A DNA stretch of 64,000 nucleotides from Ricordea florida (taxonomy: Eukaryota; Cnidaria; Anthozoa; Corallimorpharia; Ricordeidae), in assembly GCA_949710005.1 (NCBI GenBank), contig OX453287.1, forward strand, positions 19,617,017-19,681,016, given 5' to 3'. Positions 1 to 64,000 of the stretch are shown piece after piece; the first letter of the stretch is position 1, and each line of letters opens with the position of its first letter. The notes under the pieces were generated by a model. The model worked only from the letters and a program-made list of their open reading frames with translations, made no database searches and was not told where the DNA came from. The position numbers were made by a program, and so were the translations under genes.

Positions 1-3000
1 TTCACACTGCACATTCTTTGGCTGGGGTACCTGTGGAATGCATGAAACCTGGTAAAAGATTCCTCATTTAGTAGCCCACTATTAACAATTGAATATAATA
101 TGCCAAAAGTATCATGAGTCTGCCACGCTGATGAGAAAATGCAATACAAGAGATCTTGACAGAAATCAACAGTTGCTGGGTAGTTTCAGGACCAACACAA
201 TGACACATGCAAAACTGATTGTCTTAAAACTGTACTTACCATGTAAGTTTGGAAGATTGGACTGTGCTCTGTGGCACAAAAAGCATAAAGATGATCAAGC
301 TTTGCTTGAAGGAGACCCTGGTGGAATATTTGTGAAACACGTAAGTACTACTCTAATAAAACAACATACAGTACAGCTTACTCTGTACCTGTCTACCAAT
401 GGTCATTGAGTATAAGTGCCCAACATTATTAAATAAGCAATGCACATGGTGCAAATTCAAATGTGACAGAATCTGATACCAATGATCCATACCAAATCAT
501 TGACAGTGAGTGATAGGAAAGGTGATGAGGGCCTTGATAAGAGCTGAAGATATACTGAATTTCAAATATGAAAGAGTCTTGCCCATATTAGAATGGAAAA
601 TTGTGATCATCTTGAAATTTCATTGATTTCAATCATGCAATAGTGTCCACTTTGAAAAGAGCTAGGGCCACTCACAAATGAGACTCACTGTACTTAATTG
701 ATCATTAATGGTATGGCCAACAAAATAACGCATAGTCTGAGGAAATATGCACATTCCAACCAGGTGGACAATCGGACATAGTTGATGCTAGTATTGTGGG
801 GATAGTTTCTAAAGAAACTGGTGCTGCGTCGGTGGGAAATTGAAACACAAGAAATTGGGTAAATCAAACGAGTTGATTAAGTAAGTTATACCACTGTAAG
901 GTAAAAGGGAGGTGCTGACGTTTCGAGCGTTAGCCCTTCGTCGGAGCGAATGACGAAGGGCTAACGCTCGAAACGTCAGCACCTCCCTTTTACCTTACGG
1001 TGGTATAACTTACTTAATCAACTCGTTTGATTTACCCAATTTCTTATAGTTGATGCTACACTGGTTTGGAATAACTCACAAACCCAACGTTACATACCGG
1101 ATATGAGAGCTCCAGTTCCAGAAGGCACTCGCATGCTGTCTTTCTCAACAGCAGGTTGTTAGGGTTATTGACCTACATGCAAGAGAAACTTTGTCAGACT
1201 GAGTATTAATCTCATAAAATACCAGTAAACAGCTGTTTGAAGAGTTAAATGGTCAGTGTGATGGCAGTTCTGAAAAGAAGTGTTGATTCTGACAGGTGCT
1301 TCTTTCAACACCTCAGTGAAAGTCACTGTCATGCAACTCACTTGACTCTCATGATGACTTCCACTCAGGTTATTGAAACATCGGTAGACATCAACAACAG
1401 TTCTCTATTGGCACTATTTACACAGACACACACACACCTACAATCAAACTTGACAAACAACTATTGACAGAAACTCCAGCGTTCAAATCATTTTACAGAT
1501 CAATAAATATTATTGAACAGTTGCTCAACAACCAGACTAAAATGGTCCATCTCTTAGAAAATGCAAACCACTCCCAACAAAGATGGCAATTCAGCGAACA
1601 CATTATACAAGTTTAATCCAATCATTAAAACAGATGTTTGCCTTACACTGACAATAACACTAGACAGTATGAACCTTACCATCCCTACAACATCTGTCAT
1701 AATGCCAGTAAAATCTACAAAGATGTTCTGATTTATTTCCTGTTGATGAAAATGAAAAGCATTTAATTAATTTTGTAGAGAGTAGATCAGGTAATACTGT
1801 TCAGTATATCATTCAATTATCATATGAATGTAACAGATTTTGCAAACGTGTACTGAATGTACAAATTACAGGCACTGTGAAGTCACACCAGATGTCCTCG
1901 TGTCATAAAATAAAATTAATTGAAAATAACTGCTTTACACCTGGTATATAAGCTGATGTAAACAAGAGAGCAAGTTTAAAATATTTCTAAAGTACAGTAG
2001 TTATGTGTTATGTAAACTCTGAAATTCTCTTGCACTCGTGTTTTGGGTCCAGTTTAATTAAACATGGATACATTGCAGCTATGTGAATGATTGGACATAG
2101 TTTGATGTAATCTTAAGACAAATAATTATAACTTGAGAAGGTACAATTTACAACCAAAGGTTTCAACTCATCTGCCATAAGGGGTGGAGTGGCTTGGCTG
2201 TGTGCTGGTAATAAGTGCCCAGAGTATAGCTGTATGTAACATTTGTATAAATGTAATCAAGGTACATGCTGTAGTGAACTACCAATTACACTATTTACAT
2301 TTCAGAATTAGTCAGGTAAACTAAAAATAATGATCTAATGCAACATTCTGCAACTATAAACATACAAGGAAAGGTGAGCCATTAGGCAAGGAGGATTAAA
2401 AAAGATCCTCAGGGTAAGTGAATCAACATGAAACCAATGAAATCTACAACACTCGCACTTACCAGCAAGTCAGATGTTATCAGGACGACTGTCCCAGTAA
2501 CTAAAACCTGCAAAAGGTAACAGACAAAAAGCAATTTGGCACATGTTCTTTTAATAGTCATTACTGCTGTGTATGCATTACAAAATAAGACAGGGCACTA
2601 ATAAACCCTCACTAGACAAAGTACATTATAACATAGCTTTGGAAAAGTGTGCACTATTATTGGTCAATATGCATATGTGCATGGTGATGTCAGATTGTGA
2701 AATTGTGAAGTCTCATGTTATAGAAGAAAATAGTAAACACAGCAGCTGTGCAACCATCGAGTTATGGATCCAATTGGGAGGTTTGCTGAGCACTCAAGAA
2801 ACTAGAGATGTTCAAGGCGCTTCTTTCGTGCTTAGGAACCTCCTGCATGCATCCATAACTCGACGGTTGCAAGCTGCATGTTTACCATTTCTTCACTAAC
2901 ATGTACATTTGAGTAACATTTTTTTAGTAGGTACTTTGAAGTGCCTCTCCCCACCCCTATAATGTTGTAAAACATTGGCAATTATTAGACTGAGCCCAAT

Positions 3001-6000
3001 GAATCCTAAAACTGTTATACTGACTAATAAAGCAAACACACTTTCACTTGAAATTGACCCTGCTGTAAGCATTATCTGGAACTGTTAACTACAAAAGTCA
3101 AACCTTGCTATCTCAAGCTCTCAAGGGACATTAAAAACAGTTTGAGATGACGGGGATTCAAGATAACTAAACAAGTGAAAAAAATCTACAAGGGCGATGA
3201 GTTTGAGTTTGAGATAGTGAGCAGTTCGAGAAAAGCAAATTCAAGATAGCAAGGTTTGACTGTATGTCACCAGTCTTAGCTTTGGACTCACCAAATAGTG
3301 AAATGGGGGCATTATCAAACATTTAAAATAAGTGATATTAAATAATAAATAAATAATAATATAACATTGCAGTTTCATACAGCTAGTGCTATACAGCATT
3401 ATAAACACTGAAAGTACTGATTAGAAATTCTTGTCACAGTTTTCAAAATTATTTTATGCACACCTGGCTGAGATAGAGTTGGGAAACATTTCCAGGAGAA
3501 GATGAAAACATATCTTTGCGCAAGCTGCCAGAAGATTCTGCACTGAGAACAAACAAATTTATTCATATGTTTTTATGTGAATTTTCTGAGCATACTGCCA
3601 TGTAAAAGCAGACTGTTTAATATTATCATTTAATACTTCATTACCTTGAACTCCTTCTTTGAGGACCAGGAAGCGCTGTCGTCTGTCAAAAGATCATCAA
3701 AGTTATCTTTTAGGTTTGCAGTTCAGGAAAAATACATGGATACACTGAGAAGAAATTTGTTACATATTTTTCAGTTGAATCAGAAAAAATAGTCTTCATC
3801 TGGGTATTTAATTTTTTCATTAATATTTAGATACAAAATATTATTTTGAACAACTGGAGGTTATTTTAATCAAAATAACATGACTTAAAGCAATTTATTA
3901 ATTTATTGATTGAGGGTCAAACAAGTGTGATCCATTCCACAAACCTCACTGGAATGACGCTGCGGCATCTGACCAGCAGAATTAGTAAACATTTCTTTTA
4001 GAGAGCCAACAGCACATTCAACACTGCAAGAAACATATAGCCACTACAACCTAAAAAATAATGCCATCGCAAATTTTTTACCTGAGTCACCCAACACTGA
4101 TGCACCTATCAATGTTAAGCTGGCGGGAGGGGGAGTCAGGGCATGGGGTGGGGATTTGATTATCTTTGTTGACCCTGGGGTAGGGCATTTGACTGACCTT
4201 GTTCTCCCGGGGGAGGGAATATTTGAATCTTTCTTTGCCAGCCTTGGGATATTTGACAGTGATGTGCAGCCCGGGGTGGGGAAATTTGGTTGCATTTGAC
4301 TGGAATGATTTGCCCGTGGGCAGGGAATTTGACGGCAAATTTTTCAAAAATGCCAAATCCCCACCCCATGCCCTGACTCCCTCCCGCCGGCTTAACATTG
4401 ATAGGTGCATTACTTCTACCTTGTAATTAAGCAACCCCACTTATCCTGGGCATAAAAGGAGCTTCACAACCTAGCCTCATCTTTTTTTTTTCTTTAGAAG
4501 CACACACACACCTTTATAATTATTGATATTCATTATCTTCATCAGTTTATTATAATTGGAAAATCTAAAGATAGCAATTTAAATTTCATCAGACACAATG
4601 AAACACACAGACATCCCCTGCCCGCATCGAGGCGGGCATAGGAAAAAAGAAAAAAACTAATAATAGGAAGAAATTGAGAATCAATTAACTAATTAATTAT
4701 AATTATTATTATCATTACTAATATTATTATTTTTATTATATCATCAAGATCTATCTATATAAATGATTAACCATCATGATAATGTAACATCTCAAAATAT
4801 ACAAACTATACAAGCCTACTTTACATTTCATGTCATCTTAATTAATTTACTGAAGAAGACACTAGACAGGATTGTTGAAATATTGATCAGTGAATTGCAA
4901 CTTTTTACATTACATTCATTTCTTCAAATCAGATTAGCATCAAACTATGTCTGATTAATGATCAAAGTGTAAGATTGAAAATGGGCACCTTGTAAGTTTC
5001 TGTTAACAATGTACACATTATCAAGCTTGATAACAGCCAAGCAGAATACATGTATTCCATACAAACAATGCTACATTACTGTTAGTACCTTTCTTGGAAA
5101 TTTTTACACATAAATAAATAGGGGACTGTACTTATGTTTATTATGTATGCTGTGGTTCAACTTTATCCTTGGTTCAAATTTTATTTTCCTTTGTTTTAAA
5201 CTCATTATCATCAAATTACTGTAACCAAAACAAAAGAAAACCAGCTTTGAACCAAGGATAAAATTGAACCCCAACAAATACAATTCACCCTTTAAGATCA
5301 GTTACGAGTATAAGTACCTGGTTGTTTCAACAAGAAGACTTGAAGCCTGCAGCCAAAAAATACTGGTAAGTCTATAATTAAAACTTTTACTCCTGTAATA
5401 ATTTAGTGAATCTAACTCTTCAAACAATTTCACTCCATTCACTTCTGAGTTATTTTACTTTAAACAAGAAAAAAAATAATTGGAATACATTCTCTTGAAG
5501 CAGGAAAAGGAGCTGTAACTTCAGGTTCTCTGGTAGGTTTTCAGAGCAAAGGACCTGTCAAGAAAAAGTAAAAGCCTCACAAATACTATAAATTAATAAA
5601 TAATTAACCAATTGATTATTAATATGCAAAACACTGCAGCAATAAACATGTAATTTCCTCAGAAGCTTGCCCTACCAACATTATTGCTGGTGTGCTTACA
5701 GTATAATGTAACATTTGTAAGCTGCACCCGAAGCAAGGATGACCAAGGCCTATCCCTGTTTCTGTAGCATAAGGCACCTATGGGTAAATAAATGTACTTA
5801 TCATATCTCTCAGTTAGTACGCATGCTGTGACTGGTCAATTTAGCAGGCCATACTTCACTGTACGGCTCGCTAAATTCAAAAGTTTGTTTTGAGATATAA
5901 TAAATATCTTACAAACCTCGTTTTCTCGGTCCGTACTGTAAGTTATGGATCCTCATTTTTTCCGCTTGTATATTTATGGCCCACGCACTTTGGCCATGAA

Positions 6001-7156
6001 TCCGAACGCAAAAACTTGATCCATAACTTAAAGTACAGACCTCAAACTCGGTTAGTAAGAGGTATATATATATGAGAATTTCATATCTTAACATTCATTT
6101 CTTTGTCCTCTATGAGTACACTACAAACTCACAAATGACCAGCTTACAGTTGACTTGATAGCTCAGTTGGTTAGAGCATTACACCAGTATCACAACGTCA
6201 TGGGTTTGAATCCCATTCAAGGCTGAATTTTTCAGGTCTACTCTTGGCAAATGACTATGTTGCTTACATAACTGCGAGGATAATTCAATTATTAAGAACC
6301 TATGGGTGTCGCTACTCCCCTTATGGGGTGTGGACGTTTTTTGTTACTTTGTATCACCAGAACCCAATTATACTCCTACATGGAAAGAGACAGTATCTTC
6401 TTAAGTGTTTTGTCCAAAGAAAAACCCATGGGTGGGACATTGGGTGTTCACCCAGCAGGGTGAATATTGCCCAGTACAGACAGGAAGGAAGGGAGGCAAT
6501 GCATCTGGAATTCAATTTCTTATGGTCAGGCCCACATACAGGGTAAGATTTCCTCACAGGTCCCTACTTCAGTTTCGTTCTCAGAAATGTTTGCATACGC
6601 ACTTCCCAAGACAATACAACTGCAACATGCATAATGAAGTAGGGACATGTGCGGAAATCTTACCACATACAGTAACGAAAGCTCGAATTGGGACTGGACA
6701 TCTTAAAAGACGATGATATCTGATAGGCATTTTGAAGTGTTCTGATTTACACTTACAAACATATTATCGTTGGAATTATGTATATTTCAAGTATGAAAAC
6801 TGTGTAAAACATGTACGTACTCTTCCATTGTTCTTAGGAAACTCCATAGCAAGAGGGAAGCATAACCTACTGTTATTCGAAAACTCACTTATTATATTTG
6901 AAGCATCGGCTAAACTTTAGAATAACCTGCCACTTCATTAACATACTGATGAATAATAATAATAGAGTCATTGTAATAGGCCTCGTTCTTCAAAAGAAAC
7001 CGACACATGTAAAGTTGCCACTGGATTGTCTCTCACCTTGAGAATATCTAGAACAAAACTGTCCCCGGAGATGTTCCTCTCTGTTAGGAACTTAGAAGGA
7101 GAGAGACGAAAGTCGTTAAGGTTTCTCTCCCAGTGAGTTGCAATGGCACTCATCAT
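1..7156 (-). CDS. AP5B1: AP-5 complex subunit beta-1, N-terminal exons (partial gene)
   Basis: This host gene runs off the left edge. Nine coding exons can be read: 7156-7037, 5554-5489, 5346-5318, 4023-3945, 3682-3645, 3542-3464, 2507-2463, 1172-1098 and 317-240; a tenth probably starts at 30. Every exon is flanked by AG and GT, all junction phases agree, and together they encode 203 codons. The N-terminus (W-x3-L-x2-FR-x-SPS-x-F), the SEN..EN..LQLL stretch, the ASSLL stretch and the TACECLLELE followed by PGLL match the layout of AP5B1, a scaffold subunit of the late-endosomal AP-5 adaptor. The start is the ATG at 7156 and exon 1 ends AAG|GTGAGA. Identification is from remembered family motifs; exon boundaries are inferred from splice signals and phase. 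Confidence 0.75.
778..1058. repeat. Foldback MITE-like element with 13-bp target duplication
   Basis: A near-perfect palindrome spans about 849-1045, with arms that include GACGAAGGGCTAACGCTCG and its reverse complement. A unique arm lies to its left. The 13-bp sequence ATAGTTGATGCTA flanks the element at 778-790 and 1046-1058, as a target-site duplication would. A second, inverted copy lies at 11811-12026. It lies in an AP5B1 intron and has no coding potential. Confidence 0.8.
2738..2882. repeat. Imperfect inverted repeat (MITE-like)
   Basis: The arms around ATCGAGTTATGGAT (left) and ATCCATAACTCGA (right) pair across a central region of roughly 50 bp. The element lies in an AP5B1 intron. 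It creates a spurious 108-codon open frame that I do not accept as a gene. Confidence 0.6.
3096..3261. repeat. MITE-like element with about 20-bp terminal inverted repeats
   Basis: AGTCAAACCTTGCTATCT at the left end is mirrored by AGATAGCAAGGTTTGACT at the right end. The interior is AT-rich and non-coding. It lies in the intron between two AP5B1 exons. Confidence 0.65.
4101..4409. repeat. MITE with about 60-bp terminal inverted repeats
   Basis: TGCACCTATCAATGTTAAGC at the left end is mirrored by GCTTAACATTGATAGGTGCA at the right end. Pairing continues through the GGCGGGAGGG and CATGGGGTGGGGATTTG stretches. The interior contains several CCC/GGG-rich imperfect repeats. Open frames here are by-products of the repeat. 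Confidence 0.75.
5152..5270. repeat. Short inverted repeat (MITE-like)
   Basis: GGTTCAACTTTATCCTTGG is mirrored by CCAAGGATAAAATTGAACC around an AT-rich centre. It lies in the AP5B1 intron next to the exon at 5346. Confidence 0.55.
5888..6090. repeat. Degenerate palindromic repeat
   Basis: Imperfect arms pair over about 200 bp: CTGTAAGTTATGGATC on the left and GATCCATAACTTAAAGTACAG on the right, with AACCTCGTTTTCTCGG against CAAACTCGGTTAG outside them. It lies in AP5B1 intron 1. No function is visible. Confidence 0.45.
6150..6245 (+). repeat. tRNA-derived SINE head
   Basis: A Pol III A box (TAGCTCAGTTGG, 6159-6170) and B box (GGTTTGAATCC, 6203-6213) are spaced as in a tRNA. The cloverleaf is poor and the sequence continues into a non-tRNA body beginning CTGAATTTTTCAG. 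This is typical of tRNA-related SINEs rather than a working tRNA gene. Confidence 0.7.
6542..6664. repeat. 123-bp MITE with 8-bp target duplication (hAT-like)
   Basis: The termini GGTAAGATTTCC and GGAAATCTTACC pair and extend to about 28 bp. The element is bracketed by the direct repeat ACATACAG at 6534-6541 and 6665-6672. An 8-bp duplication is the hallmark of hAT-type insertion. Confidence 0.8.
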
Positions 7157-7573
7157 TTACGTTGTACGTGACTCTTAAGTCCCTAAATCATATCACATCC
7201 CTCTATTTTTTTTGGCTAAGTTTCTGCTATCATAGGTGCTGTGTAACGCCACTTTCGTCCGCCATATTGTAAAGTTCGGCGATGAAAGCTATGAGAGACT
7301 GGGCTTGAGATCAATGTTGTAACTCACTAGGGAGGACTGACAGGTAGGCTATTATTGAAAACAGCATTTCTGTTCCTAAAGGCGGAAAATAGGAAAAGAG
7401 AACATAATGAAATAATCATCCATTCGTTTTTTAAACATTAGGGACCAAATGACTTTAACATTATCTCCTACACTAGCCTGTAAACAAGCTTATTAACAAA
7501 TTCCCATGTCTGCCCTGGAAAGTGTTCTTTCATGTACCTTGTCGTGTGATCGGGTGATTTTGAATGTCAAAAC
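7157..7573. promoter_or_regulatory. Bidirectional promoter region between AP5B1 and the RING ligase gene
   Basis: The two host genes diverge from this 417-bp interval. It contains a CCGCCATATTG element near 7259, resembling a YY1-type core site, and no TATA box that I can place with confidence. The shared-promoter role is inferred from the head-to-head arrangement. Confidence 0.5.
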
Positions 7574-9853
7574 ATGGATTTTCGTTGTCTTTGGGAATGG
7601 GCTAAGGCTCAGAGTTTAAAGAAGTTAGATGTAATTTTAAGAGTACCATTTTGCTTTTTTCTGCAATTGGCGGTGTTTTTTGACAAGCGTGTTCATGAAT
7701 CCGACGGGCAAACGAAATCCACATATGAATTTGCAGGTACATGCATGTGCATGTCAGTCTTGGAATTTTGTTTGATTTTTTTATACCGCGAATATGAGCA
7801 TTTAAGGTTAATCGTTGTCTTAATCTGATTATGAGTTCCTTTGAAGGGAATGAATCACGTGAAAAACTCATACTTTCCAAACTTACAGTTAATTCACATT
7901 TCATTTCTGAATTTACGTACACTAAGTTCATTGTCCGATGTACGGAAGTTTACGAGTTATATTGATGATTTTTATATGCCCGCCAAAAAGTTACAATATG
8001 CAAAGATTATTCCATTCTTCTTCTTTGGGAAAATGTTCCTGTCTTACAAGGAAAGAGCCGGTTGATAAATTGGACATAACATTGTAAGCTGCAGTATAAA
8101 AGATAATTAAGTCATGTATATAACATTGTTTCATGCACATGATGCTCAATGCTGCATTTTTTTAAATGTCTTTCAGCTCTTACCAGTGGTCTTCTTGGAA
8201 TAACTGGTTTAATAACAACCCTGGGCCATTTGTGGAGCTTTTATGTTTGGATATTTGAGGAAATAGTACTTCTGCTGGCTATTGCAACTATTGCTGTCCT
8301 TTACGGACCAAATGAAGTTAAAATTGATTCATCTAAACACAGGACAAGTTCGTCTTATCCCAGTAGTGTTTTTGGCCATGCTGTCTTGTATACTCAAGTT
8401 TTTGTTGCTGTAAACGTAGCCATACTGCCACGCAAGTGGACTGCCATCACTGCAAGAAAGACAGTTTCAATCTTTTGTATTTTCCCTTTTCTAATCCAGC
8501 TTCTGGTGACGCCATTTACCAAAGCATCAGTTATTCTGAGAGACTTCTGCATTATCTATCTTATGTTTGCCTCAGTGATTCAGTTGGGCAAGGCTGTTGT
8601 GGGGTTTTTTCGATTTCTGCACAAACTACCAGAGGTGGTAAGGACCTCATTGCGCTTGCTCTGCAATGTTGGATGGGTAGAGTTCATTGCATATCACACT
8701 GAGAGAACAAAGCTAGCATATGTTCTCATGATTGCTTGGATTTTAAAATTCACAATTAAGTTGATGTTGTCTGCACATGTTGGTTTGCTTTATGCCACAG
8801 TACAAAGCTTACTGGACTGTTTTGATTGTATTCAAGACTTGGCTGGAGCAAGCATAGTTGTAGGGTATGTTGCAAGTGTGTTGCTGGATTCTGTTAACAG
8901 ATTTCTGCAACAGAATCATGGTAGACCAGAAGTGGAACAGGCTCAAGACGCATGGAACGAGGGTGTGTCCTTCTTTCTACTGGGCTTACAAACTGGAATT
9001 GTCAGTCATGAAAATCATGACCGTCTTATTCTCATTGGTTTAGTGTTGTTTGTCACAATTTCCCTATTCCTCCAGTCAGCTCTGGAACTCACTCAACCTG
9101 TCCTCATGTCATTAGGTGCAATGTACACTGGTGTTCTTACTAGTAAGCATTTACGGACATTAGCTGTTTGTTCTGTAATTTTGATCCTTCCTGGTTTGAT
9201 GATTGTCTTCCTTTGTCTGATGTTCAGCTTTGATGCATGGCTATTTGTCATTCTTTCAAGCAACCTAGTAACAATTGTGCAAGTAATGAGCTTGTTGATC
9301 AGTTACCTGCTTTTTATATCCAACGTACACTCGGAGACTCAGTTGAAGGATCTGGATGACCATGTATACTATATAAATGCTGGATCAAAGGTTTTTGAGT
9401 TTGTAGTTGCTGTGGTTGTCCTTGCATACACTGTGTGGGCCACCTTCAATGGAGACTGGAGTTATTTGGGTAAGACTTAGTTTTAAGTGTAATTTAGGAA
9501 AAAATTCAAGCATTGTTTGGCATTGTGTACTTCATGTTCCTTTTTTGTATTTTTTTTCAGGTGCGGTGATTGTTTCCTTTCATGCCTATTTTAATGTCTA
9601 CAGCAGGGCCAAAGAGGGCTGGAAAAACTTCCTTCTAAGACGCAATGCCGTAAAAAGGCTCAACTCCTTGCAATGGGCCACTGATGAACAGTTACAAAAC
9701 CTGAATGATGTCTGTTGCATTTGTTATGATGTTTTAAAGGAGGCTAAAGTGACAAAGTGTGGCCACTGCTTTCACAGCCTTTGTCTGAAAAAGTGGCTGT
9801 ATGTTCAGGACAATTGTCCAATGTGTCATACAGACATTCTGCCGCAGGATTGA
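7574..9853 (+). CDS. RNF139/RNF145-like multi-spanning RING E3 ubiquitin ligase
   Basis: Three exons, 7574-7736, 8177-9469 and 9561-9853, join in phase to give 582 residues. Intron 1 is GT 7737 to AG 8176 and intron 2 is GT 9470 to AG 9560. The first two exons encode an N-terminal hydrophobic region and many membrane segments of the TRC8/RNF145 type. The last exon encodes a RING-H2 domain (CCICYDVL, then CGHCFHSLCLKKWL, then CPMCH). Vertebrate relatives sit in the ER membrane and degrade sterol-regulated substrates such as HMG-CoA reductase; the function here is inferred from the family. The length is somewhat short of the roughly 660 residues in vertebrates, mainly because the tail after the RING is missing. 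I cannot decide between RNF139 and RNF145. Confidence 0.85.
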
Positions 9854-10370
9854 CTATTACCTAACCTGCAGAAGATGGCTGCTGTTGGTTGAAGAGCTGT
9901 ATGTGAAAGGACATGAATCAGTTTTTTGGGGCAGCAATTTTTGTTTCTTGCCACGTTGACCCAATAATTGTTCGTATGTAGATTTGTTTTCATGTCATGA
10001 GCAATGTGACAGAAGTTTTTTTAGTAAACTTTACGTGGTGCTGCAAAACAGATCACAGATACATGGACTGTGAACAGAATTCTTCGACGTGCACTTCTGT
10101 TAATTAACATATTCACTCCCAGACGTGATAAATTAGTTTGTTATATACCTAGACTTTCATTCATCAAAACGAGCACTGTGATTGGTTGATTCTTGGTCAC
10201 GTGCCCTTGCACAAATTCAAATGTATCCCGACCGGGAGACAATTGCGCAGTTGTTGCCCGCGCGCCAGTTGTACCGTCTTTGTTTGCTTGTTTTTGGTAA
10301 GGGAAAGTCGAAATATATAACAAAGCACTTAAGGTATGGTCCCTCGGGAAACTAGTTAGTTTTGTTTTCC

Positions 10371-10462
10371 CTTAGCGTTCTACTTAGCATTCCCTTAGCG
10401 TTCCCTAAGCGTTCCCTTAGTGTTCCAATTAGCGTTCCTTAAGCGTCCAGTAATGCGTTCCC
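10371..10462. repeat. Short degenerate tandem repeat of CTTAGCGTTCC
   Basis: About six imperfect 11-16 bp units based on CCTTAGCGTTCC are strung together. A related motif recurs once near 22660 inside element 1. Confidence 0.6.
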
Positions 10463-10978
10463 TGTTAGGTTACTTCTGTCCAGTACTGTAATTAAGCAAA
10501 ATTAATTCTAATTAATTTTTAAAAGGAAACTTAAAACTCTAACCTAAAAAAGAAGCTCTGGGCTTTAAAGTTACCAGGACTTTCTGGAAACAGGCACAAG
10601 GTGCGTAAAGAGCCAAATTGTTGCTTCTATCAGGACGGAGTGTCAAGGAATTGTTGCTGTCTAATACTTTGAAAAATTATTGCTGCAATCTGTAAGATGT
10701 CTGTCACAGAAACTTTATTATTTAGCTCATACCAGCTCAGTATTAGTGTCACTGCTTGCAAAAAAAGAAGACATTTATTTTTGTAAACAATATAACCATT
10801 GTTGTGTTCCATAGTTCAAGAGAGTTATTTTAAATTGGCTTTATTTATATGCAGTATCAAATGTTTTATTGATAGTTTATGGAAATTGTTAGTTAAACAA
10901 TTATTATTATGGTTTCTAAAAGGTTTAGATTTTCATGTTAATGCTACTTGTAACTTATTATTGAAGTGTTGATGAAAT

Positions 10979-10984
10979 AATAAA
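10979..10984 (+). terminator. Candidate polyadenylation signal AATAAA
   Basis: An AATAAA hexamer lies about 1.1 kb downstream of the RING ligase stop codon and is the best placed signal for that transcript's 3' end. Use of the site is inferred. Confidence 0.4.
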
Positions 10985-11810
10985 TTTGTATAAAATATGA
11001 TGCTTTTTGGGTTTCACTATTTAAGCTGTTAATTATTACAGTTATTTTTAGGTTTCACAAATGCCATTCAGCTACATGTACAGCAACTTTTGAGTGGCCA
11101 GGTGTAACATGCAATCACCTGTGGTATTAGTGGCATTACCAATGAATCTCTACAGGGGCTATTCAGACTTGATTTACATTCAGTACAAAGCTAAAAAGGA
11201 ACATAAAGCAACATGCACAAGACTAATTGACAGTGTAATAATTCTTGGGTTAAAAATAAATATGTGTTTGTATAATCATTGAAGGGCATTATCTGCACTA
11301 TTATAGTATCAAGAACATCTGTATTATTTTCTATCTTTTAACCAATGGTGATGAATGACAGTGAAAGACGGAGGAAAAGAGTCGGAGTGCTGAGTTCGCT
11401 TGACATGATAATGATGAATCTTGTTTCCACATTTTATTAACAGTATAAGTTATCTTATGCTATGAATTTAATCTATCACTTGAGACCCTGTTAATAACGG
11501 AATAATGAAGGTAGTGTTAACCACAATAAGTGCTTTGTGTTTTACAGTTATTATAAAGGTTTTGAATTTCAATGTGAGCCTAAATCAAAACATATAGGAT
11601 ATAGTGTTTTAATTAAATTCACTTACCTAATTAATATGCATATGTTACAAAAATGAGCTGCAGTATTAATTTTGTTAATTTGGACTTACTTGGACAACTG
11701 CAAGAGAAGGTTAAGGAGACTGATGTTTCGAGCGCTAGCCCATCTGCAGAGCAAATCCAGTCATGAAGGGTTAATGCCCAAAACATTAGGCTGTCTTGTG
11801 CACGGTAGTA

Positions 11811-12026
11811 AAAAAAATAAAGAAACTGGATAAATCAAACAAGTTGATAAAGTAAGTTATACCACCGTTAGGTAAATGGGAGGTGCTGACGTTTCGAGCA
11901 TTAGCCCTTCGTCGGAGGGTGGTATACCTTACTTAATCAACTCGTTTGATTTATCCAGTTTCTTGTGTTTCAATTTCCCACCGACGCAGCACCAGTTTCT
12001 TTAGAAACTATCCCCACTATGTAGTA
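11811..12026 (-). repeat. Second, inverted copy of the 778-1058 foldback repeat
   Basis: It shares the arms AAATCAAAC, GGTGCTGACGTTTCGAGC and TAGCCCTTCGTCGGAG with the first copy. Its non-palindromic arm (CACCGACGCAGCACCAG) lies on the opposite side, so the copy is inverted. The internal palindrome is shorter than in the first copy. Confidence 0.75.
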
Positions 12027-12268
12027 AACAAATAAAGTCGATTCCTCTCACGCAATACATCTCTGGTTACCAGCACAGTCATTTTTGGGCACTCGTCATG
12101 ATATTTATCAGGCACATTATGAAAAGGTACTATTAAAGTTCACAACGATAACGTTAACCTATATTTTTTATAAATTTTTCGTTGTATACCTAGCTGGCAA
12201 GTCCGCAATCAAGAACTGCCAGCGTACACTGTCACGCCAAGCAGGCCAGTACAAAACGGTACGTACTA

Positions 12269-12790
12269 CTACAACTCTCTAGAATTCCTTCTCTTGTTTA
12301 TCAGTTCTTCGCTGTATACCCAACTGGCCAGACCGTAACCAAAAGCTGCCTGCATAACACAAAGTCCAATGGCGTACGGCTTTGATCGCCCGTAATACGG
12401 CGAATAGAAGAAGTCCAGAAATGAAGCAAACATAGGTTGATGTAAATGATTTGTTTTTCTGTTAAAATACACGAATGCCACTGCGAACGAGGGCAAAATA
12501 CATCCAAACAGGCTAAGTACAACTGTTCCCCTTATAGATGCACACGCCGCACAAGTGAGACTTCGCTTTTCAATTGGTTTTGTTATGAGATAATGCCACG
12601 TTAATGCAGCAGAACTTCCAAACAGCGCGGGAAATATGGCGGCTAGAACACGGTCGGAACGTCTTAGTGTGGCAACCACTGGGCGATAGAAACGTGGAAT
12701 TATGATCGTTAAACTAGCAGTAGATATACCTACTAGTAATGACCCTTTATCAACAGCTTCCATGTCGAAGCTGCGCCAACCAAAAGTCAT
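12269..12790 (-). CDS. TMEM126-like membrane protein
   Basis: A 173-residue single-exon frame starts at ATG 12790. It has several hydrophobic segments and a central CAACASIRG stretch, followed by a hydrophobic helix, that resembles the CxxCxxxRSG region of TMEM126A/B. Those mitochondrial inner-membrane proteins support complex I assembly. The C-terminus is short and basic. The gene's 5' end lies about 250 bp from the left end of element 1. Assignment rests on remembered motif similarity and hydrophobic layout. Confidence 0.65.
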   Translation of the reverse strand: MTFGWRSFDMEAVDKGSLLVGISTASLTIIIPRFYRPVVATLRRSDRVLAAIFPALFGSSAALTWHYLITKPIEKRSLTCAACASIRGTVVLSLFGCILPSFAVAFVYFNRKTNHLHQPMFASFLDFFYSPYYGRSKPYAIGLCVMQAAFGYGLASWVYSEELINKRRNSREL

Positions 12791-12975
12791 GATGTTTCAC
12801 TCCCCACAAACATAGTTTACTAACTATGCCACTATGCCACAAAGTACGCCAATTGTGCCAGGCTTATTCTACAAGGACGCTAGGTTACAGAAGGCCTATT
12901 ACGCGGTTATTCTTTCATGTTACGCTTACGCCAAATAGGTATATCCTTCATGTAATAGTAATAGAGTGTTTATCT

Positions 12976-13044
12976 CCCTGTATACCCATGTATACCTTGT
13001 ATACCCTGTATACTTTGTATACCCTGCATTCCCTGTATACCTTG
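12976..13044. repeat. GTATACCC minisatellite, left part
   Basis: Tandem 9-10 bp units of CTGTATACC or CTTGTATACC end exactly at the left terminus of element 1. The array resumes in the same orientation at 45174, so it is a host array split by the insertion. Confidence 0.85.
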
Positions 13045-13215
13045 AGTAGTAGAGGGGGTCCGTAGAGGACAAATACTGAACGCTGATTGGCCGAGAGAAA
13101 TATGTGTGGAATGTGTCAAAACTGTCAAAACTGTCAAAACTGTCTGGCTCTGATTGGTGGACCGGAAGTATAAGTAGAAAGAGCGGGAAGAGCGCGGCAC
13201 GTAGTAGCGATGGCG
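13045..13215 (+). repeat. Left terminal inverted repeat of element 1
   Basis: It matches the reverse complement of 45003-45173 at 169 of 171 positions. The repeat includes the first two codons (ATG GCG) of the left terminal gene, and three 10-bp-spaced copies of CTGTCAAAA at about 13113-13143. Confidence 0.95.
13086..13174 (+). promoter_or_regulatory. Promoter inside the terminal inverted repeat
   Basis: Two inverted CCAAT boxes (ATTGG at 13086-13090 and 13153-13157) and a TATAAG box (13169-13174) precede the start codon at 13210 by suitable distances. Three phased CTGTCAAAA repeats lie between the CCAAT boxes. The same promoter recurs in the right TIR facing inward. Confidence 0.6.
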
Positions 13216-13722
13216 AGTGTAGAAGTCAGTAACGCGGAAAAAGTGTTACAAACAATAATAAGAAAAGAAGAGATAAAGAAAAGAGAAAAGAAAGCTGTAG
13301 GTGCTTTGAGTGATGTGTTAAAAGCAAGTGGTGTAGCAGAGAAGAATGTGGAGGAAAAAATTAATGAAACATTAATAGGGGGAAAATATTTTGTTCGCCT
13401 AGATGATGGAACGACGTATGAAACAAATCATGCTAAAGAACATGTGAAAAGGGAAGGAGAAGAGTGGTTCCATTTGCCATGGGAATTAAATCGAAGTTGG
13501 TGGCATCCGTACAAATGCGATTGTATTCTGCACTGGGATTCTCAAGCAAATAAGGAACAGTTACGATGGCAGTATGGTTGGAACATTGTAGCAGAATACG
13601 TGTGTAATGATTTCAAGAAACAAAATTTAGTGTTGGAAGCCGATCCATTGACGTGGTATTATTCGTTTAATCGTTTGAAAGTGGTCGATAATTTGGTAAG
13701 AGTAGAGACAATAAAAACATGA
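13210..13722 (+). CDS. Left terminal gene, unknown function (170 aa)
   Basis: I do not recognise this protein. It begins MASVEV inside the TIR, has a Lys/Glu-rich helical N-terminal third (residues 10-60), and a Trp- and Cys-containing C-terminal half (WWHPYKCDCILHW near 95-107). The opposite terminal gene starts with the same two codons because both lie in the TIR. AATAAA overlaps the stop codon, giving a very short 3' end. It converges on the minus-strand core-protein unit. The terminal position and shared promoter suggest early expression, which is inference. Confidence 0.7.
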   Translation: MASVEVSNAEKVLQTIIRKEEIKKREKKAVGALSDVLKASGVAEKNVEEKINETLIGGKYFVRLDDGTTYETNHAKEHVKREGEEWFHLPWELNRSWWHPYKCDCILHWDSQANKEQLRWQYGWNIVAEYVCNDFKKQNLVLEADPLTWYYSFNRLKVVDNLVRVETIKT

Positions 13723-13737
13723 AGTGGAAGACTTGGT

Positions 13738-14085
13738 TTAATGGTGTGTTTCTTTATAATACGTTACATTGTCGAGGATGCCTTTGCCAGCATGGCCAAA
13801 AGCTTTTAACAAAAAATTCCCCAGGGTGGGATTGGGTCCTGACAAACCTAAACTAATGCATTCAGCAATCTTATCAATGGTTCTAAGATGTTTAGGTTCA
13901 AAGTGCGCATCCACGCGATCACGCGCCGCTTTCCTTCGTGCTTCTTTTAGGGTAGAAGAAACAAAGGGGGCGAAGAGATCCAAAACAGGTTGAATATCGT
14001 GGGGTCCATCCACAGAGGAGGTACAAAGTTTGGGTCCAATGAAGGGAGGAGGGTAAATGTAACGGTAACGGGCTGCTTTCGGCAT
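13738..14085 (-). CDS. Small core-like protein of the MPK family, 115 aa
   Basis: The start at ATG 14085 gives a protein beginning MPKAARYRYIYPPPF, parallel to the MPK starts of the next two genes; the longer open frame upstream is not needed. The rest is moderately basic and helical with a Gly/Leu-rich C-terminus (GNFLLKAFGHAGKG). A splice acceptor, TTTTTTCCTAG, lies about 60 nt upstream of the ATG. It is probably a minor virion protein, judging from its neighbours only. ATTAAA follows the stop and may be the polyadenylation signal of the whole minus-strand unit. Confidence 0.65.
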   Translation of the reverse strand: MPKAARYRYIYPPPFIGPKLCTSSVDGPHDIQPVLDLFAPFVSSTLKEARRKAARDRVDAHFEPKHLRTIDKIAECISLGLSGPNPTLGNFLLKAFGHAGKGILDNVTYYKETHH

Positions 14086-14143
14086 GATGACAAGAGAATA
14101 AATGAAGAAGAGACACAAGTGACAAGGTATTTTATTAAGGTGA

Positions 14144-14332
14144 CTAGGAAAAAATCGATGTCGCAACGTATTGTATATCTCGGTTGACTTTGTTAGCATA
14201 AATATCAACGAGCGCATCTAGTAAAGTACCACCCCGCATGTTAGGCGATCGTCCAGTAAAAGGAGTCATGTTAGCAAGGAGCGGTCTTTTTCTACGGCCA
14301 CGTTTACGCCTGTACCGTCTTCGCTTAGGCAT
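14144..14332 (-). CDS. Arg-rich core-like protein with protease-site motif, 62 aa
   Basis: The protein begins MPKRRRYRRKRGRRKRP and contains NMRGG followed by a helical C-terminus. M-x-G-G-x fits the adenovirus protease cleavage consensus, and an adenain-like protease is encoded at 39370. The arrangement resembles adenovirus precursor core proteins such as pX/mu that bind packaged DNA. A strong acceptor (CTTTTCATTTTAG) lies 4 nt upstream of the ATG, so a spliced mRNA is likely. It is a paralogue of the next gene. Confidence 0.75.
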   Translation of the reverse strand: MPKRRRYRRKRGRRKRPLLANMTPFTGRSPNMRGGTLLDALVDIYANKVNRDIQYVATSIFS

Positions 14333-14369
14333 AGTACTAAAATGAAAAGTAAAGTGTAGAACAAGGAAT

Positions 14370-14555
14370 TTAAGATCTAAATCTAGCTTTGTTCCATGAG
14401 TGTACAAATTTTTTCCAAAAGTTAGAACCACCCCGCATGTTTTTCCAACTACCAATATAAGGGGGTGGTCGTCCCATGCTAGCAAGAAGCTGTCTATTCG
14501 TAGAAAATATACCGCTACCTCGTTGTCTACGTCTACGTCTACGACGTTTAGGCAT
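14370..14555 (-). CDS. Arg-rich core-like protein with protease-site motif, 61 aa
   Basis: It begins MPKRRRRRRRQRGSG and carries NMRGG before a Trp/Lys-rich C-terminus, the same plan as the gene at 14144-14332. A pyrimidine-rich acceptor (TTCTCTTTTTTAG) precedes the ATG by about 35 nt. It is probably a DNA-condensing virion protein matured by the element's protease. Function is inferred from composition, the cleavage motif and context. Confidence 0.75.
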   Translation of the reverse strand: MPKRRRRRRRQRGSGIFSTNRQLLASMGRPPPYIGSWKNMRGGSNFWKKFVHSWNKARFRS

Positions 14556-14602
14556 GTTGACTTGTTACGCAGTTCATGTAAACTGACTAAAAAAGAGAAA
14601 AG

Positions 14603-14791
14603 CTAAAAGGTTATATAGATGGCTTTGGCTTTGTGCGTGATGGTGTTATAGGTTCGCATCCAATGTAATTTAAACCGTATAGCGGCAAGATCGAAAAACA
14701 TTTTAGCACAAGCTTGTTTTGCACCATCGGCCTGGTTAGCTCCACGAATGGCCATGGTATGCATCTGGAGGTCCTCAAAAGCAGAGTCAAT
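14603..14791 (-). CDS. Alternative 3' exon J of the RING gene (62 aa tail)
   Basis: This frame has no usable start codon at its head. It begins right after the acceptor GATTACGCAG (AG at 14793-14792), is open in phase 0, and ends with TAG at 14603. The donor after codon 284 of the RING gene (17105/17104) is also phase 0, so splicing gives a RING protein with this tail. The tail is Ala-rich and helical with a basic end. It overlaps exon I by 5 nt in another frame. Its function is unknown. Confidence 0.7.
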   Translation of the reverse strand: MDSAFEDLQMHTMAIRGANQADGAKQACAKMFFDLAAIRFKLHWMRTYNTITHKAKAIYITF

Positions 14792-14951
14792 CTGCGTAAT
14801 CAAAACAAGGGAAATCGTAAAAAAAAAGTTGTAAGGCAGTATCAAATTCATTCATCATATCGAAGAGATCGTTAGCAGCGTACCATCTCTTTAAGGAAAG
14901 AAGGTAGGTACCAAATAGATATTTTTTGAATTCAAAGAGCTTTGTACGGAT
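14787..14951 (-). CDS. Alternative 3' exon I of the RING gene (54 aa tail)
   Basis: It follows the acceptor CTTTTTTTTTTCTAG, is open in phase 0, and ends TGA at 14787. The tail begins IRTKLFEFKKYLFG and is aromatic-rich. The acceptor of exon J lies just before this stop codon, so the end of this reading frame doubles as the next pyrimidine tract. It requires splicing from the RING donor or another phase-0 donor. It does not resemble a family known to me. Confidence 0.7.
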   Translation of the reverse strand: MRTKLFEFKKYLFGTYLLSLKRWYAANDLFDMMNEFDTALQLFFYDFPCFDYAD

Positions 14952-14975
14952 CTAGAAAAAAAAAAGAAAGGTAGT

Positions 14976-15137
14976 TTAAGCTAAGCGGTCGGATGAATAC
15001 AACATCAAGCTTGCACTAGTAAGACTAACTACGGAACTTTGCAGGGTTCGAGTAGATTGTAAATCGTGCCCTTGGGAGTCTTTGGTGACCATGGTATCCG
15101 TTACATAGATAATACATGATGCAAACATGTCAAGAAT
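14976..15137 (-). CDS. Alternative 3' exon H of the RING gene (53 aa tail)
   Basis: It starts after the strong acceptor CCTTTCTCTCTCTTGTAG, is phase 0, and stops at 14976. The tail starts ILDMFASCIIYVTDT and has a Ser/Thr/Leu-rich helix. An internal Met is present but there is no good independent start at the head. It overlaps exon G by 8 nt. Confidence 0.7.
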   Translation of the reverse strand: MLDMFASCIIYVTDTMVTKDSQGHDLQSTRTLQSSVVSLTSASLMLYSSDRLA

Positions 15138-15312
15138 CTACAAGAGAGAGAAAGGGGTCGACCACCTTAGCACGTGTATATATTTGTTGGAAGGCGATAG
15201 AAGCAGTGCAAAACGAGGTAGCGACCAAATGGGTCATCACGTCAATATGATCATGCTGAATTAACATTTGCTCAAATACAAAGCTATTGGCCTCCTTGAT
15301 CAATGCACGTAG
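15130..15312 (-). CDS. Alternative 3' exon G of the RING gene (60 aa tail)
   Basis: It starts after the acceptor CACTTCGTCTATTCCAG, is phase 0, and stops TGA at 15130. The tail starts LRALIKEANSF and is predicted largely helical, with His/Asp in the centre. It overlaps exon F by 13 nt and exon H by 8 nt, in different frames. Confidence 0.7.
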   Translation of the reverse strand, partial: LRALIKEANSFVFEQMLIQHDHIDVMTHLVATSFCTASIAFQQIYTRAKVVDPFLSLVDS

Positions 15313-15458
15313 CTGGAATAGACGAAGTGGGAAATAAAAGTGTAAATAAACGAGGTAGCATAATAAACGGTTAAAGAAACTAAGGTAGATAGTACATGGT
15401 CATAATGTGGCGCCAGGTCAGCAGGGTGAAGGCAGCGTGTGTTAATAAAAAACCGTAT
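15300..15458 (-). CDS. Alternative 3' exon F of the RING gene (52 aa tail)
   Basis: It starts after the acceptor GGTTTCTCCCCAG, which lies inside the last codons of exon E, is phase 0, and stops TGA at 15300. The C-terminal half is hydrophobic (VSLTVYYATSFIYTF), so it may be a membrane anchor. This exon has no ATG at all. Confidence 0.65.
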   Translation of the reverse strand: MRFFINTRCLHPADLAPHYDHVLSTLVSLTVYYATSFIYTFISHFVYSSYVH

Positions 15459-15783
15459 CTGGGGAGAAACCATGAGTCGTTAGGAAATAAGCAGTAGTAG
15501 AGGGGTTAAATGAACTGAAGGTAAAAAGGGTATTCTCTATGTTTTTGGACAGGTTGAAACGGAGGGGTTCGTCATGTTTGCCGCGGGGTAGTAGGTTGTG
15601 TTCTCGTGCTATGAAAAACGAGGGGGATTTGAAAGATTTTAGATAAGTGCGAAAAATGTGATTAGCAAGGAAGAAGAGAAAGTTGGGAGCATTGCGAATG
15701 GTAGGTTCAGTTAGTTCTATACCCCATTGGTTGAAAGAACCACGAAGTGTGATCTGGCTAAAAAAACGAGTTGGTGGAATAAT
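15442..15783 (-). CDS. Alternative 3' exon E of the RING gene (113 aa tail)
   Basis: It starts after the acceptor CCCCGTTTTGTATTGCAG, is phase 0, and stops at 15442. The tail begins IIPPTRFFSQIT and is clearly paralogous to exon D (LVPPTRFYRKIT): both share the PPTRF start, a central Y-L-K/R-S/F stretch and the REHxLxxR segment. The pair is best explained by tandem exon duplication. No function is recognised. Confidence 0.75.
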   Translation of the reverse strand: MIPPTRFFSQITLRGSFNQWGIELTEPTIRNAPNFLFFLANHIFRTYLKSFKSPSFFIAREHNLLPRGKHDEPLRFNLSKNIENTLFTFSSFNPSTTAYFLTTHGFSPDTVFY

Positions 15784-15907
15784 CTGCAATACAAAACGGG
15801 GAAAATTAAATGTACCATGGGAAATAAATCTGAAACAAAAATAAAAAAGAGAATTAAAAGGTACTATCGCCTCTCAAGGCGAGTATGGTAATAAATGTGC
15901 CTTGTGT

Positions 15908-16329
15908 CAGGGACGGCGGAGCGTATTTTGAAGTGGGGGGGCTGAAAACGAATAGGGGGGTCTGGGGGCATCCTCCCCCAGAAAATTTTGAAATCTAGAG
16001 TCTCGGAAATCGTATTTACAACATTCTCCGCGACATACTTCTTGAAATAATTAGCCTGGATAAAGCGTAAAATGAAAGGTACTTTTAATGCTTACAGCAA
16101 TATTTTGGAGGTTATTTCTAGGCCTTCCGGTCTCCAACGCTAACCTGCGGATTTTGGACACAAGCTTCCCGTCTGTAGGAAGGAAGCACACGCTGAGAAA
16201 ATGTTAAAAATACGTAAACGTTTCCGACGAGGTTTGTATAAAGTTGTAGCTTAAACAAAATAAAATGTCATCCTCCTCGAAAGTGGGGGGGCTAAAGCCC
16301 CCCCAGCCCCCCCGGCTCCGCCGTCCCTG
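15908..16329. mobile_element. 422-bp MITE inserted in alternative exon D
   Basis: CAGGGACGGCGGAGC at 15908 is mirrored by GCTCCGCCGTCCCTG ending at 16329. The direct repeat TGTGT flanks both ends (15903-15907 and 16330-16334). Long G and C homopolymers sit near the ends. It interrupts the 3' part of exon D, whose reading frame now runs into the MITE. Confidence 0.8.
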
Positions 16330-16583
16330 TGTGTTACTCGGCTAGGTAACGGTGTGATAGAGCGGCGGTTACGGGAGAAGAGATGATGTTCACGTTTCAT
16401 GAGGTCTAGAGGGGATACGTAACTTCTTAGATAATGGTAAATAATAGGTTTCGCAGGTAAAAGTTTAAAAGGAAAGGTAGGGTTGTAGTCGCTCGTAGGT
16501 TTTTCAAAGATGATTAGAGGTGTAGCGCCAGGAAGACTAGTAACGGATGTTATCTTTCGGTAAAAGCGTGTTGGTGGAACTAA
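16251..16583 (-). CDS. Alternative 3' exon D of the RING gene, tail truncated by a MITE
   Basis: It starts after a T-rich acceptor ending TTTTTGCAG (AG at 16585-16584) and is phase 0. The first roughly 85 residues are homologous to exon E. From about 16329 the frame enters the inserted MITE and the last roughly 25 residues (Gly/Ala-rich) are MITE-derived. The original C-terminus is therefore lost in this copy. Confidence 0.65.
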   Translation of the reverse strand, partial: LVPPTRFYRKITSVTSLPGATPLIIFEKPTSDYNPTFPFKLLPAKPIIYHYLRSYVSPLDLMKREHHLFSRNRRSITPLPSRVTHRDGGAGGAGGALAPPLSRRMTFYFV

Positions 16584-16611
16584 CTGCAAAAAAAAAAAAA
16601 AAAAAAAAAAG

Positions 16612-16839
16612 CTAAGAGTTGAAAGAATGTAAAAATCTGAAAAGATGGGAAATATAACTGGGGAAGGGTTTTGTATCAGGGTTAAAAACCTCTAGTAATA
16701 AAGTGCGATTTTCATAATGGTGAAACTGGTAATCTATAAAGAGATCCAGGTTTTGGGCTTCGTGCAAGTCACAGCATTTAGGGTTACGATAAGCTTGATA
16801 GGTATAATATTCTTTAGCAGCTTCTAATTGTATTAGAGC
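16612..16839 (-). CDS. Alternative 3' exon C of the RING gene (75 aa tail)
   Basis: It starts after the acceptor CTTTACTTTTATTTTCAG, is phase 0 (GCT CTA ATA), and stops TAG at 16612. The tail starts ALIQLEAAKEYYTY, contains a Cys pair and His residues (KCCDLHEAQ, FHHYE), and is soluble in character. No ATG is present at its head. Confidence 0.7.
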   Translation of the reverse strand, partial: ALIQLEAAKEYYTYQAYRNPKCCDLHEAQNLDLFIDYQFHHYENRTLLLEVFNPDTKPFPSYISHLFRFLHSFNS

Positions 16840-16859
16840 CTGAAAATAAAAGTAAAGTT

Positions 16860-16976
16860 TTACGGGGAATTAATGTAAATAATACATAAGACAATGAGAG
16901 CGCCGATAAGCATAAACAGAAATAGCGAAAAACAGGCTAAGTAGTCAAAGTACTTTGTAGGAACGAAAACATGTAC
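16860..16976 (-). CDS. Alternative 3' exon B of the RING gene (38 aa membrane tail)
   Basis: It starts after the acceptor CCTTTTATTTCAG, is phase 0, and stops TAA at 16860. The tail has a single hydrophobic segment of about 25 residues and ends CIIYINSP. The unspliced read-through tail of the RING gene has the same plan (KYF, then a hydrophobic helix, then CLIYVNSA). The two are paralogous tail anchors, one reached by splicing and one by read-through. Confidence 0.75.
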   Translation of the reverse strand, partial: VHVFVPTKYFDYLACFSLFLFMLIGALIVLCIIYINSP

Positions 16977-16993
16977 CTGAAATAAAAGGAAAG

Positions 16994-17959
16994 TTAGGCG
17001 GAATTAACATAGATAAGACAAATGATAACGAGAGGCCACCCAATTAATAAGGTACATAGCATATAAACTGCGAAACAGTGAAAGTACTTGATAGGAGCAC
17101 GTACCGCGTTAATGCGCCTTTTGAATTCCGGGTCGCGGAGCAAGGCCGCTGTGGCTTGTTCTGAGCTCATGATGAAGTTGTCCGGTAACGGTTTCTTACA
17201 GAATGGACAGGTGAACTTGCGCTCGTTCATCCATTTGGTAAGGCAGTCATCGCAGATGATACCAGGACAGCATGGTAATGGAGGAATGAAGGTACGTTCT
17301 CTGCACAGATTACAGAGGGTAGCTCGTGGTGTACCATCGCGGGGCACGGTAAATGGCAGGGGTGCAGGGACAGGCAAGACAGCGGTCGGTAGTGGAGTGT
17401 TGCGGTTGATGGGTAAAGTAATGGTTGGCAAAGGTGGCGGCTGTTGTTGTTGCGGTGGCGGTTGTTGCGGTGGTGGTGGTGGTGGCGGTTGTTGCGGTGG
17501 TGGTAACGAAGGGAGAAAGGTCGGTGCAAATACGATGGGTGTTTGACAAGCAGCAACAGGAGTAGTTTGGGTAGCAGTGACACAGGTATTAGTAACGATG
17601 TGGCGTTGACTAGCAGCAACAGGAGGAACAGGCGTAGGTTGGGTAGCAGTGGCACTGGTATTAGTAATCATGTTGCGGATCTCCTGTTCCATAATACCAA
17701 GTGTGGTTTCTAAATCCACCATGGGGAGATCAGCATTGCGGTGCCTATCGACTATCACATCGTGTGTACCCTCATCCTCCGAAGTATCGGAACCCGAAGC
17801 AGCAGGAGAGATGGGAACAAAGCAGCCGTGTTGTTGAGTCTCCGTTTTTGTCGCTGGAACGGGTGAAGGAGCAGGCGTTGGCTCCTCGCAACGAAGGCGG
17901 TTTTCCTCGCGGGAGTATGGAGTAGAACGAGTCTTACGTTTTTTCCGACGCTCCGCCAT
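16994..17959 (-). CDS. RING-finger protein with C-terminal membrane anchor (common 5' exon)
   Basis: The start at ATG 17959 (MAERRKKRKTR) lies just downstream of a TATA box at 18008-18001; an in-frame upstream ATG at 17983 would be too close to that box. The 321-residue protein has a basic N-terminus, an acidic Ser/Asp patch, a long Pro/Gln tract (about 150-180), a RING finger at 216-257 (CNLC, CCPGIICDDC, CPFC), and a hydrophobic tail anchor at about 290-315. RING proteins act as ubiquitin ligases; the target is unknown. A GT donor (GCG|GTACGT, 17105/17104) follows codon 284, just after the RING, and precedes nine phase-0 acceptors downstream. Confidence 0.85.
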   Translation of the reverse strand: MAERRKKRKTRSTPYSREENRLRCEEPTPAPSPVPATKTETQQHGCFVPISPAASGSDTSEDEGTHDVIVDRHRNADLPMVDLETTLGIMEQEIRNMITNTSATATQPTPVPPVAASQRHIVTNTCVTATQTTPVAACQTPIVFAPTFLPSLPPPQQPPPPPPPQQPPPQQQQPPPLPTITLPINRNTPLPTAVLPVPAPLPFTVPRDGTPRATLCNLCRERTFIPPLPCCPGIICDDCLTKWMNERKFTCPFCKKPLPDNFIMSSEQATAALLRDPEFKRRINAVRAPIKYFHCFAVYMLCTLLIGWPLVIICLIYVNSA

Positions 17960-18000
17960 TACGCACAAGTCAATGTAACGCAAACATGAACTGCCCTCGT

Positions 18001-18138
18001 ATTATATAGGGGGGTAGCGCAAAGGATAGTGGATAATGATAAAAATAGAAAAATAAATGGGGGGTGGGGGGTACCCCCCCAAAAAAAACCAAATAAGGAG
18101 AGACGGTCCTTTTTGGGACGAGGAGGGTGTGTATAAAA
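18001..18138. promoter_or_regulatory. Divergent promoter pair of element 1
   Basis: TATATAAT on the minus strand (18008-18001) serves the RING gene, and TATAAAAG on the plus strand (18132-18139) serves the gene at 18188. Both are at suitable distances from the first ATG. The interval also holds G-rich and C-rich runs (18058-18077). Confidence 0.6.
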
Positions 18139-18187
18139 GGAGGAAAGGGTGCTTACTGTGAGCCATATAGCACCGAGCGGTGCTGTG

Positions 18188-18802
18188 ATGGAGTTCTTGG
18201 AAGATATGGAGAAACAAGAAGGAAACTATGCGTATCAAGTGAATGACCCGATTGGGAACAAAGAAAGATTAACGTGGCTGTTTTGGTTGAGCTATGCGAC
18301 TATAGTGCTACAACTGGTGTTGGATCTAAGCGAAGCATCCTGTTATGGATGTTCACATCAAACGACCCATCCCGGAGACCATAAATGCAGAGCATCGTTG
18401 AAGGATAAACTCGATGTGTTTTTTAACCGTGCTGTGATCAAAACCAAGATTGCTGATGTAGTAAGAACCTGGAAAGAGGAGTACTGTGTGATGGGAGAGT
18501 ATCCTAGGTGGATTATCGAGGAGCTATTTGATGACGAGTGGATCCAGGAACAGTTCGAGCACCCCCAGGCGACGACCCTATTGATGAGATGTATTCATAA
18601 AGCCCAAGAGTACCAACTGAACGAGCCCGAGGAGCCCGAGGAGGACGAGCAGGAAGTGGAGCTCACCCCGGACACCCTTACCATTCAGAACATGATGCAT
18701 TCCGAAGACGAACCGGACATGATCGAGGCAGCCAAGAAAGTCGAGGGGCAAGTGTACGTGGTTGCACCACCTAAACCTTTAGGAACGTGGCAATTTGATT
18801 GA
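18188..18802 (+). CDS. Acidic protein upstream of PolB, unknown function (204 aa)
   Basis: The ATG at 18188 (MEFLEDMEKQ) is the first in frame after the TATA box at 18132. There is one hydrophobic segment near residues 35-50, a CYGCSHQTTHPGDHKC cluster that could bind metal, and a strongly acidic C-terminal third (EEPEEDEQEVE). I do not recognise the family. It sits 36 nt upstream of the PolB reading frame, which has no ATG of its own, so the two may be linked by splicing. Confidence 0.65.
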   Translation: MEFLEDMEKQEGNYAYQVNDPIGNKERLTWLFWLSYATIVLQLVLDLSEASCYGCSHQTTHPGDHKCRASLKDKLDVFFNRAVIKTKIADVVRTWKEEYCVMGEYPRWIIEELFDDEWIQEQFEHPQATTLLMRCIHKAQEYQLNEPEEPEEDEQEVELTPDTLTIQNMMHSEDEPDMIEAAKKVEGQVYVVAPPKPLGTWQFD

Positions 18803-18827
18803 TAACATTGACATTGTTTTATAATCT

Positions 18828-21800
18828 GTGTTTTGTAGAGAGCAAAGTGGTGGCGCCCGAAAAGAACATGCACATTTTCATTTGAAAACAGTAACCCGTA
18901 GACGCGTGGAAAAGTTCCAAACAGTGGGAGTGGATTATAACCTAGATGTGAAGTTACCTGAAGTCGATCGTTTAAAAGACGGTGTGGTGAATTTAGAGAA
19001 TGTGTTTGAACGAGTGATTGCTGAACTTACACGCAGGATGGCCCCAGACGATTATCTTCGCTTTGTGTTACAATCCAACGAGTTGGCGGCTCCCATAAGT
19101 TTACCATTTATGCCTGTGTCGGAATTGTCCTCGGAGCGCATCATGTACGAGGTGGAGCGGGTCTTACAATCGCACGAACAGTTGCATAGCAATCAAACCT
19201 TTGATGTCAATTTGATTCATGTGTCCAGACCGAGAGGAGCGAAAGGAAAACACATCATCAACATGCGTAAGCGTCTACAAGAGAAACATTGCTTGATTCC
19301 TATTGTCAACAAAGACGAACTGTGCATGGCCAGATGCATCGTGGTGGGTGTAGCGAAATGGGAGAATGACCCCGCCTATGAGATTTTAAGAAAAGGAGAC
19401 CATTGCAAAGAACGAGAGCATTGGAGTTACACCAACGAGCTGGAGTGGAATTAAAAGCTTGTGGCGTGGAGGAAATAAAACGATTTCAGACTGTGTTACC
19501 GGACTATCAACTTGTCATTGTGAGTGCAGCCCATTATAACAGCATCATCTACAAAGGACCAGACAGAGACAAACCCATTTACCTCTATCTGAATAACCAG
19601 CATTACGACTTGATCATATCCATGCCCGGACTTCTCGGCAAAAGTTATTACTGTTTACATTGCGAGAAAGGATACAACACGGAGGATAACCGTCATCATG
19701 CGTGCAAAAAGAAATGTTACTCGTGTTTCCAAATAGCCTGTCCCGGGGATGAATTCAGTTGGATCTTCTGCGAGAAATGTCAACGGTCGTTTAAAGGCAA
19801 AGAGTGTTTTGCAAATCACGAAAAGAAAGGACCCCAAGGTAGTCGAACAGTATGCGAGACGTATTTTAAATGCAAAGAGTGTGCCAAAGTGTTGGACAGA
19901 ACGCAACGAGATGTGACAACCCATAAATGCGGCGAAAAACTGTGTCATGTGTGTAACAAATACGTGGACTCGGAGCATCAATGCTTCATGCAAGTGGTCA
20001 AAAAGAGAAAGAGAAAGAGAGACGATGATGACGATGAACTGCGCATGCTGTTTTTTGACTTTGAATGCACCCAAGAGACGGGGTACCATTGTCCAAATCT
20101 AGTGGTGGTGCAAGACATCCATGGCAAAGAATGGGTCTTTCATAGCTGTGAAACCTTTTGCACGTGGTTGTTTGACGAGATGTCAGGGTCCACATGCATA
20201 GCGCACAATTTCAAAGGGTATGATTCTTATTTTATTTTAAATTATCTTTACAAAAATAACGTGAAACCAGTGTTAATTATGAATGGAGCCAAAATTATGG
20301 AATTGAAAGTACCCAGTGCCAATGTGCGATTTATTGACAGTTTAAATTTTTTCCCCATGGCCTTGGCCAAATTGCCCAAAACATTTGGGTTCACGGAACT
20401 GAAAAAGGGGTTTTTTCCTCATTTTTTCAATACGCGTGCTAATGAACAGTATGTGGGACCCATACCGGCGATAGAGTATTACGACCCAGATGGGATGAAA
20501 CCTGAGGTCCAACGAGAGTTTCTGAGATGGCATGACACGCAAAAAGATGTTGTATTTGACATGCGAAAAGAACTGCTCGACTATTGTAGATCAGATGTAG
20601 ACATTTTGCGTCGTTGTTGCTCTAAGTTTATTAGCACAGTTCAAGATCTTTGCCATATTCATCCCTTTGCGCAGTGTATGACCATTGCATCGCTGTGCAA
20701 TTTAATTTTTAGAAGTATGTTTTTAAGAGAAAAGTCCATAGCCATTATACCCCATTTGGGATATCGTAAAAAAGCTAAACAGTCGTACCTGGCCTATCAG
20801 TGGTTGAGCTACGAGTCGCACCAACACAACCTACGCATAGTCCACGGCCGAAACCAGGGGGAGAAGCGCGTGGGTCCTTATACCTTAGACGGGTACTGCT
20901 CAACAACCCAGACTGCCTACGAATTCCAAGGATGTTTTTTCCATGGTTGTACGAGATGCTTTCCAGCCACTACCGTGAACCCCATCAGTCAGCTTACCAT
21001 GCAAGAGTTGTTCGATCACACGAGGGCGAGAATCGAGTACATACAACAGCAAGGACTGAAAATGATCGAGATGTGGGAGTGCGACTGGAAAACGTACCTC
21101 AAAGACAACCCAGCAGCACAGCAATTTGTGTCCACCTTAGAGATCGTGGAACCTTTGAATCCTCGCGATGCCTTTTACGGCGGCCGCACCAATGCCACCA
21201 AACTGTTGGTCGAGAACCAAACCATAAAGTACGTGGATTTCACCAGCTTGTATCCAGACATCAACAAGAACGGCACCTACCCCATTGGTCATCCCACCAT
21301 TGTTACAGAAGGTTTAGACGCGAGAAACATTGACCAGTATTTTGGACTTATCAAATGTACTGTGCTTGCTCCTAGGGGTTTATACCATCCTGTGCTGCCT
21401 GTACGATGTAACAACAAACTCATGTTCACGTTGTGTCGGACGTGTTCCGACAACTTACAACAGACTGTTTGTAGACATAACGAAAACGAGCGACTGTTGA
21501 CGGGTACCTGGGTGACGTTGGAAGTCATGAAAGCCTTAGACATGGGCTACAAAGTCACCAAAATCCATGAAGTATGGCATTTCAAAGAGAAAAGTAGTAC
21601 GTTATTTAAAGATTACATTGATTTATTTCTTAAAAAAAAGCAGGAGGCCTCCGGCTTTCCCTCGTGGTGCGAGACAGACGAACAGAAAGACCGCTACATT
21701 TCAGATTATTTGACGCACGAGGGTATTTTGTTAGACAAAACACAAATTGAATTCAATGCAGGGGCCAGGAGCATTTGGAAACAGATTTTGAACAATATGT

Positions 21801-22480
21801 GGGGGAAATTAGGGCAAAGACCCAATCGTCCCAAAATAGAAGTCATCGATAATCCTAAACGTTATTTTGATTTATTTACGAGTGCCAAAATCAACGTGAA
21901 AGATGTGCATTTAGTGGCTGAGGAATTGGTTGAAGTGTGTTACGAGGAGGAAAACGAATTCGTACAAGCATCGGATCGTACAAATGTCGTGTTGGCCGCT
22001 TTCACAACAGCTCAAGCTCGGTTGAAACTCTACGACGAGATGATCAAGCTGGGGGAGCGAGTGTGCTATTACGATACCGATAGTCTGGTGTACATTTCAG
22101 AACCGGGATCGTACGAACCAATGCTCGGGGATTATTTGGGGCAATTAACCAGTGAACTCGCTAACAATGACCATATTACAACCTTCGTATCAGCAGGCCC
22201 TAAAAATTACGCCTACACAACGCACCAAGGAAAAACAGTCTGCAAAGTACGTGGGTTTACGCTGAATGTACGAACCAGCGAACAAGTCAACTTTCAGACC
22301 ATGGTAAACATGGTAAAAGGTAACTGTACCGATGAACTTGTAACACATAATCCGCACAAGATTGTCCGCGACAAAAAAACTAAAACGCTCAAGACGCAAA
22401 GCCAGGATAAACGTTACAAATTGGTGTACGACAAACGGGTCATCACCTCTAATTATGATACTGTACCTTATGGTTATTAA
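18828..22480 (+). pseudogene. polB: Protein-primed family B DNA polymerase, frameshifted
   Basis: Two overlapping frames, 18828-19454 and 19403-22480, together hold a Polinton PolB; the frame changes once near 19390-19420. The first has the family's FVLQSNEL and SLPFMPVS block. The second has Cys/His clusters (residues 80-170), exonuclease motifs DFECTQ (about 218), NFKGYDSY (about 270) and YCRSDVD (about 393), an endonuclease-like insert DGYCSTTQTAYEFQG (about 496), and polymerase motifs DFTSLYPD (612), NNMWGK (796) and YYDTDS (888). It would replicate the linear element from a protein primer. The 5' frame lacks an ATG but starts beside a good acceptor (CTGTGTTTTGTAG, 18838), suggesting an upstream exon. 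A programmed frameshift is possible, but I see no clear slippery site. Confidence 0.85.
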
Positions 22481-22594
22481 CCTTGTTGTTGTTGTTCTTG
22501 ATGTAAATCCCAGCATCTCTACAGTGCTGTTGTGTTTGTTTATTCCTCATGGAGATATTGTGGGGGTGCTCCATTCTGTTCTTCGTTTGCTGGA

Positions 22595-22600
22595 AATAAA
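22595..22600 (+). terminator. Polyadenylation signal after PolB
   Basis: AATAAA lies 115 nt after the PolB stop codon, followed by a GT-rich stretch. It is the likely 3' end of the polymerase transcript and marks where recognisable element 1 sequence stops before the decayed region. Confidence 0.5.
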
Positions 22601-24420
22601 GCTGTGAAATGTCTTCCAGTCGTTTCTTCTTGGAGGTGAGCATGTGATAGGATCTCCCTTAGCGTTCTTTTGCGTTCCTTTGACTTTTGTCTTGTACTAA
22701 AATTGTTGGAACTCCAGTTTCTAAAAGATATTGGTTGCTTGAATGTCTTATTACATTGTAGATGCTAGGTCAAAATACAATCGGCACATAGCTTACTCTG
22801 ATACAGAACTTGGTATTTCTTCTTTGATGAACTTTCTTTCATGAACCCTTCTTTCGTGTAATGTGTTCAACCGTTTGGGTTGTGAGTTCCTTGGTAGGCC
22901 ATGATTGTTCAATTTCAATCAAACCAGTAATACCTTTTGTTACACTGCTCTAAACACTGGATGTTGTTAGCAGTTTGGAAGTGGCATGATGGTTTCTTTT
23001 TTCGCATAGTGGTTTCTTGCTGTTTACTTTGACGGGAATGTTATCCGTCTGGTATGGATGATTCTTTCTCGCCAATGTGTTTCAATGAGTTTATATTGAC
23101 CATTTTTTCTCTTTCTTCTTCTTTCCCTTTGGTAGCTACTCTTCCAGTGCATTCTCGGAAGAAGTCGTTTCGATTGTACTGTTACGCGTCCTCGAGTCTG
23201 GTGGATTTTGTTGTAGTATCTTTCCACTTTCGTTGCAGGAAAAAAACAATCTGGTTCTGGTGAGAATTCCATGGCATGATGAACTCGGGAAGTATATAGA
23301 AATCTTTTCATCCCCCATTGTTGCGAATATCTTGCGTCCCACACTGAAGTGACTTTGCCTTTTCGCTTTATCTTTTAATATCTTTTCCGGATACAGTTGC
23401 AATGGAGTTTCTTTTTTTGTTTCTTTTGGGAATCTTCTGCTGGGAATGTTGTGAAAGGTGCATTTCCAAAATCCAAAAACGTGTGTCAAAAGTAACCAAT
23501 AACAATACAAAACCAAAACAATCATCTTGGCGGTTTGGGTGCGACTAATTGGGGTGTCAGGGAGGTCGCGCAACATAGTGTATTGTTTGGTGGATTGGGG
23601 TGACTATATGGGGAAGCAGGGAGGTCACACGCACGGAGGTATGGGTGTGGCTAGAAGGGGATGATGTGGAGGCCACACATACAATCCACCGTGGGGGATG
23701 GATTGTCCAAAACATATGTTCTCGACTACTGAGCAGTTATCTATGTATTATATGTATATTTGTAGTTATGTTTTAATCTTTCAAAACCTAGGTCAACTCA
23801 AATGCTTTATTCTCCAAAACCTTAAATATATCCAATTCACTTTACCTTATTGAACCTTATATCCGAGTTGACCAACTTCAATCTCTTCCTCCTTTCAAAC
23901 ATGTACTATCTTGATTCTTTCCGTGGTAGGTACTCTAGCACACTCTGCAACATCACGTCGTTTTGGGTTTTCAGATGACTTGTGTTGACATTCTCTTGCT
24001 TCCTTGTAACAGCAACCGTTACAATGTCAAAGGCTTCTTTCATAAGAGAGTTGTATGCTTCAATGGCGTCAAATCTCCTATTTGTTGTTAGGATGTTCCT
24101 TGTGATTGTCTTTCGACAGGTAGTAACATTTTCTTCTCATTCCGCCTGTGGATCCTGTGGATGGACCAAAAAAAACAAAGTACGTAAACAACCATGTTCC
24201 ATGCTTTACAATTACAACCATCTTTTTTTCGATGGTTTGCAGATGCGTCATTGAGCCATTTAATCAGATGGTATTCTCCGTAGAACATAAAGAAGGCCAT
24301 TCTTTGAATTGGTAGCACCTGATTCATGTCTTCAAACAAGTCTGAGCCATATTGGTACCTGATGTATTGTTAAGAATTCTAATAAGTTAAAAAACACAAC
24401 TAAATAACGTAGTGAACCTA

Positions 24421-24556
24421 AAAAACATGGTGTCTGCTGAAGTTCCAGCTGAGCTGGGGCCGGAAACACCCAATAAACAAACTAAACATGTACAAGTAAA
24501 AAAAACATGGTGTCTGCTGAAGTTCCAGCTGAGCTGGGGCTGGAAACACCCAATAA
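24421..24556. repeat. Direct repeat, 56-bp units 80 bp apart
   Basis: AAAAACATGGTGTCTGCTGA and the following 36 bases at 24421-24476 recur at 24501-24556 with one difference. Confidence 0.85.
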
Positions 24557-25410
24557 GTATTCCAAAAGGTATATCCTGTTACTGTTGTTTGTTACTTCCT
24601 GCACAAGGCCGACTTTGCCAAAAGAATCCTTTATGTTAACTGTGGTCCATGGCTGCATGTAAACAAAACCACATTCCTCAAGTTCGTCTTGGCACTGTTT
24701 TGATATTGTTGGTGCTGCATGACTTCATGTGATTTCCGACGCGGCCATCACTTCTTCAAAAGCCATTCTTTTTTTCCTGCAAACAAAAAAGGACCAAAAT
24801 GTTTCTTCTTCTTCTTATGTGGTGTTCTTCTGCTTTCAACATTGGGGACATTTTTGACACTGCTGACAACCAACAAGTTCGACAGTGGTACCTGGTTCCA
24901 TGGCCTGCTGACTTGGAGAGTTATACCTGTAAATTCCATTACAAGCACTAATAACAAAAGCTTTCCAAATACAGACTCCAAACGTCCATTGTAGAGTACA
25001 AGATAATGGCCTTCCTTTTTTGCTTTTTTCAATAGCAGCAGGTGACAAACCAATGTTGATGATGAATTAGTTTTTGCAACTACCTTGTTTGCAATATCTG
25101 CATGTTTATCAAGATGCATCTTTCCTACTGCCTTATTTGATGAGCTAACCAAAGAAATGAGCTTGTTTTCAGGCACGCGGAGAAAACTTGTGCAAACATG
25201 TCCTACAACTGCGTGACGTTTGGGTTTTGGTATACTCCATGTCAGCGATTTCAATTGTGTTTCTTTTTCCAGTCATAAGCAATCATCAATAGTGGTGCCT
25301 TCAAATGTGTTTATTCCCTTTGTTGCATCTCGTTGATCAGCGCGTGTACCAAGTATAAACATTGTTCAAGAACTGCTGGCGTGCTTCTGCAAGGTATTTC
25401 ATGTCCTTTT

Positions 25411-25588
25411 TCTGCAGCGGTCCTAAAGAGATGGTCCCTTATTGTTTCCACATTGCACTTTCCTCTTCTTTTCTGCAGTGGTCCTAAAGAGATGGTCCCT
25501 TATTGTTTCCACATTGCACTTTCCTCTTCTTTTCTGCAGTGGTCCTAAAGAGATGGTCCCTTATTGTTTCCACATTGCACTTTCTTCT
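25411..25588. repeat. 61-bp tandem repeat, about 2.9 copies
   Basis: Units beginning TCTGCAG start at 25411, 25472 and 25533, a constant 61-bp period. They are almost identical, which suggests recent duplication in otherwise decayed sequence. Confidence 0.9.
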
Positions 25589-28500
25589 TCACTCTTTGGG
25601 CACCTGAGAAAATGTCGAGTTGGAATAGTTGTAACCATCTTTGACTGTCGTCCTTTGATTCTCTTTGTTGAAGTTTAGTTTGTGACCAAGACAATGGAGA
25701 GAGTGTGTCCTACTCTCTTTGCCTATAATCACTTCATGCTGTTGTTGGAACTTTTTTGTTGATTGGCATTCTGTAGATCAACCTAGTGCTGAAGTTTTGA
25801 AGAAGATGAAGTTGTATGCCATGTTTCCATCAAAGTCTCTATATGCAATGTTTCCATCATTCTGTATGGTCATATGCAGTTGATGTTACCAGGGAAGGGA
25901 AATGTCTTAGTTATTTGGGTTCCCACCATTACTACGACGTCATACATATCTCTGTTAACAGTTGTAGCTCCTCTGAGTGGGAACAATATCAGCATATTCA
26001 ATTTCTTCACCTGATATGTGGCTATCATGGAGTATTTTGGAAGACATGGAAAAAACAAGAGGAGATGGGTATCGCCTCAAAAAAAAAAGGGGTACACATC
26101 TACAAAAGAGAAGTTTATGATTGATTATATTTTTTAATAACACCTAAATTTGTATTTTTGTTTTGCGGGGAATGTTCCAAAATGGGTCACTCATTCCAAA
26201 AAGACCATTGTGAACTAGTTGTTTTCTAACTCTTTCTTTGTCTAGTTCCAAAACGTTTTTCATCTTGATTCTGTACTGGAAGTTTCTGCTTTATCAAATG
26301 GGTCTCTGGTTTGACGTCTGCCTTCTGCACAAAACCAAAGTACCTTGGATCAAACTATTGTTGTCCTCTTCCTCATCTTTTCCAGAGCCATGTCAACAAT
26401 AACCTCGATAAAAGCGTCCACATCCACTTCCCCAACGTTCTTCCTCTAACGTCCGCCATTTCGTCTCTCCGGTCCTGTGGTAACAACTTTCCTTGGTAAG
26501 TTCAAAAGCATTCTAGTTTTCAAGCAAGGATGGTTTTTTACCTTTCCTCTTTATCTCTGGCCTACCGTTTGAAGCTTTTTGCATTTCTTTATGCCAAGCT
26601 TCTCTGCATCTCTGTCTTTAGCATCTGCTTCGGATGGGTACATTTTTTTCCTTTTCCTTGATTGAACAATGTTTTTCCATTCACCGTGTCCTGCTTCCAA
26701 TTCCAAATACTGACCAAAACCCAGACAGTAAATCGCAGTAAATCGTCCCATTCCAAACCCTTGACAGACCGTGAGTACTTATCTTGTGTTATTTCTTGGG
26801 AAACGGTTTCTCTCCATTGTTCCTCCTCCTGTGTTGCCTGTTCACAACACGCACAACCTTCGTTTGTCGTCCCCATCCATTGGTGAATAGCGTGTATCCA
26901 TAAACGTGAGTTGCCTGGCTTTCAAAGTGGTTACATTGGGTATTGCGTGTAGGATCGTCCATGTTAAGATCACTACAAAGCTTCAAAATGGTGTCAACTG
27001 TATTTTTATCATCCAGCTCTTTGTCAAGTTGCTTTCCAGATCTCTTTTTCAAGTTTGGTTAATCCCCTGTCCTTCTTTTCCCGTCATTCTATCCATGGTT
27101 CTTTCATTCTGATCGCTTGCCTCTGAAGGCGGTGAGGTCTGCCATTCAGAAACAGTGAAGTTTTGTTTGTTCTATTGCTTTTGAATGGCTGGAGAGGTAA
27201 AATATCGGGTTCGTTGCGTTGCTTTATGAAGGACAATATTTCTTTTTTTCATATGTTTTCTTTCCATGCCTCACATATTTGCTAAATCAGTATGACATCT
27301 CTTGCGGAATTGGGTTATTGTTGACATGCGTTATTTCTGAATTAGTTGCATCTTCTTCCTTTGCAAGGAGGTCTTTTCGCGGTGAAGCTATTCTGTTCAG
27401 ACTCATCAGACTCATTGCAAGCACAGAATGTAAACTGTTGTTAAAAAGATCCCTACATTTTTTTCCAGATCCTACATTTCCACAGCGTGAGATTCTGAGA
27501 GAATGCTGTGTTAAGGTATGATTTGCCCTGTGATGCGTGTGATGTTGGCATGGAGTCCTGGTTGTGCAGCCTCGAAGACCTCTTCTTCGTTCGTGACATT
27601 CACCTCTTCGAAGTCCATGGGTAAGACACGAGCTTTTTTTTTTGATATTACTCTTTCACTTGGAGAGAAAGGTCCCTGCTGAAGGTTGGTACTGATTGGG
27701 TTAACATAACTTGCACGCGTCGTGTAAACATTCTATTCCCAAAACAAAAAATGAGTGCATTTCCATGGTAGATGCAGATTTCTCTTATGGTAACAGTGCC
27801 TATTGGGTTCTCCCTAATTAGTTTCTTCCTGTTTGTACCCTGACGATGAACTGAGATTCTTTGAAGCTTTTCTATTGTCGGTTTGCTGTAGATTTTGGCT
27901 TCTTGGCACCAAGGTGACAACCCTGTAGATTACAACAACTCTGACAAAGAAGTCCTGGTACGTTTGTCAAGTAGTCTTCAAAAAACACATGCAGAACAGT
28001 AAGTTATTCGCCTGTCGTGATTGCTTTTTTCCTTCGACGCCATGCTGGTAAGTGTTTTTCTTCTTATGTTGTGAAACTAGCACAATGGATGGTCGTGGCA
28101 ACATTTGCAAGGATTCCTTTCCCTTTGTCACTGATGGTTGTGTTGAGTTCCATACATGCAGCCAGTATTCCCGCACAATTGCTACAGCCGTTTTGTATTG
28201 ATCCTCCTCTCGTATTTGGAGTCTGCGTTACAGCCGTTTTGTACTCATCCCCCTCGTATTTGGAGTATGCGTTCTGTTTGGGTGCTTGACTCTTTCTTCG
28301 TTTTTCTTCATCTCGTCCATGGCAGGTTGAGTTGTCGGATAGGAGGCCAGATTTGGGACACTCTGTAAGTCGACCTTTTCGAAAGTTTATTGTGTAACTA
28401 TGGAATATGTTTCAAAGGGTTTATTGCTTTCTTCCTTCGAAAAAGGTCCTTCCTGGAAGGTAGTTGCGACTGATTCTTTGGATTGTACAGTTCAATGTAG

Positions 28501-30249
28501 TGACTGATGCGTTGCAACGTACCCCCTACCTCTCATATGATAGTAATCTTTGTTCCTTGTGCTAAATCATTAGAAGATCATTGAGTCGACCGGGAGTTGC
28601 CATGACAATCAAGTGTTGAAACGGTATCCTCATCTTCAAAAGAGAGCTTGGTAAATACTCCTATCCACATCCCCTTCCCACCCTGCTAAATCAATAACAT
28701 TGCTTACAATAACACAATTTCTTCGCACATTTGTTCCCCCCAAACCTCCAAGGGGATCTGTAGATGAAGTAATGGTCCTGTTGACAATTCAAATACCCTG
28801 TTCCTTCCATTACTTTGTTTTACTCCTTTTTGCCGACGTTCGACGATTACAGCTTTGTCTGAATATGTCTTGTTGGTTTCATGTTTTCCATCATTAAAGC
28901 AACGTGAACATTTCTGTCTCTGGTATATCATGGTAAAGTCTTGCTACTACTTTCTTTTGTGTTCCATTTGGAATGGGAAATGATTTGTACATGAGAAAGT
29001 TGCAGTCGTATAACACTTTTCTCTTCTCAGGGTGTCAGCGGTTTTTTCCATCTTTTAGATGAATTCAGCTGGCCAGCCATGTTGCAGTATCTGGAACTAT
29101 TGACCGATGTCTCCATCTTGATGATTCGGATGTCTCCTTCTTGGCTGGTTTTGATTTGTTACTTAATGAATCTTAAAAACAACAAAGTGCATTGCGACCT
29201 TCCCTTCCATCATGATCGTACGGTTTTCTTCAGTTGCGGTAGGACAGTACTCTTTTGGAAAACTTGGTGGACAGTAGTTTACTCCTGCAAAGACATCGGC
29301 TCTGAAAATTCCCTCGTAAGGTCCTTCTCCAAATCCTCCAGTTTAGTAGCATTAGCAGATTGTACCTTTGCTCTTGCTCCTTAGTTTGGTTATGTTTGCC
29401 CTGTTTTTTTCTTCGTCTTTACAGGCTTTCACCACCGTAGGAACGTGTTGTGCGTCTTTACAGGATTCCATAGTAGGAACGTGTTGTGAGAATGGCTGCT
29501 TGGTACCTTCGGAGGAAACTTCGCTCTATGAATTGTACGACACTTCTGGTGCATAGGAAGCTGAGTACGTTTGCCCAAGGAAAAACGCATCCTTCTCTCT
29601 CCTTTTGGTTGATTGGTATGTTTGTTTCTTTTCGCCCGTTTGCTTATAGCTTCATAAAGTAAGTGTCCACACTCCTGCTGATGTGGTTCCCTACTGGATC
29701 CTTCGCTGTGGTGGCGGTGGTACAGTGGTGTCCGATGCCCTTCATGAGCGAACGCGTCGTTTTTGACTGTTTTTGGAGCGCTTGGTACTTTTCTCCTTCC
29801 AATGTTTTCACCGCCCTCTTTAGCGGTGGTTTGTTTCTGATGGACGCGTAGTATCCGAAACACGGATCGTTTTGCCTTTCTCTTTTGGGTTTTTCGAGTA
29901 GCTGATGTTTTGTCTCACCTCTCGATTCTTCTCCTGAGCCTGTCGTGATCCTTTTTTGACTGTGCTCCTTACCCAGTTGGTTTCTTTGCTCTGAAAACGT
30001 TGCCATGCATGTTCCAAAGGTTCCGCGTCCGCCTTACTTGTGCACAAGTTTTCTCTTTTTTCAAGCTGGAAGAATAATCTGGCAACGATCCTTTGGGTAA
30101 ACATCCGATTCTTTGCATTTCCGGTTATCCCGCAGTTCTCCTTCACATCTTTGCAATCAATTTCTTATTTCGTTTTGTATGTGCATTTGGGGGATTCCAT
30201 ATAGTGCACCGAACTACATATCTCAAATCATTTGATCCCAACATGCCTT

Positions 30250-30392
30250 TGTAATGTTGTTACTATGGCAACTCGATGTAAGCACCATATTTGGTGTAGC
30301 AAAGGGGGTTAAGAGAAAGACAATAAAGCGAGCGGTTCTAACCTCTGAAGTTTGGTTTTGATTCACCTTCAAACTCCCGTATAAACATCACA
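30250..30392 (+). repeat. 5' LTR of the gypsy element
   Basis: This 143-bp direct repeat is identical to 34716-34858, starts TG and ends CA. It contains AATAAA near its middle. Confidence 0.95.
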
Positions 30393-30475
30393 CTGGCGAC
30401 GAGGATCAACACAAGAATCCAAAAAATCATAATCAAGACGTGGGAACACATTATTCACCCGAAAAGCGCGTGAAA

Positions 30476-33400
30476 ATGGCAGCCGCAGCGCTCCCAAGCT
30501 TCCCGGAATTTGACCTCACCGACCAAGGGACGCAAGCTACTCGTTGGAAGAAATGGCTTTCGAGATTCAAAAATCTACTAATCGCCTTGGACGTAACAAA
30601 CAAACAACGACAAAGAGCCCTTCTTCTCCACTATGCAGGAGAAGCGGTGAATGAGATCTTCGACACTTTGCCAAACACGCAAGCCACTGAAACTGAAGAC
30701 CCGCTCGAGAAGGCCGTCCTAGCTTTGACCAATTACTTCACCCCGAAGCAAAATCGTGAGTACGAGATTTATATATTCCGTCAAGCAAAACAAGAGGCTG
30801 ATGAATCCATTACAGCTTTCCACACTAGGCTCAGGCAGTTGTCACTCACCTGTGAATTCGAAAACGTAGACCGCGAAATCAAAACGCAGGTCGTGCAGAG
30901 CTGCAGTTCGCACAAACTGCGAATGAAAGCACTCGAAAATCCCCAGTACACCCTCACACAGCTCTTGGATGCTGGAAAGGCCATGGAACTATCGAAAATC
31001 CAGGCCGCTTCAATTGAGGATAAGCAAGTTGTTCATACGATGTCGTCAAACTGTGGCAATCGAAGCCAGCGTAGGCAAAATAAAAGTAGAAAAGCAAAAC
31101 AAGATGGCGGACGTCCCGGCGAAGCCCAGCGGTCACGTGACCGGAAGTCTCGCAACATCAGTCACGACAAGCGGAAATCAAGCGAAAAATGCCGGAATTG
31201 CGGGAGAGAATACCCCCATCAAGGCGGAAAAACAGCTTGTCCAGCATACGGAAAAGCCTGCCGAGGTTGTGGAAAGATGAATCATTTCCAAGCCGTTTGT
31301 AGAGGAGAAGGCCGAAGCATGCATCGCTTACATGCGGATGAGGCGTCTTCAGGTGAATCCAGCGACGACGATGAAGTGTACACATTTTCACTGAGCACGA
31401 ATCAGGTCTCAAAGGACCAGCCTTTATTTGAAGTCAAGGTTCAAGGAACACCCGTGGTCATCATGGCGGACTCTGGGGCGAGCATTAATGTCCTGGACGA
31501 AAAGGATTTCCACAGGCTACCCAATGGCACCGAATTGGAGCACACCGCTGTGAAGATTTTTGCCTACCAGTCGAACAGCCCTCTTCACGTCATCGGAAAA
31601 TTTAGTGCAATCGTGGAGTCGGACACAAAGAAGGTGAACACCAGGTTCTACGTGGTGAAAGGTTCTGGTGGCTCGTTATTAAGCTGGAAGACCTCTCAAG
31701 AGTTAAACCTCCTCCAGATAGTACAGCAAGTCACAACAAAGCCGTCAACACTAAAGAACAAGACCGACACTGTCCCAAGCCTACTTGAAGAGTATGATGA
31801 CCTCTTCCACGGCCTAGGCAAGCTAAAGGGATATCAAGTGAAACTGCACATCGATGAGAACGTACCACCCGTTGCGCAGCCACATCGCAGGGTCCCATTT
31901 CATGTGCGCAAGCAACTCGAGGAGCAGTTACGCCACGATATAGAGTTGGGAGTCGTAGAAAGCATCGAAGGTCCCACGCCCTGGGTATCCCCAATCGTAG
32001 TCGCGCCGAAACCGAAGTCACCAGGAAAGATTCGCGTTTGCGTCGACATGCGTCAAGCCAACACAGCAATTAAACGTGAGCGTCACGTCACCCCGACGAT
32101 CAAAGAGATAATCGGTGACTTGAATGGCGCCAAAGTCTTCAGTAAACTGGATCTCAACCAAGGATACAACCAACTTGTCCTAGCGCCAGAGTCGAGGTAC
32201 ATCACCACCTTCAGCAGTCATCTAGGCCTTATGCGTTATAAGCGCCTTAACTTTGGAATCTCAAGTGCAGCTGAGATCTTCCAGAATGTAATCCGCGAGA
32301 CACTGGAAGGAATCGACGGCGCAATCAACATCAGCGATGACATCTTGGTCTTTGGCAAGAATCAAGAAGAGCATGACCGAAATCTGAGGGCAGTATTCAC
32401 GCGATTAAGAGAGAAAGGCCTGACCCTCAACAAGAACAAGTGCGAATACAGCAAGAACAAGCTCGAGTTCTTCGGATATGTTTTCTCTGAAGACGGCATA
32501 TCACCTGACCCCAAAAAGGTCGAAGACGTGGTCAATCTTCAAACACCTACAAGCGCATCCGAAGTACGGAGCCTACTGGGTATGACAAACTACTGCTCAA
32601 GGTTCATCCCAGACTACGCGACCAAGACAGAGCCCTTGCGCAAGCTTACGCACAAGGAACAGCCATGGCACTGGACAGCCGAGCATGACCGTGCAGTCGG
32701 TCAGTTGAAAGAAGCTCTGGTCAGCGCGCCAGTTACCGCATACTTCGATCCTGAGAAAGACACCGAGATCTCTGTAGATGCCAGCCCCGTTGGCCTAGCA
32801 GCCATCCTATCACAAGTAGACACAAAGACAAACGAACGACACGTGGTCACCTATGCAAGTCGTTCACTCACCGACGTGGAACAGCGATACAGCCAGACCG
32901 AGCGTGAAGCTCTCGCAGTCGTTTGGGCGTGTGAACACCTGCACCTCTACATCTATGGCAAGCCGGTAACAGTCTATACGGACCACAAACCCCTTGTATC
33001 GATCTATGACAATGCAAGCTCAAAGCCGCCGGCGAGGATAGAGCGTTGGGCTTTAAGGCTCCAGCCATATCAAATCACCGTCAAGTACCGGAAAGGCAAG
33101 GCAAATCCAGCAGACTATCTGTCACGGCATCCCAACAAGTTAACCACAAGAGCCAGCCGTCAACAGAAAGTGGCTGAAGAGTACGTAAACTATCTCGCTA
33201 CCACATCAACCCCAAAGGCCTTAAAGACGGAAGACATAGAATCAGCGACGCAGAGCGATCCGACCTTGCAAGCCGTAGCAGAGGCGATCCAGAAAGGAAA
33301 CTGGCACCACGTAAGCAAGTACCCATCCATTAACGTAGCCGATTTTCATCTGCTAGAGCGAGTGAAAGAGGAACTAACGCTTAATGCCCCTGGCAATCTG

Positions 33401-34531
33401 ATCCTCCGGGGCACGCGTATAGTCATCCCAAAGAGCCTGCAGGAACACGTAGTCGAGCTAGCACACGAAGGCCATCAGGGTCTTGTGAAAACCAAGTCGC
33501 TACTACGAGAGAAGGTTTGGTTCCCCAACATCGACAAGCTCGCGGAAAGCAAGGTGAAGACTTGTGCTGATTGTCTAGTCGCAACTCCCGAATGCAAGAG
33601 AGAACCTCTTCAAATGTCGCCACTTCCGGACGCACCCTGGACGCAAGTTAGCGTGGACTTTGCTGAGATGCCGGAAAAGGACTATCTACTTCTGATCACC
33701 GATGACTATTCCAGGTATCCGGTGGTAAAGAGAGTAAGGTCAACAGCAGCGAGCACTGTTCTTCCGAAACTCGACACTGTGTTCGCCGAGTTCGGCATTC
33801 CAGAGATAGTGAAGTCTGACAACGGTCCCCCTTTCAACGGAAAGGATTTCAAGTCCTTTGCGAAGGATCTCGGTTTCAAGCACCGCAAGATCACACCAAA
33901 ATGGCCTAGAGCCAATGGAGAAGTAGAAAGGTTCGTACGTACAGTAAAGAAGACAGTGAGAGTAGCGAAGCTCAAGCGCAAGAATCGACAACAGGAGTTG
34001 AATAAGTTTCTCCGGAACTATCGTAGTACGCCACACACAACAACACGCGTACCCCCGGCAACGGCCTTGTTTGGAAGGCCCGTGAAGACCAAGTTACCTG
34101 AAGTGATAAAGTCCACTGCTGATCACGAGATGAGACAGCGCGATCAGAAAGCAAAGGCAAAGATGAAGAAGCATGCTGACAGCAAATCGTACGTTAAACC
34201 GTCTGTTATCAAAGAAGGAGACAAGGTACTGGTCAAACGGGATGAGAGAATGAAGAAGAGTGACACGCCCTACGACCCAACACCCCGAGTTGTGGTAGAC
34301 AAGAAAGGAACGATGGTTACCGCAGAAACAGAAGATGGCGCCCAGATCACTAGGAATTCATCCTTCTTCAAAGCGGCGCCCACGGCGGAGGAAGATAGTG
34401 CACCCTCGGAGGAACTAGACGACTCCCTTGGAGCGGAAGCACATCCTCCGGCTGACAATACACCGCCAAGACGGTACCCGCTGCGCATACGCAAGCCTCC
34501 TGTCAAGTTTCAGGATTATGTCTGTTCATAA
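30476..34531 (+). CDS. Gypsy gag-pol polyprotein (1351 aa)
   Basis: The ATG at 30476 (MAAAALPSF) is preferred over an upstream GTG. Domains in order: gag with Cys-rich zinc knuckles (CRNCGREYP, then CRGCGKMNHF), aspartic protease (DSGASINVL, about 332), reverse transcriptase with the ISDD catalytic motif (about 620), RNase H (DASPVGLAA, about 765), and integrase with an H2C2 finger (HEGHQGL to CADC) and DDE residues in VDFAE, KSDNG and NGEVERF. It copies and inserts the element. Gag and pol share one uninterrupted frame. No chromodomain is obvious; the C-terminus is Pro/Arg-rich. Confidence 0.95.
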   Translation: MAAAALPSFPEFDLTDQGTQATRWKKWLSRFKNLLIALDVTNKQRQRALLLHYAGEAVNEIFDTLPNTQATETEDPLEKAVLALTNYFTPKQNREYEIYIFRQAKQEADESITAFHTRLRQLSLTCEFENVDREIKTQVVQSCSSHKLRMKALENPQYTLTQLLDAGKAMELSKIQAASIEDKQVVHTMSSNCGNRSQRRQNKSRKAKQDGGRPGEAQRSRDRKSRNISHDKRKSSEKCRNCGREYPHQGGKTACPAYGKACRGCGKMNHFQAVCRGEGRSMHRLHADEASSGESSDDDEVYTFSLSTNQVSKDQPLFEVKVQGTPVVIMADSGASINVLDEKDFHRLPNGTELEHTAVKIFAYQSNSPLHVIGKFSAIVESDTKKVNTRFYVVKGSGGSLLSWKTSQELNLLQIVQQVTTKPSTLKNKTDTVPSLLEEYDDLFHGLGKLKGYQVKLHIDENVPPVAQPHRRVPFHVRKQLEEQLRHDIELGVVESIEGPTPWVSPIVVAPKPKSPGKIRVCVDMRQANTAIKRERHVTPTIKEIIGDLNGAKVFSKLDLNQGYNQLVLAPESRYITTFSSHLGLMRYKRLNFGISSAAEIFQNVIRETLEGIDGAINISDDILVFGKNQEEHDRNLRAVFTRLREKGLTLNKNKCEYSKNKLEFFGYVFSEDGISPDPKKVEDVVNLQTPTSASEVRSLLGMTNYCSRFIPDYATKTEPLRKLTHKEQPWHWTAEHDRAVGQLKEALVSAPVTAYFDPEKDTEISVDASPVGLAAILSQVDTKTNERHVVTYASRSLTDVEQRYSQTEREALAVVWACEHLHLYIYGKPVTVYTDHKPLVSIYDNASSKPPARIERWALRLQPYQITVKYRKGKANPADYLSRHPNKLTTRASRQQKVAEEYVNYLATTSTPKALKTEDIESATQSDPTLQAVAEAIQKGNWHHVSKYPSINVADFHLLERVKEELTLNAPGNLILRGTRIVIPKSLQEHVVELAHEGHQGLVKTKSLLREKVWFPNIDKLAESKVKTCADCLVATPECKREPLQMSPLPDAPWTQVSVDFAEMPEKDYLLLITDDYSRYPVVKRVRSTAASTVLPKLDTVFAEFGIPEIVKSDNGPPFNGKDFKSFAKDLGFKHRKITPKWPRANGEVERFVRTVKKTVRVAKLKRKNRQQELNKFLRNYRSTPHTTTRVPPATALFGRPVKTKLPEVIKSTADHEMRQRDQKAKAKMKKHADSKSYVKPSVIKEGDKVLVKRDERMKKSDTPYDPTPRVVVDKKGTMVTAETEDGAQITRNSSFFKAAPTAEEDSAPSEELDDSLGAEAHPPADNTPPRRYPLRIRKPPVKFQDYVCS

Positions 34532-34715
34532 GCACGTATAGTACAAGTTACGAGACGCGACCCAGCTTAGTCGTGCGAACTGTTTTCGTTTTAAGGACTG
34601 ATAATTGATCTTGAACACTTTTGTTTCATTTGTTTATTTGGTAATTATAACCGCCTTAGCTTGTAAATTGTTTTTTTTTTTTTCGTAGTTAGGTTTTCTC
34701 CTAAAAGGGGAGGGA

Positions 34716-34858
34716 TGTAATGTTGTTACTATGGCAACTCGATGTAAGCACCATATTTGGTGTAGCAAAGGGGGTTAAGAGAAAGACAATAAAGCGAGCG
34801 GTTCTAACCTCTGAAGTTTGGTTTTGATTCACCTTCAAACTCCCGTATAAACATCACA
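34716..34858 (+). repeat. 3' LTR of the gypsy element
   Basis: It is identical to the 5' LTR, follows the purine tract directly, and precedes the GCCTT duplication. Confidence 0.95.
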
Positions 34859-34989
34859 GCCTTGTTGTGTACATGGATCGAAAAATGGCTCTAGTGTCCC
34901 TTCCATAGCCTTCACAAATGTGCTGCGACGTATACGATGCCAAGCCGCATGTTGTCACGGCATAATCATCGATACTGATCCCAAACCAT

Positions 34990-36138
34990 ATGGAGCCAAC
35001 CAAGAAGACCAAACCGATGTCCCCTGCGACGTGGTTGACCGAACGACAATCCATCCCCATCCTGAAAAAATTGTATTACAATCCAAAACTAAATCCCACC
35101 GCTTTTGGCGGTTCCCAAAATTTAATTCGTGCTGCTGCAAGCTACAAAGGAATCAAACCCTCCGTGACAAGGAAATGGTTACGGAACCAACCGGCGTTTA
35201 CATTGCACAAACCTGCTCGTACCAATTTTCTCCGCAGTCGAGTGACGGTGAACGGTATTGACGATCAATGGCAAGCGGATCTTGTCGATGTTCAGCGCAT
35301 AAAGCAATACAACGATGATTATCGTTATTTACTGACGGTGATCGACGTTCTCTCCAAATTTGCGTGGGTCATCCCGTTAAAGAATAAAACAGGACAAACG
35401 TTAATCGACGCATTTGACCTTATTTTTACGGCGGAACAAACTACTCCGGATCGTCTACAAACGGATAAAGGGACAGAATTTACGAACAAGAAATTGCAAC
35501 GCTATTTGGCAACAAAACACGTGCATCATTTTGTGACTTACAATGACCCCAAAGCACAAATTGTGGAACGTTTTAATCGTACTCTCAAGGAAAGAATGTG
35601 GCGTTACTTTACACATGCTCATAGTTATCGTTATCTGGATGTGTTGGATGATTTGGTGGAAAGTTACAACAAAAGTTATCACGGCAGCATCGGTATGGCA
35701 CCCGATCAAGTTACGGTAGCGAATGCTCAGGATGTGTGACGGCATTTATACGGCAACAATCTGGTGCAGCGTGTAAAGAAATTAAAATTCAAGTTTAAAG
35801 TGGGCGATCAGGTGCGGATTTCTAAAAATAAAGGTATCTTCGCTAAAGGATATACTCCCAATTGGACTGAGGAAATATTTACGGTTGCCCGACGGAACAA
35901 AACGATGATACCTCCCAACTATCGTTTAAAGGAATACGACGGTACTTGGCTGAAAGGAAACTTTTACGAACAGGAACTGCAAAAAGTAACCATGAAAGAC
36001 ACTGACTTGTTTAAAATTGACTATATCGTTAAAACCACAGGTTCGGGTCGTCGGAAAAAACACTTAGTACATTGGCGCGGCTGGCCAAAAAAATACGATA
36101 GCTGGATTTCAGCTGATGCTGTACGTAACTTAAGATGA
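34990..36138 (+). pseudogene. int: Polinton integrase with chromodomain, one nonsense codon
   Basis: Frames 34990-35739 and 35740-36138 are the same frame separated only by a TGA at 35737-35739. The first part has the DDE core (QADLVD, TDKGTEF, VERFNRT). The second has an SH3-like fold (KFKVGDQVRISK) and a C-terminal chromodomain (HLVHWRGWPKKYDSW). The enzyme would insert element ends and create the 6-bp duplication. The chromodomain may direct insertion to particular chromatin. The stop sits where the family usually has Trp, so this looks like a point mutation in a once functional gene. It heads the plus-strand block of capsid genes. Confidence 0.9.
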
Positions 36139-36306
36139 GGGCCCTCGTCACATGTACATATCTTTTTTTTTTTTTTTTTTTTTTGTAAATAAACCATGTT
36201 TGATTGTTATAAAACACTTGTGCAGTTATTAACTATAAATACGGGGACATAGTGGGACACATACTCATTCTACTCGAACAGTTCCAGGGTCCACACACTT
36301 ACCACC

Positions 36307-37308
36307 ATGAATGACGACAGTGACACCAGTTTTTACATGATGTTACCTTCCAATGCAAGTATGGAAACATACAGTGCAAACAAACCTGGTCATTACACAG
36401 TAGTTTTACCCAACAGAGTGCGCTTAGAGGGTCCCTGGCAAGTGGCATTGGCGGATATTATTTACCCTCATACTTGGCGCAATCTAGATTCCCGCGTACC
36501 CAGAGACAGTTTATTCTATGCAAAGATTTCGAGTAAAAGAAGTCCGACCGAATTTCGGGATTTAGCGAAATATCCAGATCACTATTGGGTTCCCTTACGT
36601 TTGGATCACGGTCACTACACCACCATTGAGAGCATATTTCGATCTATCCAGAGGGTTTTGCAAAGAACATTTGGAACTTCCCTTGCGAATCAAGAGTTCC
36701 AGTTTGATTACTCAAATAACCGATGTACCATTACCATCAAGAAAAGTTCCTGTCTTGCTCTCAATCCTGTTATGCTTTACTTGAACCACACAACATCATC
36801 ATCATTTTTTCATATGTATCGTAGATGGCGCAATTTTTCAGGAAGTGGATTTGATGGTTATGATTATCAAGGATATGGTTCTGATTTTCTTGCTTTGGGA
36901 AAAGATGAAAAAAAAGACAAAGAAAGACCATATCAACCTTGGAGCTATTATAACTCCAATCCGACAGATACATTTAGATTTGATGACGGCGTTCCTCTCA
37001 CAACCAAGATTCATTGGTTTTTCACCCCTATTTCGTTCCAATCTATCTATGTGTATACGGATATTGTAGCATCCTCTGTCGTGGGGGATACATTTGCCAA
37101 CATTCTGCGAATATTTCCAGCTGCGGGTGAACCTGGAGACATCGTTAATCCATCTATCTATCATCGCTTTTACGTGGATTTACGAGTAAACAGTTTTAAT
37201 ACCATTGAAATCATGCTGACAGATACGACGGGTAGACCCATTGAATTTCAACGAGGTCAAGTACAAGTCACTCTGCATTTCAAAAAAAAGAATGTAACAA
37301 CAAACTAA
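36307..37308 (+). CDS. Minor capsid protein (penton-like)
   Basis: This 333-residue protein starts at ATG 36307 in good context (ACCACCATGA). It has the Polinton minor-capsid signature near the N-terminus (FYMMLPSNAS, then GPWQVALADIIYPHTW). A low-complexity Tyr/Gly/Lys segment lies at about 180-220. The family forms single-jelly-roll pentons at capsid vertices. It sits directly before a core/pVI-like gene and the major capsid gene. Confidence 0.85.
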   Translation: MNDDSDTSFYMMLPSNASMETYSANKPGHYTVVLPNRVRLEGPWQVALADIIYPHTWRNLDSRVPRDSLFYAKISSKRSPTEFRDLAKYPDHYWVPLRLDHGHYTTIESIFRSIQRVLQRTFGTSLANQEFQFDYSNNRCTITIKKSSCLALNPVMLYLNHTTSSSFFHMYRRWRNFSGSGFDGYDYQGYGSDFLALGKDEKKDKERPYQPWSYYNSNPTDTFRFDDGVPLTTKIHWFFTPISFQSIYVYTDIVASSVVGDTFANILRIFPAAGEPGDIVNPSIYHRFYVDLRVNSFNTIEIMLTDTTGRPIEFQRGQVQVTLHFKKKNVTTN

Positions 37309-37402
37309 AAAACATTATAACTATGATATCTTACGTCCCGCATGTCTCATTTGATACCGACCGTTGTACAGATAAGGTTAACTCCAAAAAAAAGAGCTCC
37401 CT

Positions 37403-37939
37403 ATGCATGCTCCACCTTATACTGTACCCATGTATCAAGGGGGTGCTGGTATATCCGTGTTTAAAGGACCCTCTATTCCCCATATGCAACGCGGTGGAGG
37501 TATCGCACCGCTTGCTTCAGCCGCAGCCTCCTATGTAGGCCCTGCCCTAGCGAAAGCTGTGGTACCGAAACTGAAGAGTGCCGCTACTGGTTTGGTGCGC
37601 AAAGTCGCTAGTCGTGCCAAAAGCAAAGCAAGAACCGCTATTAAACGAAAACTAACCCAAGCTGTCACGCAAGATGTCACTAAAAATTTAAAGACAGCTC
37701 TGACGCCTAAGCGCCGCAGACCGACTGTGAGCTCTTTATTGCGACGTCCCCGCACTGGAGTCACAAAACGAAAACGATTGGTTCGTCGTCAACCCCGTAT
37801 CGTCATGAACAGGCGCCGTATCATTCAAACTGGAGGTGGGCGAAGGCGACGACGCCGAGGTCGTATGGTGCGCGGGTCCAGAGCCGCCAAGAACTACATG
37901 AGTCGCTTACGCGCTATGCGTCGTGATATTCTTGGTTAA
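37403..37939 (+). CDS. Basic virion protein with protease-site motifs (178 aa)
   Basis: It starts MHAPPYTVPMYQGGAG. GGG and GGA tracts near residues 13-35, a hydrophobic/amphipathic stretch (APLASAAASYVGPALAKAV), and a long Arg/Lys-rich C-terminus are visible. M-x-x-GGG-type sites could be substrates of the adenain-like protease. The plan resembles adenovirus pVI/pVII-class proteins, but homology cannot be shown from sequence alone. It lies between the minor and major capsid genes. Confidence 0.7.
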   Translation: MHAPPYTVPMYQGGAGISVFKGPSIPHMQRGGGIAPLASAAASYVGPALAKAVVPKLKSAATGLVRKVASRAKSKARTAIKRKLTQAVTQDVTKNLKTALTPKRRRPTVSSLLRRPRTGVTKRKRLVRRQPRIVMNRRRIIQTGGGRRRRRRGRMVRGSRAAKNYMSRLRAMRRDILG

Positions 37940-38018
37940 ATACATGTTAGATACCTAAAACAGTCATTTCGTACTTAGTGTTACTAGAGGACAGACCTCC
38001 CTTCCTTTTTTTTCCATT

Positions 38019-39353
38019 ATGACGAATATACACATAGCGTCGAAACACCAGGCATCTTTAGCCGGTGGCAATCTTGCTTTAGAATTATTCCGCTTACCGC
38101 CCACCGAAACGTCGGTCTTAAGTGGAAAATATCAAACCTATTACCCTGATGTACCTATTCAACAAGGAAATCCCATCGAATTTAGCATTCGTACCAATGA
38201 AGATTACATCGATTTGTCACGCTGTTACATGACCGTCAAATTGAAAGTCACCAAAACCGATGGAACCAATTTGGATAATACTACTGTATGTCTCCCGGTG
38301 AACAATTTCATGCATACGATCATCAAGCAGATGTCCATCAAGCTGAATGATACCCTGGTAACACAACAAAATGATACCTATGCCTACAAAGCCTACCTTC
38401 AGAACTTGCTGAATTACAGCCCTGATCAAGCCAAATCGTACATGCCTAACCAACTTTGGTACATTGATGAAACCGGTGGATTTGAGCATTACAACACTAC
38501 AGATGGACAGCCCGGTGCTGATGTACCCAACCTGGTGCAACGCGAGACCTTTATTCATCAGAGTGCTATTGTACAGATGATGGGTCCCCCGTGCCACGAT
38601 CTGTTTCAATCCGGCAAGTACATGGTAGGAGGAATAAAATTTGACATTCGGATTGATCTGCAACCTCCCGCATTCTGTTTGATGACAGCCAACAACGGTA
38701 CCCAAAAGGTGGTCATCTTGGATTGGACCTTTCACTTGTATCATGTCAAAGTTGCACCCGATGTACGATTAAAACAAATTCAAGTGTTCTCCTCTGGCAG
38801 ACATGCATTGTACGAACTTAGACGAGGCGATGTGCAAGCTTACAATATTCCCGCAGGTCAAGCAACGTTTCAAGTGAATGATTTGTTTTTGGGCAAAATA
38901 CCCAAACGGATCATTATCGGTTTTGTGCGGAATGATGCGTTTGTGGGTACCAGGGAACGAAACCCCTTCAATTTCCAATTGTTCAACCTAAAAACACTGC
39001 AGCTGCTGGTCAATGGAGAAGAATATCCCACCCCTACGATTGACATGACAGATAATGGACATGTGCATGGCTACAACTCGTTGCTGTTGGGTATGGGTAC
39101 CATGTACCGTGGACCTGGATTGCAATTCAGCCGCACCGCGTGGTCGACTGGCTTCGCCTTGTTTATGTGGGATTTAACATCCGAAAACAGCGGCAATGCC
39201 GAACACATGCATCCGGAATTCCAAGGTCAAGTGAAAATCAAAGGGCTCTATACCCAAGCTAACCAGATTGTGATCACCATGATTGTCTACGCGGAATACG
39301 AAGATATATTGGAAGTGGACGGTAACAAACGCATAGTCTACAATCTGGCGTAA
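38019..39353 (+). CDS. Major capsid protein (double jelly roll, hexon-like)
   Basis: This 444-residue protein starts at ATG 38019. Its length, position between penton and protease genes, and recognisable stretches (GNPIEFSIRTNEDYIDL near 55, and MVYAEYEDI-like MIVYAEYEDILEVD near the end) match Polinton/adintovirus major capsid proteins. It would trimerise into capsomers of the virion. The frame is intact although the replication genes are broken. Confidence 0.85.
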   Translation: MTNIHIASKHQASLAGGNLALELFRLPPTETSVLSGKYQTYYPDVPIQQGNPIEFSIRTNEDYIDLSRCYMTVKLKVTKTDGTNLDNTTVCLPVNNFMHTIIKQMSIKLNDTLVTQQNDTYAYKAYLQNLLNYSPDQAKSYMPNQLWYIDETGGFEHYNTTDGQPGADVPNLVQRETFIHQSAIVQMMGPPCHDLFQSGKYMVGGIKFDIRIDLQPPAFCLMTANNGTQKVVILDWTFHLYHVKVAPDVRLKQIQVFSSGRHALYELRRGDVQAYNIPAGQATFQVNDLFLGKIPKRIIIGFVRNDAFVGTRERNPFNFQLFNLKTLQLLVNGEEYPTPTIDMTDNGHVHGYNSLLLGMGTMYRGPGLQFSRTAWSTGFALFMWDLTSENSGNAEHMHPEFQGQVKIKGLYTQANQIVITMIVYAEYEDILEVDGNKRIVYNLA

Positions 39354-39369
39354 AGAGAACAACATCATC

Positions 39370-39900
39370 ATGCTGTATACGAGTGACATACAAACTCGAG
39401 CGCAGAGCGATCCCTGTATTGCGTCGACGTTTTTGGGTGTTTTTCCTAGCAACAAATTACCACGCAAGCGACGCTATCCCTCCTCCCTCATTGCTAACAC
39501 GGATCCCGATACAAAACCTGGACAACATTGGATCGCCATGTATTTTCCTTCTAAAACTAAGAAAGAGTTTTTTGATAGTTATGGCATGCCGCCGCGCTTT
39601 TACACCCCCGATTTTTCCCGCTATCTTAAATCCAATGTAGCTTACGGGCACACCCCCTTTCAATCCATGACCTCGTTAGTGTGCGGTTATTACGCTTTGT
39701 ATTTTTTATATTTTCGTTCCCGCGGTCGTACCATGAAAGAGATTCAGGCGACCTTTTCCCGCAACAAACAAGCTAACGATGCCATGGTGAAACAATTTGT
39801 ACAAAAGTATATACCTCAAACCTCCCGTAGACGAAAGAGTAGAACAGATCAATGTTGCGTTTCTCAAGGCCAGTGTCTCAAACGTTGTAAGAAACAATAA
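39370..39900 (+). CDS. Adenain-like cysteine protease
   Basis: This 176-residue protein has the catalytic order of adenovirus endoprotease: His in GQHWIAMY (about 55), an acidic residue in FFDSYG (about 68), and the nucleophile in SLVCGYYAL (about 104). A basic, Cys-rich C-terminal extension follows. It would mature virion precursors; M-x-G-G sites occur in several small proteins of the element. It starts 16 nt after the major capsid stop codon. Confidence 0.9.
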   Translation: MLYTSDIQTRAQSDPCIASTFLGVFPSNKLPRKRRYPSSLIANTDPDTKPGQHWIAMYFPSKTKKEFFDSYGMPPRFYTPDFSRYLKSNVAYGHTPFQSMTSLVCGYYALYFLYFRSRGRTMKEIQATFSRNKQANDAMVKQFVQKYIPQTSRRRKSRTDQCCVSQGQCLKRCKKQ

Positions 39901-39938
39901 AACGAAGTACCTGTATGTTGTTTGTATCATTTGTAAAT

Positions 39939-40598
39939 ATGGCTTCATCCTACGAAGAGCCGTTCTTGAAATCGCCTTCGTGTATTATGATCGTTGGCCC
40001 CAGTCAATGTGGCAAAACCACCTTCACCAGACAATTAATACACCATGCAGCGCGTTTATTTGATCGTCCCCCTAAACACATTGTGTATTGTTACGGTGCC
40101 AGTCAACCCTGTTTTGAGGACATGAAAAAACAAGGCATTCATTTTCACGAAGGACTTCCTACCGACATAGAAACATTGTTTCCCGCTCATAAACGACCCG
40201 GTCTCTTGATTTTGGATGACCTGATGCGTACCTGTAGTCAGGATGAAGAAGTGGTGGATCTTTTCACGAAGCGATCCCATCACAACGACGTGACTTGTAT
40301 TTATTTAGCGCAAAATGTCTTTCCACCGGGTAAATTTGCGCGTACCATTTCTTTGAACGTGCACTATTTGGTGGCGTTTAAGAATCCACGCGATGCTTTA
40401 GGTATCCGTAATTTAGCGCAACAATCGTATCCCGATCGCGTCAAATACATTATGGAATGTTATCGTAATGCCACCAGTACCCCTTACGGTTATCTTTTGT
40501 TTGACCTTCATCCCTCCACGCAGGACGATTTGCGTATTCGCACCAATATCTTATCTGACTATCCTATTGTCTATCAACAAGACGAAGACAATAAATAG
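39939..40598 (+). CDS. FtsK/HerA-type genome packaging ATPase
   Basis: The start at ATG 39939 (MASSYEEP, A at -3 and G at +4) is preferred to the ATG at 39915. Walker A is GPSQCGKTT (residues about 19-27) and Walker B is LLILDDL (about 87-93), with a Gln in LAQNVF as a sensor candidate. The ATPase pumps the element's DNA into preformed capsids. The frame is intact and follows the protease gene. Confidence 0.92.
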   Translation: MASSYEEPFLKSPSCIMIVGPSQCGKTTFTRQLIHHAARLFDRPPKHIVYCYGASQPCFEDMKKQGIHFHEGLPTDIETLFPAHKRPGLLILDDLMRTCSQDEEVVDLFTKRSHHNDVTCIYLAQNVFPPGKFARTISLNVHYLVAFKNPRDALGIRNLAQQSYPDRVKYIMECYRNATSTPYGYLLFDLHPSTQDDLRIRTNILSDYPIVYQQDEDNK

Positions 40599-40640
40599 CT
40601 CTTATCATGAACTGTGTGCTTTAGTTTCACGTTAGTCATT

Positions 40641-41423
40641 ATGGCAGACAGACCATGGTCACCCACTGAACTACTGGCATCGCTGGGTATTCCACTAAGT
40701 CCAGCTAGCGACCAGTTAATGCGTCAATCCGTTGGTGATGGTGCTGTGAATCGCGCCGCGCAACGTGAACCGCTAGCCTTCGATCCCCTTACGCAAGGGG
40801 TCGCGCGTACCTTTGGTTACGGTCCTGCGGCCACCACACCCGCCCATGCCCGCGATATCGCCACGACAGGTGTCGGTTTTACCACGACAGGACCCACAAG
40901 TCCCAACCGTGTTCCTCCTGTTCGCACGACTGCCCCACCACCCGCTCCTTTAGCTGCCGTTCCCCTCACGACCATACCCGCCACGTCTATTGCCGACGCT
41001 GGAGTGGGTTTTGGTTCTACTTCCCCCATACCCTCTCCCACAGCCCCTTTGGCACCTCAGGTGCGACAACTTTTAACCCAACCACCACCAGCTGTCCAAC
41101 CCTCCAACGTTGCCACGCAAGCTGCTGCTGCACAGGCGCCTGTTCGTGGTCGCGGACGTCCTCGCGGACGAAGAAGGGTTCGCGCCACTACCGCCACCAC
41201 CACCCACCGAGATGCGGATACCGAAGCTAGAGCGCGCGTGCATCGCGTTCCTAACAACCAACAAAACGCTGCCACCGTTGCTCGCTTGCAAAATCAAGCG
41301 GCCAATGCCATTCGCGGACGTCAAGTGGCCTCCGTGACAGAAACCAATACCATTACAACCACTTACAAAGGAGCCAATCAGCGCCCCGATGTTCAACGAA
41401 TCTCCACCCACCATACAGTATAA
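40641..41423 (+). CDS. Ala/Pro/Thr-rich low-complexity virion-type protein (260 aa)
   Basis: The start at ATG 40641 (MADRPWSPTELL) replaces a longer non-ATG frame. The N-terminal 60 residues look folded (LLASLGIPLSP). The middle has repeated TTGVGF/DAGVGF units within a Pro/Thr/Ala-rich tract, and an Arg/Gly patch (RGRGRPRGRRRVR) lies near residue 180. The family is unknown; the position suggests a structural or packaging accessory role. Confidence 0.65.
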   Translation: MADRPWSPTELLASLGIPLSPASDQLMRQSVGDGAVNRAAQREPLAFDPLTQGVARTFGYGPAATTPAHARDIATTGVGFTTTGPTSPNRVPPVRTTAPPPAPLAAVPLTTIPATSIADAGVGFGSTSPIPSPTAPLAPQVRQLLTQPPPAVQPSNVATQAAAAQAPVRGRGRPRGRRRVRATTATTTHRDADTEARARVHRVPNNQQNAATVARLQNQAANAIRGRQVASVTETNTITTTYKGANQRPDVQRISTHHTV

Positions 41424-41465
41424 AAAAGACCTCCTTCACCCAGCTTAGCTCACTTTTCATTCAGC

Positions 41466-41945
41466 ATGAATCCAGAGAAGGCCTCTACCAGCGCGTTCCT
41501 CGACGATCGTGAAGATGGTGAACTCAGTGATGATGTTGGCTCTGTTGGTGATGAGGATCAATGCAACGATAACCTCTTATCTATCTTGTGCAGTACTAAC
41601 GATCCTGAGGAACAATTAGCACTTTTGCAACAAGCTCGACTCGAGGATATCAGCACCTTGGCTGCCTCGTGCATTCATTTTCTTCACGTTGTCTTTGCGA
41701 TGCAAAAAGATCTCACAGAAAAGTTAACAGGATACAAACGGTTCATTCAAGATTGGAAACCCTTCAGCGAAGTGGTGGAAAAAGTTGCGGATGATCCCAA
41801 AGGCAAACAGCCCAAACCTAAAAAACGCAAGTTATCTCCTCCTGTTGACATTGTTGTCCCTCACAGAAAAGAACCGGTCAGTAAAAAGACGGGTAAATCA
41901 TCAAAACTGAAGGACGATGCTTTAAAAGCCAGTCACACTGCGTAG
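41466..41945 (+). CDS. Acidic-to-basic protein of unknown function (159 aa)
   Basis: It starts MNPEKASTSAF. Residues 12-35 are acidic (DDREDGELSDDVGSVGDEDQ), a helical middle follows, and the C-terminus is Lys-rich with a likely nuclear localisation signal (PKPKKRKL). It is 15 nt upstream of the pVI-like gene. No family is recognised. Confidence 0.6.
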   Translation: MNPEKASTSAFLDDREDGELSDDVGSVGDEDQCNDNLLSILCSTNDPEEQLALLQQARLEDISTLAASCIHFLHVVFAMQKDLTEKLTGYKRFIQDWKPFSEVVEKVADDPKGKQPKPKKRKLSPPVDIVVPHRKEPVSKKTGKSSKLKDDALKASHTA

Positions 41946-41960
41946 TCTCATCACTTGGTC

Positions 41961-42290
41961 ATGGAGCGCCTCTCACGAAACAGTCTCTTTTTAACTCAGC
42001 TTAAGAAAACGAAACATCCTACTGCTGTAAAAAAACTTATTAATCGTGCCACCAAGGATCAAATAGATTCCATTAGCGAAATAGCGTTAAATATGTTGAA
42101 AGGTAATGTGGCCATCCCCCCTGCGCACCTACGCGTTCTTAAGAAGTACTCTACACCTCTCCGAGCGTTAACGAAGAAACGGACCTCCCTCAGACGCCGG
42201 AAACAGTTGCTCAATCAAGGTGGAGGAAGTTTAGCTAGTTTTTTAGGAAAGATTTTTACTCCCGTTTTGAAATTTATTGGTTTAACGTAA
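41961..42290 (+). CDS. pVI-like small virion protein (109 aa)
   Basis: The ATG at 41961 (MERLSRNS) is the first true ATG of the frame. A basic helical domain (DQIDSISEIALNMLKGN, then LKKYSTPLRALTKK) is followed by LLNQGGG and a hydrophobic amphipathic C-terminal helix (SLASFLGKIFTPVLKF). This is a conserved Polinton plan. The GGG site before the hydrophobic helix looks like a protease cleavage site that would release a membrane-active peptide, as adenovirus pVI does; the role is inferred. Confidence 0.7.
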   Translation: MERLSRNSLFLTQLKKTKHPTAVKKLINRATKDQIDSISEIALNMLKGNVAIPPAHLRVLKKYSTPLRALTKKRTSLRRRKQLLNQGGGSLASFLGKIFTPVLKFIGLT

Positions 42291-42347
42291 TAAAACAACA
42301 CATTTAACACTGTACCATGTTGTGTCGTCTTCATTCTCTTGCTCAAC

Positions 42348-42839
42348 ATGGCTAAAGCAAGACGTATGGCGCTTGTTCCTGAACATCTCTTGCAAACCCT
42401 AGCTCACGAGAAACAAATCAATACCTCTCCGACGGTCTCGTCTTTGAGTGCCATGGATCAGGAAATGAAAGCCATTCTGGATAATGGTTCCTTACCTGCT
42501 AGTAAAAAGTTGTTACTCTATCAAACCGTCGCCAATCGCTATCAAGGGTTACTGGGTCAATACAAAGCTCACACCCCTGCGGTGCGCATCGTGCCTGAAA
42601 AACCCCCTAAAAGGAGAGGTGTTCGTACGGCTACAGCTATTGGATCATCCGTTGCTGCCCGACCCACTACCAAAAAACTAGCTCATTGGACGGACTGGGC
42701 ACCTATCACACCACCTACATCCGGCAAGAAAAGAAAACCGCGTCCCAAACTAACTATAAGTTTAAAACATACACCCATCAAATACAAAACACGTGCTGGC
42801 AAAATTGCACAAAAAGAAAACGGTGATGCCATTCGATGA
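42348..42839 (+). CDS. Conserved Polinton protein with helical domain (163 aa)
   Basis: The start is ATG 42348 (MAKARRMALVPEHLL). A helical N-terminal domain with the pattern LSAMDQEMKAILDNG, LPASKKLLLY, ANRYQ matches a family I associate with Polintons and whose function is not known to me. The C-terminal half is basic and Pro-rich. Its 3' end overlaps the next small frame by 14 nt. Confidence 0.65.
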   Translation: MAKARRMALVPEHLLQTLAHEKQINTSPTVSSLSAMDQEMKAILDNGSLPASKKLLLYQTVANRYQGLLGQYKAHTPAVRIVPEKPPKRRGVRTATAIGSSVAARPTTKKLAHWTDWAPITPPTSGKKRKPRPKLTISLKHTPIKYKTRAGKIAQKENGDAIR

Positions 42840-42960
42840 CGAGGAACTTGACGTTGATGAGTTGTTAAAAGATTTAGATGGATATGACGACATGGGTAAA
42901 CCGATACAAAAGGGATCAGGTATACGACATCTCCTGGCTCGTAATTGGTTGCGCTATTAG
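42826..42960 (+). CDS. Tiny acidic protein (44 aa) overlapping the preceding gene
   Basis: An ATG-started frame (MPFDDEELDVDELLKD) lies at 42826, overlapping the end of the 163-aa gene in another frame. It has an acidic helical N-terminus, a GSG after IQK that could fit a protease site, and a basic end. Tight coupling to the upstream gene and a biased composition support it, but it could be fortuitous. Confidence 0.45.
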   Translation: MPFDDEELDVDELLKDLDGYDDMGKPIQKGSGIRHLLARNWLRY

Positions 42961-43027
42961 CGACCCGGTTACCTTGCACCTTATAAATTACACGCGTTCT
43001 CAGTGACCCGTCCTTTTCAAACTCCAC

Positions 43028-43912
43028 ATGCTTGCAACGATGTTCTCCTACGATGCCTTCAAGAAACAACGCTCCAAGACTATCAAACAACCTACTATGG
43101 TATGTGGATTTTGTCAAGCTCCTTTGGAAACCTTTCAAGCCCAATCAACCCCTCATCAACACTATACGCGCTGCACTCACGAACAGGGGTGTGCCTTCTT
43201 TACTAAAACAGATGATTTGTCTAATTACCATCATATCTTACTGACGCGTGTCTCGCCCATCTACAAAGCTCTACCGCCCTATTGTCAGCATCGCAAATAT
43301 GCCACCTTGTCTGTTTCCCGCTCAGCTGCCAACTTCAAACGCCCTTTCTTCCGCTGTTCCTACAGTAAGGATTGCGACCAGTGCAATTATTTTCAATGGG
43401 GCGATGAAGATCTTCCCAACAAGAAAACCTGTGAATACAACGAGGGACGCTCTACTGGCAAAGACCTACCGAAGAAACGCAAACAGCCGTCTCCCAAGAA
43501 AGACACCACTACTAAAGTGACCATCTTGGATGTGGATGGAGAACCCAGGCGATTTCATGGTAATCTTATGCTTCCTAAAGAACATGAAAAGCGCAAACCC
43601 AAACGTTGCAAACCCGGTCTTACTGCCCGCTATCAACGCAGCGAATTGACTACACATCTCGTCGACAACTGTTTGCGTTATTTCTATCACGATTGGATGA
43701 TCCCGGAACAGTTTGTCACCGATGACTTTCTAAACAATCACACCGATGTCCTTGTCGTTAGTGCTCTCTCCAACAAGAAGAAATCATCCCCTCAGCCACT
43801 TTTACTGAACTCATTTCAACCTGTGGTTGTTGAACAACCCATTGTACCTCCAGTAACAGAGCCTAATCCTATAGATCATCGGGACGGTTTTATCCACACG
43901 CTTTTCAACTAA
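43028..43912 (+). CDS. GRF-type zinc-finger protein (294 aa)
   Basis: It starts at ATG 43028. Two N-terminal Cys/His clusters (CGFCQAPL, then CTHEQGCAFF) are followed at about 85-130 by a GRF-type finger (CQHRKYATLSV, FKRPFFRCS, DCDQCNYFQWGDE). GRF fingers bind single-stranded nucleic acid in DNA repair and transcription proteins. A Lys/Pro linker and a helical C-terminal domain follow. A replication or transcription accessory role is plausible by inference. Confidence 0.75.
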   Translation: MLATMFSYDAFKKQRSKTIKQPTMVCGFCQAPLETFQAQSTPHQHYTRCTHEQGCAFFTKTDDLSNYHHILLTRVSPIYKALPPYCQHRKYATLSVSRSAANFKRPFFRCSYSKDCDQCNYFQWGDEDLPNKKTCEYNEGRSTGKDLPKKRKQPSPKKDTTTKVTILDVDGEPRRFHGNLMLPKEHEKRKPKRCKPGLTARYQRSELTTHLVDNCLRYFYHDWMIPEQFVTDDFLNNHTDVLVVSALSNKKKSSPQPLLLNSFQPVVVEQPIVPPVTEPNPIDHRDGFIHTLFN

Positions 43913-43976
43913 CTTTTTTTATAAACTATTGCATCATCGCTATCTAGTTATCATTTCAACCTATCCTTTATTGAGG

Positions 43977-44213
43977 ATGGTTGTTACACGACGAAGAAGG
44001 CGACGCCGACGACGACGCTCACGAAAAACCCAACGAGGGGCTGGCGTGCTTTCTTTTGCAGCACGACCGCTCTTACGAGCTGTGGGTCGACCGCTGTTAC
44101 GTTCTGTTGCCAAGCCGCTCTTTCGACCTCTTGCTAAATCGGTTGCAAAAACTGCTGTCTCTACCATTGCTGCTGATCAAATTACTAAATTGTTAAATAA
44201 AAAAAGTCGTTAA
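43977..44213 (+). CDS. Arg-rich core-like protein (78 aa)
   Basis: The ATG at 43977 gives MVVTRRRRRRRRRRSRK, then QRGAG-V, followed by an Ala/Leu/Arg amphipathic region with repeated RPLLRxV/KPLFR units. The G-A-G site resembles a protease cleavage site. It is probably a DNA-binding virion protein like the MPK proteins at 14144-14555. The stop is next to AATAAA, and the gene converges on the GIY-YIG gene. Confidence 0.7.
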   Translation: MVVTRRRRRRRRRRSRKTQRGAGVLSFAARPLLRAVGRPLLRSVAKPLFRPLAKSVAKTAVSTIAADQITKLLNKKSR

Positions 44214-44256
44214 CACAATAAACAACATGTACACAGTTTATCAAGTGTTGTGTTTT

Positions 44257-44614
44257 TTATTTGCCTCCGCCTCTCCTATTGTATTCCGGCGTATACCCTA
44301 AGTATCTACTAACACAATTCATATAATCATTCTCTTGTGTTCTGTGTCGTTTCGTTACAATCCATCAGTTTCACTTTTAGATTTATTCCTTTATTGTTCG
44401 CAAACTCTTTCCGCACATAAAAATCTATCTTTTGCTTATTACTCGTCTTGTGTTCCTTAAACCGTCTCTTCAAATCGTTCGTTCTTCCTACATATTTATA
44501 ATGTCCATCTGCACTGTTCCCGATGGCGTAAATCCCTGGCTTTGAAGGAATCTCCTTCAACGTATACGCATGCCAGGCCGTTTTTTGTAGAAATCTTTCA
44601 CATGTCATCTTCAC
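44257..44614 (-). pseudogene. GIY-YIG endonuclease-like protein, C-terminus frameshifted
   Basis: The ATG frame 44614-44327 has the GIY-YIG core (KPGIYAIGN, YKYVGRTNDLKRRFKEH), then hits a stop. The typical C-terminal end (a LGY-x-P-x-YN-x-RGGG pattern) is present in the -1/+2 frame down to the TAA at 44257. One indel near 44327-44340 therefore removes the last roughly 23 residues. Such domains are nicking or homing-type nucleases. The start overlaps the end of the preceding terminal gene by 17 nt. Confidence 0.75.
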
Positions 44615-45008
44615 TCGTACAACTTTTCCTTATATTTGTTATCAGAAAGGCATGTCCGTTGATGCGATCCTTCGATGGAATGATACCACATGCAAACCGC
44701 TCTTCCTTTTCTTTATCTGTAAAAACAAACAGTTTGTTTTCTCTTTGCTTAGGTAACATGTCACATTTCCATATCGCGTCGTAACAACAATAACCTTCCC
44801 CAAGATATGCTTTAAAAGAAACATCACATGGCAGTCTCCTTCGAAAGTCCCACCATATCCAATTCATGATTGTGTCTACTTCTTTATACTCTTTTTCCAT
44901 CAATTCATACATGTTTAAGTGACTTAACGCATCGAATAGCGTATAATTTTCAATTTTTTTTACCTTTTGCCAATACTCTTCGTCACTCACTGGCAGTACT
45001 CCCGCCAT
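44598..45008 (-). CDS. Right terminal gene, unknown function (136 aa)
   Basis: It begins MAGVLPVSDEEYWQKV. Its first two codons lie in the right TIR, so it shares promoter sequence with the left terminal gene. It is aromatic-rich (IMNWIWWDFRRRLPCD) with a C-terminal GIIPSKDRINGHAFL stretch. I do not recognise a named family. The overlapping GIY-YIG frame downstream suggests coupled expression or a formerly fused protein. Confidence 0.7.
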   Translation of the reverse strand: MAGVLPVSDEEYWQKVKKIENYTLFDALSHLNMYELMEKEYKEVDTIMNWIWWDFRRRLPCDVSFKAYLGEGYCCYDAIWKCDMLPKQRENKLFVFTDKEKEERFACGIIPSKDRINGHAFLITNIRKSCTSEDDM

Positions 45009-45173
45009 CGCTACTACGTTCCGCGCTCTTCCCGCTCTTTCTACTTATACTTCCGGACCACCAATCAGAGCCAGACAGTTTTGACAGTTTTGACAGTTTT
45101 GACACATTCCACACATATTTCTCTCGGCCAATCAGCGTTCAGTATTTGTCCTCTACGGACCCCCTCTACTACT
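45003..45173 (-). repeat. Right terminal inverted repeat of element 1
   Basis: It matches the reverse complement of 13045-13215 at 169 of 171 positions, ends CTACTACT, and is followed by the ACCTTG duplication. It carries the inward-facing CCAAT/TATA promoter of the right terminal gene. Confidence 0.95.
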
Positions 45174-45383
45174 ACCTTGTATACCCTGTATACCCATGTA
45201 TACCCTGTATACCTTGTATACCCATGTATACCCTGTATACCCCTGTATACCCATGTATACCCTGTATACCCTCTATACCCATGTATACCCTGTATACCCC
45301 TGTATACTTATGTATACCCTGTATACCCATGTATACCCTGTATACCTTGTATACGCATGTATACCCTGTATACCCTGTATACC
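45174..45383. repeat. GTATACCC minisatellite, right part
   Basis: About twenty 9-10 bp units (CTGTATACC, CATGTATACC), partly in higher-order pairs, continue the host array interrupted by element 1. Confidence 0.9.
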
Positions 45384-46055
45384 TCTATTTGCCACCCATG
45401 TCTTCGGGTTTGGAAGCGGGGAGAGGAGAGGGTACGTAAGAAATTTTCAGTCTTTCTGTAAATTTTTGGAACTACCCTTGCATAGAATTTAATTGTGTCT
45501 GCCATTTTAGGGCACATGGGATTTCAAAATATAGCGATCTCGTTATTTTGAAGCTACCTTGGTTTAATCCTGCTAAAGTTAAGTAAGCGCTAGCGTCAAT
45601 AAGTCTCGGCTTGTGTCACGGGGTATGCCTCCAGGTGAAATCACTCTCAGAAAAACAGCTGAGTACAAATCAGCCATGTGCATGTGCTTCATTTACATTC
45701 CTCAACATATAAAATTAGAACCCCAGCTAGGTAAAAAAATGGTAATAAGTTGCCCTGTGATTAAATCTCCGATGAATGACCAGCGACAGGAGTCCAGCGA
45801 CTTCACTGTTCAACTCTCACAGTCCTCGTCAACTTGAGGCCGATTGGCTACCAAAGAAGTTAATAGACTTACATCCGGGAGTTTTTTGGCTATGCATGAC
45901 GCATGCTGCGTCACTTGTTTGTAGATTACGCGTCACGTTGACAAACAAGTGCTCTTCCGGGAAGTGCTTTCCATATGTTAATGATATTTTTTCACTGCAA
46001 GAAAACAAATAATTCTTTTACATACAATTTTTAACTTATCGTGACGAATTAGACC

Positions 46056-46214
46056 ATGGAAATTCGTCGTGCAAACCTTCTTTGCAGAGTTATGCCTGCC
46101 GAGAGGAACAGCTTTTGTCATTCCACTTGCCATGGTATGGATAGTAATCAGTACCACAAGGTGCTATCTGGAGTAATTCAGTTTGAGAATAAGCCTCAAA
46201 GAATAAGAAGGATG
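46056..46214 (+). CDS. Candidate first exon of an unidentified host gene
   Basis: An ATG-started frame of 53 codons (MEIRRANLLCRVMPAER) ends at ATG|GTAGGT, a fair splice donor. It is Cys-, Arg- and His-rich. No following exon or family is recognised, so this is weak support. Confidence 0.25.
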
Positions 46215-46834
46215 GTAGGTATGTTGTTTAACACGTTTGCTTTCTTGTAAGAGGTTACGTTTGCCCGGCAAGGCGGGGCTTTCACTTGTTATTTGTCAGT
46301 TTCCGAGATAGCGTTAAACGAAAAGCTTATTGGAAAGAAAGGGTATTTACTTAAAAAAAAGGTGCAACAGCAAAAATTCAACAGATGCTCTGTGAATCCC
46401 CAGCTTCAGGGCCCCCCTATTCATTACAAATAACGATTACATGACCATTAGTGTTATTGATATTATCAATATTATTGTTATGTTTTAGGCGGTTTTAAGG
46501 AAGCTAAAACAGTAAAGGAAACACCACGAAAGGAAGGAGTGACAGACTTTGAATTATTGGCACCATGTCGCATTGAGAGATTCACTAAGTGAAACTGCTT
46601 TATATGTTTCTCCATACAACGGCTTATGAACATCAGCCGCCATGTGGCTCTGTAGTTTTTATACATATGTAATCGACCAAAGAGGCAAAGTGACTTTTTC
46701 TGAAGGCGGATATCTGCAGAGGGTAACCAGCTGTTTCTAGGATTCTATGGACTAATTATTTTTACCTATTTATAGTAGTAGTGCAATTTAGAGGGTGCAG
46801 TGCAGTGCGCTTTCTATATAAGGTGGGGATAATG

Positions 46835-46990
46835 TACCATGGGGATCAATGTCAGTATCTGGGCAACTGTGCACCTACCCCTCCCCTAACCCAACAAGTT
46901 ATAATAAGTTAAAAAGTTAGCGTTAATGTTGGGTTAGGGGAGGGGTAGGTGCAAAATTGCCCAGATACTTACATTGATCTTACTATGGTA
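46835..46990. repeat. MITE-like foldback with arms of about 60 bp
   Basis: GATCAATGTCAGTATCTGGG and CACCTACCCCTCCCCTAACC on the left pair with their near-complements on the right around a short AT-rich loop. Confidence 0.8.
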
Positions 46991-47165
46991 GGTGCAGTGC
47001 ACTTCCCTTAACTGGTAGGGGGGGGGGGTGCTCTTTTAGTGTGCGTCGTGCAGTGCGCTTCCCTTAACCGCTGAGGGGCTGCACGTTTTGTAGGCATAGC
47101 GCAGTGTACTTTCCTTACTTGGTACAGGGGGTGCACTTTTGGTGTCCGTAGTTTCGTGTGCTTTG
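46980..47165. repeat. Degenerate tandem repeat, about 60-65 bp units
   Basis: Three diverged units share the core GCAGTG(C/T)(A/G)CTTCCCTTA and a G-rich segment. A related half-unit lies at 46795-46820 before the MITE, so the MITE probably inserted into the array. Confidence 0.6.
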
Positions 47166-47596
47166 CTTAGCTAGTGAGGATGGTTATATTGTGCGAATTG
47201 GTTTTAGTAAAAAGGTAAATATTCGGGAGGGGGGGGGGGGAAATCGAAGCTATAAGCAGAGGGAGTCGTGGACCAATCACAGAATATGTTTTAATGAATT
47301 TTCACCAGAACCGAATTTTCTTTGAATGACAACGCCCAGGGGAAATTTTTTTCAGTTTTGTTTGGCATAGAAAGAAGCTGTTTCGGGTCATTTTTCACAA
47401 AACATTTAAGATAGAGCTGTTTCGACGAGTACGCGATGAAGAGGCGGAAATCAATGTCTGTAGTAGTTCGTTTCAGACACAGTCGGTGTTCATTTTCCAC
47501 GGTAAACAAGTTTTTACACTTTGCGCATACTGTGACCAACTGAGTTGTACTGTCATTTCGTGCTGAGTAACATTTGATAACTCGCTGTCGCTGTGT

Positions 47597-48576
47597 TTAA
47601 GCCTTAAGTTTAGTTCTTTTGGATTCCCGCTCCTCCTCGTATTCTATTTCAACCTTTGCTCTTCTTCCAACTCGCCGCTGAGGTTTCTCTTCTTCGATTT
47701 CACTTTCAGTTTCCTCTTCTTCGCCTTCCTCGACTTGCAGATCCTACAAAATAATTTCACCAAAAGAGCTCACTTAAAAAGAACTGAAACACAAAAAGCA
47801 ATCCTCCCTTCTCCATATCAAAAGTCTACAGCGGAATACAAGACTGAGGAATCTAAATGCAAGGAAGAATAGCGCATTTTCTGTTATCATGTGGGTAACG
47901 CTTTGTTTGCATGGTAGACAGCCGTTGGACTATAGGGCTTATGGGTTGGCGCGCTGTTGAAGCGTTCAGTGTGACCAAACGAACAAATGTCAGGTGTAGA
48001 TGAACCGTGTCCCTTGAAAGAGGTTTGAGGGCTGGCAGCTTGCCTTCACCTTCGCCCTCTTTCAACGCTGGGATAACATCAGCATTTTGCGCCCTAAAGT
48101 AAACATAAGATTTCTGTTTTGTCTTCCAAACTTTCCCTCTTACACGAGGGAGCACGTGTTGACCACACCCTGTTGCTCTCAAAAGGACCTAAAAGTAAAG
48201 TGTAACTTTTCCTTCCGATATGATATCAATACTTTGTTAACCCTTTCACTGCTAAGATTGAGTATAAATTCTCCTGAGCAAGTGCCTTACAGTTCCTTAT
48301 GTTCTAGTTTGGAGAATTTGGTGGTTGGTCGATTTAGCATCCCTGATTTGATCATGCTCTTAACCCTTTTCATCTGTTTGTGCAGTAGTGTATTGGAAGG
48401 TAAAGGAGAATCTATACATGGGTCACCTGTGGCATTGAAAGGGTTAAACAAATAGAGGATGAAAATTGTGCCGAAAAATTGATCTATCACTAAGTTCTTC
48501 AACTAACACGTACCTCTATATCACTCAAGTCGCTCATGTCTACTTCATCTTCTGCTACAAATTCAGGCTCCTCTTC
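47597..48576 (-). CDS. MAK16: MAK16 ribosome-biogenesis factor, last two coding exons
   Basis: Exon 48576-48514 (AG before, GT after) encodes an acidic stretch ending MSDLSDIE. Exon 47743-47597 encodes an acidic run, then RRAKVEIEYEEERE and a Lys-rich end with TAA at 47597. Both are phase 0. The SDLSD motif and the VEIEYE end match the C-terminus of MAK16, a nucleolar protein needed for 60S subunit assembly. The N-terminal exons lie beyond element 2, outside the window. Confidence 0.8.
48237..48447. repeat. MITE with TTAA termini (piggyBac-like)
   Basis: TTAACCCTTTCACTGC at the left end is mirrored by GCATTGAAAGGGTTAA at the right. TTAA sits at both edges, as expected for piggyBac-type targets. 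It lies in the last MAK16 intron. Confidence 0.65.
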
Positions 48577-48726
48577 CTGAAATACATGTAAAAGGTCTTC
48601 ACGAATGAGAGAATTGTCAAGTGACCCAACAAACACATTAGAAACTAAATCAATAGTCTTTAAAAGACCTACAATCTCATCACACCAACCACTCAGTTCT
48701 GTCTACACCGACTCAGTATAGCAAGA

Positions 48727-49109
48727 AGTAGTATGTAGGAGGATTTTCCCCCACACATGTTGTTATTGTTGTTGTTGTTTTTTGATTTTTTTTGCAAAAC
48801 CCCTACGCGAGGGTTTCCAAAACGAAGGGGGGCGGAGCGGAGCGACGCACCTTCTACCTGGCCCCGTTACGCGGAAATTCTGCATAACTTCTCCAATAGT
48901 TATGTTGTATCGAGAAAATACCCTTCACCCAGTTTGCCTGATAGGCCCCAAAATCCGTAAATTTGTTCAAGGATTTAACAGAAAATTAAACAGATTTTTT
49001 GCTAATGGTTTGCGAAGTAGTCGGCTTGGATAGGTTTTACATTTACCTGTGAAGAATTATTAAAAAAAAAATGATTTAAAAAAGAAGAATTAATTTACAA
49101 AATTAGAAA
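48727..49109. promoter_or_regulatory. Left terminal region of element 2
   Basis: It has no coding region. It contains a GTT microsatellite-like run (48759-48780), a GC-rich segment with CGGAGCGGAGC and TTACGCGGAAAT (48830-48882) related to the GC palindromes elsewhere in the element, and an A-rich leader before the PolB ATG. It probably holds the terminal repeat and the PolB promoter. Confidence 0.5.
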
Positions 49110-52100
49110 ATGGATAAACTAACTGTTGATCAATTGAAGCAACTTGCTAAAGATTATGAAATTAAAGGACGGTCAAAATTACGGCGAAAAGAGTTGCTTT
49201 TACCGGAGTTGAGAAAAATTCCTGAACTTGTTGAAATGTATGATAATAATGAGACAGAACCAGAAACATTTAATCCAGAAACACCCCCACCAGAGCCACC
49301 ACCACCAAGAAGAAAAACACCGCCGCCAAAGCCACAAACAAAAAGACCAGATACACCACCCACCCCAGCACCCAGAAAAAATATCCTCAATCAGAAGGAA
49401 AAGCCTACCCCAGCTCCCAGAACAAACATTCCAAATCAGAAGGAAAAACCTACACCAGCTCCCAGAAAAAATATTAAAGATAAAAAATCAAAAGTGGTAG
49501 AAAGAATAAAGTTTTTTGAATCGCTTAAGGATACTAAAAAGGATAAAAAACCAACCACAAAAACAATTTTCAAAAACTACAAAGTAAAAGATAGAAAAAA
49601 GTTTTATGATTCGATTACAGTTACAACTAATGAAAAATTACCTAATAAGCAGAAAAGGAATATAATTAAAAATTATAAAGTGGAAGATAGAAAAAAGTTT
49701 TATGAATCTTTTAAAAATCTAACAAATAAAAAAATAATAAAAACAATTACAGAGCCTAGAAAAAAGTCTAATAATAAAAAACAAAATAAAACGGAAACAG
49801 TAGAAAATAAAGATAAGAAAATTAAACTAAGACCTCCAACAAATCTTAAATTTATTCCTTTTGGAAGTGAGACAGAAGAAATAATAGGTCGAAATAACAT
49901 TGTAATAAATGCGGATCTTAATAATGATATATCTCAAATAATTATAGATAGAATAAGACCAGAGATAAAGATGAGAACAAGAGTTGTATATGGTTTCAAA
50001 TCCAGAATTCATAGAGGAAAAGGGGAAATAGTTGAGTATTATAAAACGATTCCTGGAAAATTACTACGAGGAGTTTTTAAAACATTAAAAGAAAATGAGG
50101 AGTATATTGAAGAATGTGAAATAAAAAGACTAGATTTGGAGAACGAAGAAGTGTGGGGAAAAGCGTATCTACCAGCAACGGAAGTTGTAAAAAATCCTGG
50201 TGTATATCAAGGTAAAGTTGTGTTTATAGAAGTTAATGTAAAATTAATTCATACAAATGAAACTTTAATGGGTTGTGGACCTTTACCAGATTGGCTTCGT
50301 AAAAAGAAATCTATTCATGCTCTTGATACTTATGATAATAAAATGTGTTTTTGGAATACCCTGGCTGTGTTTATGAACTATCTTAAGGATAAAAATAGAC
50401 CAGCCGAAAGAATAAAACAATTATCTTTAGAACTAGCCCAAGAATTTTATACTAACCAAAATATGAAAGAAGAAGATATAAAAGGAACGGATCTTATTGA
50501 ACTTGAAGATATATCAAATTGTTTTAAGATTAACATTAGGATGTTTGAGCCAAAAGAAGATCAAAAAACTTGGGTTTTGGTGTACGGTAAAGGTAAAATC
50601 AAAAAACAATTACCAACTTTGGATGTAGGGCTTCATAAAGACCACTGTTTTTTCATAAAAGATTTGTCGCTGTTGACTAATAGTTGGGAATGTAATGGAT
50701 GTGGACAAAGATTTAACAGGCATGATAATTATAATAGACATTTGAATGATAATACATGTACAGGAGGAAAAACACAAGTAATTTGTTTAGGAAAAAAATG
50801 TGTTCCAACAATGAGCTGGTTAGAAAAAATATTTTATGGTGGAAATACCCAATTTAGTTATGTAGGATGTAGGTGGATAGAAAAACAGTCTGAACTTATA
50901 GGTAAACATATTCATCATGCTCTATGTGGACATGGAGGTGAAAGATGCGTTAAGGACGGGGAGAAGGAGATTTTTTTGGTAGATGGTTATGAGCCTACGA
51001 CTAATACAGTTTATGAATACTATGGGTGTAAATGGCATGAATGCCCCTGTTCAAGTAATAAGACAATTAAATACAACGAAACTAAGAAAAAGGAAAATTT
51101 AATCAAATCTTTGGGGTATAATTTAGTATCTGTCTGGGAGTGTGAAAAACCTGAATTAAAATATGTAAACTTTAAAAAGAAATTTTTTCACTACCCATAT
51201 TTTATTGTTTGGGATTCTGAAGCAATGCAAACAAAACAAAATGAAAAGGTTACTGAAGATCTAACCTTTATAAATAAACATATTCCGATTAGTATAGCTA
51301 TATCTGATAATTTATCGAAAAAAGCAACTTGTGTCGTGAATAATAATCCAGAAGAGCTTATAAAAGATTTTGTTAAAGATTTGGATAGAAGACAAAAAGA
51401 TATTGTTAAAAAAGTGCAAGAGGATTATCCTATTCCGGATGAAGATAGTATTCCAAAAAATGTAAAAACGATGTATAAAGTGTGGTGTAATCAAGTTCCT
51501 GTTTTAGGTTTTAATTCAGGAAAGTATGATATTAATATGATTAAGAAACATTTTGTAAATAGTTTTACCGAGTTGGAGGATACACTAAATGTGGCAAAGA
51601 AAGAAAATAAATATATGTATCTGAAAACACCTCGTTTTAATTTTTTGGATATGATTAATTACTTAGCCCCAGGGGTTTCTTTTGATAATTGGTGTAAAGC
51701 AAACAACTGCGAACAACAAAAACTTTTTTTCCCTTATCAATTTTTAGATAGTTATGATAAACTTTCTCACATAGGTCCTGTAAAATATGAAGATTTTTAC
51801 TCAGATCTAAAAAAGAAAATAGCAATATCACACCAAGAATATGAAGAATATAAGAACGAAATGAAAAAAAGAGGTTGTATAACCTTGAAGGATTGGTTGA
51901 TAGAGTATAACAAAGGTGATGTTATTCCTTTTATAGAAGCTGTTGAAAAAACACGCGAAAAATATTCCTGTGATGATATAGACATGCTAAAAGACGCGGT
52001 ATCAATACCAGGGATATCAATGAGATATGTATTGAATAAAGCTATAAAAAATAGTAAGGGTAAGTATACTTTGTATGCGCCAGGCGATCCTTGTTATTGT

Positions 52101-53768
52101 AAATGTGATGATAAATGTAAAAAACCGAAAAGCGGCAAGAATAAATGTGAAAAATGTTTTACTATACGAAAAGAATGTACTGTATGCAAAAAAAATAAAG
52201 CTTATGATCTTTTAAAAACAGGTATGGTTGGCGGCCAGGCACAAGTATTTGTTCGTTGGGCTGAGGTTAATAAGTCATTTATTCGTTCTAATAAATATAA
52301 AAATCCAAATATATGTAAAACTATACTCGGTTATGATGCAAATAGTTTATATTTATATGCTTCTGGGTTGGAAATGCCTTGTGGTAAAGAGAGATATTAT
52401 GAAGTAAAAAATCCAACAGATCTTGAATATATTAAAAATTTTTGTAATAATATTCTTACAGATAAATTGTTCGGTTTCTGCCAAGTGGATATTCACACAC
52501 CAGATAATCTTTTTGAAAAATTTGAGGAGTTACCACCTTTATATGTTGTAGATATTGTACCAGAAAATTTAATACCCGATCATATGAAAGAATATCAAAA
52601 AGCCACAGGTAGAAAAACTATAAAAGGATCACTAAAATTATTAAGTGTAACAAGAGCAGATAAAATTTTACTATATACACCTCTAATAAAATGGTATCTT
52701 AATCATGGTTTGGTAATAACAGCTGTTCATAAAATTATAGAATATAAACCCAGCAAGCCATTTGGGTTTTTTCCAATTGAAGTAAGCAATGCGAGAAGAG
52801 ATGGTGATATTGAGGTTATTCTAAAAATGATAAGTAAAGCTTTTGAGGCAAATAAAATAGATGATGTCGTAAACCTTACTAATGAATTAAATCAATTCCC
52901 TGATATACTCCCCTTTATTGAAGAGCATACCGAGAATGGAGGCATCACCCTCAATAACCGTCTTAAAGTATTGATTGAAAAACTAAAAAAAAGGTATAGA
53001 GGTTGTAAAGAATTGGCTGATACACACAAACTAAAAGGAAACTCATTTTATGGAAAAATGATTGAAAATAAACAAAAACATAAGAATACAAGTTATACTC
53101 AAAATGTTGATGTTGTTAATAGTGATATTAGAAGCCCGTTTTTTGTAGATATGGATAAGATAAATGAAACATATGAAATAACAAAAAATAAACGCAGTGT
53201 AGAAATAAAAACACCTTATCAGTGTGGTATAGCTGTATATCAACTATCCAAACTTCAAATGTTAGTATTTTACTACGATTTTCTTGATTATTATTTTGAC
53301 AGAAGTGATTTTGAGTTAATTTATTCAGATACAGATAGCTACTATATCGCATTTTCGGATGAAAATTTTGATAAACTTGTAAAACCAGAACTCAGAGATG
53401 AATATTTTAGAGAAGGTAAACAAAAATTTCTATCAACCTCAAAATATCACGACAGAACGCCTGGGCTGTTTAAGAAAGAGTTTGAAGGAATAAGAATGAT
53501 TGCCCTTTCTCCAAAATGTTATTACGCCGATGATGGAAAGGGGAAAACAAAGTTTAGTGCTAAAGGAACAATACAGCGCCAAAACGATATGACGTGGAAT
53601 AGATACTATGAAGCTTTAAACGGAAAAATAGATAAAGTAAAAAACACAGGGTTTAGAGTTAATAAAAACGAAATTGTAACATATACTCAAGATAAATTAG
53701 GGCTTAACGCATATTATGATAAAAGAAGAGTTGAAGAAGATGGAATTCACACAAAACCTTTATATTAA
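49110..53768 (+). CDS. polB: Giant multidomain protein-primed DNA polymerase B (1552 aa)
   Basis: Visible regions in order: SAP-like helical domain (1-45, LTVDQLKQLAKDY), Pro-rich repeats PTPAPR (about 55-125), tandem NYKVxDRKKFY repeats (about 155-205), OTU-like cysteine protease candidate (DNKMCFWNTLA near 409, His in LHKDHCFF near 510), a C2H2-type finger (about 528), endonuclease-like insert VDGYEPTTNTVYEYYG (about 624), exonuclease motifs (WDSEAM 700, GFNSGKYDIN 800, NKGDV 932), a Cys cluster, and polymerase motifs (DANSLYL 1074, KLKGNSFYGK 1307, YSDTDS 1405). It would replicate the element from a protein primer. The frame is intact and far longer than element 1's polymerase. Confidence 0.92.
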   Translation: MDKLTVDQLKQLAKDYEIKGRSKLRRKELLLPELRKIPELVEMYDNNETEPETFNPETPPPEPPPPRRKTPPPKPQTKRPDTPPTPAPRKNILNQKEKPTPAPRTNIPNQKEKPTPAPRKNIKDKKSKVVERIKFFESLKDTKKDKKPTTKTIFKNYKVKDRKKFYDSITVTTNEKLPNKQKRNIIKNYKVEDRKKFYESFKNLTNKKIIKTITEPRKKSNNKKQNKTETVENKDKKIKLRPPTNLKFIPFGSETEEIIGRNNIVINADLNNDISQIIIDRIRPEIKMRTRVVYGFKSRIHRGKGEIVEYYKTIPGKLLRGVFKTLKENEEYIEECEIKRLDLENEEVWGKAYLPATEVVKNPGVYQGKVVFIEVNVKLIHTNETLMGCGPLPDWLRKKKSIHALDTYDNKMCFWNTLAVFMNYLKDKNRPAERIKQLSLELAQEFYTNQNMKEEDIKGTDLIELEDISNCFKINIRMFEPKEDQKTWVLVYGKGKIKKQLPTLDVGLHKDHCFFIKDLSLLTNSWECNGCGQRFNRHDNYNRHLNDNTCTGGKTQVICLGKKCVPTMSWLEKIFYGGNTQFSYVGCRWIEKQSELIGKHIHHALCGHGGERCVKDGEKEIFLVDGYEPTTNTVYEYYGCKWHECPCSSNKTIKYNETKKKENLIKSLGYNLVSVWECEKPELKYVNFKKKFFHYPYFIVWDSEAMQTKQNEKVTEDLTFINKHIPISIAISDNLSKKATCVVNNNPEELIKDFVKDLDRRQKDIVKKVQEDYPIPDEDSIPKNVKTMYKVWCNQVPVLGFNSGKYDINMIKKHFVNSFTELEDTLNVAKKENKYMYLKTPRFNFLDMINYLAPGVSFDNWCKANNCEQQKLFFPYQFLDSYDKLSHIGPVKYEDFYSDLKKKIAISHQEYEEYKNEMKKRGCITLKDWLIEYNKGDVIPFIEAVEKTREKYSCDDIDMLKDAVSIPGISMRYVLNKAIKNSKGKYTLYAPGDPCYCKCDDKCKKPKSGKNKCEKCFTIRKECTVCKKNKAYDLLKTGMVGGQAQVFVRWAEVNKSFIRSNKYKNPNICKTILGYDANSLYLYASGLEMPCGKERYYEVKNPTDLEYIKNFCNNILTDKLFGFCQVDIHTPDNLFEKFEELPPLYVVDIVPENLIPDHMKEYQKATGRKTIKGSLKLLSVTRADKILLYTPLIKWYLNHGLVITAVHKIIEYKPSKPFGFFPIEVSNARRDGDIEVILKMISKAFEANKIDDVVNLTNELNQFPDILPFIEEHTENGGITLNNRLKVLIEKLKKRYRGCKELADTHKLKGNSFYGKMIENKQKHKNTSYTQNVDVVNSDIRSPFFVDMDKINETYEITKNKRSVEIKTPYQCGIAVYQLSKLQMLVFYYDFLDYYFDRSDFELIYSDTDSYYIAFSDENFDKLVKPELRDEYFREGKQKFLSTSKYHDRTPGLFKKEFEGIRMIALSPKCYYADDGKGKTKFSAKGTIQRQNDMTWNRYYEALNGKIDKVKNTGFRVNKNEIVTYTQDKLGLNAYYDKRRVEEDGIHTKPLY

Positions 53769-53780
53769 ATAGGTTGAAAA

Positions 53781-54791
53781 TCATTTCAAAACAGAATCTG
53801 GTGGTAATTCTGTATCATAAGGTACAACTTGAAGTTCTTCCCTTACAAAACCCCGTCTTGGACCATCCAATAAATAATATAAAACAGGTTGGTTGGGTGA
53901 AACTGTGCTTCTAGAAATATCATAAACTTTGATACTCCAGATAGGATCTGTAGCTCTACTTTTTTCACCACCCTCAAGTTCGCCGGGAGATAATAAATAT
54001 CTAACCCTTTCACCAAAAGGTAATCTAACCTCATCAAGACCCACAACTCTTTGATAATTTTTTGGTTCAATATTAACCTCTTTCATTTTTATAGCCTCAT
54101 CAGGCTCTTTACCAGTTATTCTAGTTTGTGTATTATTCAAAGTTTTCAAAATATTAGGTAATCTTTTAACCCATACTCTGGATCTTTGATCACTTATCAT
54201 TTCTTGTGCATATTGATGACTAAATAATCTTTCACCTAATATTTTGTTTGCCCTTTCTACAAATGCCTGTGCTCTATGATTTCCAGCTTCACCCCTCTGG
54301 ATTTTTACATTATGGTAATTCATAAGTCTTGTAACTTCACCCATAAATTCTTTTCCTGGATCAACAATTAATGTTTTAGGATATTTTAACTTTCTAGAAT
54401 ATATTTTTTCAAAAGAATTTGATATTTCCCGACTTTCTTTTGAGGTTAATGGTTCAGCATCTTTATATCTTGAGGCTACATCAACCACAACTAATGCATA
54501 TTTATATGTTTTTCTTCCAACTCTATCATGAGGTAAAAATAATAAATCTGCTTGGTGAATCTGATTAGGTTTATCCACAGTCCAGTGTGGTCTAGGAATA
54601 TATTTTGGCGGTGGTAGATATATTTGCCATATTGCTTGTTTTTGTAACCATTGTTTTGCTAAATCTTCACTTACTTTAGCCTTTTCAGCTAATTTATTAA
54701 TAGCAGAATATCCTTTCCAATAACCCTCAGTTGAATAATATATCCTACTAAAATTTTTTGATAACCTTTTGGATATGTTTTCGTTACTCAT
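53781..54791 (-). CDS. int: Polinton-type DDE integrase (336 aa)
   Basis: It starts at ATG 54791, divergent from the capsid gene and convergent with PolB. The core shows the acidic triad in QADLLFLPHD (about 80), VDPGKEF (about 142) and FVERANKIL (about 176), with conserved HWTVDKPNQIHQAD before it. The C-terminal part is a probable SH3-like DNA-binding domain; no chromodomain is evident, unlike element 1. The intact frame suggests recent activity. Confidence 0.92.
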   Translation of the reverse strand: MSNENISKRLSKNFSRIYYSTEGYWKGYSAINKLAEKAKVSEDLAKQWLQKQAIWQIYLPPPKYIPRPHWTVDKPNQIHQADLLFLPHDRVGRKTYKYALVVVDVASRYKDAEPLTSKESREISNSFEKIYSRKLKYPKTLIVDPGKEFMGEVTRLMNYHNVKIQRGEAGNHRAQAFVERANKILGERLFSHQYAQEMISDQRSRVWVKRLPNILKTLNNTQTRITGKEPDEAIKMKEVNIEPKNYQRVVGLDEVRLPFGERVRYLLSPGELEGGEKSRATDPIWSIKVYDISRSTVSPNQPVLYYLLDGPRRGFVREELQVVPYDTELPPDSVLK

Positions 54792-54805
54792 TTAAAGATT
54801 ACTCC
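54791..54805 (+). promoter_or_regulatory. TTTAAAGATTA motif before the capsid gene
   Basis: TTTAAAGATTACTCC ends 20 nt upstream of the capsid ATG at 54826 and also abuts the divergent integrase ATG. It shares its core with the longer motif before four downstream genes. Confidence 0.55.
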
Positions 54806-54825
54806 ACCCTTCCTTAAAATAAAAT

Positions 54826-56067
54826 ATGACAATAGTATCTGAAAAAATTAACCCAAACAGGATTCCAATATATCCACTCGGTTTGCAAGCGGAATCAACA
54901 TTGAATAGAATTACTCTAAACCCCTCATCGGCTAATCCTGATGAAACCTTATATATAAATATTCCTAAACTTTCTGAAAATTTAGTGATTGTACCTGGAA
55001 GTGTATATCTAGTATTTAACTTAGATGTTGAGGGGCATGAAGATAACACACTCGTGAATAATGTAGGAAGTAATCTTGTATCCAGACTAAGGGTTCTTTT
55101 TGGTGGTGAAACACTACAGGATACTCAAAGATACGATCTATTTCAAACATACCATGATTTATTTTTAACAGATGAAGAACGAGAGGATAGATTAAGGCAA
55201 GGTATTTCCTCTGAAAACATGAGGAAGCTACGGTCAAATGCAGGTGATAAGGTAGACACAGATGCTAAGGAAGTAGCTCTTGCAGAAGTACACAATAAAA
55301 AGTATCATATACTACTAAACCATCCTATTCTAAACGATCATGGAGTTTTCTACCCAAAGGCATTAGATCATCAACTAATCTTTGAGATTACACTGGCTCC
55401 AGTTAACGATATTGTTGTTTATTCTGACGACACTAAACCACCAAATTACAAAATAACAAACCTTGAGTTGGAATATTCTTGTATATCAAGTGAAGAATTA
55501 GCCAGTAAGACCCAGGCAGCTTATCATGTTGGTAAAGGATTCTATTATGAAAATGTAACTCTACACAAAACTTTCACAATATTAAGAAATGCAGATAGCG
55601 TTATAAACCAGCATATTAATCTACCTAGAAGATCAATTACAGGGATATTATGTTTATTCACATTACCATATGGAAAAGGGGCAAGAGATTCCGAGAATTT
55701 TTTCAATCCAGGTATCACCTCAATCAATATCGATGTTAATGGCGTGCCAAATCGTTTCTACTCTAAGGGGATGGTGCCGTCAGATCTTTGGGAGTCAGTA
55801 AAGAAACGTTTCAGTGGTTCCTCCCGCTGGTCGGTAAAAGAAAAGGATTTTTATAGTAAAAAGTTTGCTCTGTGGATAGATTTGAGAACTCACCCAGATA
55901 ATGATATTCATGGAGGGGGACTACCATTAACCAATGCACAAGATGGTATAAAAATAGAAATGAAACGAAAACTTAGTGGTTCTAGTACGATGACCTGTTA
56001 CATGTTTGTGGTGGCTGATGCATTAATGGAGGTTATGAAATCAAACTTAAGATCAATCATTTACTGA
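54826..56067 (+). CDS. Major capsid protein candidate (double jelly roll, 413 aa)
   Basis: This 413-residue beta-rich protein starts MTIVSEKINPNRIP. Its length, the RLRVLFGGETLQDTQRYD and HPILNDHGVFYPKALDHQ stretches, and its position directly before the packaging ATPase fit a Polinton-class major capsid protein. Similarity to element 1's capsid protein is slight at the residue level. Assignment rests on context and fold-like pattern. Confidence 0.75.
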   Translation: MTIVSEKINPNRIPIYPLGLQAESTLNRITLNPSSANPDETLYINIPKLSENLVIVPGSVYLVFNLDVEGHEDNTLVNNVGSNLVSRLRVLFGGETLQDTQRYDLFQTYHDLFLTDEEREDRLRQGISSENMRKLRSNAGDKVDTDAKEVALAEVHNKKYHILLNHPILNDHGVFYPKALDHQLIFEITLAPVNDIVVYSDDTKPPNYKITNLELEYSCISSEELASKTQAAYHVGKGFYYENVTLHKTFTILRNADSVINQHINLPRRSITGILCLFTLPYGKGARDSENFFNPGITSINIDVNGVPNRFYSKGMVPSDLWESVKKRFSGSSRWSVKEKDFYSKKFALWIDLRTHPDNDIHGGGLPLTNAQDGIKIEMKRKLSGSSTMTCYMFVVADALMEVMKSNLRSIIY

Positions 56068-56098
56068 CCGAAGGGAAGAACTTAGTTAGTCGGGCAGA

Positions 56099-56152
56099 GC
56101 CCTCCCCGCCACGCGGAAATCGGTCTAAAGACCTCCCCGCTTCGCGGAAAAT
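56099..56152. repeat. GC-rich palindromic mini-repeats before the ATPase gene
   Basis: Two units, CCTCCCCGCCACGCGGAAAT (56101-56120) and CCTCCCCGCTTCGCGGAAAA (56132-56151), differ only in the loop and last bases. Each can form a CCGC/GCGG hairpin. TCTAAAGACC lies between them, and the second ends at the ATG. Confidence 0.75.
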
Positions 56153-56779
56153 ATGGAAGAATTAAGAGATAAAATTCCTTTTCACTGTATTATAACCGGT
56201 CCAACAAATTGTGGAAAGACAAAGTACATAATTGATCAGCTAAGAGGTCCATTTCGAAAATTGTTTGAATTCATTGTTCTAATATGTCCAACTTATTATA
56301 AAAATAAAACATATCATAATTTTGCTGTAGGAGATAAACGTTTCTTTGTATTATCACCGGATGCTAGTAACATTGATGAGATTAATGAGTTATTAACTGA
56401 TTGTAAGACTTTATTTTCAGGAACAAATACACTAATAATTTTAGACGATTGCGCTGTATCCAATGATCTGAAGAAACGATCAAATAAGTTTATAGATTTA
56501 GCATTTTCTGGAAGACATCATGGATTATCAATGTGGGTTCTCACTCAGCAATTAACATCGATAGCAAAACCATTCCGTGAAAATGTAGCTTGTGTTGTTA
56601 CTTTTCATAACCCATCACAAAAAGGTATGAAGATTTTTTTCGAAGATTATGGAGGCGATTTAGACCTTGAAACTAGTAAAAAATTTGTAGAACTACTAAA
56701 AAAAGAAAAATATTCTAGATTATGTTTATCTTTACGACACCCATTTAATTGCTATTTGGAGATACCTGAAACGATTTAA
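56153..56779 (+). CDS. Packaging ATPase (FtsK/HerA type, 208 aa)
   Basis: Walker A is GPTNCGKTK (about 16-24) and Walker B is LIILDDC (about 100-106). A Gln-rich LTQQLT follows as the sensor region. It is a DNA translocase that fills the capsid. It follows the capsid gene, separated by the GC-rich hairpins. The frame is intact. Confidence 0.92.
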   Translation: MEELRDKIPFHCIITGPTNCGKTKYIIDQLRGPFRKLFEFIVLICPTYYKNKTYHNFAVGDKRFFVLSPDASNIDEINELLTDCKTLFSGTNTLIILDDCAVSNDLKKRSNKFIDLAFSGRHHGLSMWVLTQQLTSIAKPFRENVACVVTFHNPSQKGMKIFFEDYGGDLDLETSKKFVELLKKEKYSRLCLSLRHPFNCYLEIPETI

Positions 56780-56805
56780 AAATAATCCATGTATTATCAC
56801 AAAAG

Positions 56806-57360
56806 ATGACAAGCGTAGAAGATTATATTGAAGAAGAAAAGAAAGATGTAAAAGATAATTATAATACCGAACGAAGAGAGGAACATGAACTTGAGATAAA
56901 ACAAGAATCACTAGCTATTCTCGCAGTTCTTGGAACCACAAAGGAATATTTGGGTGTCGATATGAGTCTTGGTGATATAAAAAAATTATCGGTAAAAGAC
57001 ATTGAAAAATATTTTAATAGATATAAGGCAGTATTAGGCAAGAAAATTAATGATGGATTGGTAGATTCATCTCTTCAATTAATTTCTCATGCCATTTCTT
57101 ACATGGTTCCTGTAGATGATATTGATGCTCTTTGTGATGATTTGAAGAATGATGAGTTGGTTAATCGTGAACTGAAAAACTTTTCAGGTCTGTTAGCATT
57201 AAAAGGAGGAAGATTGGTAGCACTTGCTAGTGGGTTATTTCAGGTTGCTAAACATGTAAAATTCAACAAAATTCAACAAGTTACAAGTACAACTGAGGAT
57301 AAAATACAAGAGGTTTCAAGAACAAATACAGATAATGATAACACAACTGAAGCGATTTAA
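56806..57360 (+). CDS. Conserved helical protein, unknown function (184 aa)
   Basis: It starts MTSVEDYIEEEKKD. It has a charged N-terminal coil, a helical core (LSVKDIEKYFNRYKAVLGK, LCDDLKNDELVNREL), and a Gly-containing hydrophobic stretch (LLALKGGRLVALASGLFQVAK). I associate the core with cnidarian Polinton-like elements but know no function. It overlaps the downstream gene's promoter motif at its 3' end. Confidence 0.65.
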   Translation: MTSVEDYIEEEKKDVKDNYNTERREEHELEIKQESLAILAVLGTTKEYLGVDMSLGDIKKLSVKDIEKYFNRYKAVLGKKINDGLVDSSLQLISHAISYMVPVDDIDALCDDLKNDELVNRELKNFSGLLALKGGRLVALASGLFQVAKHVKFNKIQQVTSTTEDKIQEVSRTNTDNDNTTEAI

Positions 57361-57385
57361 AGATTTCTTAATGATATGTAAAATT
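57356..57385 (+). promoter_or_regulatory. Conserved pre-ATG motif, copy 1
   Basis: TTTAAAGATTTCTT, then AATGATAT and GTAAAATT, ends exactly at the ATG of the next gene (57386). It is the same block as copies 2-4. Confidence 0.8.
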
Positions 57386-57892
57386 ATGTCTGACCGAACT
57401 GAACAAAGTGAAGGAGGAACAGAAGTTGTTGAGCAAATTACAGCGGATCCGGTTGTTAAAGATAAAGAACCTAAAAAGAGAGAAAAAGACCCTAAAAAGG
57501 TTGCAGCTGGTAAAAAATTAGCTGAATATAATAAAAAAGCAAAAGAAGCTTTAGCCAGGGAGACCCTACGGGCCGCGGAGCAGATGAAACGTGAAAAGGA
57601 ACAAGAGGATATTAAAAATGAAGAGAGTGAAGAAAAAGAAAATGGGAAAGCAAATCGGACGGAGTCCTCCCCGCGAAGCGGAGGCTGGCTTCCAGAACTA
57701 TCTTTTACAACCGTTTTATCTATTGTAGGAATAGGGTTTACAGCATTTGATATTTTTATGAGATACCGATCGAAGGAGGATGATAAAAATAGAATACCTG
57801 ATTTATCCCAAGTTCCTACTAAAGTTCCACAATCAAATATTAATAACCAACAATCACAAACACCGCAACCACAAAAAATTAGAATGATATGA
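57386..57892 (+). CDS. Lys/Glu-rich coiled protein with C-terminal membrane segment (168 aa)
   Basis: The ATG at 57386 (MSDRTEQSEGG) follows the conserved motif and is preferred to the ATG at 57335. A highly charged coiled region (30-95), then a hydrophobic segment (FTTVLSIVGIGFTAF, about 118-135) and a Gln/Pro-rich tail are visible. Two GC-rich palindromic sequences (57562-57580, 57661-57684) lie inside the coding region without breaking the frame. Probably a virion membrane or scaffold protein, by inference. Confidence 0.65.
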   Translation: MSDRTEQSEGGTEVVEQITADPVVKDKEPKKREKDPKKVAAGKKLAEYNKKAKEALARETLRAAEQMKREKEQEDIKNEESEEKENGKANRTESSPRSGGWLPELSFTTVLSIVGIGFTAFDIFMRYRSKEDDKNRIPDLSQVPTKVPQSNINNQQSQTPQPQKIRMI

Positions 57893-57896
57893 TTTC

Positions 57897-57935
57897 AGCG
57901 TAGCTCCGCTTCGCGGGGAGGCCCGTAGGGCCGAT
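57897..57935. repeat. GC-rich palindromic repeat
   Basis: GCTCCGCTTCGCGGGGAGG is the near-reverse complement of CCTCCCCGCGAAGCGGAGG at 57663, and GGCCCGTAGGG is the reverse complement of CCCTACGGGCC at about 57564. The segment stands out from its AT-rich surroundings. Confidence 0.75.
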
Positions 57936-57950
57936 GGCCGGCAAAGCCGA

Positions 57951-57982
57951 TTTAAAGGTTTCTTACTGATACAGTAAAAATT
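57951..57982 (+). promoter_or_regulatory. Conserved pre-ATG motif, copy 2
   Basis: TTTAAAGGTTTCTTACTGAT then ACAGTAAAAATT ends at the ATG at 57983. Confidence 0.8.
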
Positions 57983-58201
57983 ATGTCAACTGAAAACAAA
58001 CTTGTGAAAACTGTTACTGATTCTGCAGTACTTATTGGTTTAGCAGCTGGAGTTGGATATGTAGCTAAAAAAGCAATGAGAGAATCATTTATGAATGACC
58101 CATCCTCAAGTATTACAAATTATGCAAAATGGGTGGTTGTATTGTCAGGTAGTATGTACCTGAAAACATATTTAGAGGATCAAAATATTTTACCAAAATA
58201 A
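57983..58201 (+). CDS. Small membrane protein (72 aa)
   Basis: It starts MSTENKLVKTVTD. Two hydrophobic segments (AVLIGLAAGVGYVA, about 14-27, and AKWVVVLSGSMYL, about 48-61) are separated by a polar loop. The next gene starts 2 nt after its stop. A virion membrane role is possible but unproven. Confidence 0.65.
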   Translation: MSTENKLVKTVTDSAVLIGLAAGVGYVAKKAMRESFMNDPSSSITNYAKWVVVLSGSMYLKTYLEDQNILPK

Positions 58202-58203
58202 TT

Positions 58204-58596
58204 ATGGCAACAATAGCAATGATGTTTGGTGGAGCTGTACTAAATGCAACCGCCTTTGTTGGTGGATCATATCTTGCAAAATATCTATCTGGAGATAAAA
58301 CAGATACAGAAAAAATACGACACGATAAAGCATTAGAAAAATATCAAAAAGATTACGCTGAATATCAAGAAAATAGACAGAAACTAATTGATTGGAAAAT
58401 GAAACAAAAAGATGAAAAATATCAAGCCTCAAAAAATCTTTCAAAAACTGATGAAGCTTTAGAATTGTACGCTGAAATGCACGAACCAAAATTTTCGGAT
58501 TATTATAGACCAAGTAACAATCAAAAGATGGGTGAAATGATATATGTTGGTGGGGGTATGTTGGCATTAGGTTATACAGCAAGCAAGTTTTTTTAA
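58204..58596 (+). CDS. Small membrane/coiled protein (130 aa)
   Basis: It starts MATIAMMFGGAVLNAT. Hydrophobic ends (5-25 and about 110-127, GEMIYVGGGMLALGYTA) bracket a highly charged helical middle (EKYQKDYAEYQENRQKL). It is tightly coupled to the preceding gene. No family is recognised. Confidence 0.65.
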   Translation: MATIAMMFGGAVLNATAFVGGSYLAKYLSGDKTDTEKIRHDKALEKYQKDYAEYQENRQKLIDWKMKQKDEKYQASKNLSKTDEALELYAEMHEPKFSDYYRPSNNQKMGEMIYVGGGMLALGYTASKFF

Positions 58597-58661
58597 ACAT
58601 TATTATTTTTGTTATGTAACCAGTAATTAGGTTATATAACATAATTTTATTTCTTATAATT

Positions 58662-59483
58662 TTACATAAGGCTTTCAGTATCTGAATCTTCTTCATTTTC
58701 AATAAAATTAGCAGCTGATTCGCTGTTAGAAATTACTTCAGAATTATATTTTCTACTAGGCACTAATCTTTTCATTTCAATTTTTGGTTCTACAACAGCT
58801 TCATAAAGTTTTACCTGAAGTGAAATAGAAGAACCAATAAATATTGATTCAACTTTTATTACGCATTCTGCATTGCATCCTTTATTCATTAAATCTAAAG
58901 GTTCTATTTCTTTATCATCTTTCATATTATAAAATTTAGTGAGAAATTTATCTTTATAACAAATTAATTTTGCATATAGCGTTGGTCCTCGGTCAGGAAC
59001 TCTACGCATAGACCTTTTACCATTTTCATCTGTTACTTTTTCCATTTTCCAATATAAAGGATTTAAACCACCACTGGTTTTAGTAAGATCTTTTCTTTCC
59101 AATTCAAATCTGTCAATTTTTTCTCTATTATCTACCAAATGATCAATACAACAATTTACTATTTCGTCAAAAGTATCAATCCATTTTTTCTCTTCGGGTG
59201 TTGGTTTATCTCCACTCCATAAACATAAAGGAAAGGTATGTCCTGTAATTTTTTTTGTTTCTTGACTTAGATTTTCAGAAACTCCAAATGAATACAAACG
59301 TCCAGTTGGAATAACAAGTTCTCCTTCAGTTCCGTCTTTGTTTTTTGTAAAAATTTTAATTCTTTTAAATTCAATCTTTGGTTTGCTATTAGGGATTTGC
59401 CCTGAAATTGGTTTAGAAAAGATCATGCTTTGTTTGGGAATATAATTGTTAATATTTATTAATTGTGTGTTTTCATTAGTCAT
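58662..59483 (-). CDS. Candidate single-stranded DNA-binding protein (273 aa)
   Basis: It starts at ATG 59483 and, with integrase, is one of only two minus-strand genes here. The C-terminal half has GPTLYAKLICYKDKF, CVIKVESIFIGSS and ISLQVKLYEAVV stretches that remind me of ssDNA-binding-type proteins of large DNA viruses; the end is acidic (ENEEDSDTES), as in many such proteins. Assignment is tentative and based on remembered patterns. Confidence 0.5.
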   Translation of the reverse strand: MTNENTQLININNYIPKQSMIFSKPISGQIPNSKPKIEFKRIKIFTKNKDGTEGELVIPTGRLYSFGVSENLSQETKKITGHTFPLCLWSGDKPTPEEKKWIDTFDEIVNCCIDHLVDNREKIDRFELERKDLTKTSGGLNPLYWKMEKVTDENGKRSMRRVPDRGPTLYAKLICYKDKFLTKFYNMKDDKEIEPLDLMNKGCNAECVIKVESIFIGSSISLQVKLYEAVVEPKIEMKRLVPSRKYNSEVISNSESAANFIENEEDSDTESLM

Positions 59484-59549
59484 TTTATTTTATTTTATTT
59501 ATTTTTTTTATTTTTTAAATCAATTTTATATTTTCAAAATAACTTTAGG

Positions 59550-59581
59550 TCTAAAGATTTCTTACTGATGAGTAAAAAATC
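59550..59581 (+). promoter_or_regulatory. Conserved pre-ATG motif, copy 3
   Basis: TCTAAAGATTTCTTACTGAT then GAGTAAAAAATC ends at the ATG at 59582. Confidence 0.8.
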
Positions 59582-60874
59582 ATGGCAACATTACCAGAAG
59601 TACCAGGCGATGACCCCCTTGGATTGGGGGAAGAAGATGATCCTGATGATTTTGATGAAAAAAGCCCGCTACTTGGTAGAAAACCATCAAAAATACCAGT
59701 TCTAGTAACATCTACAACAAAAGGTTATAGAGATTATGAGGATGAGGGTGCTAGCCCCAAATCAAGTAAAGATATTGAGATGAAGGGTATGAAAAGACCT
59801 ATACCAAAAATCAGAACCCGTATAGAATATCCTGATCCTGATCCATTGTTGGTTATGGAAAATGAAAAAGATAAAGTTTGGAGAGATATTTTAAAAAAAT
59901 TCCCAGTTGCTAAACCTAGTTTTCTTTTCAAATATAATGATTGGGGTAAAATTGAAGTTGCAATTCCTAGAAAATTAGGAGTAAAGGTAACGTGGCATGA
60001 TTTATTCAATGCGAATGGAGATATTAATAAAAAACTCCCTGACACTATAATGAAAGCTTTAGGTAAAAAAGCAGAAGAAATTGTTGAAGCTAATGATGAT
60101 CTTTTATCGGAATTGAATAAAGCTAAAGAAAAAAATAGGGATTTACTCAATGCATTACAGGGATTAAGAGCGACAGTGGAAACAAATTATCTGGAGATAC
60201 AGAGCTATATTGATAATGATAAAGAGAAGCGTAGAATAATTGAAAAACAACAAATTAGAATCGCAGAAAGTGAAAGTTATTTAGAAGAGGCGGTTAATCA
60301 GAAAACTGTTGCAAAAAAAGAGGTTGAAGAACTTAAAAGTGAATTGAAACTATACAAAGATGAATTAGAAAAAAATAAAAGAGGGCAGTCAAATTTATCA
60401 AAGTTAGAACAAAGTAGAGATCGTTTGCAAGATAGGGTTAATAAATTTGAAGAACTATCTAGAAAGAAGATAATTTTAAATCAAGAACAAATAGCTGATA
60501 TTGAGAGTAAAAATGAAGAAATAATTAAAAATCTACCATTACGCGATCGTGTAAAGTATATCTTCAAAAAGTATGGGTTTACAGTATTTTCGGTTGTAAG
60601 TGCTGTTGGGGTAGTAATTGGTGTTATAGTTTCAAATCTTTCTAATGGAATAAAAAAATTAGGCAGGGGTGTTGGAAATGGATTGAAAGCTCTTGGGAAG
60701 AAACTTGGAGAAATATTACCGGGAATGGTTGGCGCAATAGTTAGCTTTCTATTCAAAACAGCGGGTGAGGTTATTGGATTTTTAGGTAAGAATGCTTGGC
60801 TTTTGATAATGGCTGTGGTTCTATATTTTGTGGACCGACTAAAAGGAGGAACAAGTGTAAAAAAGAGAAAGTAA
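59582..60874 (+). CDS. Coiled-coil protein with C-terminal membrane/glycine-rich region (430 aa)
   Basis: It starts MATLPEVPGDDPLG. A polar N-terminus (1-90) is followed by a folded segment (KIEVAIPRKLGVKVTW), a long coiled coil (about 155-300), and a C-terminus of three hydrophobic stretches (VFSVVSAVGVVIGVIVS, GMVGAIVSFLFKTAG, AWLLIMAVVLYFV) separated by a Gly/Lys-rich amphipathic segment. It could be a membrane-penetration or fibre-like virion component; this is inference from architecture. Confidence 0.7.
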   Translation: MATLPEVPGDDPLGLGEEDDPDDFDEKSPLLGRKPSKIPVLVTSTTKGYRDYEDEGASPKSSKDIEMKGMKRPIPKIRTRIEYPDPDPLLVMENEKDKVWRDILKKFPVAKPSFLFKYNDWGKIEVAIPRKLGVKVTWHDLFNANGDINKKLPDTIMKALGKKAEEIVEANDDLLSELNKAKEKNRDLLNALQGLRATVETNYLEIQSYIDNDKEKRRIIEKQQIRIAESESYLEEAVNQKTVAKKEVEELKSELKLYKDELEKNKRGQSNLSKLEQSRDRLQDRVNKFEELSRKKIILNQEQIADIESKNEEIIKNLPLRDRVKYIFKKYGFTVFSVVSAVGVVIGVIVSNLSNGIKKLGRGVGNGLKALGKKLGEILPGMVGAIVSFLFKTAGEVIGFLGKNAWLLIMAVVLYFVDRLKGGTSVKKRK

Positions 60875-60878
60875 CAAA

Positions 60879-60912
60879 TTTAAAGATTTCTTGTTGATCA
60901 GTAAAATACAAT
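60879..60912 (+). promoter_or_regulatory. Conserved pre-ATG motif, copy 4
   Basis: TTTAAAGATTTCTTGTTGAT then CAGTAAAATACAAT ends at the ATG at 60913. Confidence 0.8.
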
Positions 60913-61509
60913 ATGGATGACTACAAGGGAATTTATCCGCAATTACCTATTGATGGTGATCCAAATAATTTCAGACTACAAAAGTCCTGTGAAGTACTAA
61001 ATAATCTTAAAAAGGAAATTAAACATTACGAGGATGTTAGGAAAAAGTATAATCGAGCTAGAGGAATATTTACAAAAATAAGTGTTTGTAGTGGTATATT
61101 TTCAGTTATCCTATCTACAAGCGGACTAGGAACCTCTCTTACTGGTTTTGGCGCTGTTGTTGGTATACCATTAGGTGTTGTTGGTGGATTTTGTGGGGGA
61201 ATATCTGTTGGATTCGGTGCGGCTTCTAAACGACTTTCCCATAAAGTTAGTAAACACGAACAGACAGTTTCTCTAGCAAAAGCAAAAGTAAATACCATTC
61301 ACGACTTGGTTTCAAAGGCCTTGAAAGATAATGCAATATCAGACCAAGAATTTTCTCTAATTTTATCAGAGGTGGATAAGTTTGAAAAACTAAAAATGGA
61401 AATCCGTCAAAAAACCAGGAAAGATACAGAAAAAAACTTAAATATGAATCAGATAAGAACAGAGGTTCGAGAGGAAATATTAAAGGAATTGGTAAGTCGA
61501 GATCTCTGA
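60913..61509 (+). CDS. Two-helix membrane protein, SLATT-like layout (198 aa)
   Basis: It starts MDDYKGIYPQLPIDGD. A charged helix (35-60) leads into a Gly/Ser-rich hydrophobic hairpin (about 62-108), then long charged helices (KVSKHEQTVSLAKAKVNTIH, ISDQEFSLILSEVDKFEKL). The layout resembles membrane-hairpin proteins seen repeatedly in invertebrate Polinton-like elements. The function is unknown. Confidence 0.65.
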   Translation: MDDYKGIYPQLPIDGDPNNFRLQKSCEVLNNLKKEIKHYEDVRKKYNRARGIFTKISVCSGIFSVILSTSGLGTSLTGFGAVVGIPLGVVGGFCGGISVGFGAASKRLSHKVSKHEQTVSLAKAKVNTIHDLVSKALKDNAISDQEFSLILSEVDKFEKLKMEIRQKTRKDTEKNLNMNQIRTEVREEILKELVSRDL

Positions 61510-61600
61510 AAATTTCATATGAGAGAACTGATGTAGGATTTAATTGTTTTGTCGGTGTTAGGAAAGAGCCGATTTAAAAGCAACATGTTATGAACAAAAA

Positions 61601-63175
61601 ATGTCATTATTCAAGGATTTCAAAAATAGGTACCCAAGTGCTAATCTTGATAAATTTACATTTGTGTCTGATTCGTATGGAGGATATATTAAGTGGAAAT
61701 ATAATGGTATAACTGTAATGACAAATGACGATCCTACTGGAAAAACATGGACTGATGATATATCACCTAATATGAAAAGACTTTTGTGGGGAGATTTGGG
61801 GGTAAATGGTGAAGAATTTAGTTCATTTCCTGAAAGTTTAACATTAAAAAATAGATCTTATCCAATACCAGCTGTTAATTTTGATGACTTTTCAACTGAT
61901 ATAACAAACATGCTAACCTATCTGGATATATATGTTTCAAATACGAAGAAATTCACAGCAAAGATGAGAAACATATTTACATCTCAAGTTGTAACATTCA
62001 AATCTGGAAAACAAAGTAGAAAATGGTTGAATGCTCCTGATATGAATTATTGGCCTCAACAACTTAACTTTGCAGTTTGGTGTGCAACATCTGGTTGTGG
62101 AATAAGTCCTTTTGAAAGCCTAAATTATCCTAAAGTAGTAAATAGCTTTATTAAGTTTCATATATATTTCACAATAAGGCGGATATTATATGAATTGAAA
62201 CTACCTTTGCCTGATGAGCAACCTTTTATGATAAATAATAATCCTTTTAGTAAAGTTGCATATCAAAGATTGTGCGCTGAATTTGGGATTGCTAATAATT
62301 CCGATTTTAGATGGAAAGGGGGTAGAAACTTTGGATTGGGTGATATATTCCTTGATTATGGTTCAGGATATCATGGAAAAGGTGGTGGATATCAAAATGT
62401 ACATATTGTAAGGAATTATGATGTTGAAGCGGATCAATGGCCTGGTGAAGGAAATAAATTCGCTGATGAAGGTGGAAATAAAGAAAAGGGTAATCTAATT
62501 TCATTTATACGTAATGATGACTTTTCCGATTTCAAATATGCTTGGTTTATCCCAACAAGCGGGCATGGCCTCACTAAAGCTGGGCTTGGTAGATTAAATC
62601 GATCTGCTGAAGCTTTTGTCTATTGTATATTAGGTGCACAAGTTAACACTAGAAGTTCGATTTACGGTAATGGCGGTGGCGCGATTGAGACACAACAAGA
62701 ATTCTTGGCTTTATTTGAAAGTAGTGTGATCGAGAATGATATTTCTAGTTCTATCCAAAGTTATCAATTAGCTGTACAAGAAGCGAAATTACGGCTTGAT
62801 GTCGCTATTGCTCCTGGTGTGTGGTTGATTCCGAGTAATATGATAATCAATACTGAAAGCGTGACAGGTTTTAACAACAAACTTATGAAAGCGAGTAATG
62901 ATATGAATTTTGGTGTGAATAATTCCCTAAACACTGAAACAAAAAAAGTTGGAATAATTCATAACTTAGGATCTTCAAAGGTAAAGTTACCTCATATTCT
63001 CCTGGGTGGTAAAACTGAAACGAATAAAAACCCTCAGGAACCAAAACCCTCAATAAAAACAGACTCAATGAAACAGGAAAATATCTCCTCCGATATTGAC
63101 TCAACACAACATGAAAAGAATATATTAGCATTTATAATTTTAGCTGGTGGATTAGCGTGGTATCTATTTCGGTAG
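61601..63175 (+). CDS. Large conserved protein with C-terminal membrane anchor (524 aa)
   Basis: It starts MSLFKDFKNRYPSANL. It is beta- and aromatic-rich with conserved-looking blocks (VWCATSGCGIS about 160, ILGAQVNTRSS about 345) and a single C-terminal transmembrane segment (NILAFIILAGGLAWYLF, about 506-522). I associate this type with cnidarian Polinton-like elements but know no function. Size and tail anchor make a virion surface or assembly protein a reasonable guess. Confidence 0.65.
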   Translation: MSLFKDFKNRYPSANLDKFTFVSDSYGGYIKWKYNGITVMTNDDPTGKTWTDDISPNMKRLLWGDLGVNGEEFSSFPESLTLKNRSYPIPAVNFDDFSTDITNMLTYLDIYVSNTKKFTAKMRNIFTSQVVTFKSGKQSRKWLNAPDMNYWPQQLNFAVWCATSGCGISPFESLNYPKVVNSFIKFHIYFTIRRILYELKLPLPDEQPFMINNNPFSKVAYQRLCAEFGIANNSDFRWKGGRNFGLGDIFLDYGSGYHGKGGGYQNVHIVRNYDVEADQWPGEGNKFADEGGNKEKGNLISFIRNDDFSDFKYAWFIPTSGHGLTKAGLGRLNRSAEAFVYCILGAQVNTRSSIYGNGGGAIETQQEFLALFESSVIENDISSSIQSYQLAVQEAKLRLDVAIAPGVWLIPSNMIINTESVTGFNNKLMKASNDMNFGVNNSLNTETKKVGIIHNLGSSKVKLPHILLGGKTETNKNPQEPKPSIKTDSMKQENISSDIDSTQHEKNILAFIILAGGLAWYLFR

Positions 63176-63417
63176 TTCATGAGTATTTCACGTGATTATG
63201 ATTGTTTACAAATTAGTGTTCACGTGTAGAACAATAGATTGCATACTTTTGCGACATAGCAACAAGCAAAACGTAAAGTGGTTTTGAAATTGAAAAGTAG
63301 ATTTTATGTTTACTTTTAAAAGGCCGGTTTCTAACGTCGCTCAGGAATGTGATTACGTCAATGCAAATTACGGCGTAGCCGGTTTAAAGATGAATATAAA
63401 GTAACCAAACAAAAAAA
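63176..63417. promoter_or_regulatory. Intergenic region with TTTAAAGAT motif
   Basis: This 242-bp interval lacks coding potential. GGTTTAAAGATGAATATAAA near 63381 precedes the ATG at 63418, the same core as the other pre-ATG motifs. CACGTG-like half sites (TTCACGTG) occur twice, near 63189 and 63220. Confidence 0.45.
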
Positions 63418-64000
63418 ATGTTGAGCATTACCATGTATGAGCCTGAAACAAGGATTTATTTAGAGCCTCCGCTTAAAAATATTAGTGAGATGCAACTACT
63501 AGATTGTAATATTAAAACTAAAAGATTGATTAATTTCAAGGATCAGCAGATAATAGAAAATGATAATAATATTGGCTTTATAATAATTGAACCGGGTACA
63601 TATTCTCTTCGTAATATTAATTCAATCTTTTTTAATGATCCGAATAGGGAAAAGATAACAATAATTGAGACTGATACTGTTGACTATCTATATTCAAATA
63701 AGAACTTTAACGTTAAACTTCCTAGAGCTTTGTCTATTGGTTTAGGTGTGCCTGAAATTATAAATCCTGGTAGATTATACCCTATAAATATACAGATTAA
63801 GGAACCATTGAGGCTTATGTGTAGTATAGTTGATAATAAGTCTTCATATATGAATAAAACAAAATATGGAGAACCTGTGAAACTATCACCATCGAATTTA
63901 CTTGCAAACATACCTTCAAAAGATTATCCAACAATTCCAATTAGAAAATATGATAGCGTAATAAACCACTTTGATTTAAGTATATTAGACAATGAATGGA
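63418..64000 (+). CDS. Candidate minor capsid protein, 3' end outside the window
   Basis: The frame is open from ATG 63418 (MLSITMYEPETRIYLEPPL) to the window edge, 194 codons. The beta-rich start, with a pattern EPP-L..ISEMQLLDCNI and an EPGTYSLRNIN stretch, recalls penton-like proteins that open with a jelly-roll strand series. This is a weak resemblance, supported by the fact that no other penton gene is seen in the element so far. Confidence 0.45.
   Translation, partial: MLSITMYEPETRIYLEPPLKNISEMQLLDCNIKTKRLINFKDQQIIENDNNIGFIIIEPGTYSLRNINSIFFNDPNREKITIIETDTVDYLYSNKNFNVKLPRALSIGLGVPEIINPGRLYPINIQIKEPLRLMCSIVDNKSSYMNKTKYGEPVKLSPSNLLANIPSKDYPTIPIRKYDSVINHFDLSILDNEW

Follow-up and report, generated by a model that had tools for sequence, protein, structure and literature searches.

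A Polinton-type element in the Ricordea florida genome

The window, a 64,000-nucleotide stretch of Ricordea florida contig OX453287.1, contains an endogenous virus element of the Polinton type that is bounded by terminal inverted repeats (TIRs) and extends from 13045 to 45173. Outside the array described below, the following features were recognized.

13045–13221, strand not applicable: left TIR, 177 nt, 98% complementary to the right TIR
13738–14587, minus strand: small ORFs with their own ATG, 3' of the array, basic (MPKRRRR.., MPKRRRYRRK..), also MPKAARYRYIY..
18149–18802, plus strand: ORF; like the next two, divergent to the RING array
18828–19454, plus strand: ORF, perhaps the N-terminal part of the polymerase, no Pfam hit
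19403–22480, plus strand: DNA polymerase B (PolB; PF03175, E 7e-55 for 19403–22477)
34990–35739, plus strand: integrase (rve; PF00665, E 1.6e-13)
38019–39353, plus strand: capsid-like, weak match (Capsid_N, E 0.0058, below the cut-off)
39915–40598, plus strand: ATPase, with P-loop ATPase matches including Pox_A32 (E 0.02)
44997–45173, strand not applicable: right TIR, 177 nt, partner of the left TIR

TIRs, PolB and an rve integrase are common to this element and to Polinton/Maverick elements and adintoviruses. The double jelly-roll major capsid protein and packaging ATPase of Polintons may have counterparts in the ATPase ORF and in the capsid-like ORF, which gave no capsid match when compared by sequence with the PDB. 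The cited passages of PMC11071296 define adintoviruses by a PolB with an OTU-like N-terminal domain, an integrase with a C-terminal chromodomain and a hexon recognizable by BLASTp against adintovirus hexons. In the element, a Pfam scan of the ORF at 18828–19451 at E 0.01 gave no match, including none to an OTU-like domain, and rve was the sole Pfam match of the integrase ORF (34990–35736), a chromodomain not being among the matches. No RING tail array is described in the passages found in our search of the Polinton/Maverick/adintovirus literature. The small ORFs after the array have matches at the same place in several relatives, and acceptor-like sites lie shortly upstream of the ATGs of the basic ones.

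A putative RING exon followed by acceptor-headed frames

The array consists of one exon, a candidate 5' splice site and a row of short frames (tails A–J), one of which carries an insert.

17105–17959, minus strand: exon 1 (RING), 285 codons, with a basic N-terminus, a Pro/Gln-rich stretch, a RING-like domain and the end ..RRINA
17099–17104, minus strand: candidate 5' splice site GTACGT, phase 0, ranked 1 among the 110 GTs around the array
16994–17104, minus strand: tail A, a C-terminus of 36 aa up to its stop that would arise by reading through the donor (intron retention), with a transmembrane-like stretch
16860–16976, minus strand: tail B, 38 aa, the second of the membrane-like tails and headed by an acceptor
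16612–16839, minus strand: tail C, 75 aa, AG head kept in the related copies L031–L034, pN/pS 0.32–0.60
16251–16583, minus strand: tail D, first stop after 110 codons, running into an inserted repeat at about 16329
15908–16329, strand not applicable: MITE-like insert inside tail D, 422 nt, with 15-nt terminal inverted repeats
15442–15783, minus strand: tail E, 113 aa, with homologs in D and in tail t3 of another lineage (group 2, below)
15300–15458, minus strand: tail F, 52 aa, intact in L032 and broken in L031
15130–15312, minus strand: tail G, 60 aa
14976–15137, minus strand: tail H, 53 aa, residue 1 immediately preceded by an in-frame TAG
14787–14951, minus strand: tail I, 54 aa, residue 1 immediately preceded by an in-frame TAG, weakest constraint between the window and L032
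14603–14791, minus strand: tail J, 62 aa, pN/pS 0.37–0.54

A profile built from 13 copies of the RING domain matched the RING chains of UHRF1, RNF125, RNF213 and CBL (best E 1e-7); a single-sequence Pfam scan of exon 1 gave RING matches that were weak and below the cut-off. The domain has eight cysteines, six of them invariant and two present in 12 of the 13 copies, and includes an adjacent CC. The canonical zinc-ligand pattern of RING domains is C3HC4; no His is conserved across the 13 copies, and by eye the usual histidine is missing. The profile matches suggest that exon 1 encodes a RING of ubiquitin-ligase-like type. A protein search with the RING and tail A returned nothing at E 0.01 among the 8000 candidates sharing most words.

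The GT donor that a preliminary description had placed at 17105/17104 is present, but the exon that precedes it has 285 codons (17959–17105) rather than 284. All nine acceptor heads of that description (B–J) were recovered: each follows C/TAG, opens a frame in phase 0 and has a first residue other than Met. Neighboring frames overlap as claimed, by 17 nt (E/F), 13 nt (F/G), 8 nt (G/H) and 5 nt (I/J). The idea that every tail has a stop of its own fails for D, whose end lies in the 422-nt insert. This insert reflects decay of this copy; in L031 and L032 tail D is 99 and 96 codons long, respectively. Tails D and E are homologous, with 39% identity. The best 19-residue hydropathy of tail A is 2.49, and the same stretch exceeds 2.0 in 26 of the 27 other copies read. 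Tails A and B look duplication-like by eye; L031, L032 and L034 have one read-through copy in place of both. Pfam gave no match at E 0.1 for tails B–J of the window (D cut at 84 codons). An AlphaFold model of tail E, built from an alignment whose single further row was D, had a pLDDT of 38 and was not used.

Related arrays in the host genome

The RING exon has 96 matches in the host genome. The preliminary description had named relatives with ATG-bearing or closed frames as what would speak against it; relatives exist, and in the divergent copies L031 and L032 the heads of tails C–J are open and kept together with their acceptors, phase and order, at 38–76% identity per tail (tblastn), tail F of L031 being broken after 18 aa. 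The array is kept in part in L033 and in L034, whose D/E-like frame is broken, and it is gone from the close copy L035, in which a gap runs from exon codon 57 to the downstream ORFs. Tail J has four matches genome-wide, one of them 2.1 kb downstream of the RING match L030.

Three further lineages carry arrays of their own with the same architecture and mostly different tails, up to 8–13 in number. The tails of groups 2 and 3 are colinear with each other, and these arrays are unlike those of the window's lineage (group 1). Group 4 (L053) has the donor CTT/GTAAGT, several neighboring tails that are similar by eye, and a short read-through product with no obvious membrane helix. Of the 88 possible heads, 72 were found in group 2 (the 16 missing ones mostly in L043 and for t8), and in group 3 all 24 of u1–u12 and neither of the two of u13. 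Tail t2 has 76 matches genome-wide; 70 are situated downstream of a RING match, at a distance of 302–399 nt in 68 cases, and there was no intronless RING–tail copy among them. The family alignments leave out short or weak rows. Group-1 tails gave no convincing match to those of groups 2 and 3 except for D/E with t3; homology of C to t2 is only suggestive, the best t2 match having an E of 0.024 against 0.0045 for the best shuffle. Searches of IMG/VR with the RING exon, PolB, the RING alignment and the t2 alignment, from which this genome's or near records were possibly excluded, yielded no relative.

Among 30 loci examined, a donor could be read in 27 copies (L006, L020 and L001, the window's own copy, gave no donor row), and in 26 of these it is either GTACGT, as in L002–L005, or GTAAGA, as in 22 other copies. 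Using a simple weight matrix, the RING donor of the window scores 2.4, low in absolute terms despite its top rank; the scores are 2.4 for group 1, 5.2 for group 2 and 3.7 for group 3. It is top-ranked among all GTs in 14 of 20 arrays, and in L031, L032, L033, L034, L048 and L050 one to four other GTs outscore it, with a maximum of 5.6 in L034. No other 5' site scoring at least 5.5 was found in 13 arrays scanned, a set that does not include L034. Chained use of the tails as internal exons is therefore disfavored, although L034 has a site of 5.6.

Reading frame and coding constraint of the tails

The strand that carries the array is T/C-rich, and this copy has decayed, as the insert in D indicates; the tails could in principle be frames left open by chance, given the pyrimidine content of the strand and the decay of the element. 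We counted frames behind strong acceptors in 20 regions, comprising the window and 19 relatives (L035, with its array missing, was left out and the donor of L033 was set by hand). Of 155 strong acceptors, 112 are followed by at least 45 open codons in phase 0, compared with 5 in phase 1 and 12 in phase 2; the expected count is 2.3, obtained by shuffling dinucleotides 100 times in each region and adding up the regional means, and the reverse strand of the same regions gave 4, 3 and 2. In the window alone the counts by phase were 6, 3 and 2, whereas its shuffles averaged 0.43 and never exceeded 2. Relaxing the cut-off brings the pyrimidine-AG sites of the window to 24, nine of which are the heads; of the remaining 15, four likewise stay open for at least 45 codons in phase 0, and of these one lies immediately ahead of the insert, one inside it and two in-frame within E and J. 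Among 146 heads from all lineages, 145 have an AG immediately ahead of residue 1; without the reference arrays (window, L045 and L048) the figure is 115 of 116.

Coding constraint points the same way. Third codon positions vary about twice as often as first and second positions, and positions −3 to −1 are nearly fixed. Most tails have a pN/pS below 1, and between the window and L032 the 95% interval lies below 1 for C, D, E, F, H and J (F of L031 left out, D of the window cut at 84 codons and B outside the comparison). Tail I, at 1.04 in the same pair, indicates no constraint, and the intervals include 1 for A, for G and for many window–L031 and L031–L032 pairs. The phase-0 excess, the AG heads outside the reference arrays, the third-position bias and the pN/pS values already refute chance for most tails, and we regard it as an exceedingly improbable account of the array.

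The same set of 146 heads, from which L035 and the broken D/E-like frame of L034 were left out and in which the L033 donor was set by hand, was used to examine starts and stops. An in-frame stop stands directly before residue 1 in 75 heads. A Met occurs within the first 10 residues in 65, and families t3 and t4 start with ATG; the absence of a head ATG that had been claimed is thus correct for the window's heads as regards residue 1, without extending to every head of the other lineages. Among the copies counted, the first 10 residues are free of Met throughout B, D, E, F, I, t2, t7, t8, u2–u4 and u7–u13, and C has one there in just one of five copies.

These early Mets, together with the pyrimidine-AG directly before each frame, would suit an array of separate small genes on an operon-like transcript, each receiving a trans-spliced leader at its acceptor, with the RING as merely the first gene. 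The cited passages of PMC3273482 and PMC11067881 document spliced leaders and an operon in hydrozoan cnidarians, which offers a precedent; they place leaders in hydrozoans and are silent on anthozoans either way. The host is itself a cnidarian: its mitochondrial contig (C48) carries a split cox1, a trait that points to a hexacoral, and two pieces of mitochondrial sequence gave no Rfam match. In the many families that have no early Met, however, the leader would have to supply the AUG, and trans-splicing leaves both the phase-0 donor at the end of the RING and the uniform phase 0 of the tails unexplained. We consider this explanation highly unlikely.

Proposed splicing of one RING exon to alternative tails

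The donor, the acceptors, their phase and order and the coding constraint are read directly from the sequence, and comparative genomics argues for splicing between them. The conservation of C–J and the arrays of the other lineages support the earlier proposal that acceptor choice on one pre-mRNA would add different C-termini to a shared RING. Very probably, one pre-mRNA with a single donor and many alternative 3' splice sites provides about ten C-termini for the shared RING. One viral transcription unit would give a pre-mRNA that opens with the single RING exon. Its phase-0 5' splice site would either be left unspliced, which would yield a membrane-anchored RING protein (tail A), or be joined to any one of the tandem 3' splice sites, each of which would start a short phase-0 frame with its own stop. 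The products would be about ten proteins that share a RING domain and have ten different C-termini, among them some membrane anchors. The RING would presumably recruit ubiquitin-conjugating enzymes, and the tails might set location or substrate; a compact gene could in this way act on several host proteins and acquire new targets through duplication of tail exons.

Proximal acceptors are usually favored, and the group-1 donor is weak. It is conceivable that the RING donor is joined to no acceptor beyond the first or second and that distal tails are relics or are reached from other donors, such as an upstream leader that skips the RING; the acceptor-like sites before the ATGs of the downstream basic ORFs hint at another leader exon. 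Distal tails are, however, as well kept in frame as proximal ones, as the pN/pS of J illustrates, and have no start codon at residue 1, and the E/F, F/G, G/H and I/J overlaps leave little room for a promoter and a first exon. We judge such a restriction to proximal tails unlikely and favor use of the whole row from the RING donor.

If the splicing is real, it would give one viral enzyme an unusually large set of C-termini, in four or more lineages of endogenous viruses within a single host, and an example of a compact virus whose one gene carries and evolves many effector specificities. The general question of how a single donor selects from ten consecutive acceptors would then become testable. 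Since tails appear to be duplicated, gained and lost around a stable RING and stable splice sites, the arrays could record an arms race and could be a natural library of short ligase-targeting domains. The chances seem even that this is a family of animal DNA viruses with an expandable plug-in library of tails, in which up to about 13 acceptors would produce many ubiquitin-ligase variants differing in targets or locations, and tandem duplication of an acceptor-headed tail exon would add targets with no new promoter or donor.

Comparison with known systems

The closest known logic is that of polyomavirus T antigens, PML isoforms and Drosophila lola. In polyomaviruses, the T antigens share an N-terminal domain that is spliced alternatively to different C-termini. 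The likeness is that of a small DNA virus with one N-terminal domain and several C-termini made by splicing; the polyomavirus early region, unlike the array, encodes a J domain rather than a RING and gives a handful of products with no tandem row of tails. According to the cited passages of PMC3533183, PML (TRIM19) isoforms I–VII share RING-bearing N-terminal exons and differ in alternatively spliced C-terminal exons, and one isoform differs in location. A shared RING N-terminus with varying C-terminal exons is what PML and the viral array have in common, the comparison with the viral exon being one of RING-profile similarity alone; PML is a cellular gene with seven isoforms and an RBCC motif, whereas the array has acceptor-only terminal frames and one donor. 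Drosophila lola, as described in the cited passages of PMC1947980, joins a common N-terminal BTB region to unique C-terminal exons by cis- and trans-splicing, giving at least 20 isoforms. It resembles the proposed viral arrangement in its common N-terminal part and many C-terminal exons, and differs from it as a cellular transcription factor with mostly zinc-finger tails and a non-RING N-terminal domain. At the level of sequence, the viral arrays have the PML- and lola-like combination of one donor with several in-phase acceptors that head terminal frames.

RING exon and tails in the window

The array lies on the minus strand, where a RING exon that ends in a 5' splice site (donor) precedes a series of frames (tails B-J) opening behind acceptor-like sites.

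17959-17105, minus strand: RING exon, 285 codons, ending in GCG followed by the donor GTACGT
16976, 16839, 16583, 15783, 15458, 15312, 15137, 14951 and 14791, minus strand: heads (starts) of tails B, C, D, E, F, G, H, I and J, each directly behind C/TAG

All nine frames are in phase 0 (9/9), and direct checking in the window sequence confirmed the acceptor-headed series of the preliminary description, together with its donor; the exon has 285 codons rather than the 284 claimed. The reported overlaps of 5-17 nt between adjoining tails were measured as 17 (E/F), 13 (F/G), 8 (G/H) and 5 nt (I/J). The claim that each frame has its own stop fails for D, which is interrupted by a 422-nt insert with inverted 15-nt copies at its ends; D reads into this insert, and its present stop is therefore foreign to it. 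Read-through past the donor on the minus strand yields tail A, which is 36 residues long and contains a membrane-like stretch. Inspected by eye, the RING carries adjacent cysteines and lacks the histidine at its usual position. A Pfam scan of all nine tails B-J matched no family.

Relatives in the host genome

Searching the host genome (538 Mb, 48 contigs) for the RING exon gave 96 matches. For 20 of these, 6-7 kb of surrounding sequence was read, for one more 4 kb, and for 30, including those 20 and the window's own, 1.5-kb flanks. In L031 and L032, loci of the window lineage (group 1), tails C, D, E, F, G, H, I and J are present in the same order, every head lies directly after a pyrimidine-AG, and A is the single read-through tail; F of L031 is broken after 18 residues. 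L033 and L034 keep the array in part, with a D/E-like frame broken in L034. Own arrays, complete or partial, were found in 12 group-2 and three group-3 copies, and L043 retains two tails. Group-2 heads (tails t1-t8) were found in 72 of 88 possible cases, 71 of the 72 preceded by AG, and group-3 heads u1-u12 in 24/24, u13 being without a match. Tails of the two groups are colinear (t1-u1, t2-u2, t4-u4, t5-u6, t6-u7, t7-u8, t8-u11), and a t3 counterpart was matched in L047 and L048. The group-4 locus L053 has a donor of CTT followed by GTAAGT, a t2-like tail and, by eye, a u3-like tail, three similar neighbouring tails each with its own acceptor, and a fourth such tail that lies within an acceptor-headed frame of greater length, suggesting tandem duplication. 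Another nine copies, for which 1.5 kb was read, have a GTAAGA donor in 8/9 and both first tails in seven; the ninth, L030, has a GTAGGT donor and is followed at 2.1 kb by a J-like match.

Genome-wide, t2 gave 76 matches, some of them fragments, tail E six and tail J four. A same-strand RING match lies upstream of t2 within 10 kb in 70/76 and is absent for six; the distance is 302-399 nt in 68 of the 70, 871 in one and 4740 in one. None of the 76 abuts a RING exon, and therefore no spliced retrocopy was seen.

Phase and selection

Among 155 strong acceptors in 20 regions, at least 45 codons are open in phase 0 for 112, in phase 1 for 5 and in phase 2 for 12; the reverse strand of these regions gave 4, 3 and 2, and the shuffle expectation is 2.3. 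The excess of phase-0 frames is not due to chance. AG precedes 145/146 homologous heads, a count that takes in the reference arrays (window, L045, L048), themselves picked by their acceptors, and 115/116 without them. Differences at third codon positions are about double those at first and second ones (group 2, 0.131 versus 0.062 and 0.053; group 1, 0.298 versus 0.190 and 0.155), and positions -3 to -1 are nearly fixed.

Between the window and L032, pN/pS was 0.62 (A), 0.40 (C), 0.65 (D), 0.67 (E), 0.50 (F), 0.68 (G), 0.50 (H), 1.04 (I) and 0.37 (J), with intervals spanning 1 for A, G and I, as do many in window-L031 and L031-L032. For the 85 codons at the 3' end of the RING exon it was 0.24 (window-L032) and 0.22 (window-L031), with synonymous sites near saturation, and 0.58 in L031-L032, like the tails. 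Faster evolution of the tails than of the RING exon is therefore only suggested.

Proposed splicing and its rival

Most likely, one donor serves many alternative 3' splice sites. The donor hexamer is GTAAGA in 22/27, GTACGT in 4/27 and GTAGGT in 1/27 copies (27 readable, 30 loci examined). It lies in phase 0, ranks first among all GTs in 14/20 arrays and fifth at worst, and scores 2.4 to 5.2, weakly in group 1. No other 5' site scored at least 5.5 in 13 arrays scanned; L034 has another scoring 5.6. Each tail thus comes with an acceptor and a stop and generally with no better exit, in keeping with a scheme in which one 3' splice site would be chosen at a time. Leaving the donor unspliced would add the read-through tail, membrane-like by hydropathy in 26/27 copies and apparently not in L053. 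The tails may select location or substrate. Poly(A)-like hexamers lie at scattered positions.

Polyomavirus T antigens, with a common N-terminus and alternative C-termini, follow a logic like that of the array. Excerpts on PML isoforms (PMC3533183) and lola (PMC1947980) describe the same arrangement. A RING tail array is not mentioned in excerpts of the adintovirus preprint PMC11071296 and of PMC12220804, and titles and abstract beginnings of open-licence papers contained no comparable viral system.

Several observations count against the splicing proposal. Met occurs among the first 10 residues of 65/146 heads; the claim that heads lack an ATG holds for residue 1 of window tails B-J (0/9 Met) and fails for t3 and t4, which begin with ATG. 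The group-1 donor is weak, and by eye the RING shows the adjacent cysteines and missing His noted above. In L035, a close copy (94-100% identity in matched pieces), the tail array is missing along with most of the RING exon, from exon codon 57 to the downstream ORFs, and the flanking genes are kept.

The mitochondrial contig (21,378 nt) carries cox1 in two pieces with an open intron-like stretch between them, which presumably fits a hexacoral cnidarian. The tails might instead be separate genes of an operon, each with a trans-spliced leader; excerpts of PMC3273482 and PMC11067881 describe spliced leaders in hydrozoan cnidarians, which keeps this rival alive at low weight.

Element around the array

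Judged from its sequence, the surrounding element is of Polinton type, with PolB, rve integrase, ATPase and a capsid-like protein (weak match); the assignment stops at Polinton type and does not extend to adintoviruses.

13045-13221 and 44997-45173: terminal inverted repeats, 177 nt each
30440-34531: retroelement ORF, an open 1363-aa polyprotein that looks like gag-pol, lying in the element with PolB on one side and integrase on the other

The RING unit makes up the left-hand block, with its transcription running away from that of the polymerase. Near the right end, the ORF at 43028-43912 encodes a GRF zinc finger (E 3.1e-8), and at 25408-25590 a 61-nt unit stands in three tandem copies (identity 97-100%). 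Basic small ORFs downstream of the array (14587-13738; also in L041) have an acceptor-like pyrimidine-AG shortly before their own ATG; such sites hint that further genes on the array strand may also be spliced from a leader.

A second virus-like element, richer in AT and containing no RING-exon match, occupies 48000-64000.

49110-53768: large polymerase-like ORF by its look, no DNA_pol_B match at E 0.01
53781-54791: integrase (rve)
54826-56067: capsid-like ORF (Capsid_N, E 0.0008)
56153-56779: ATPase-like ORF by its look
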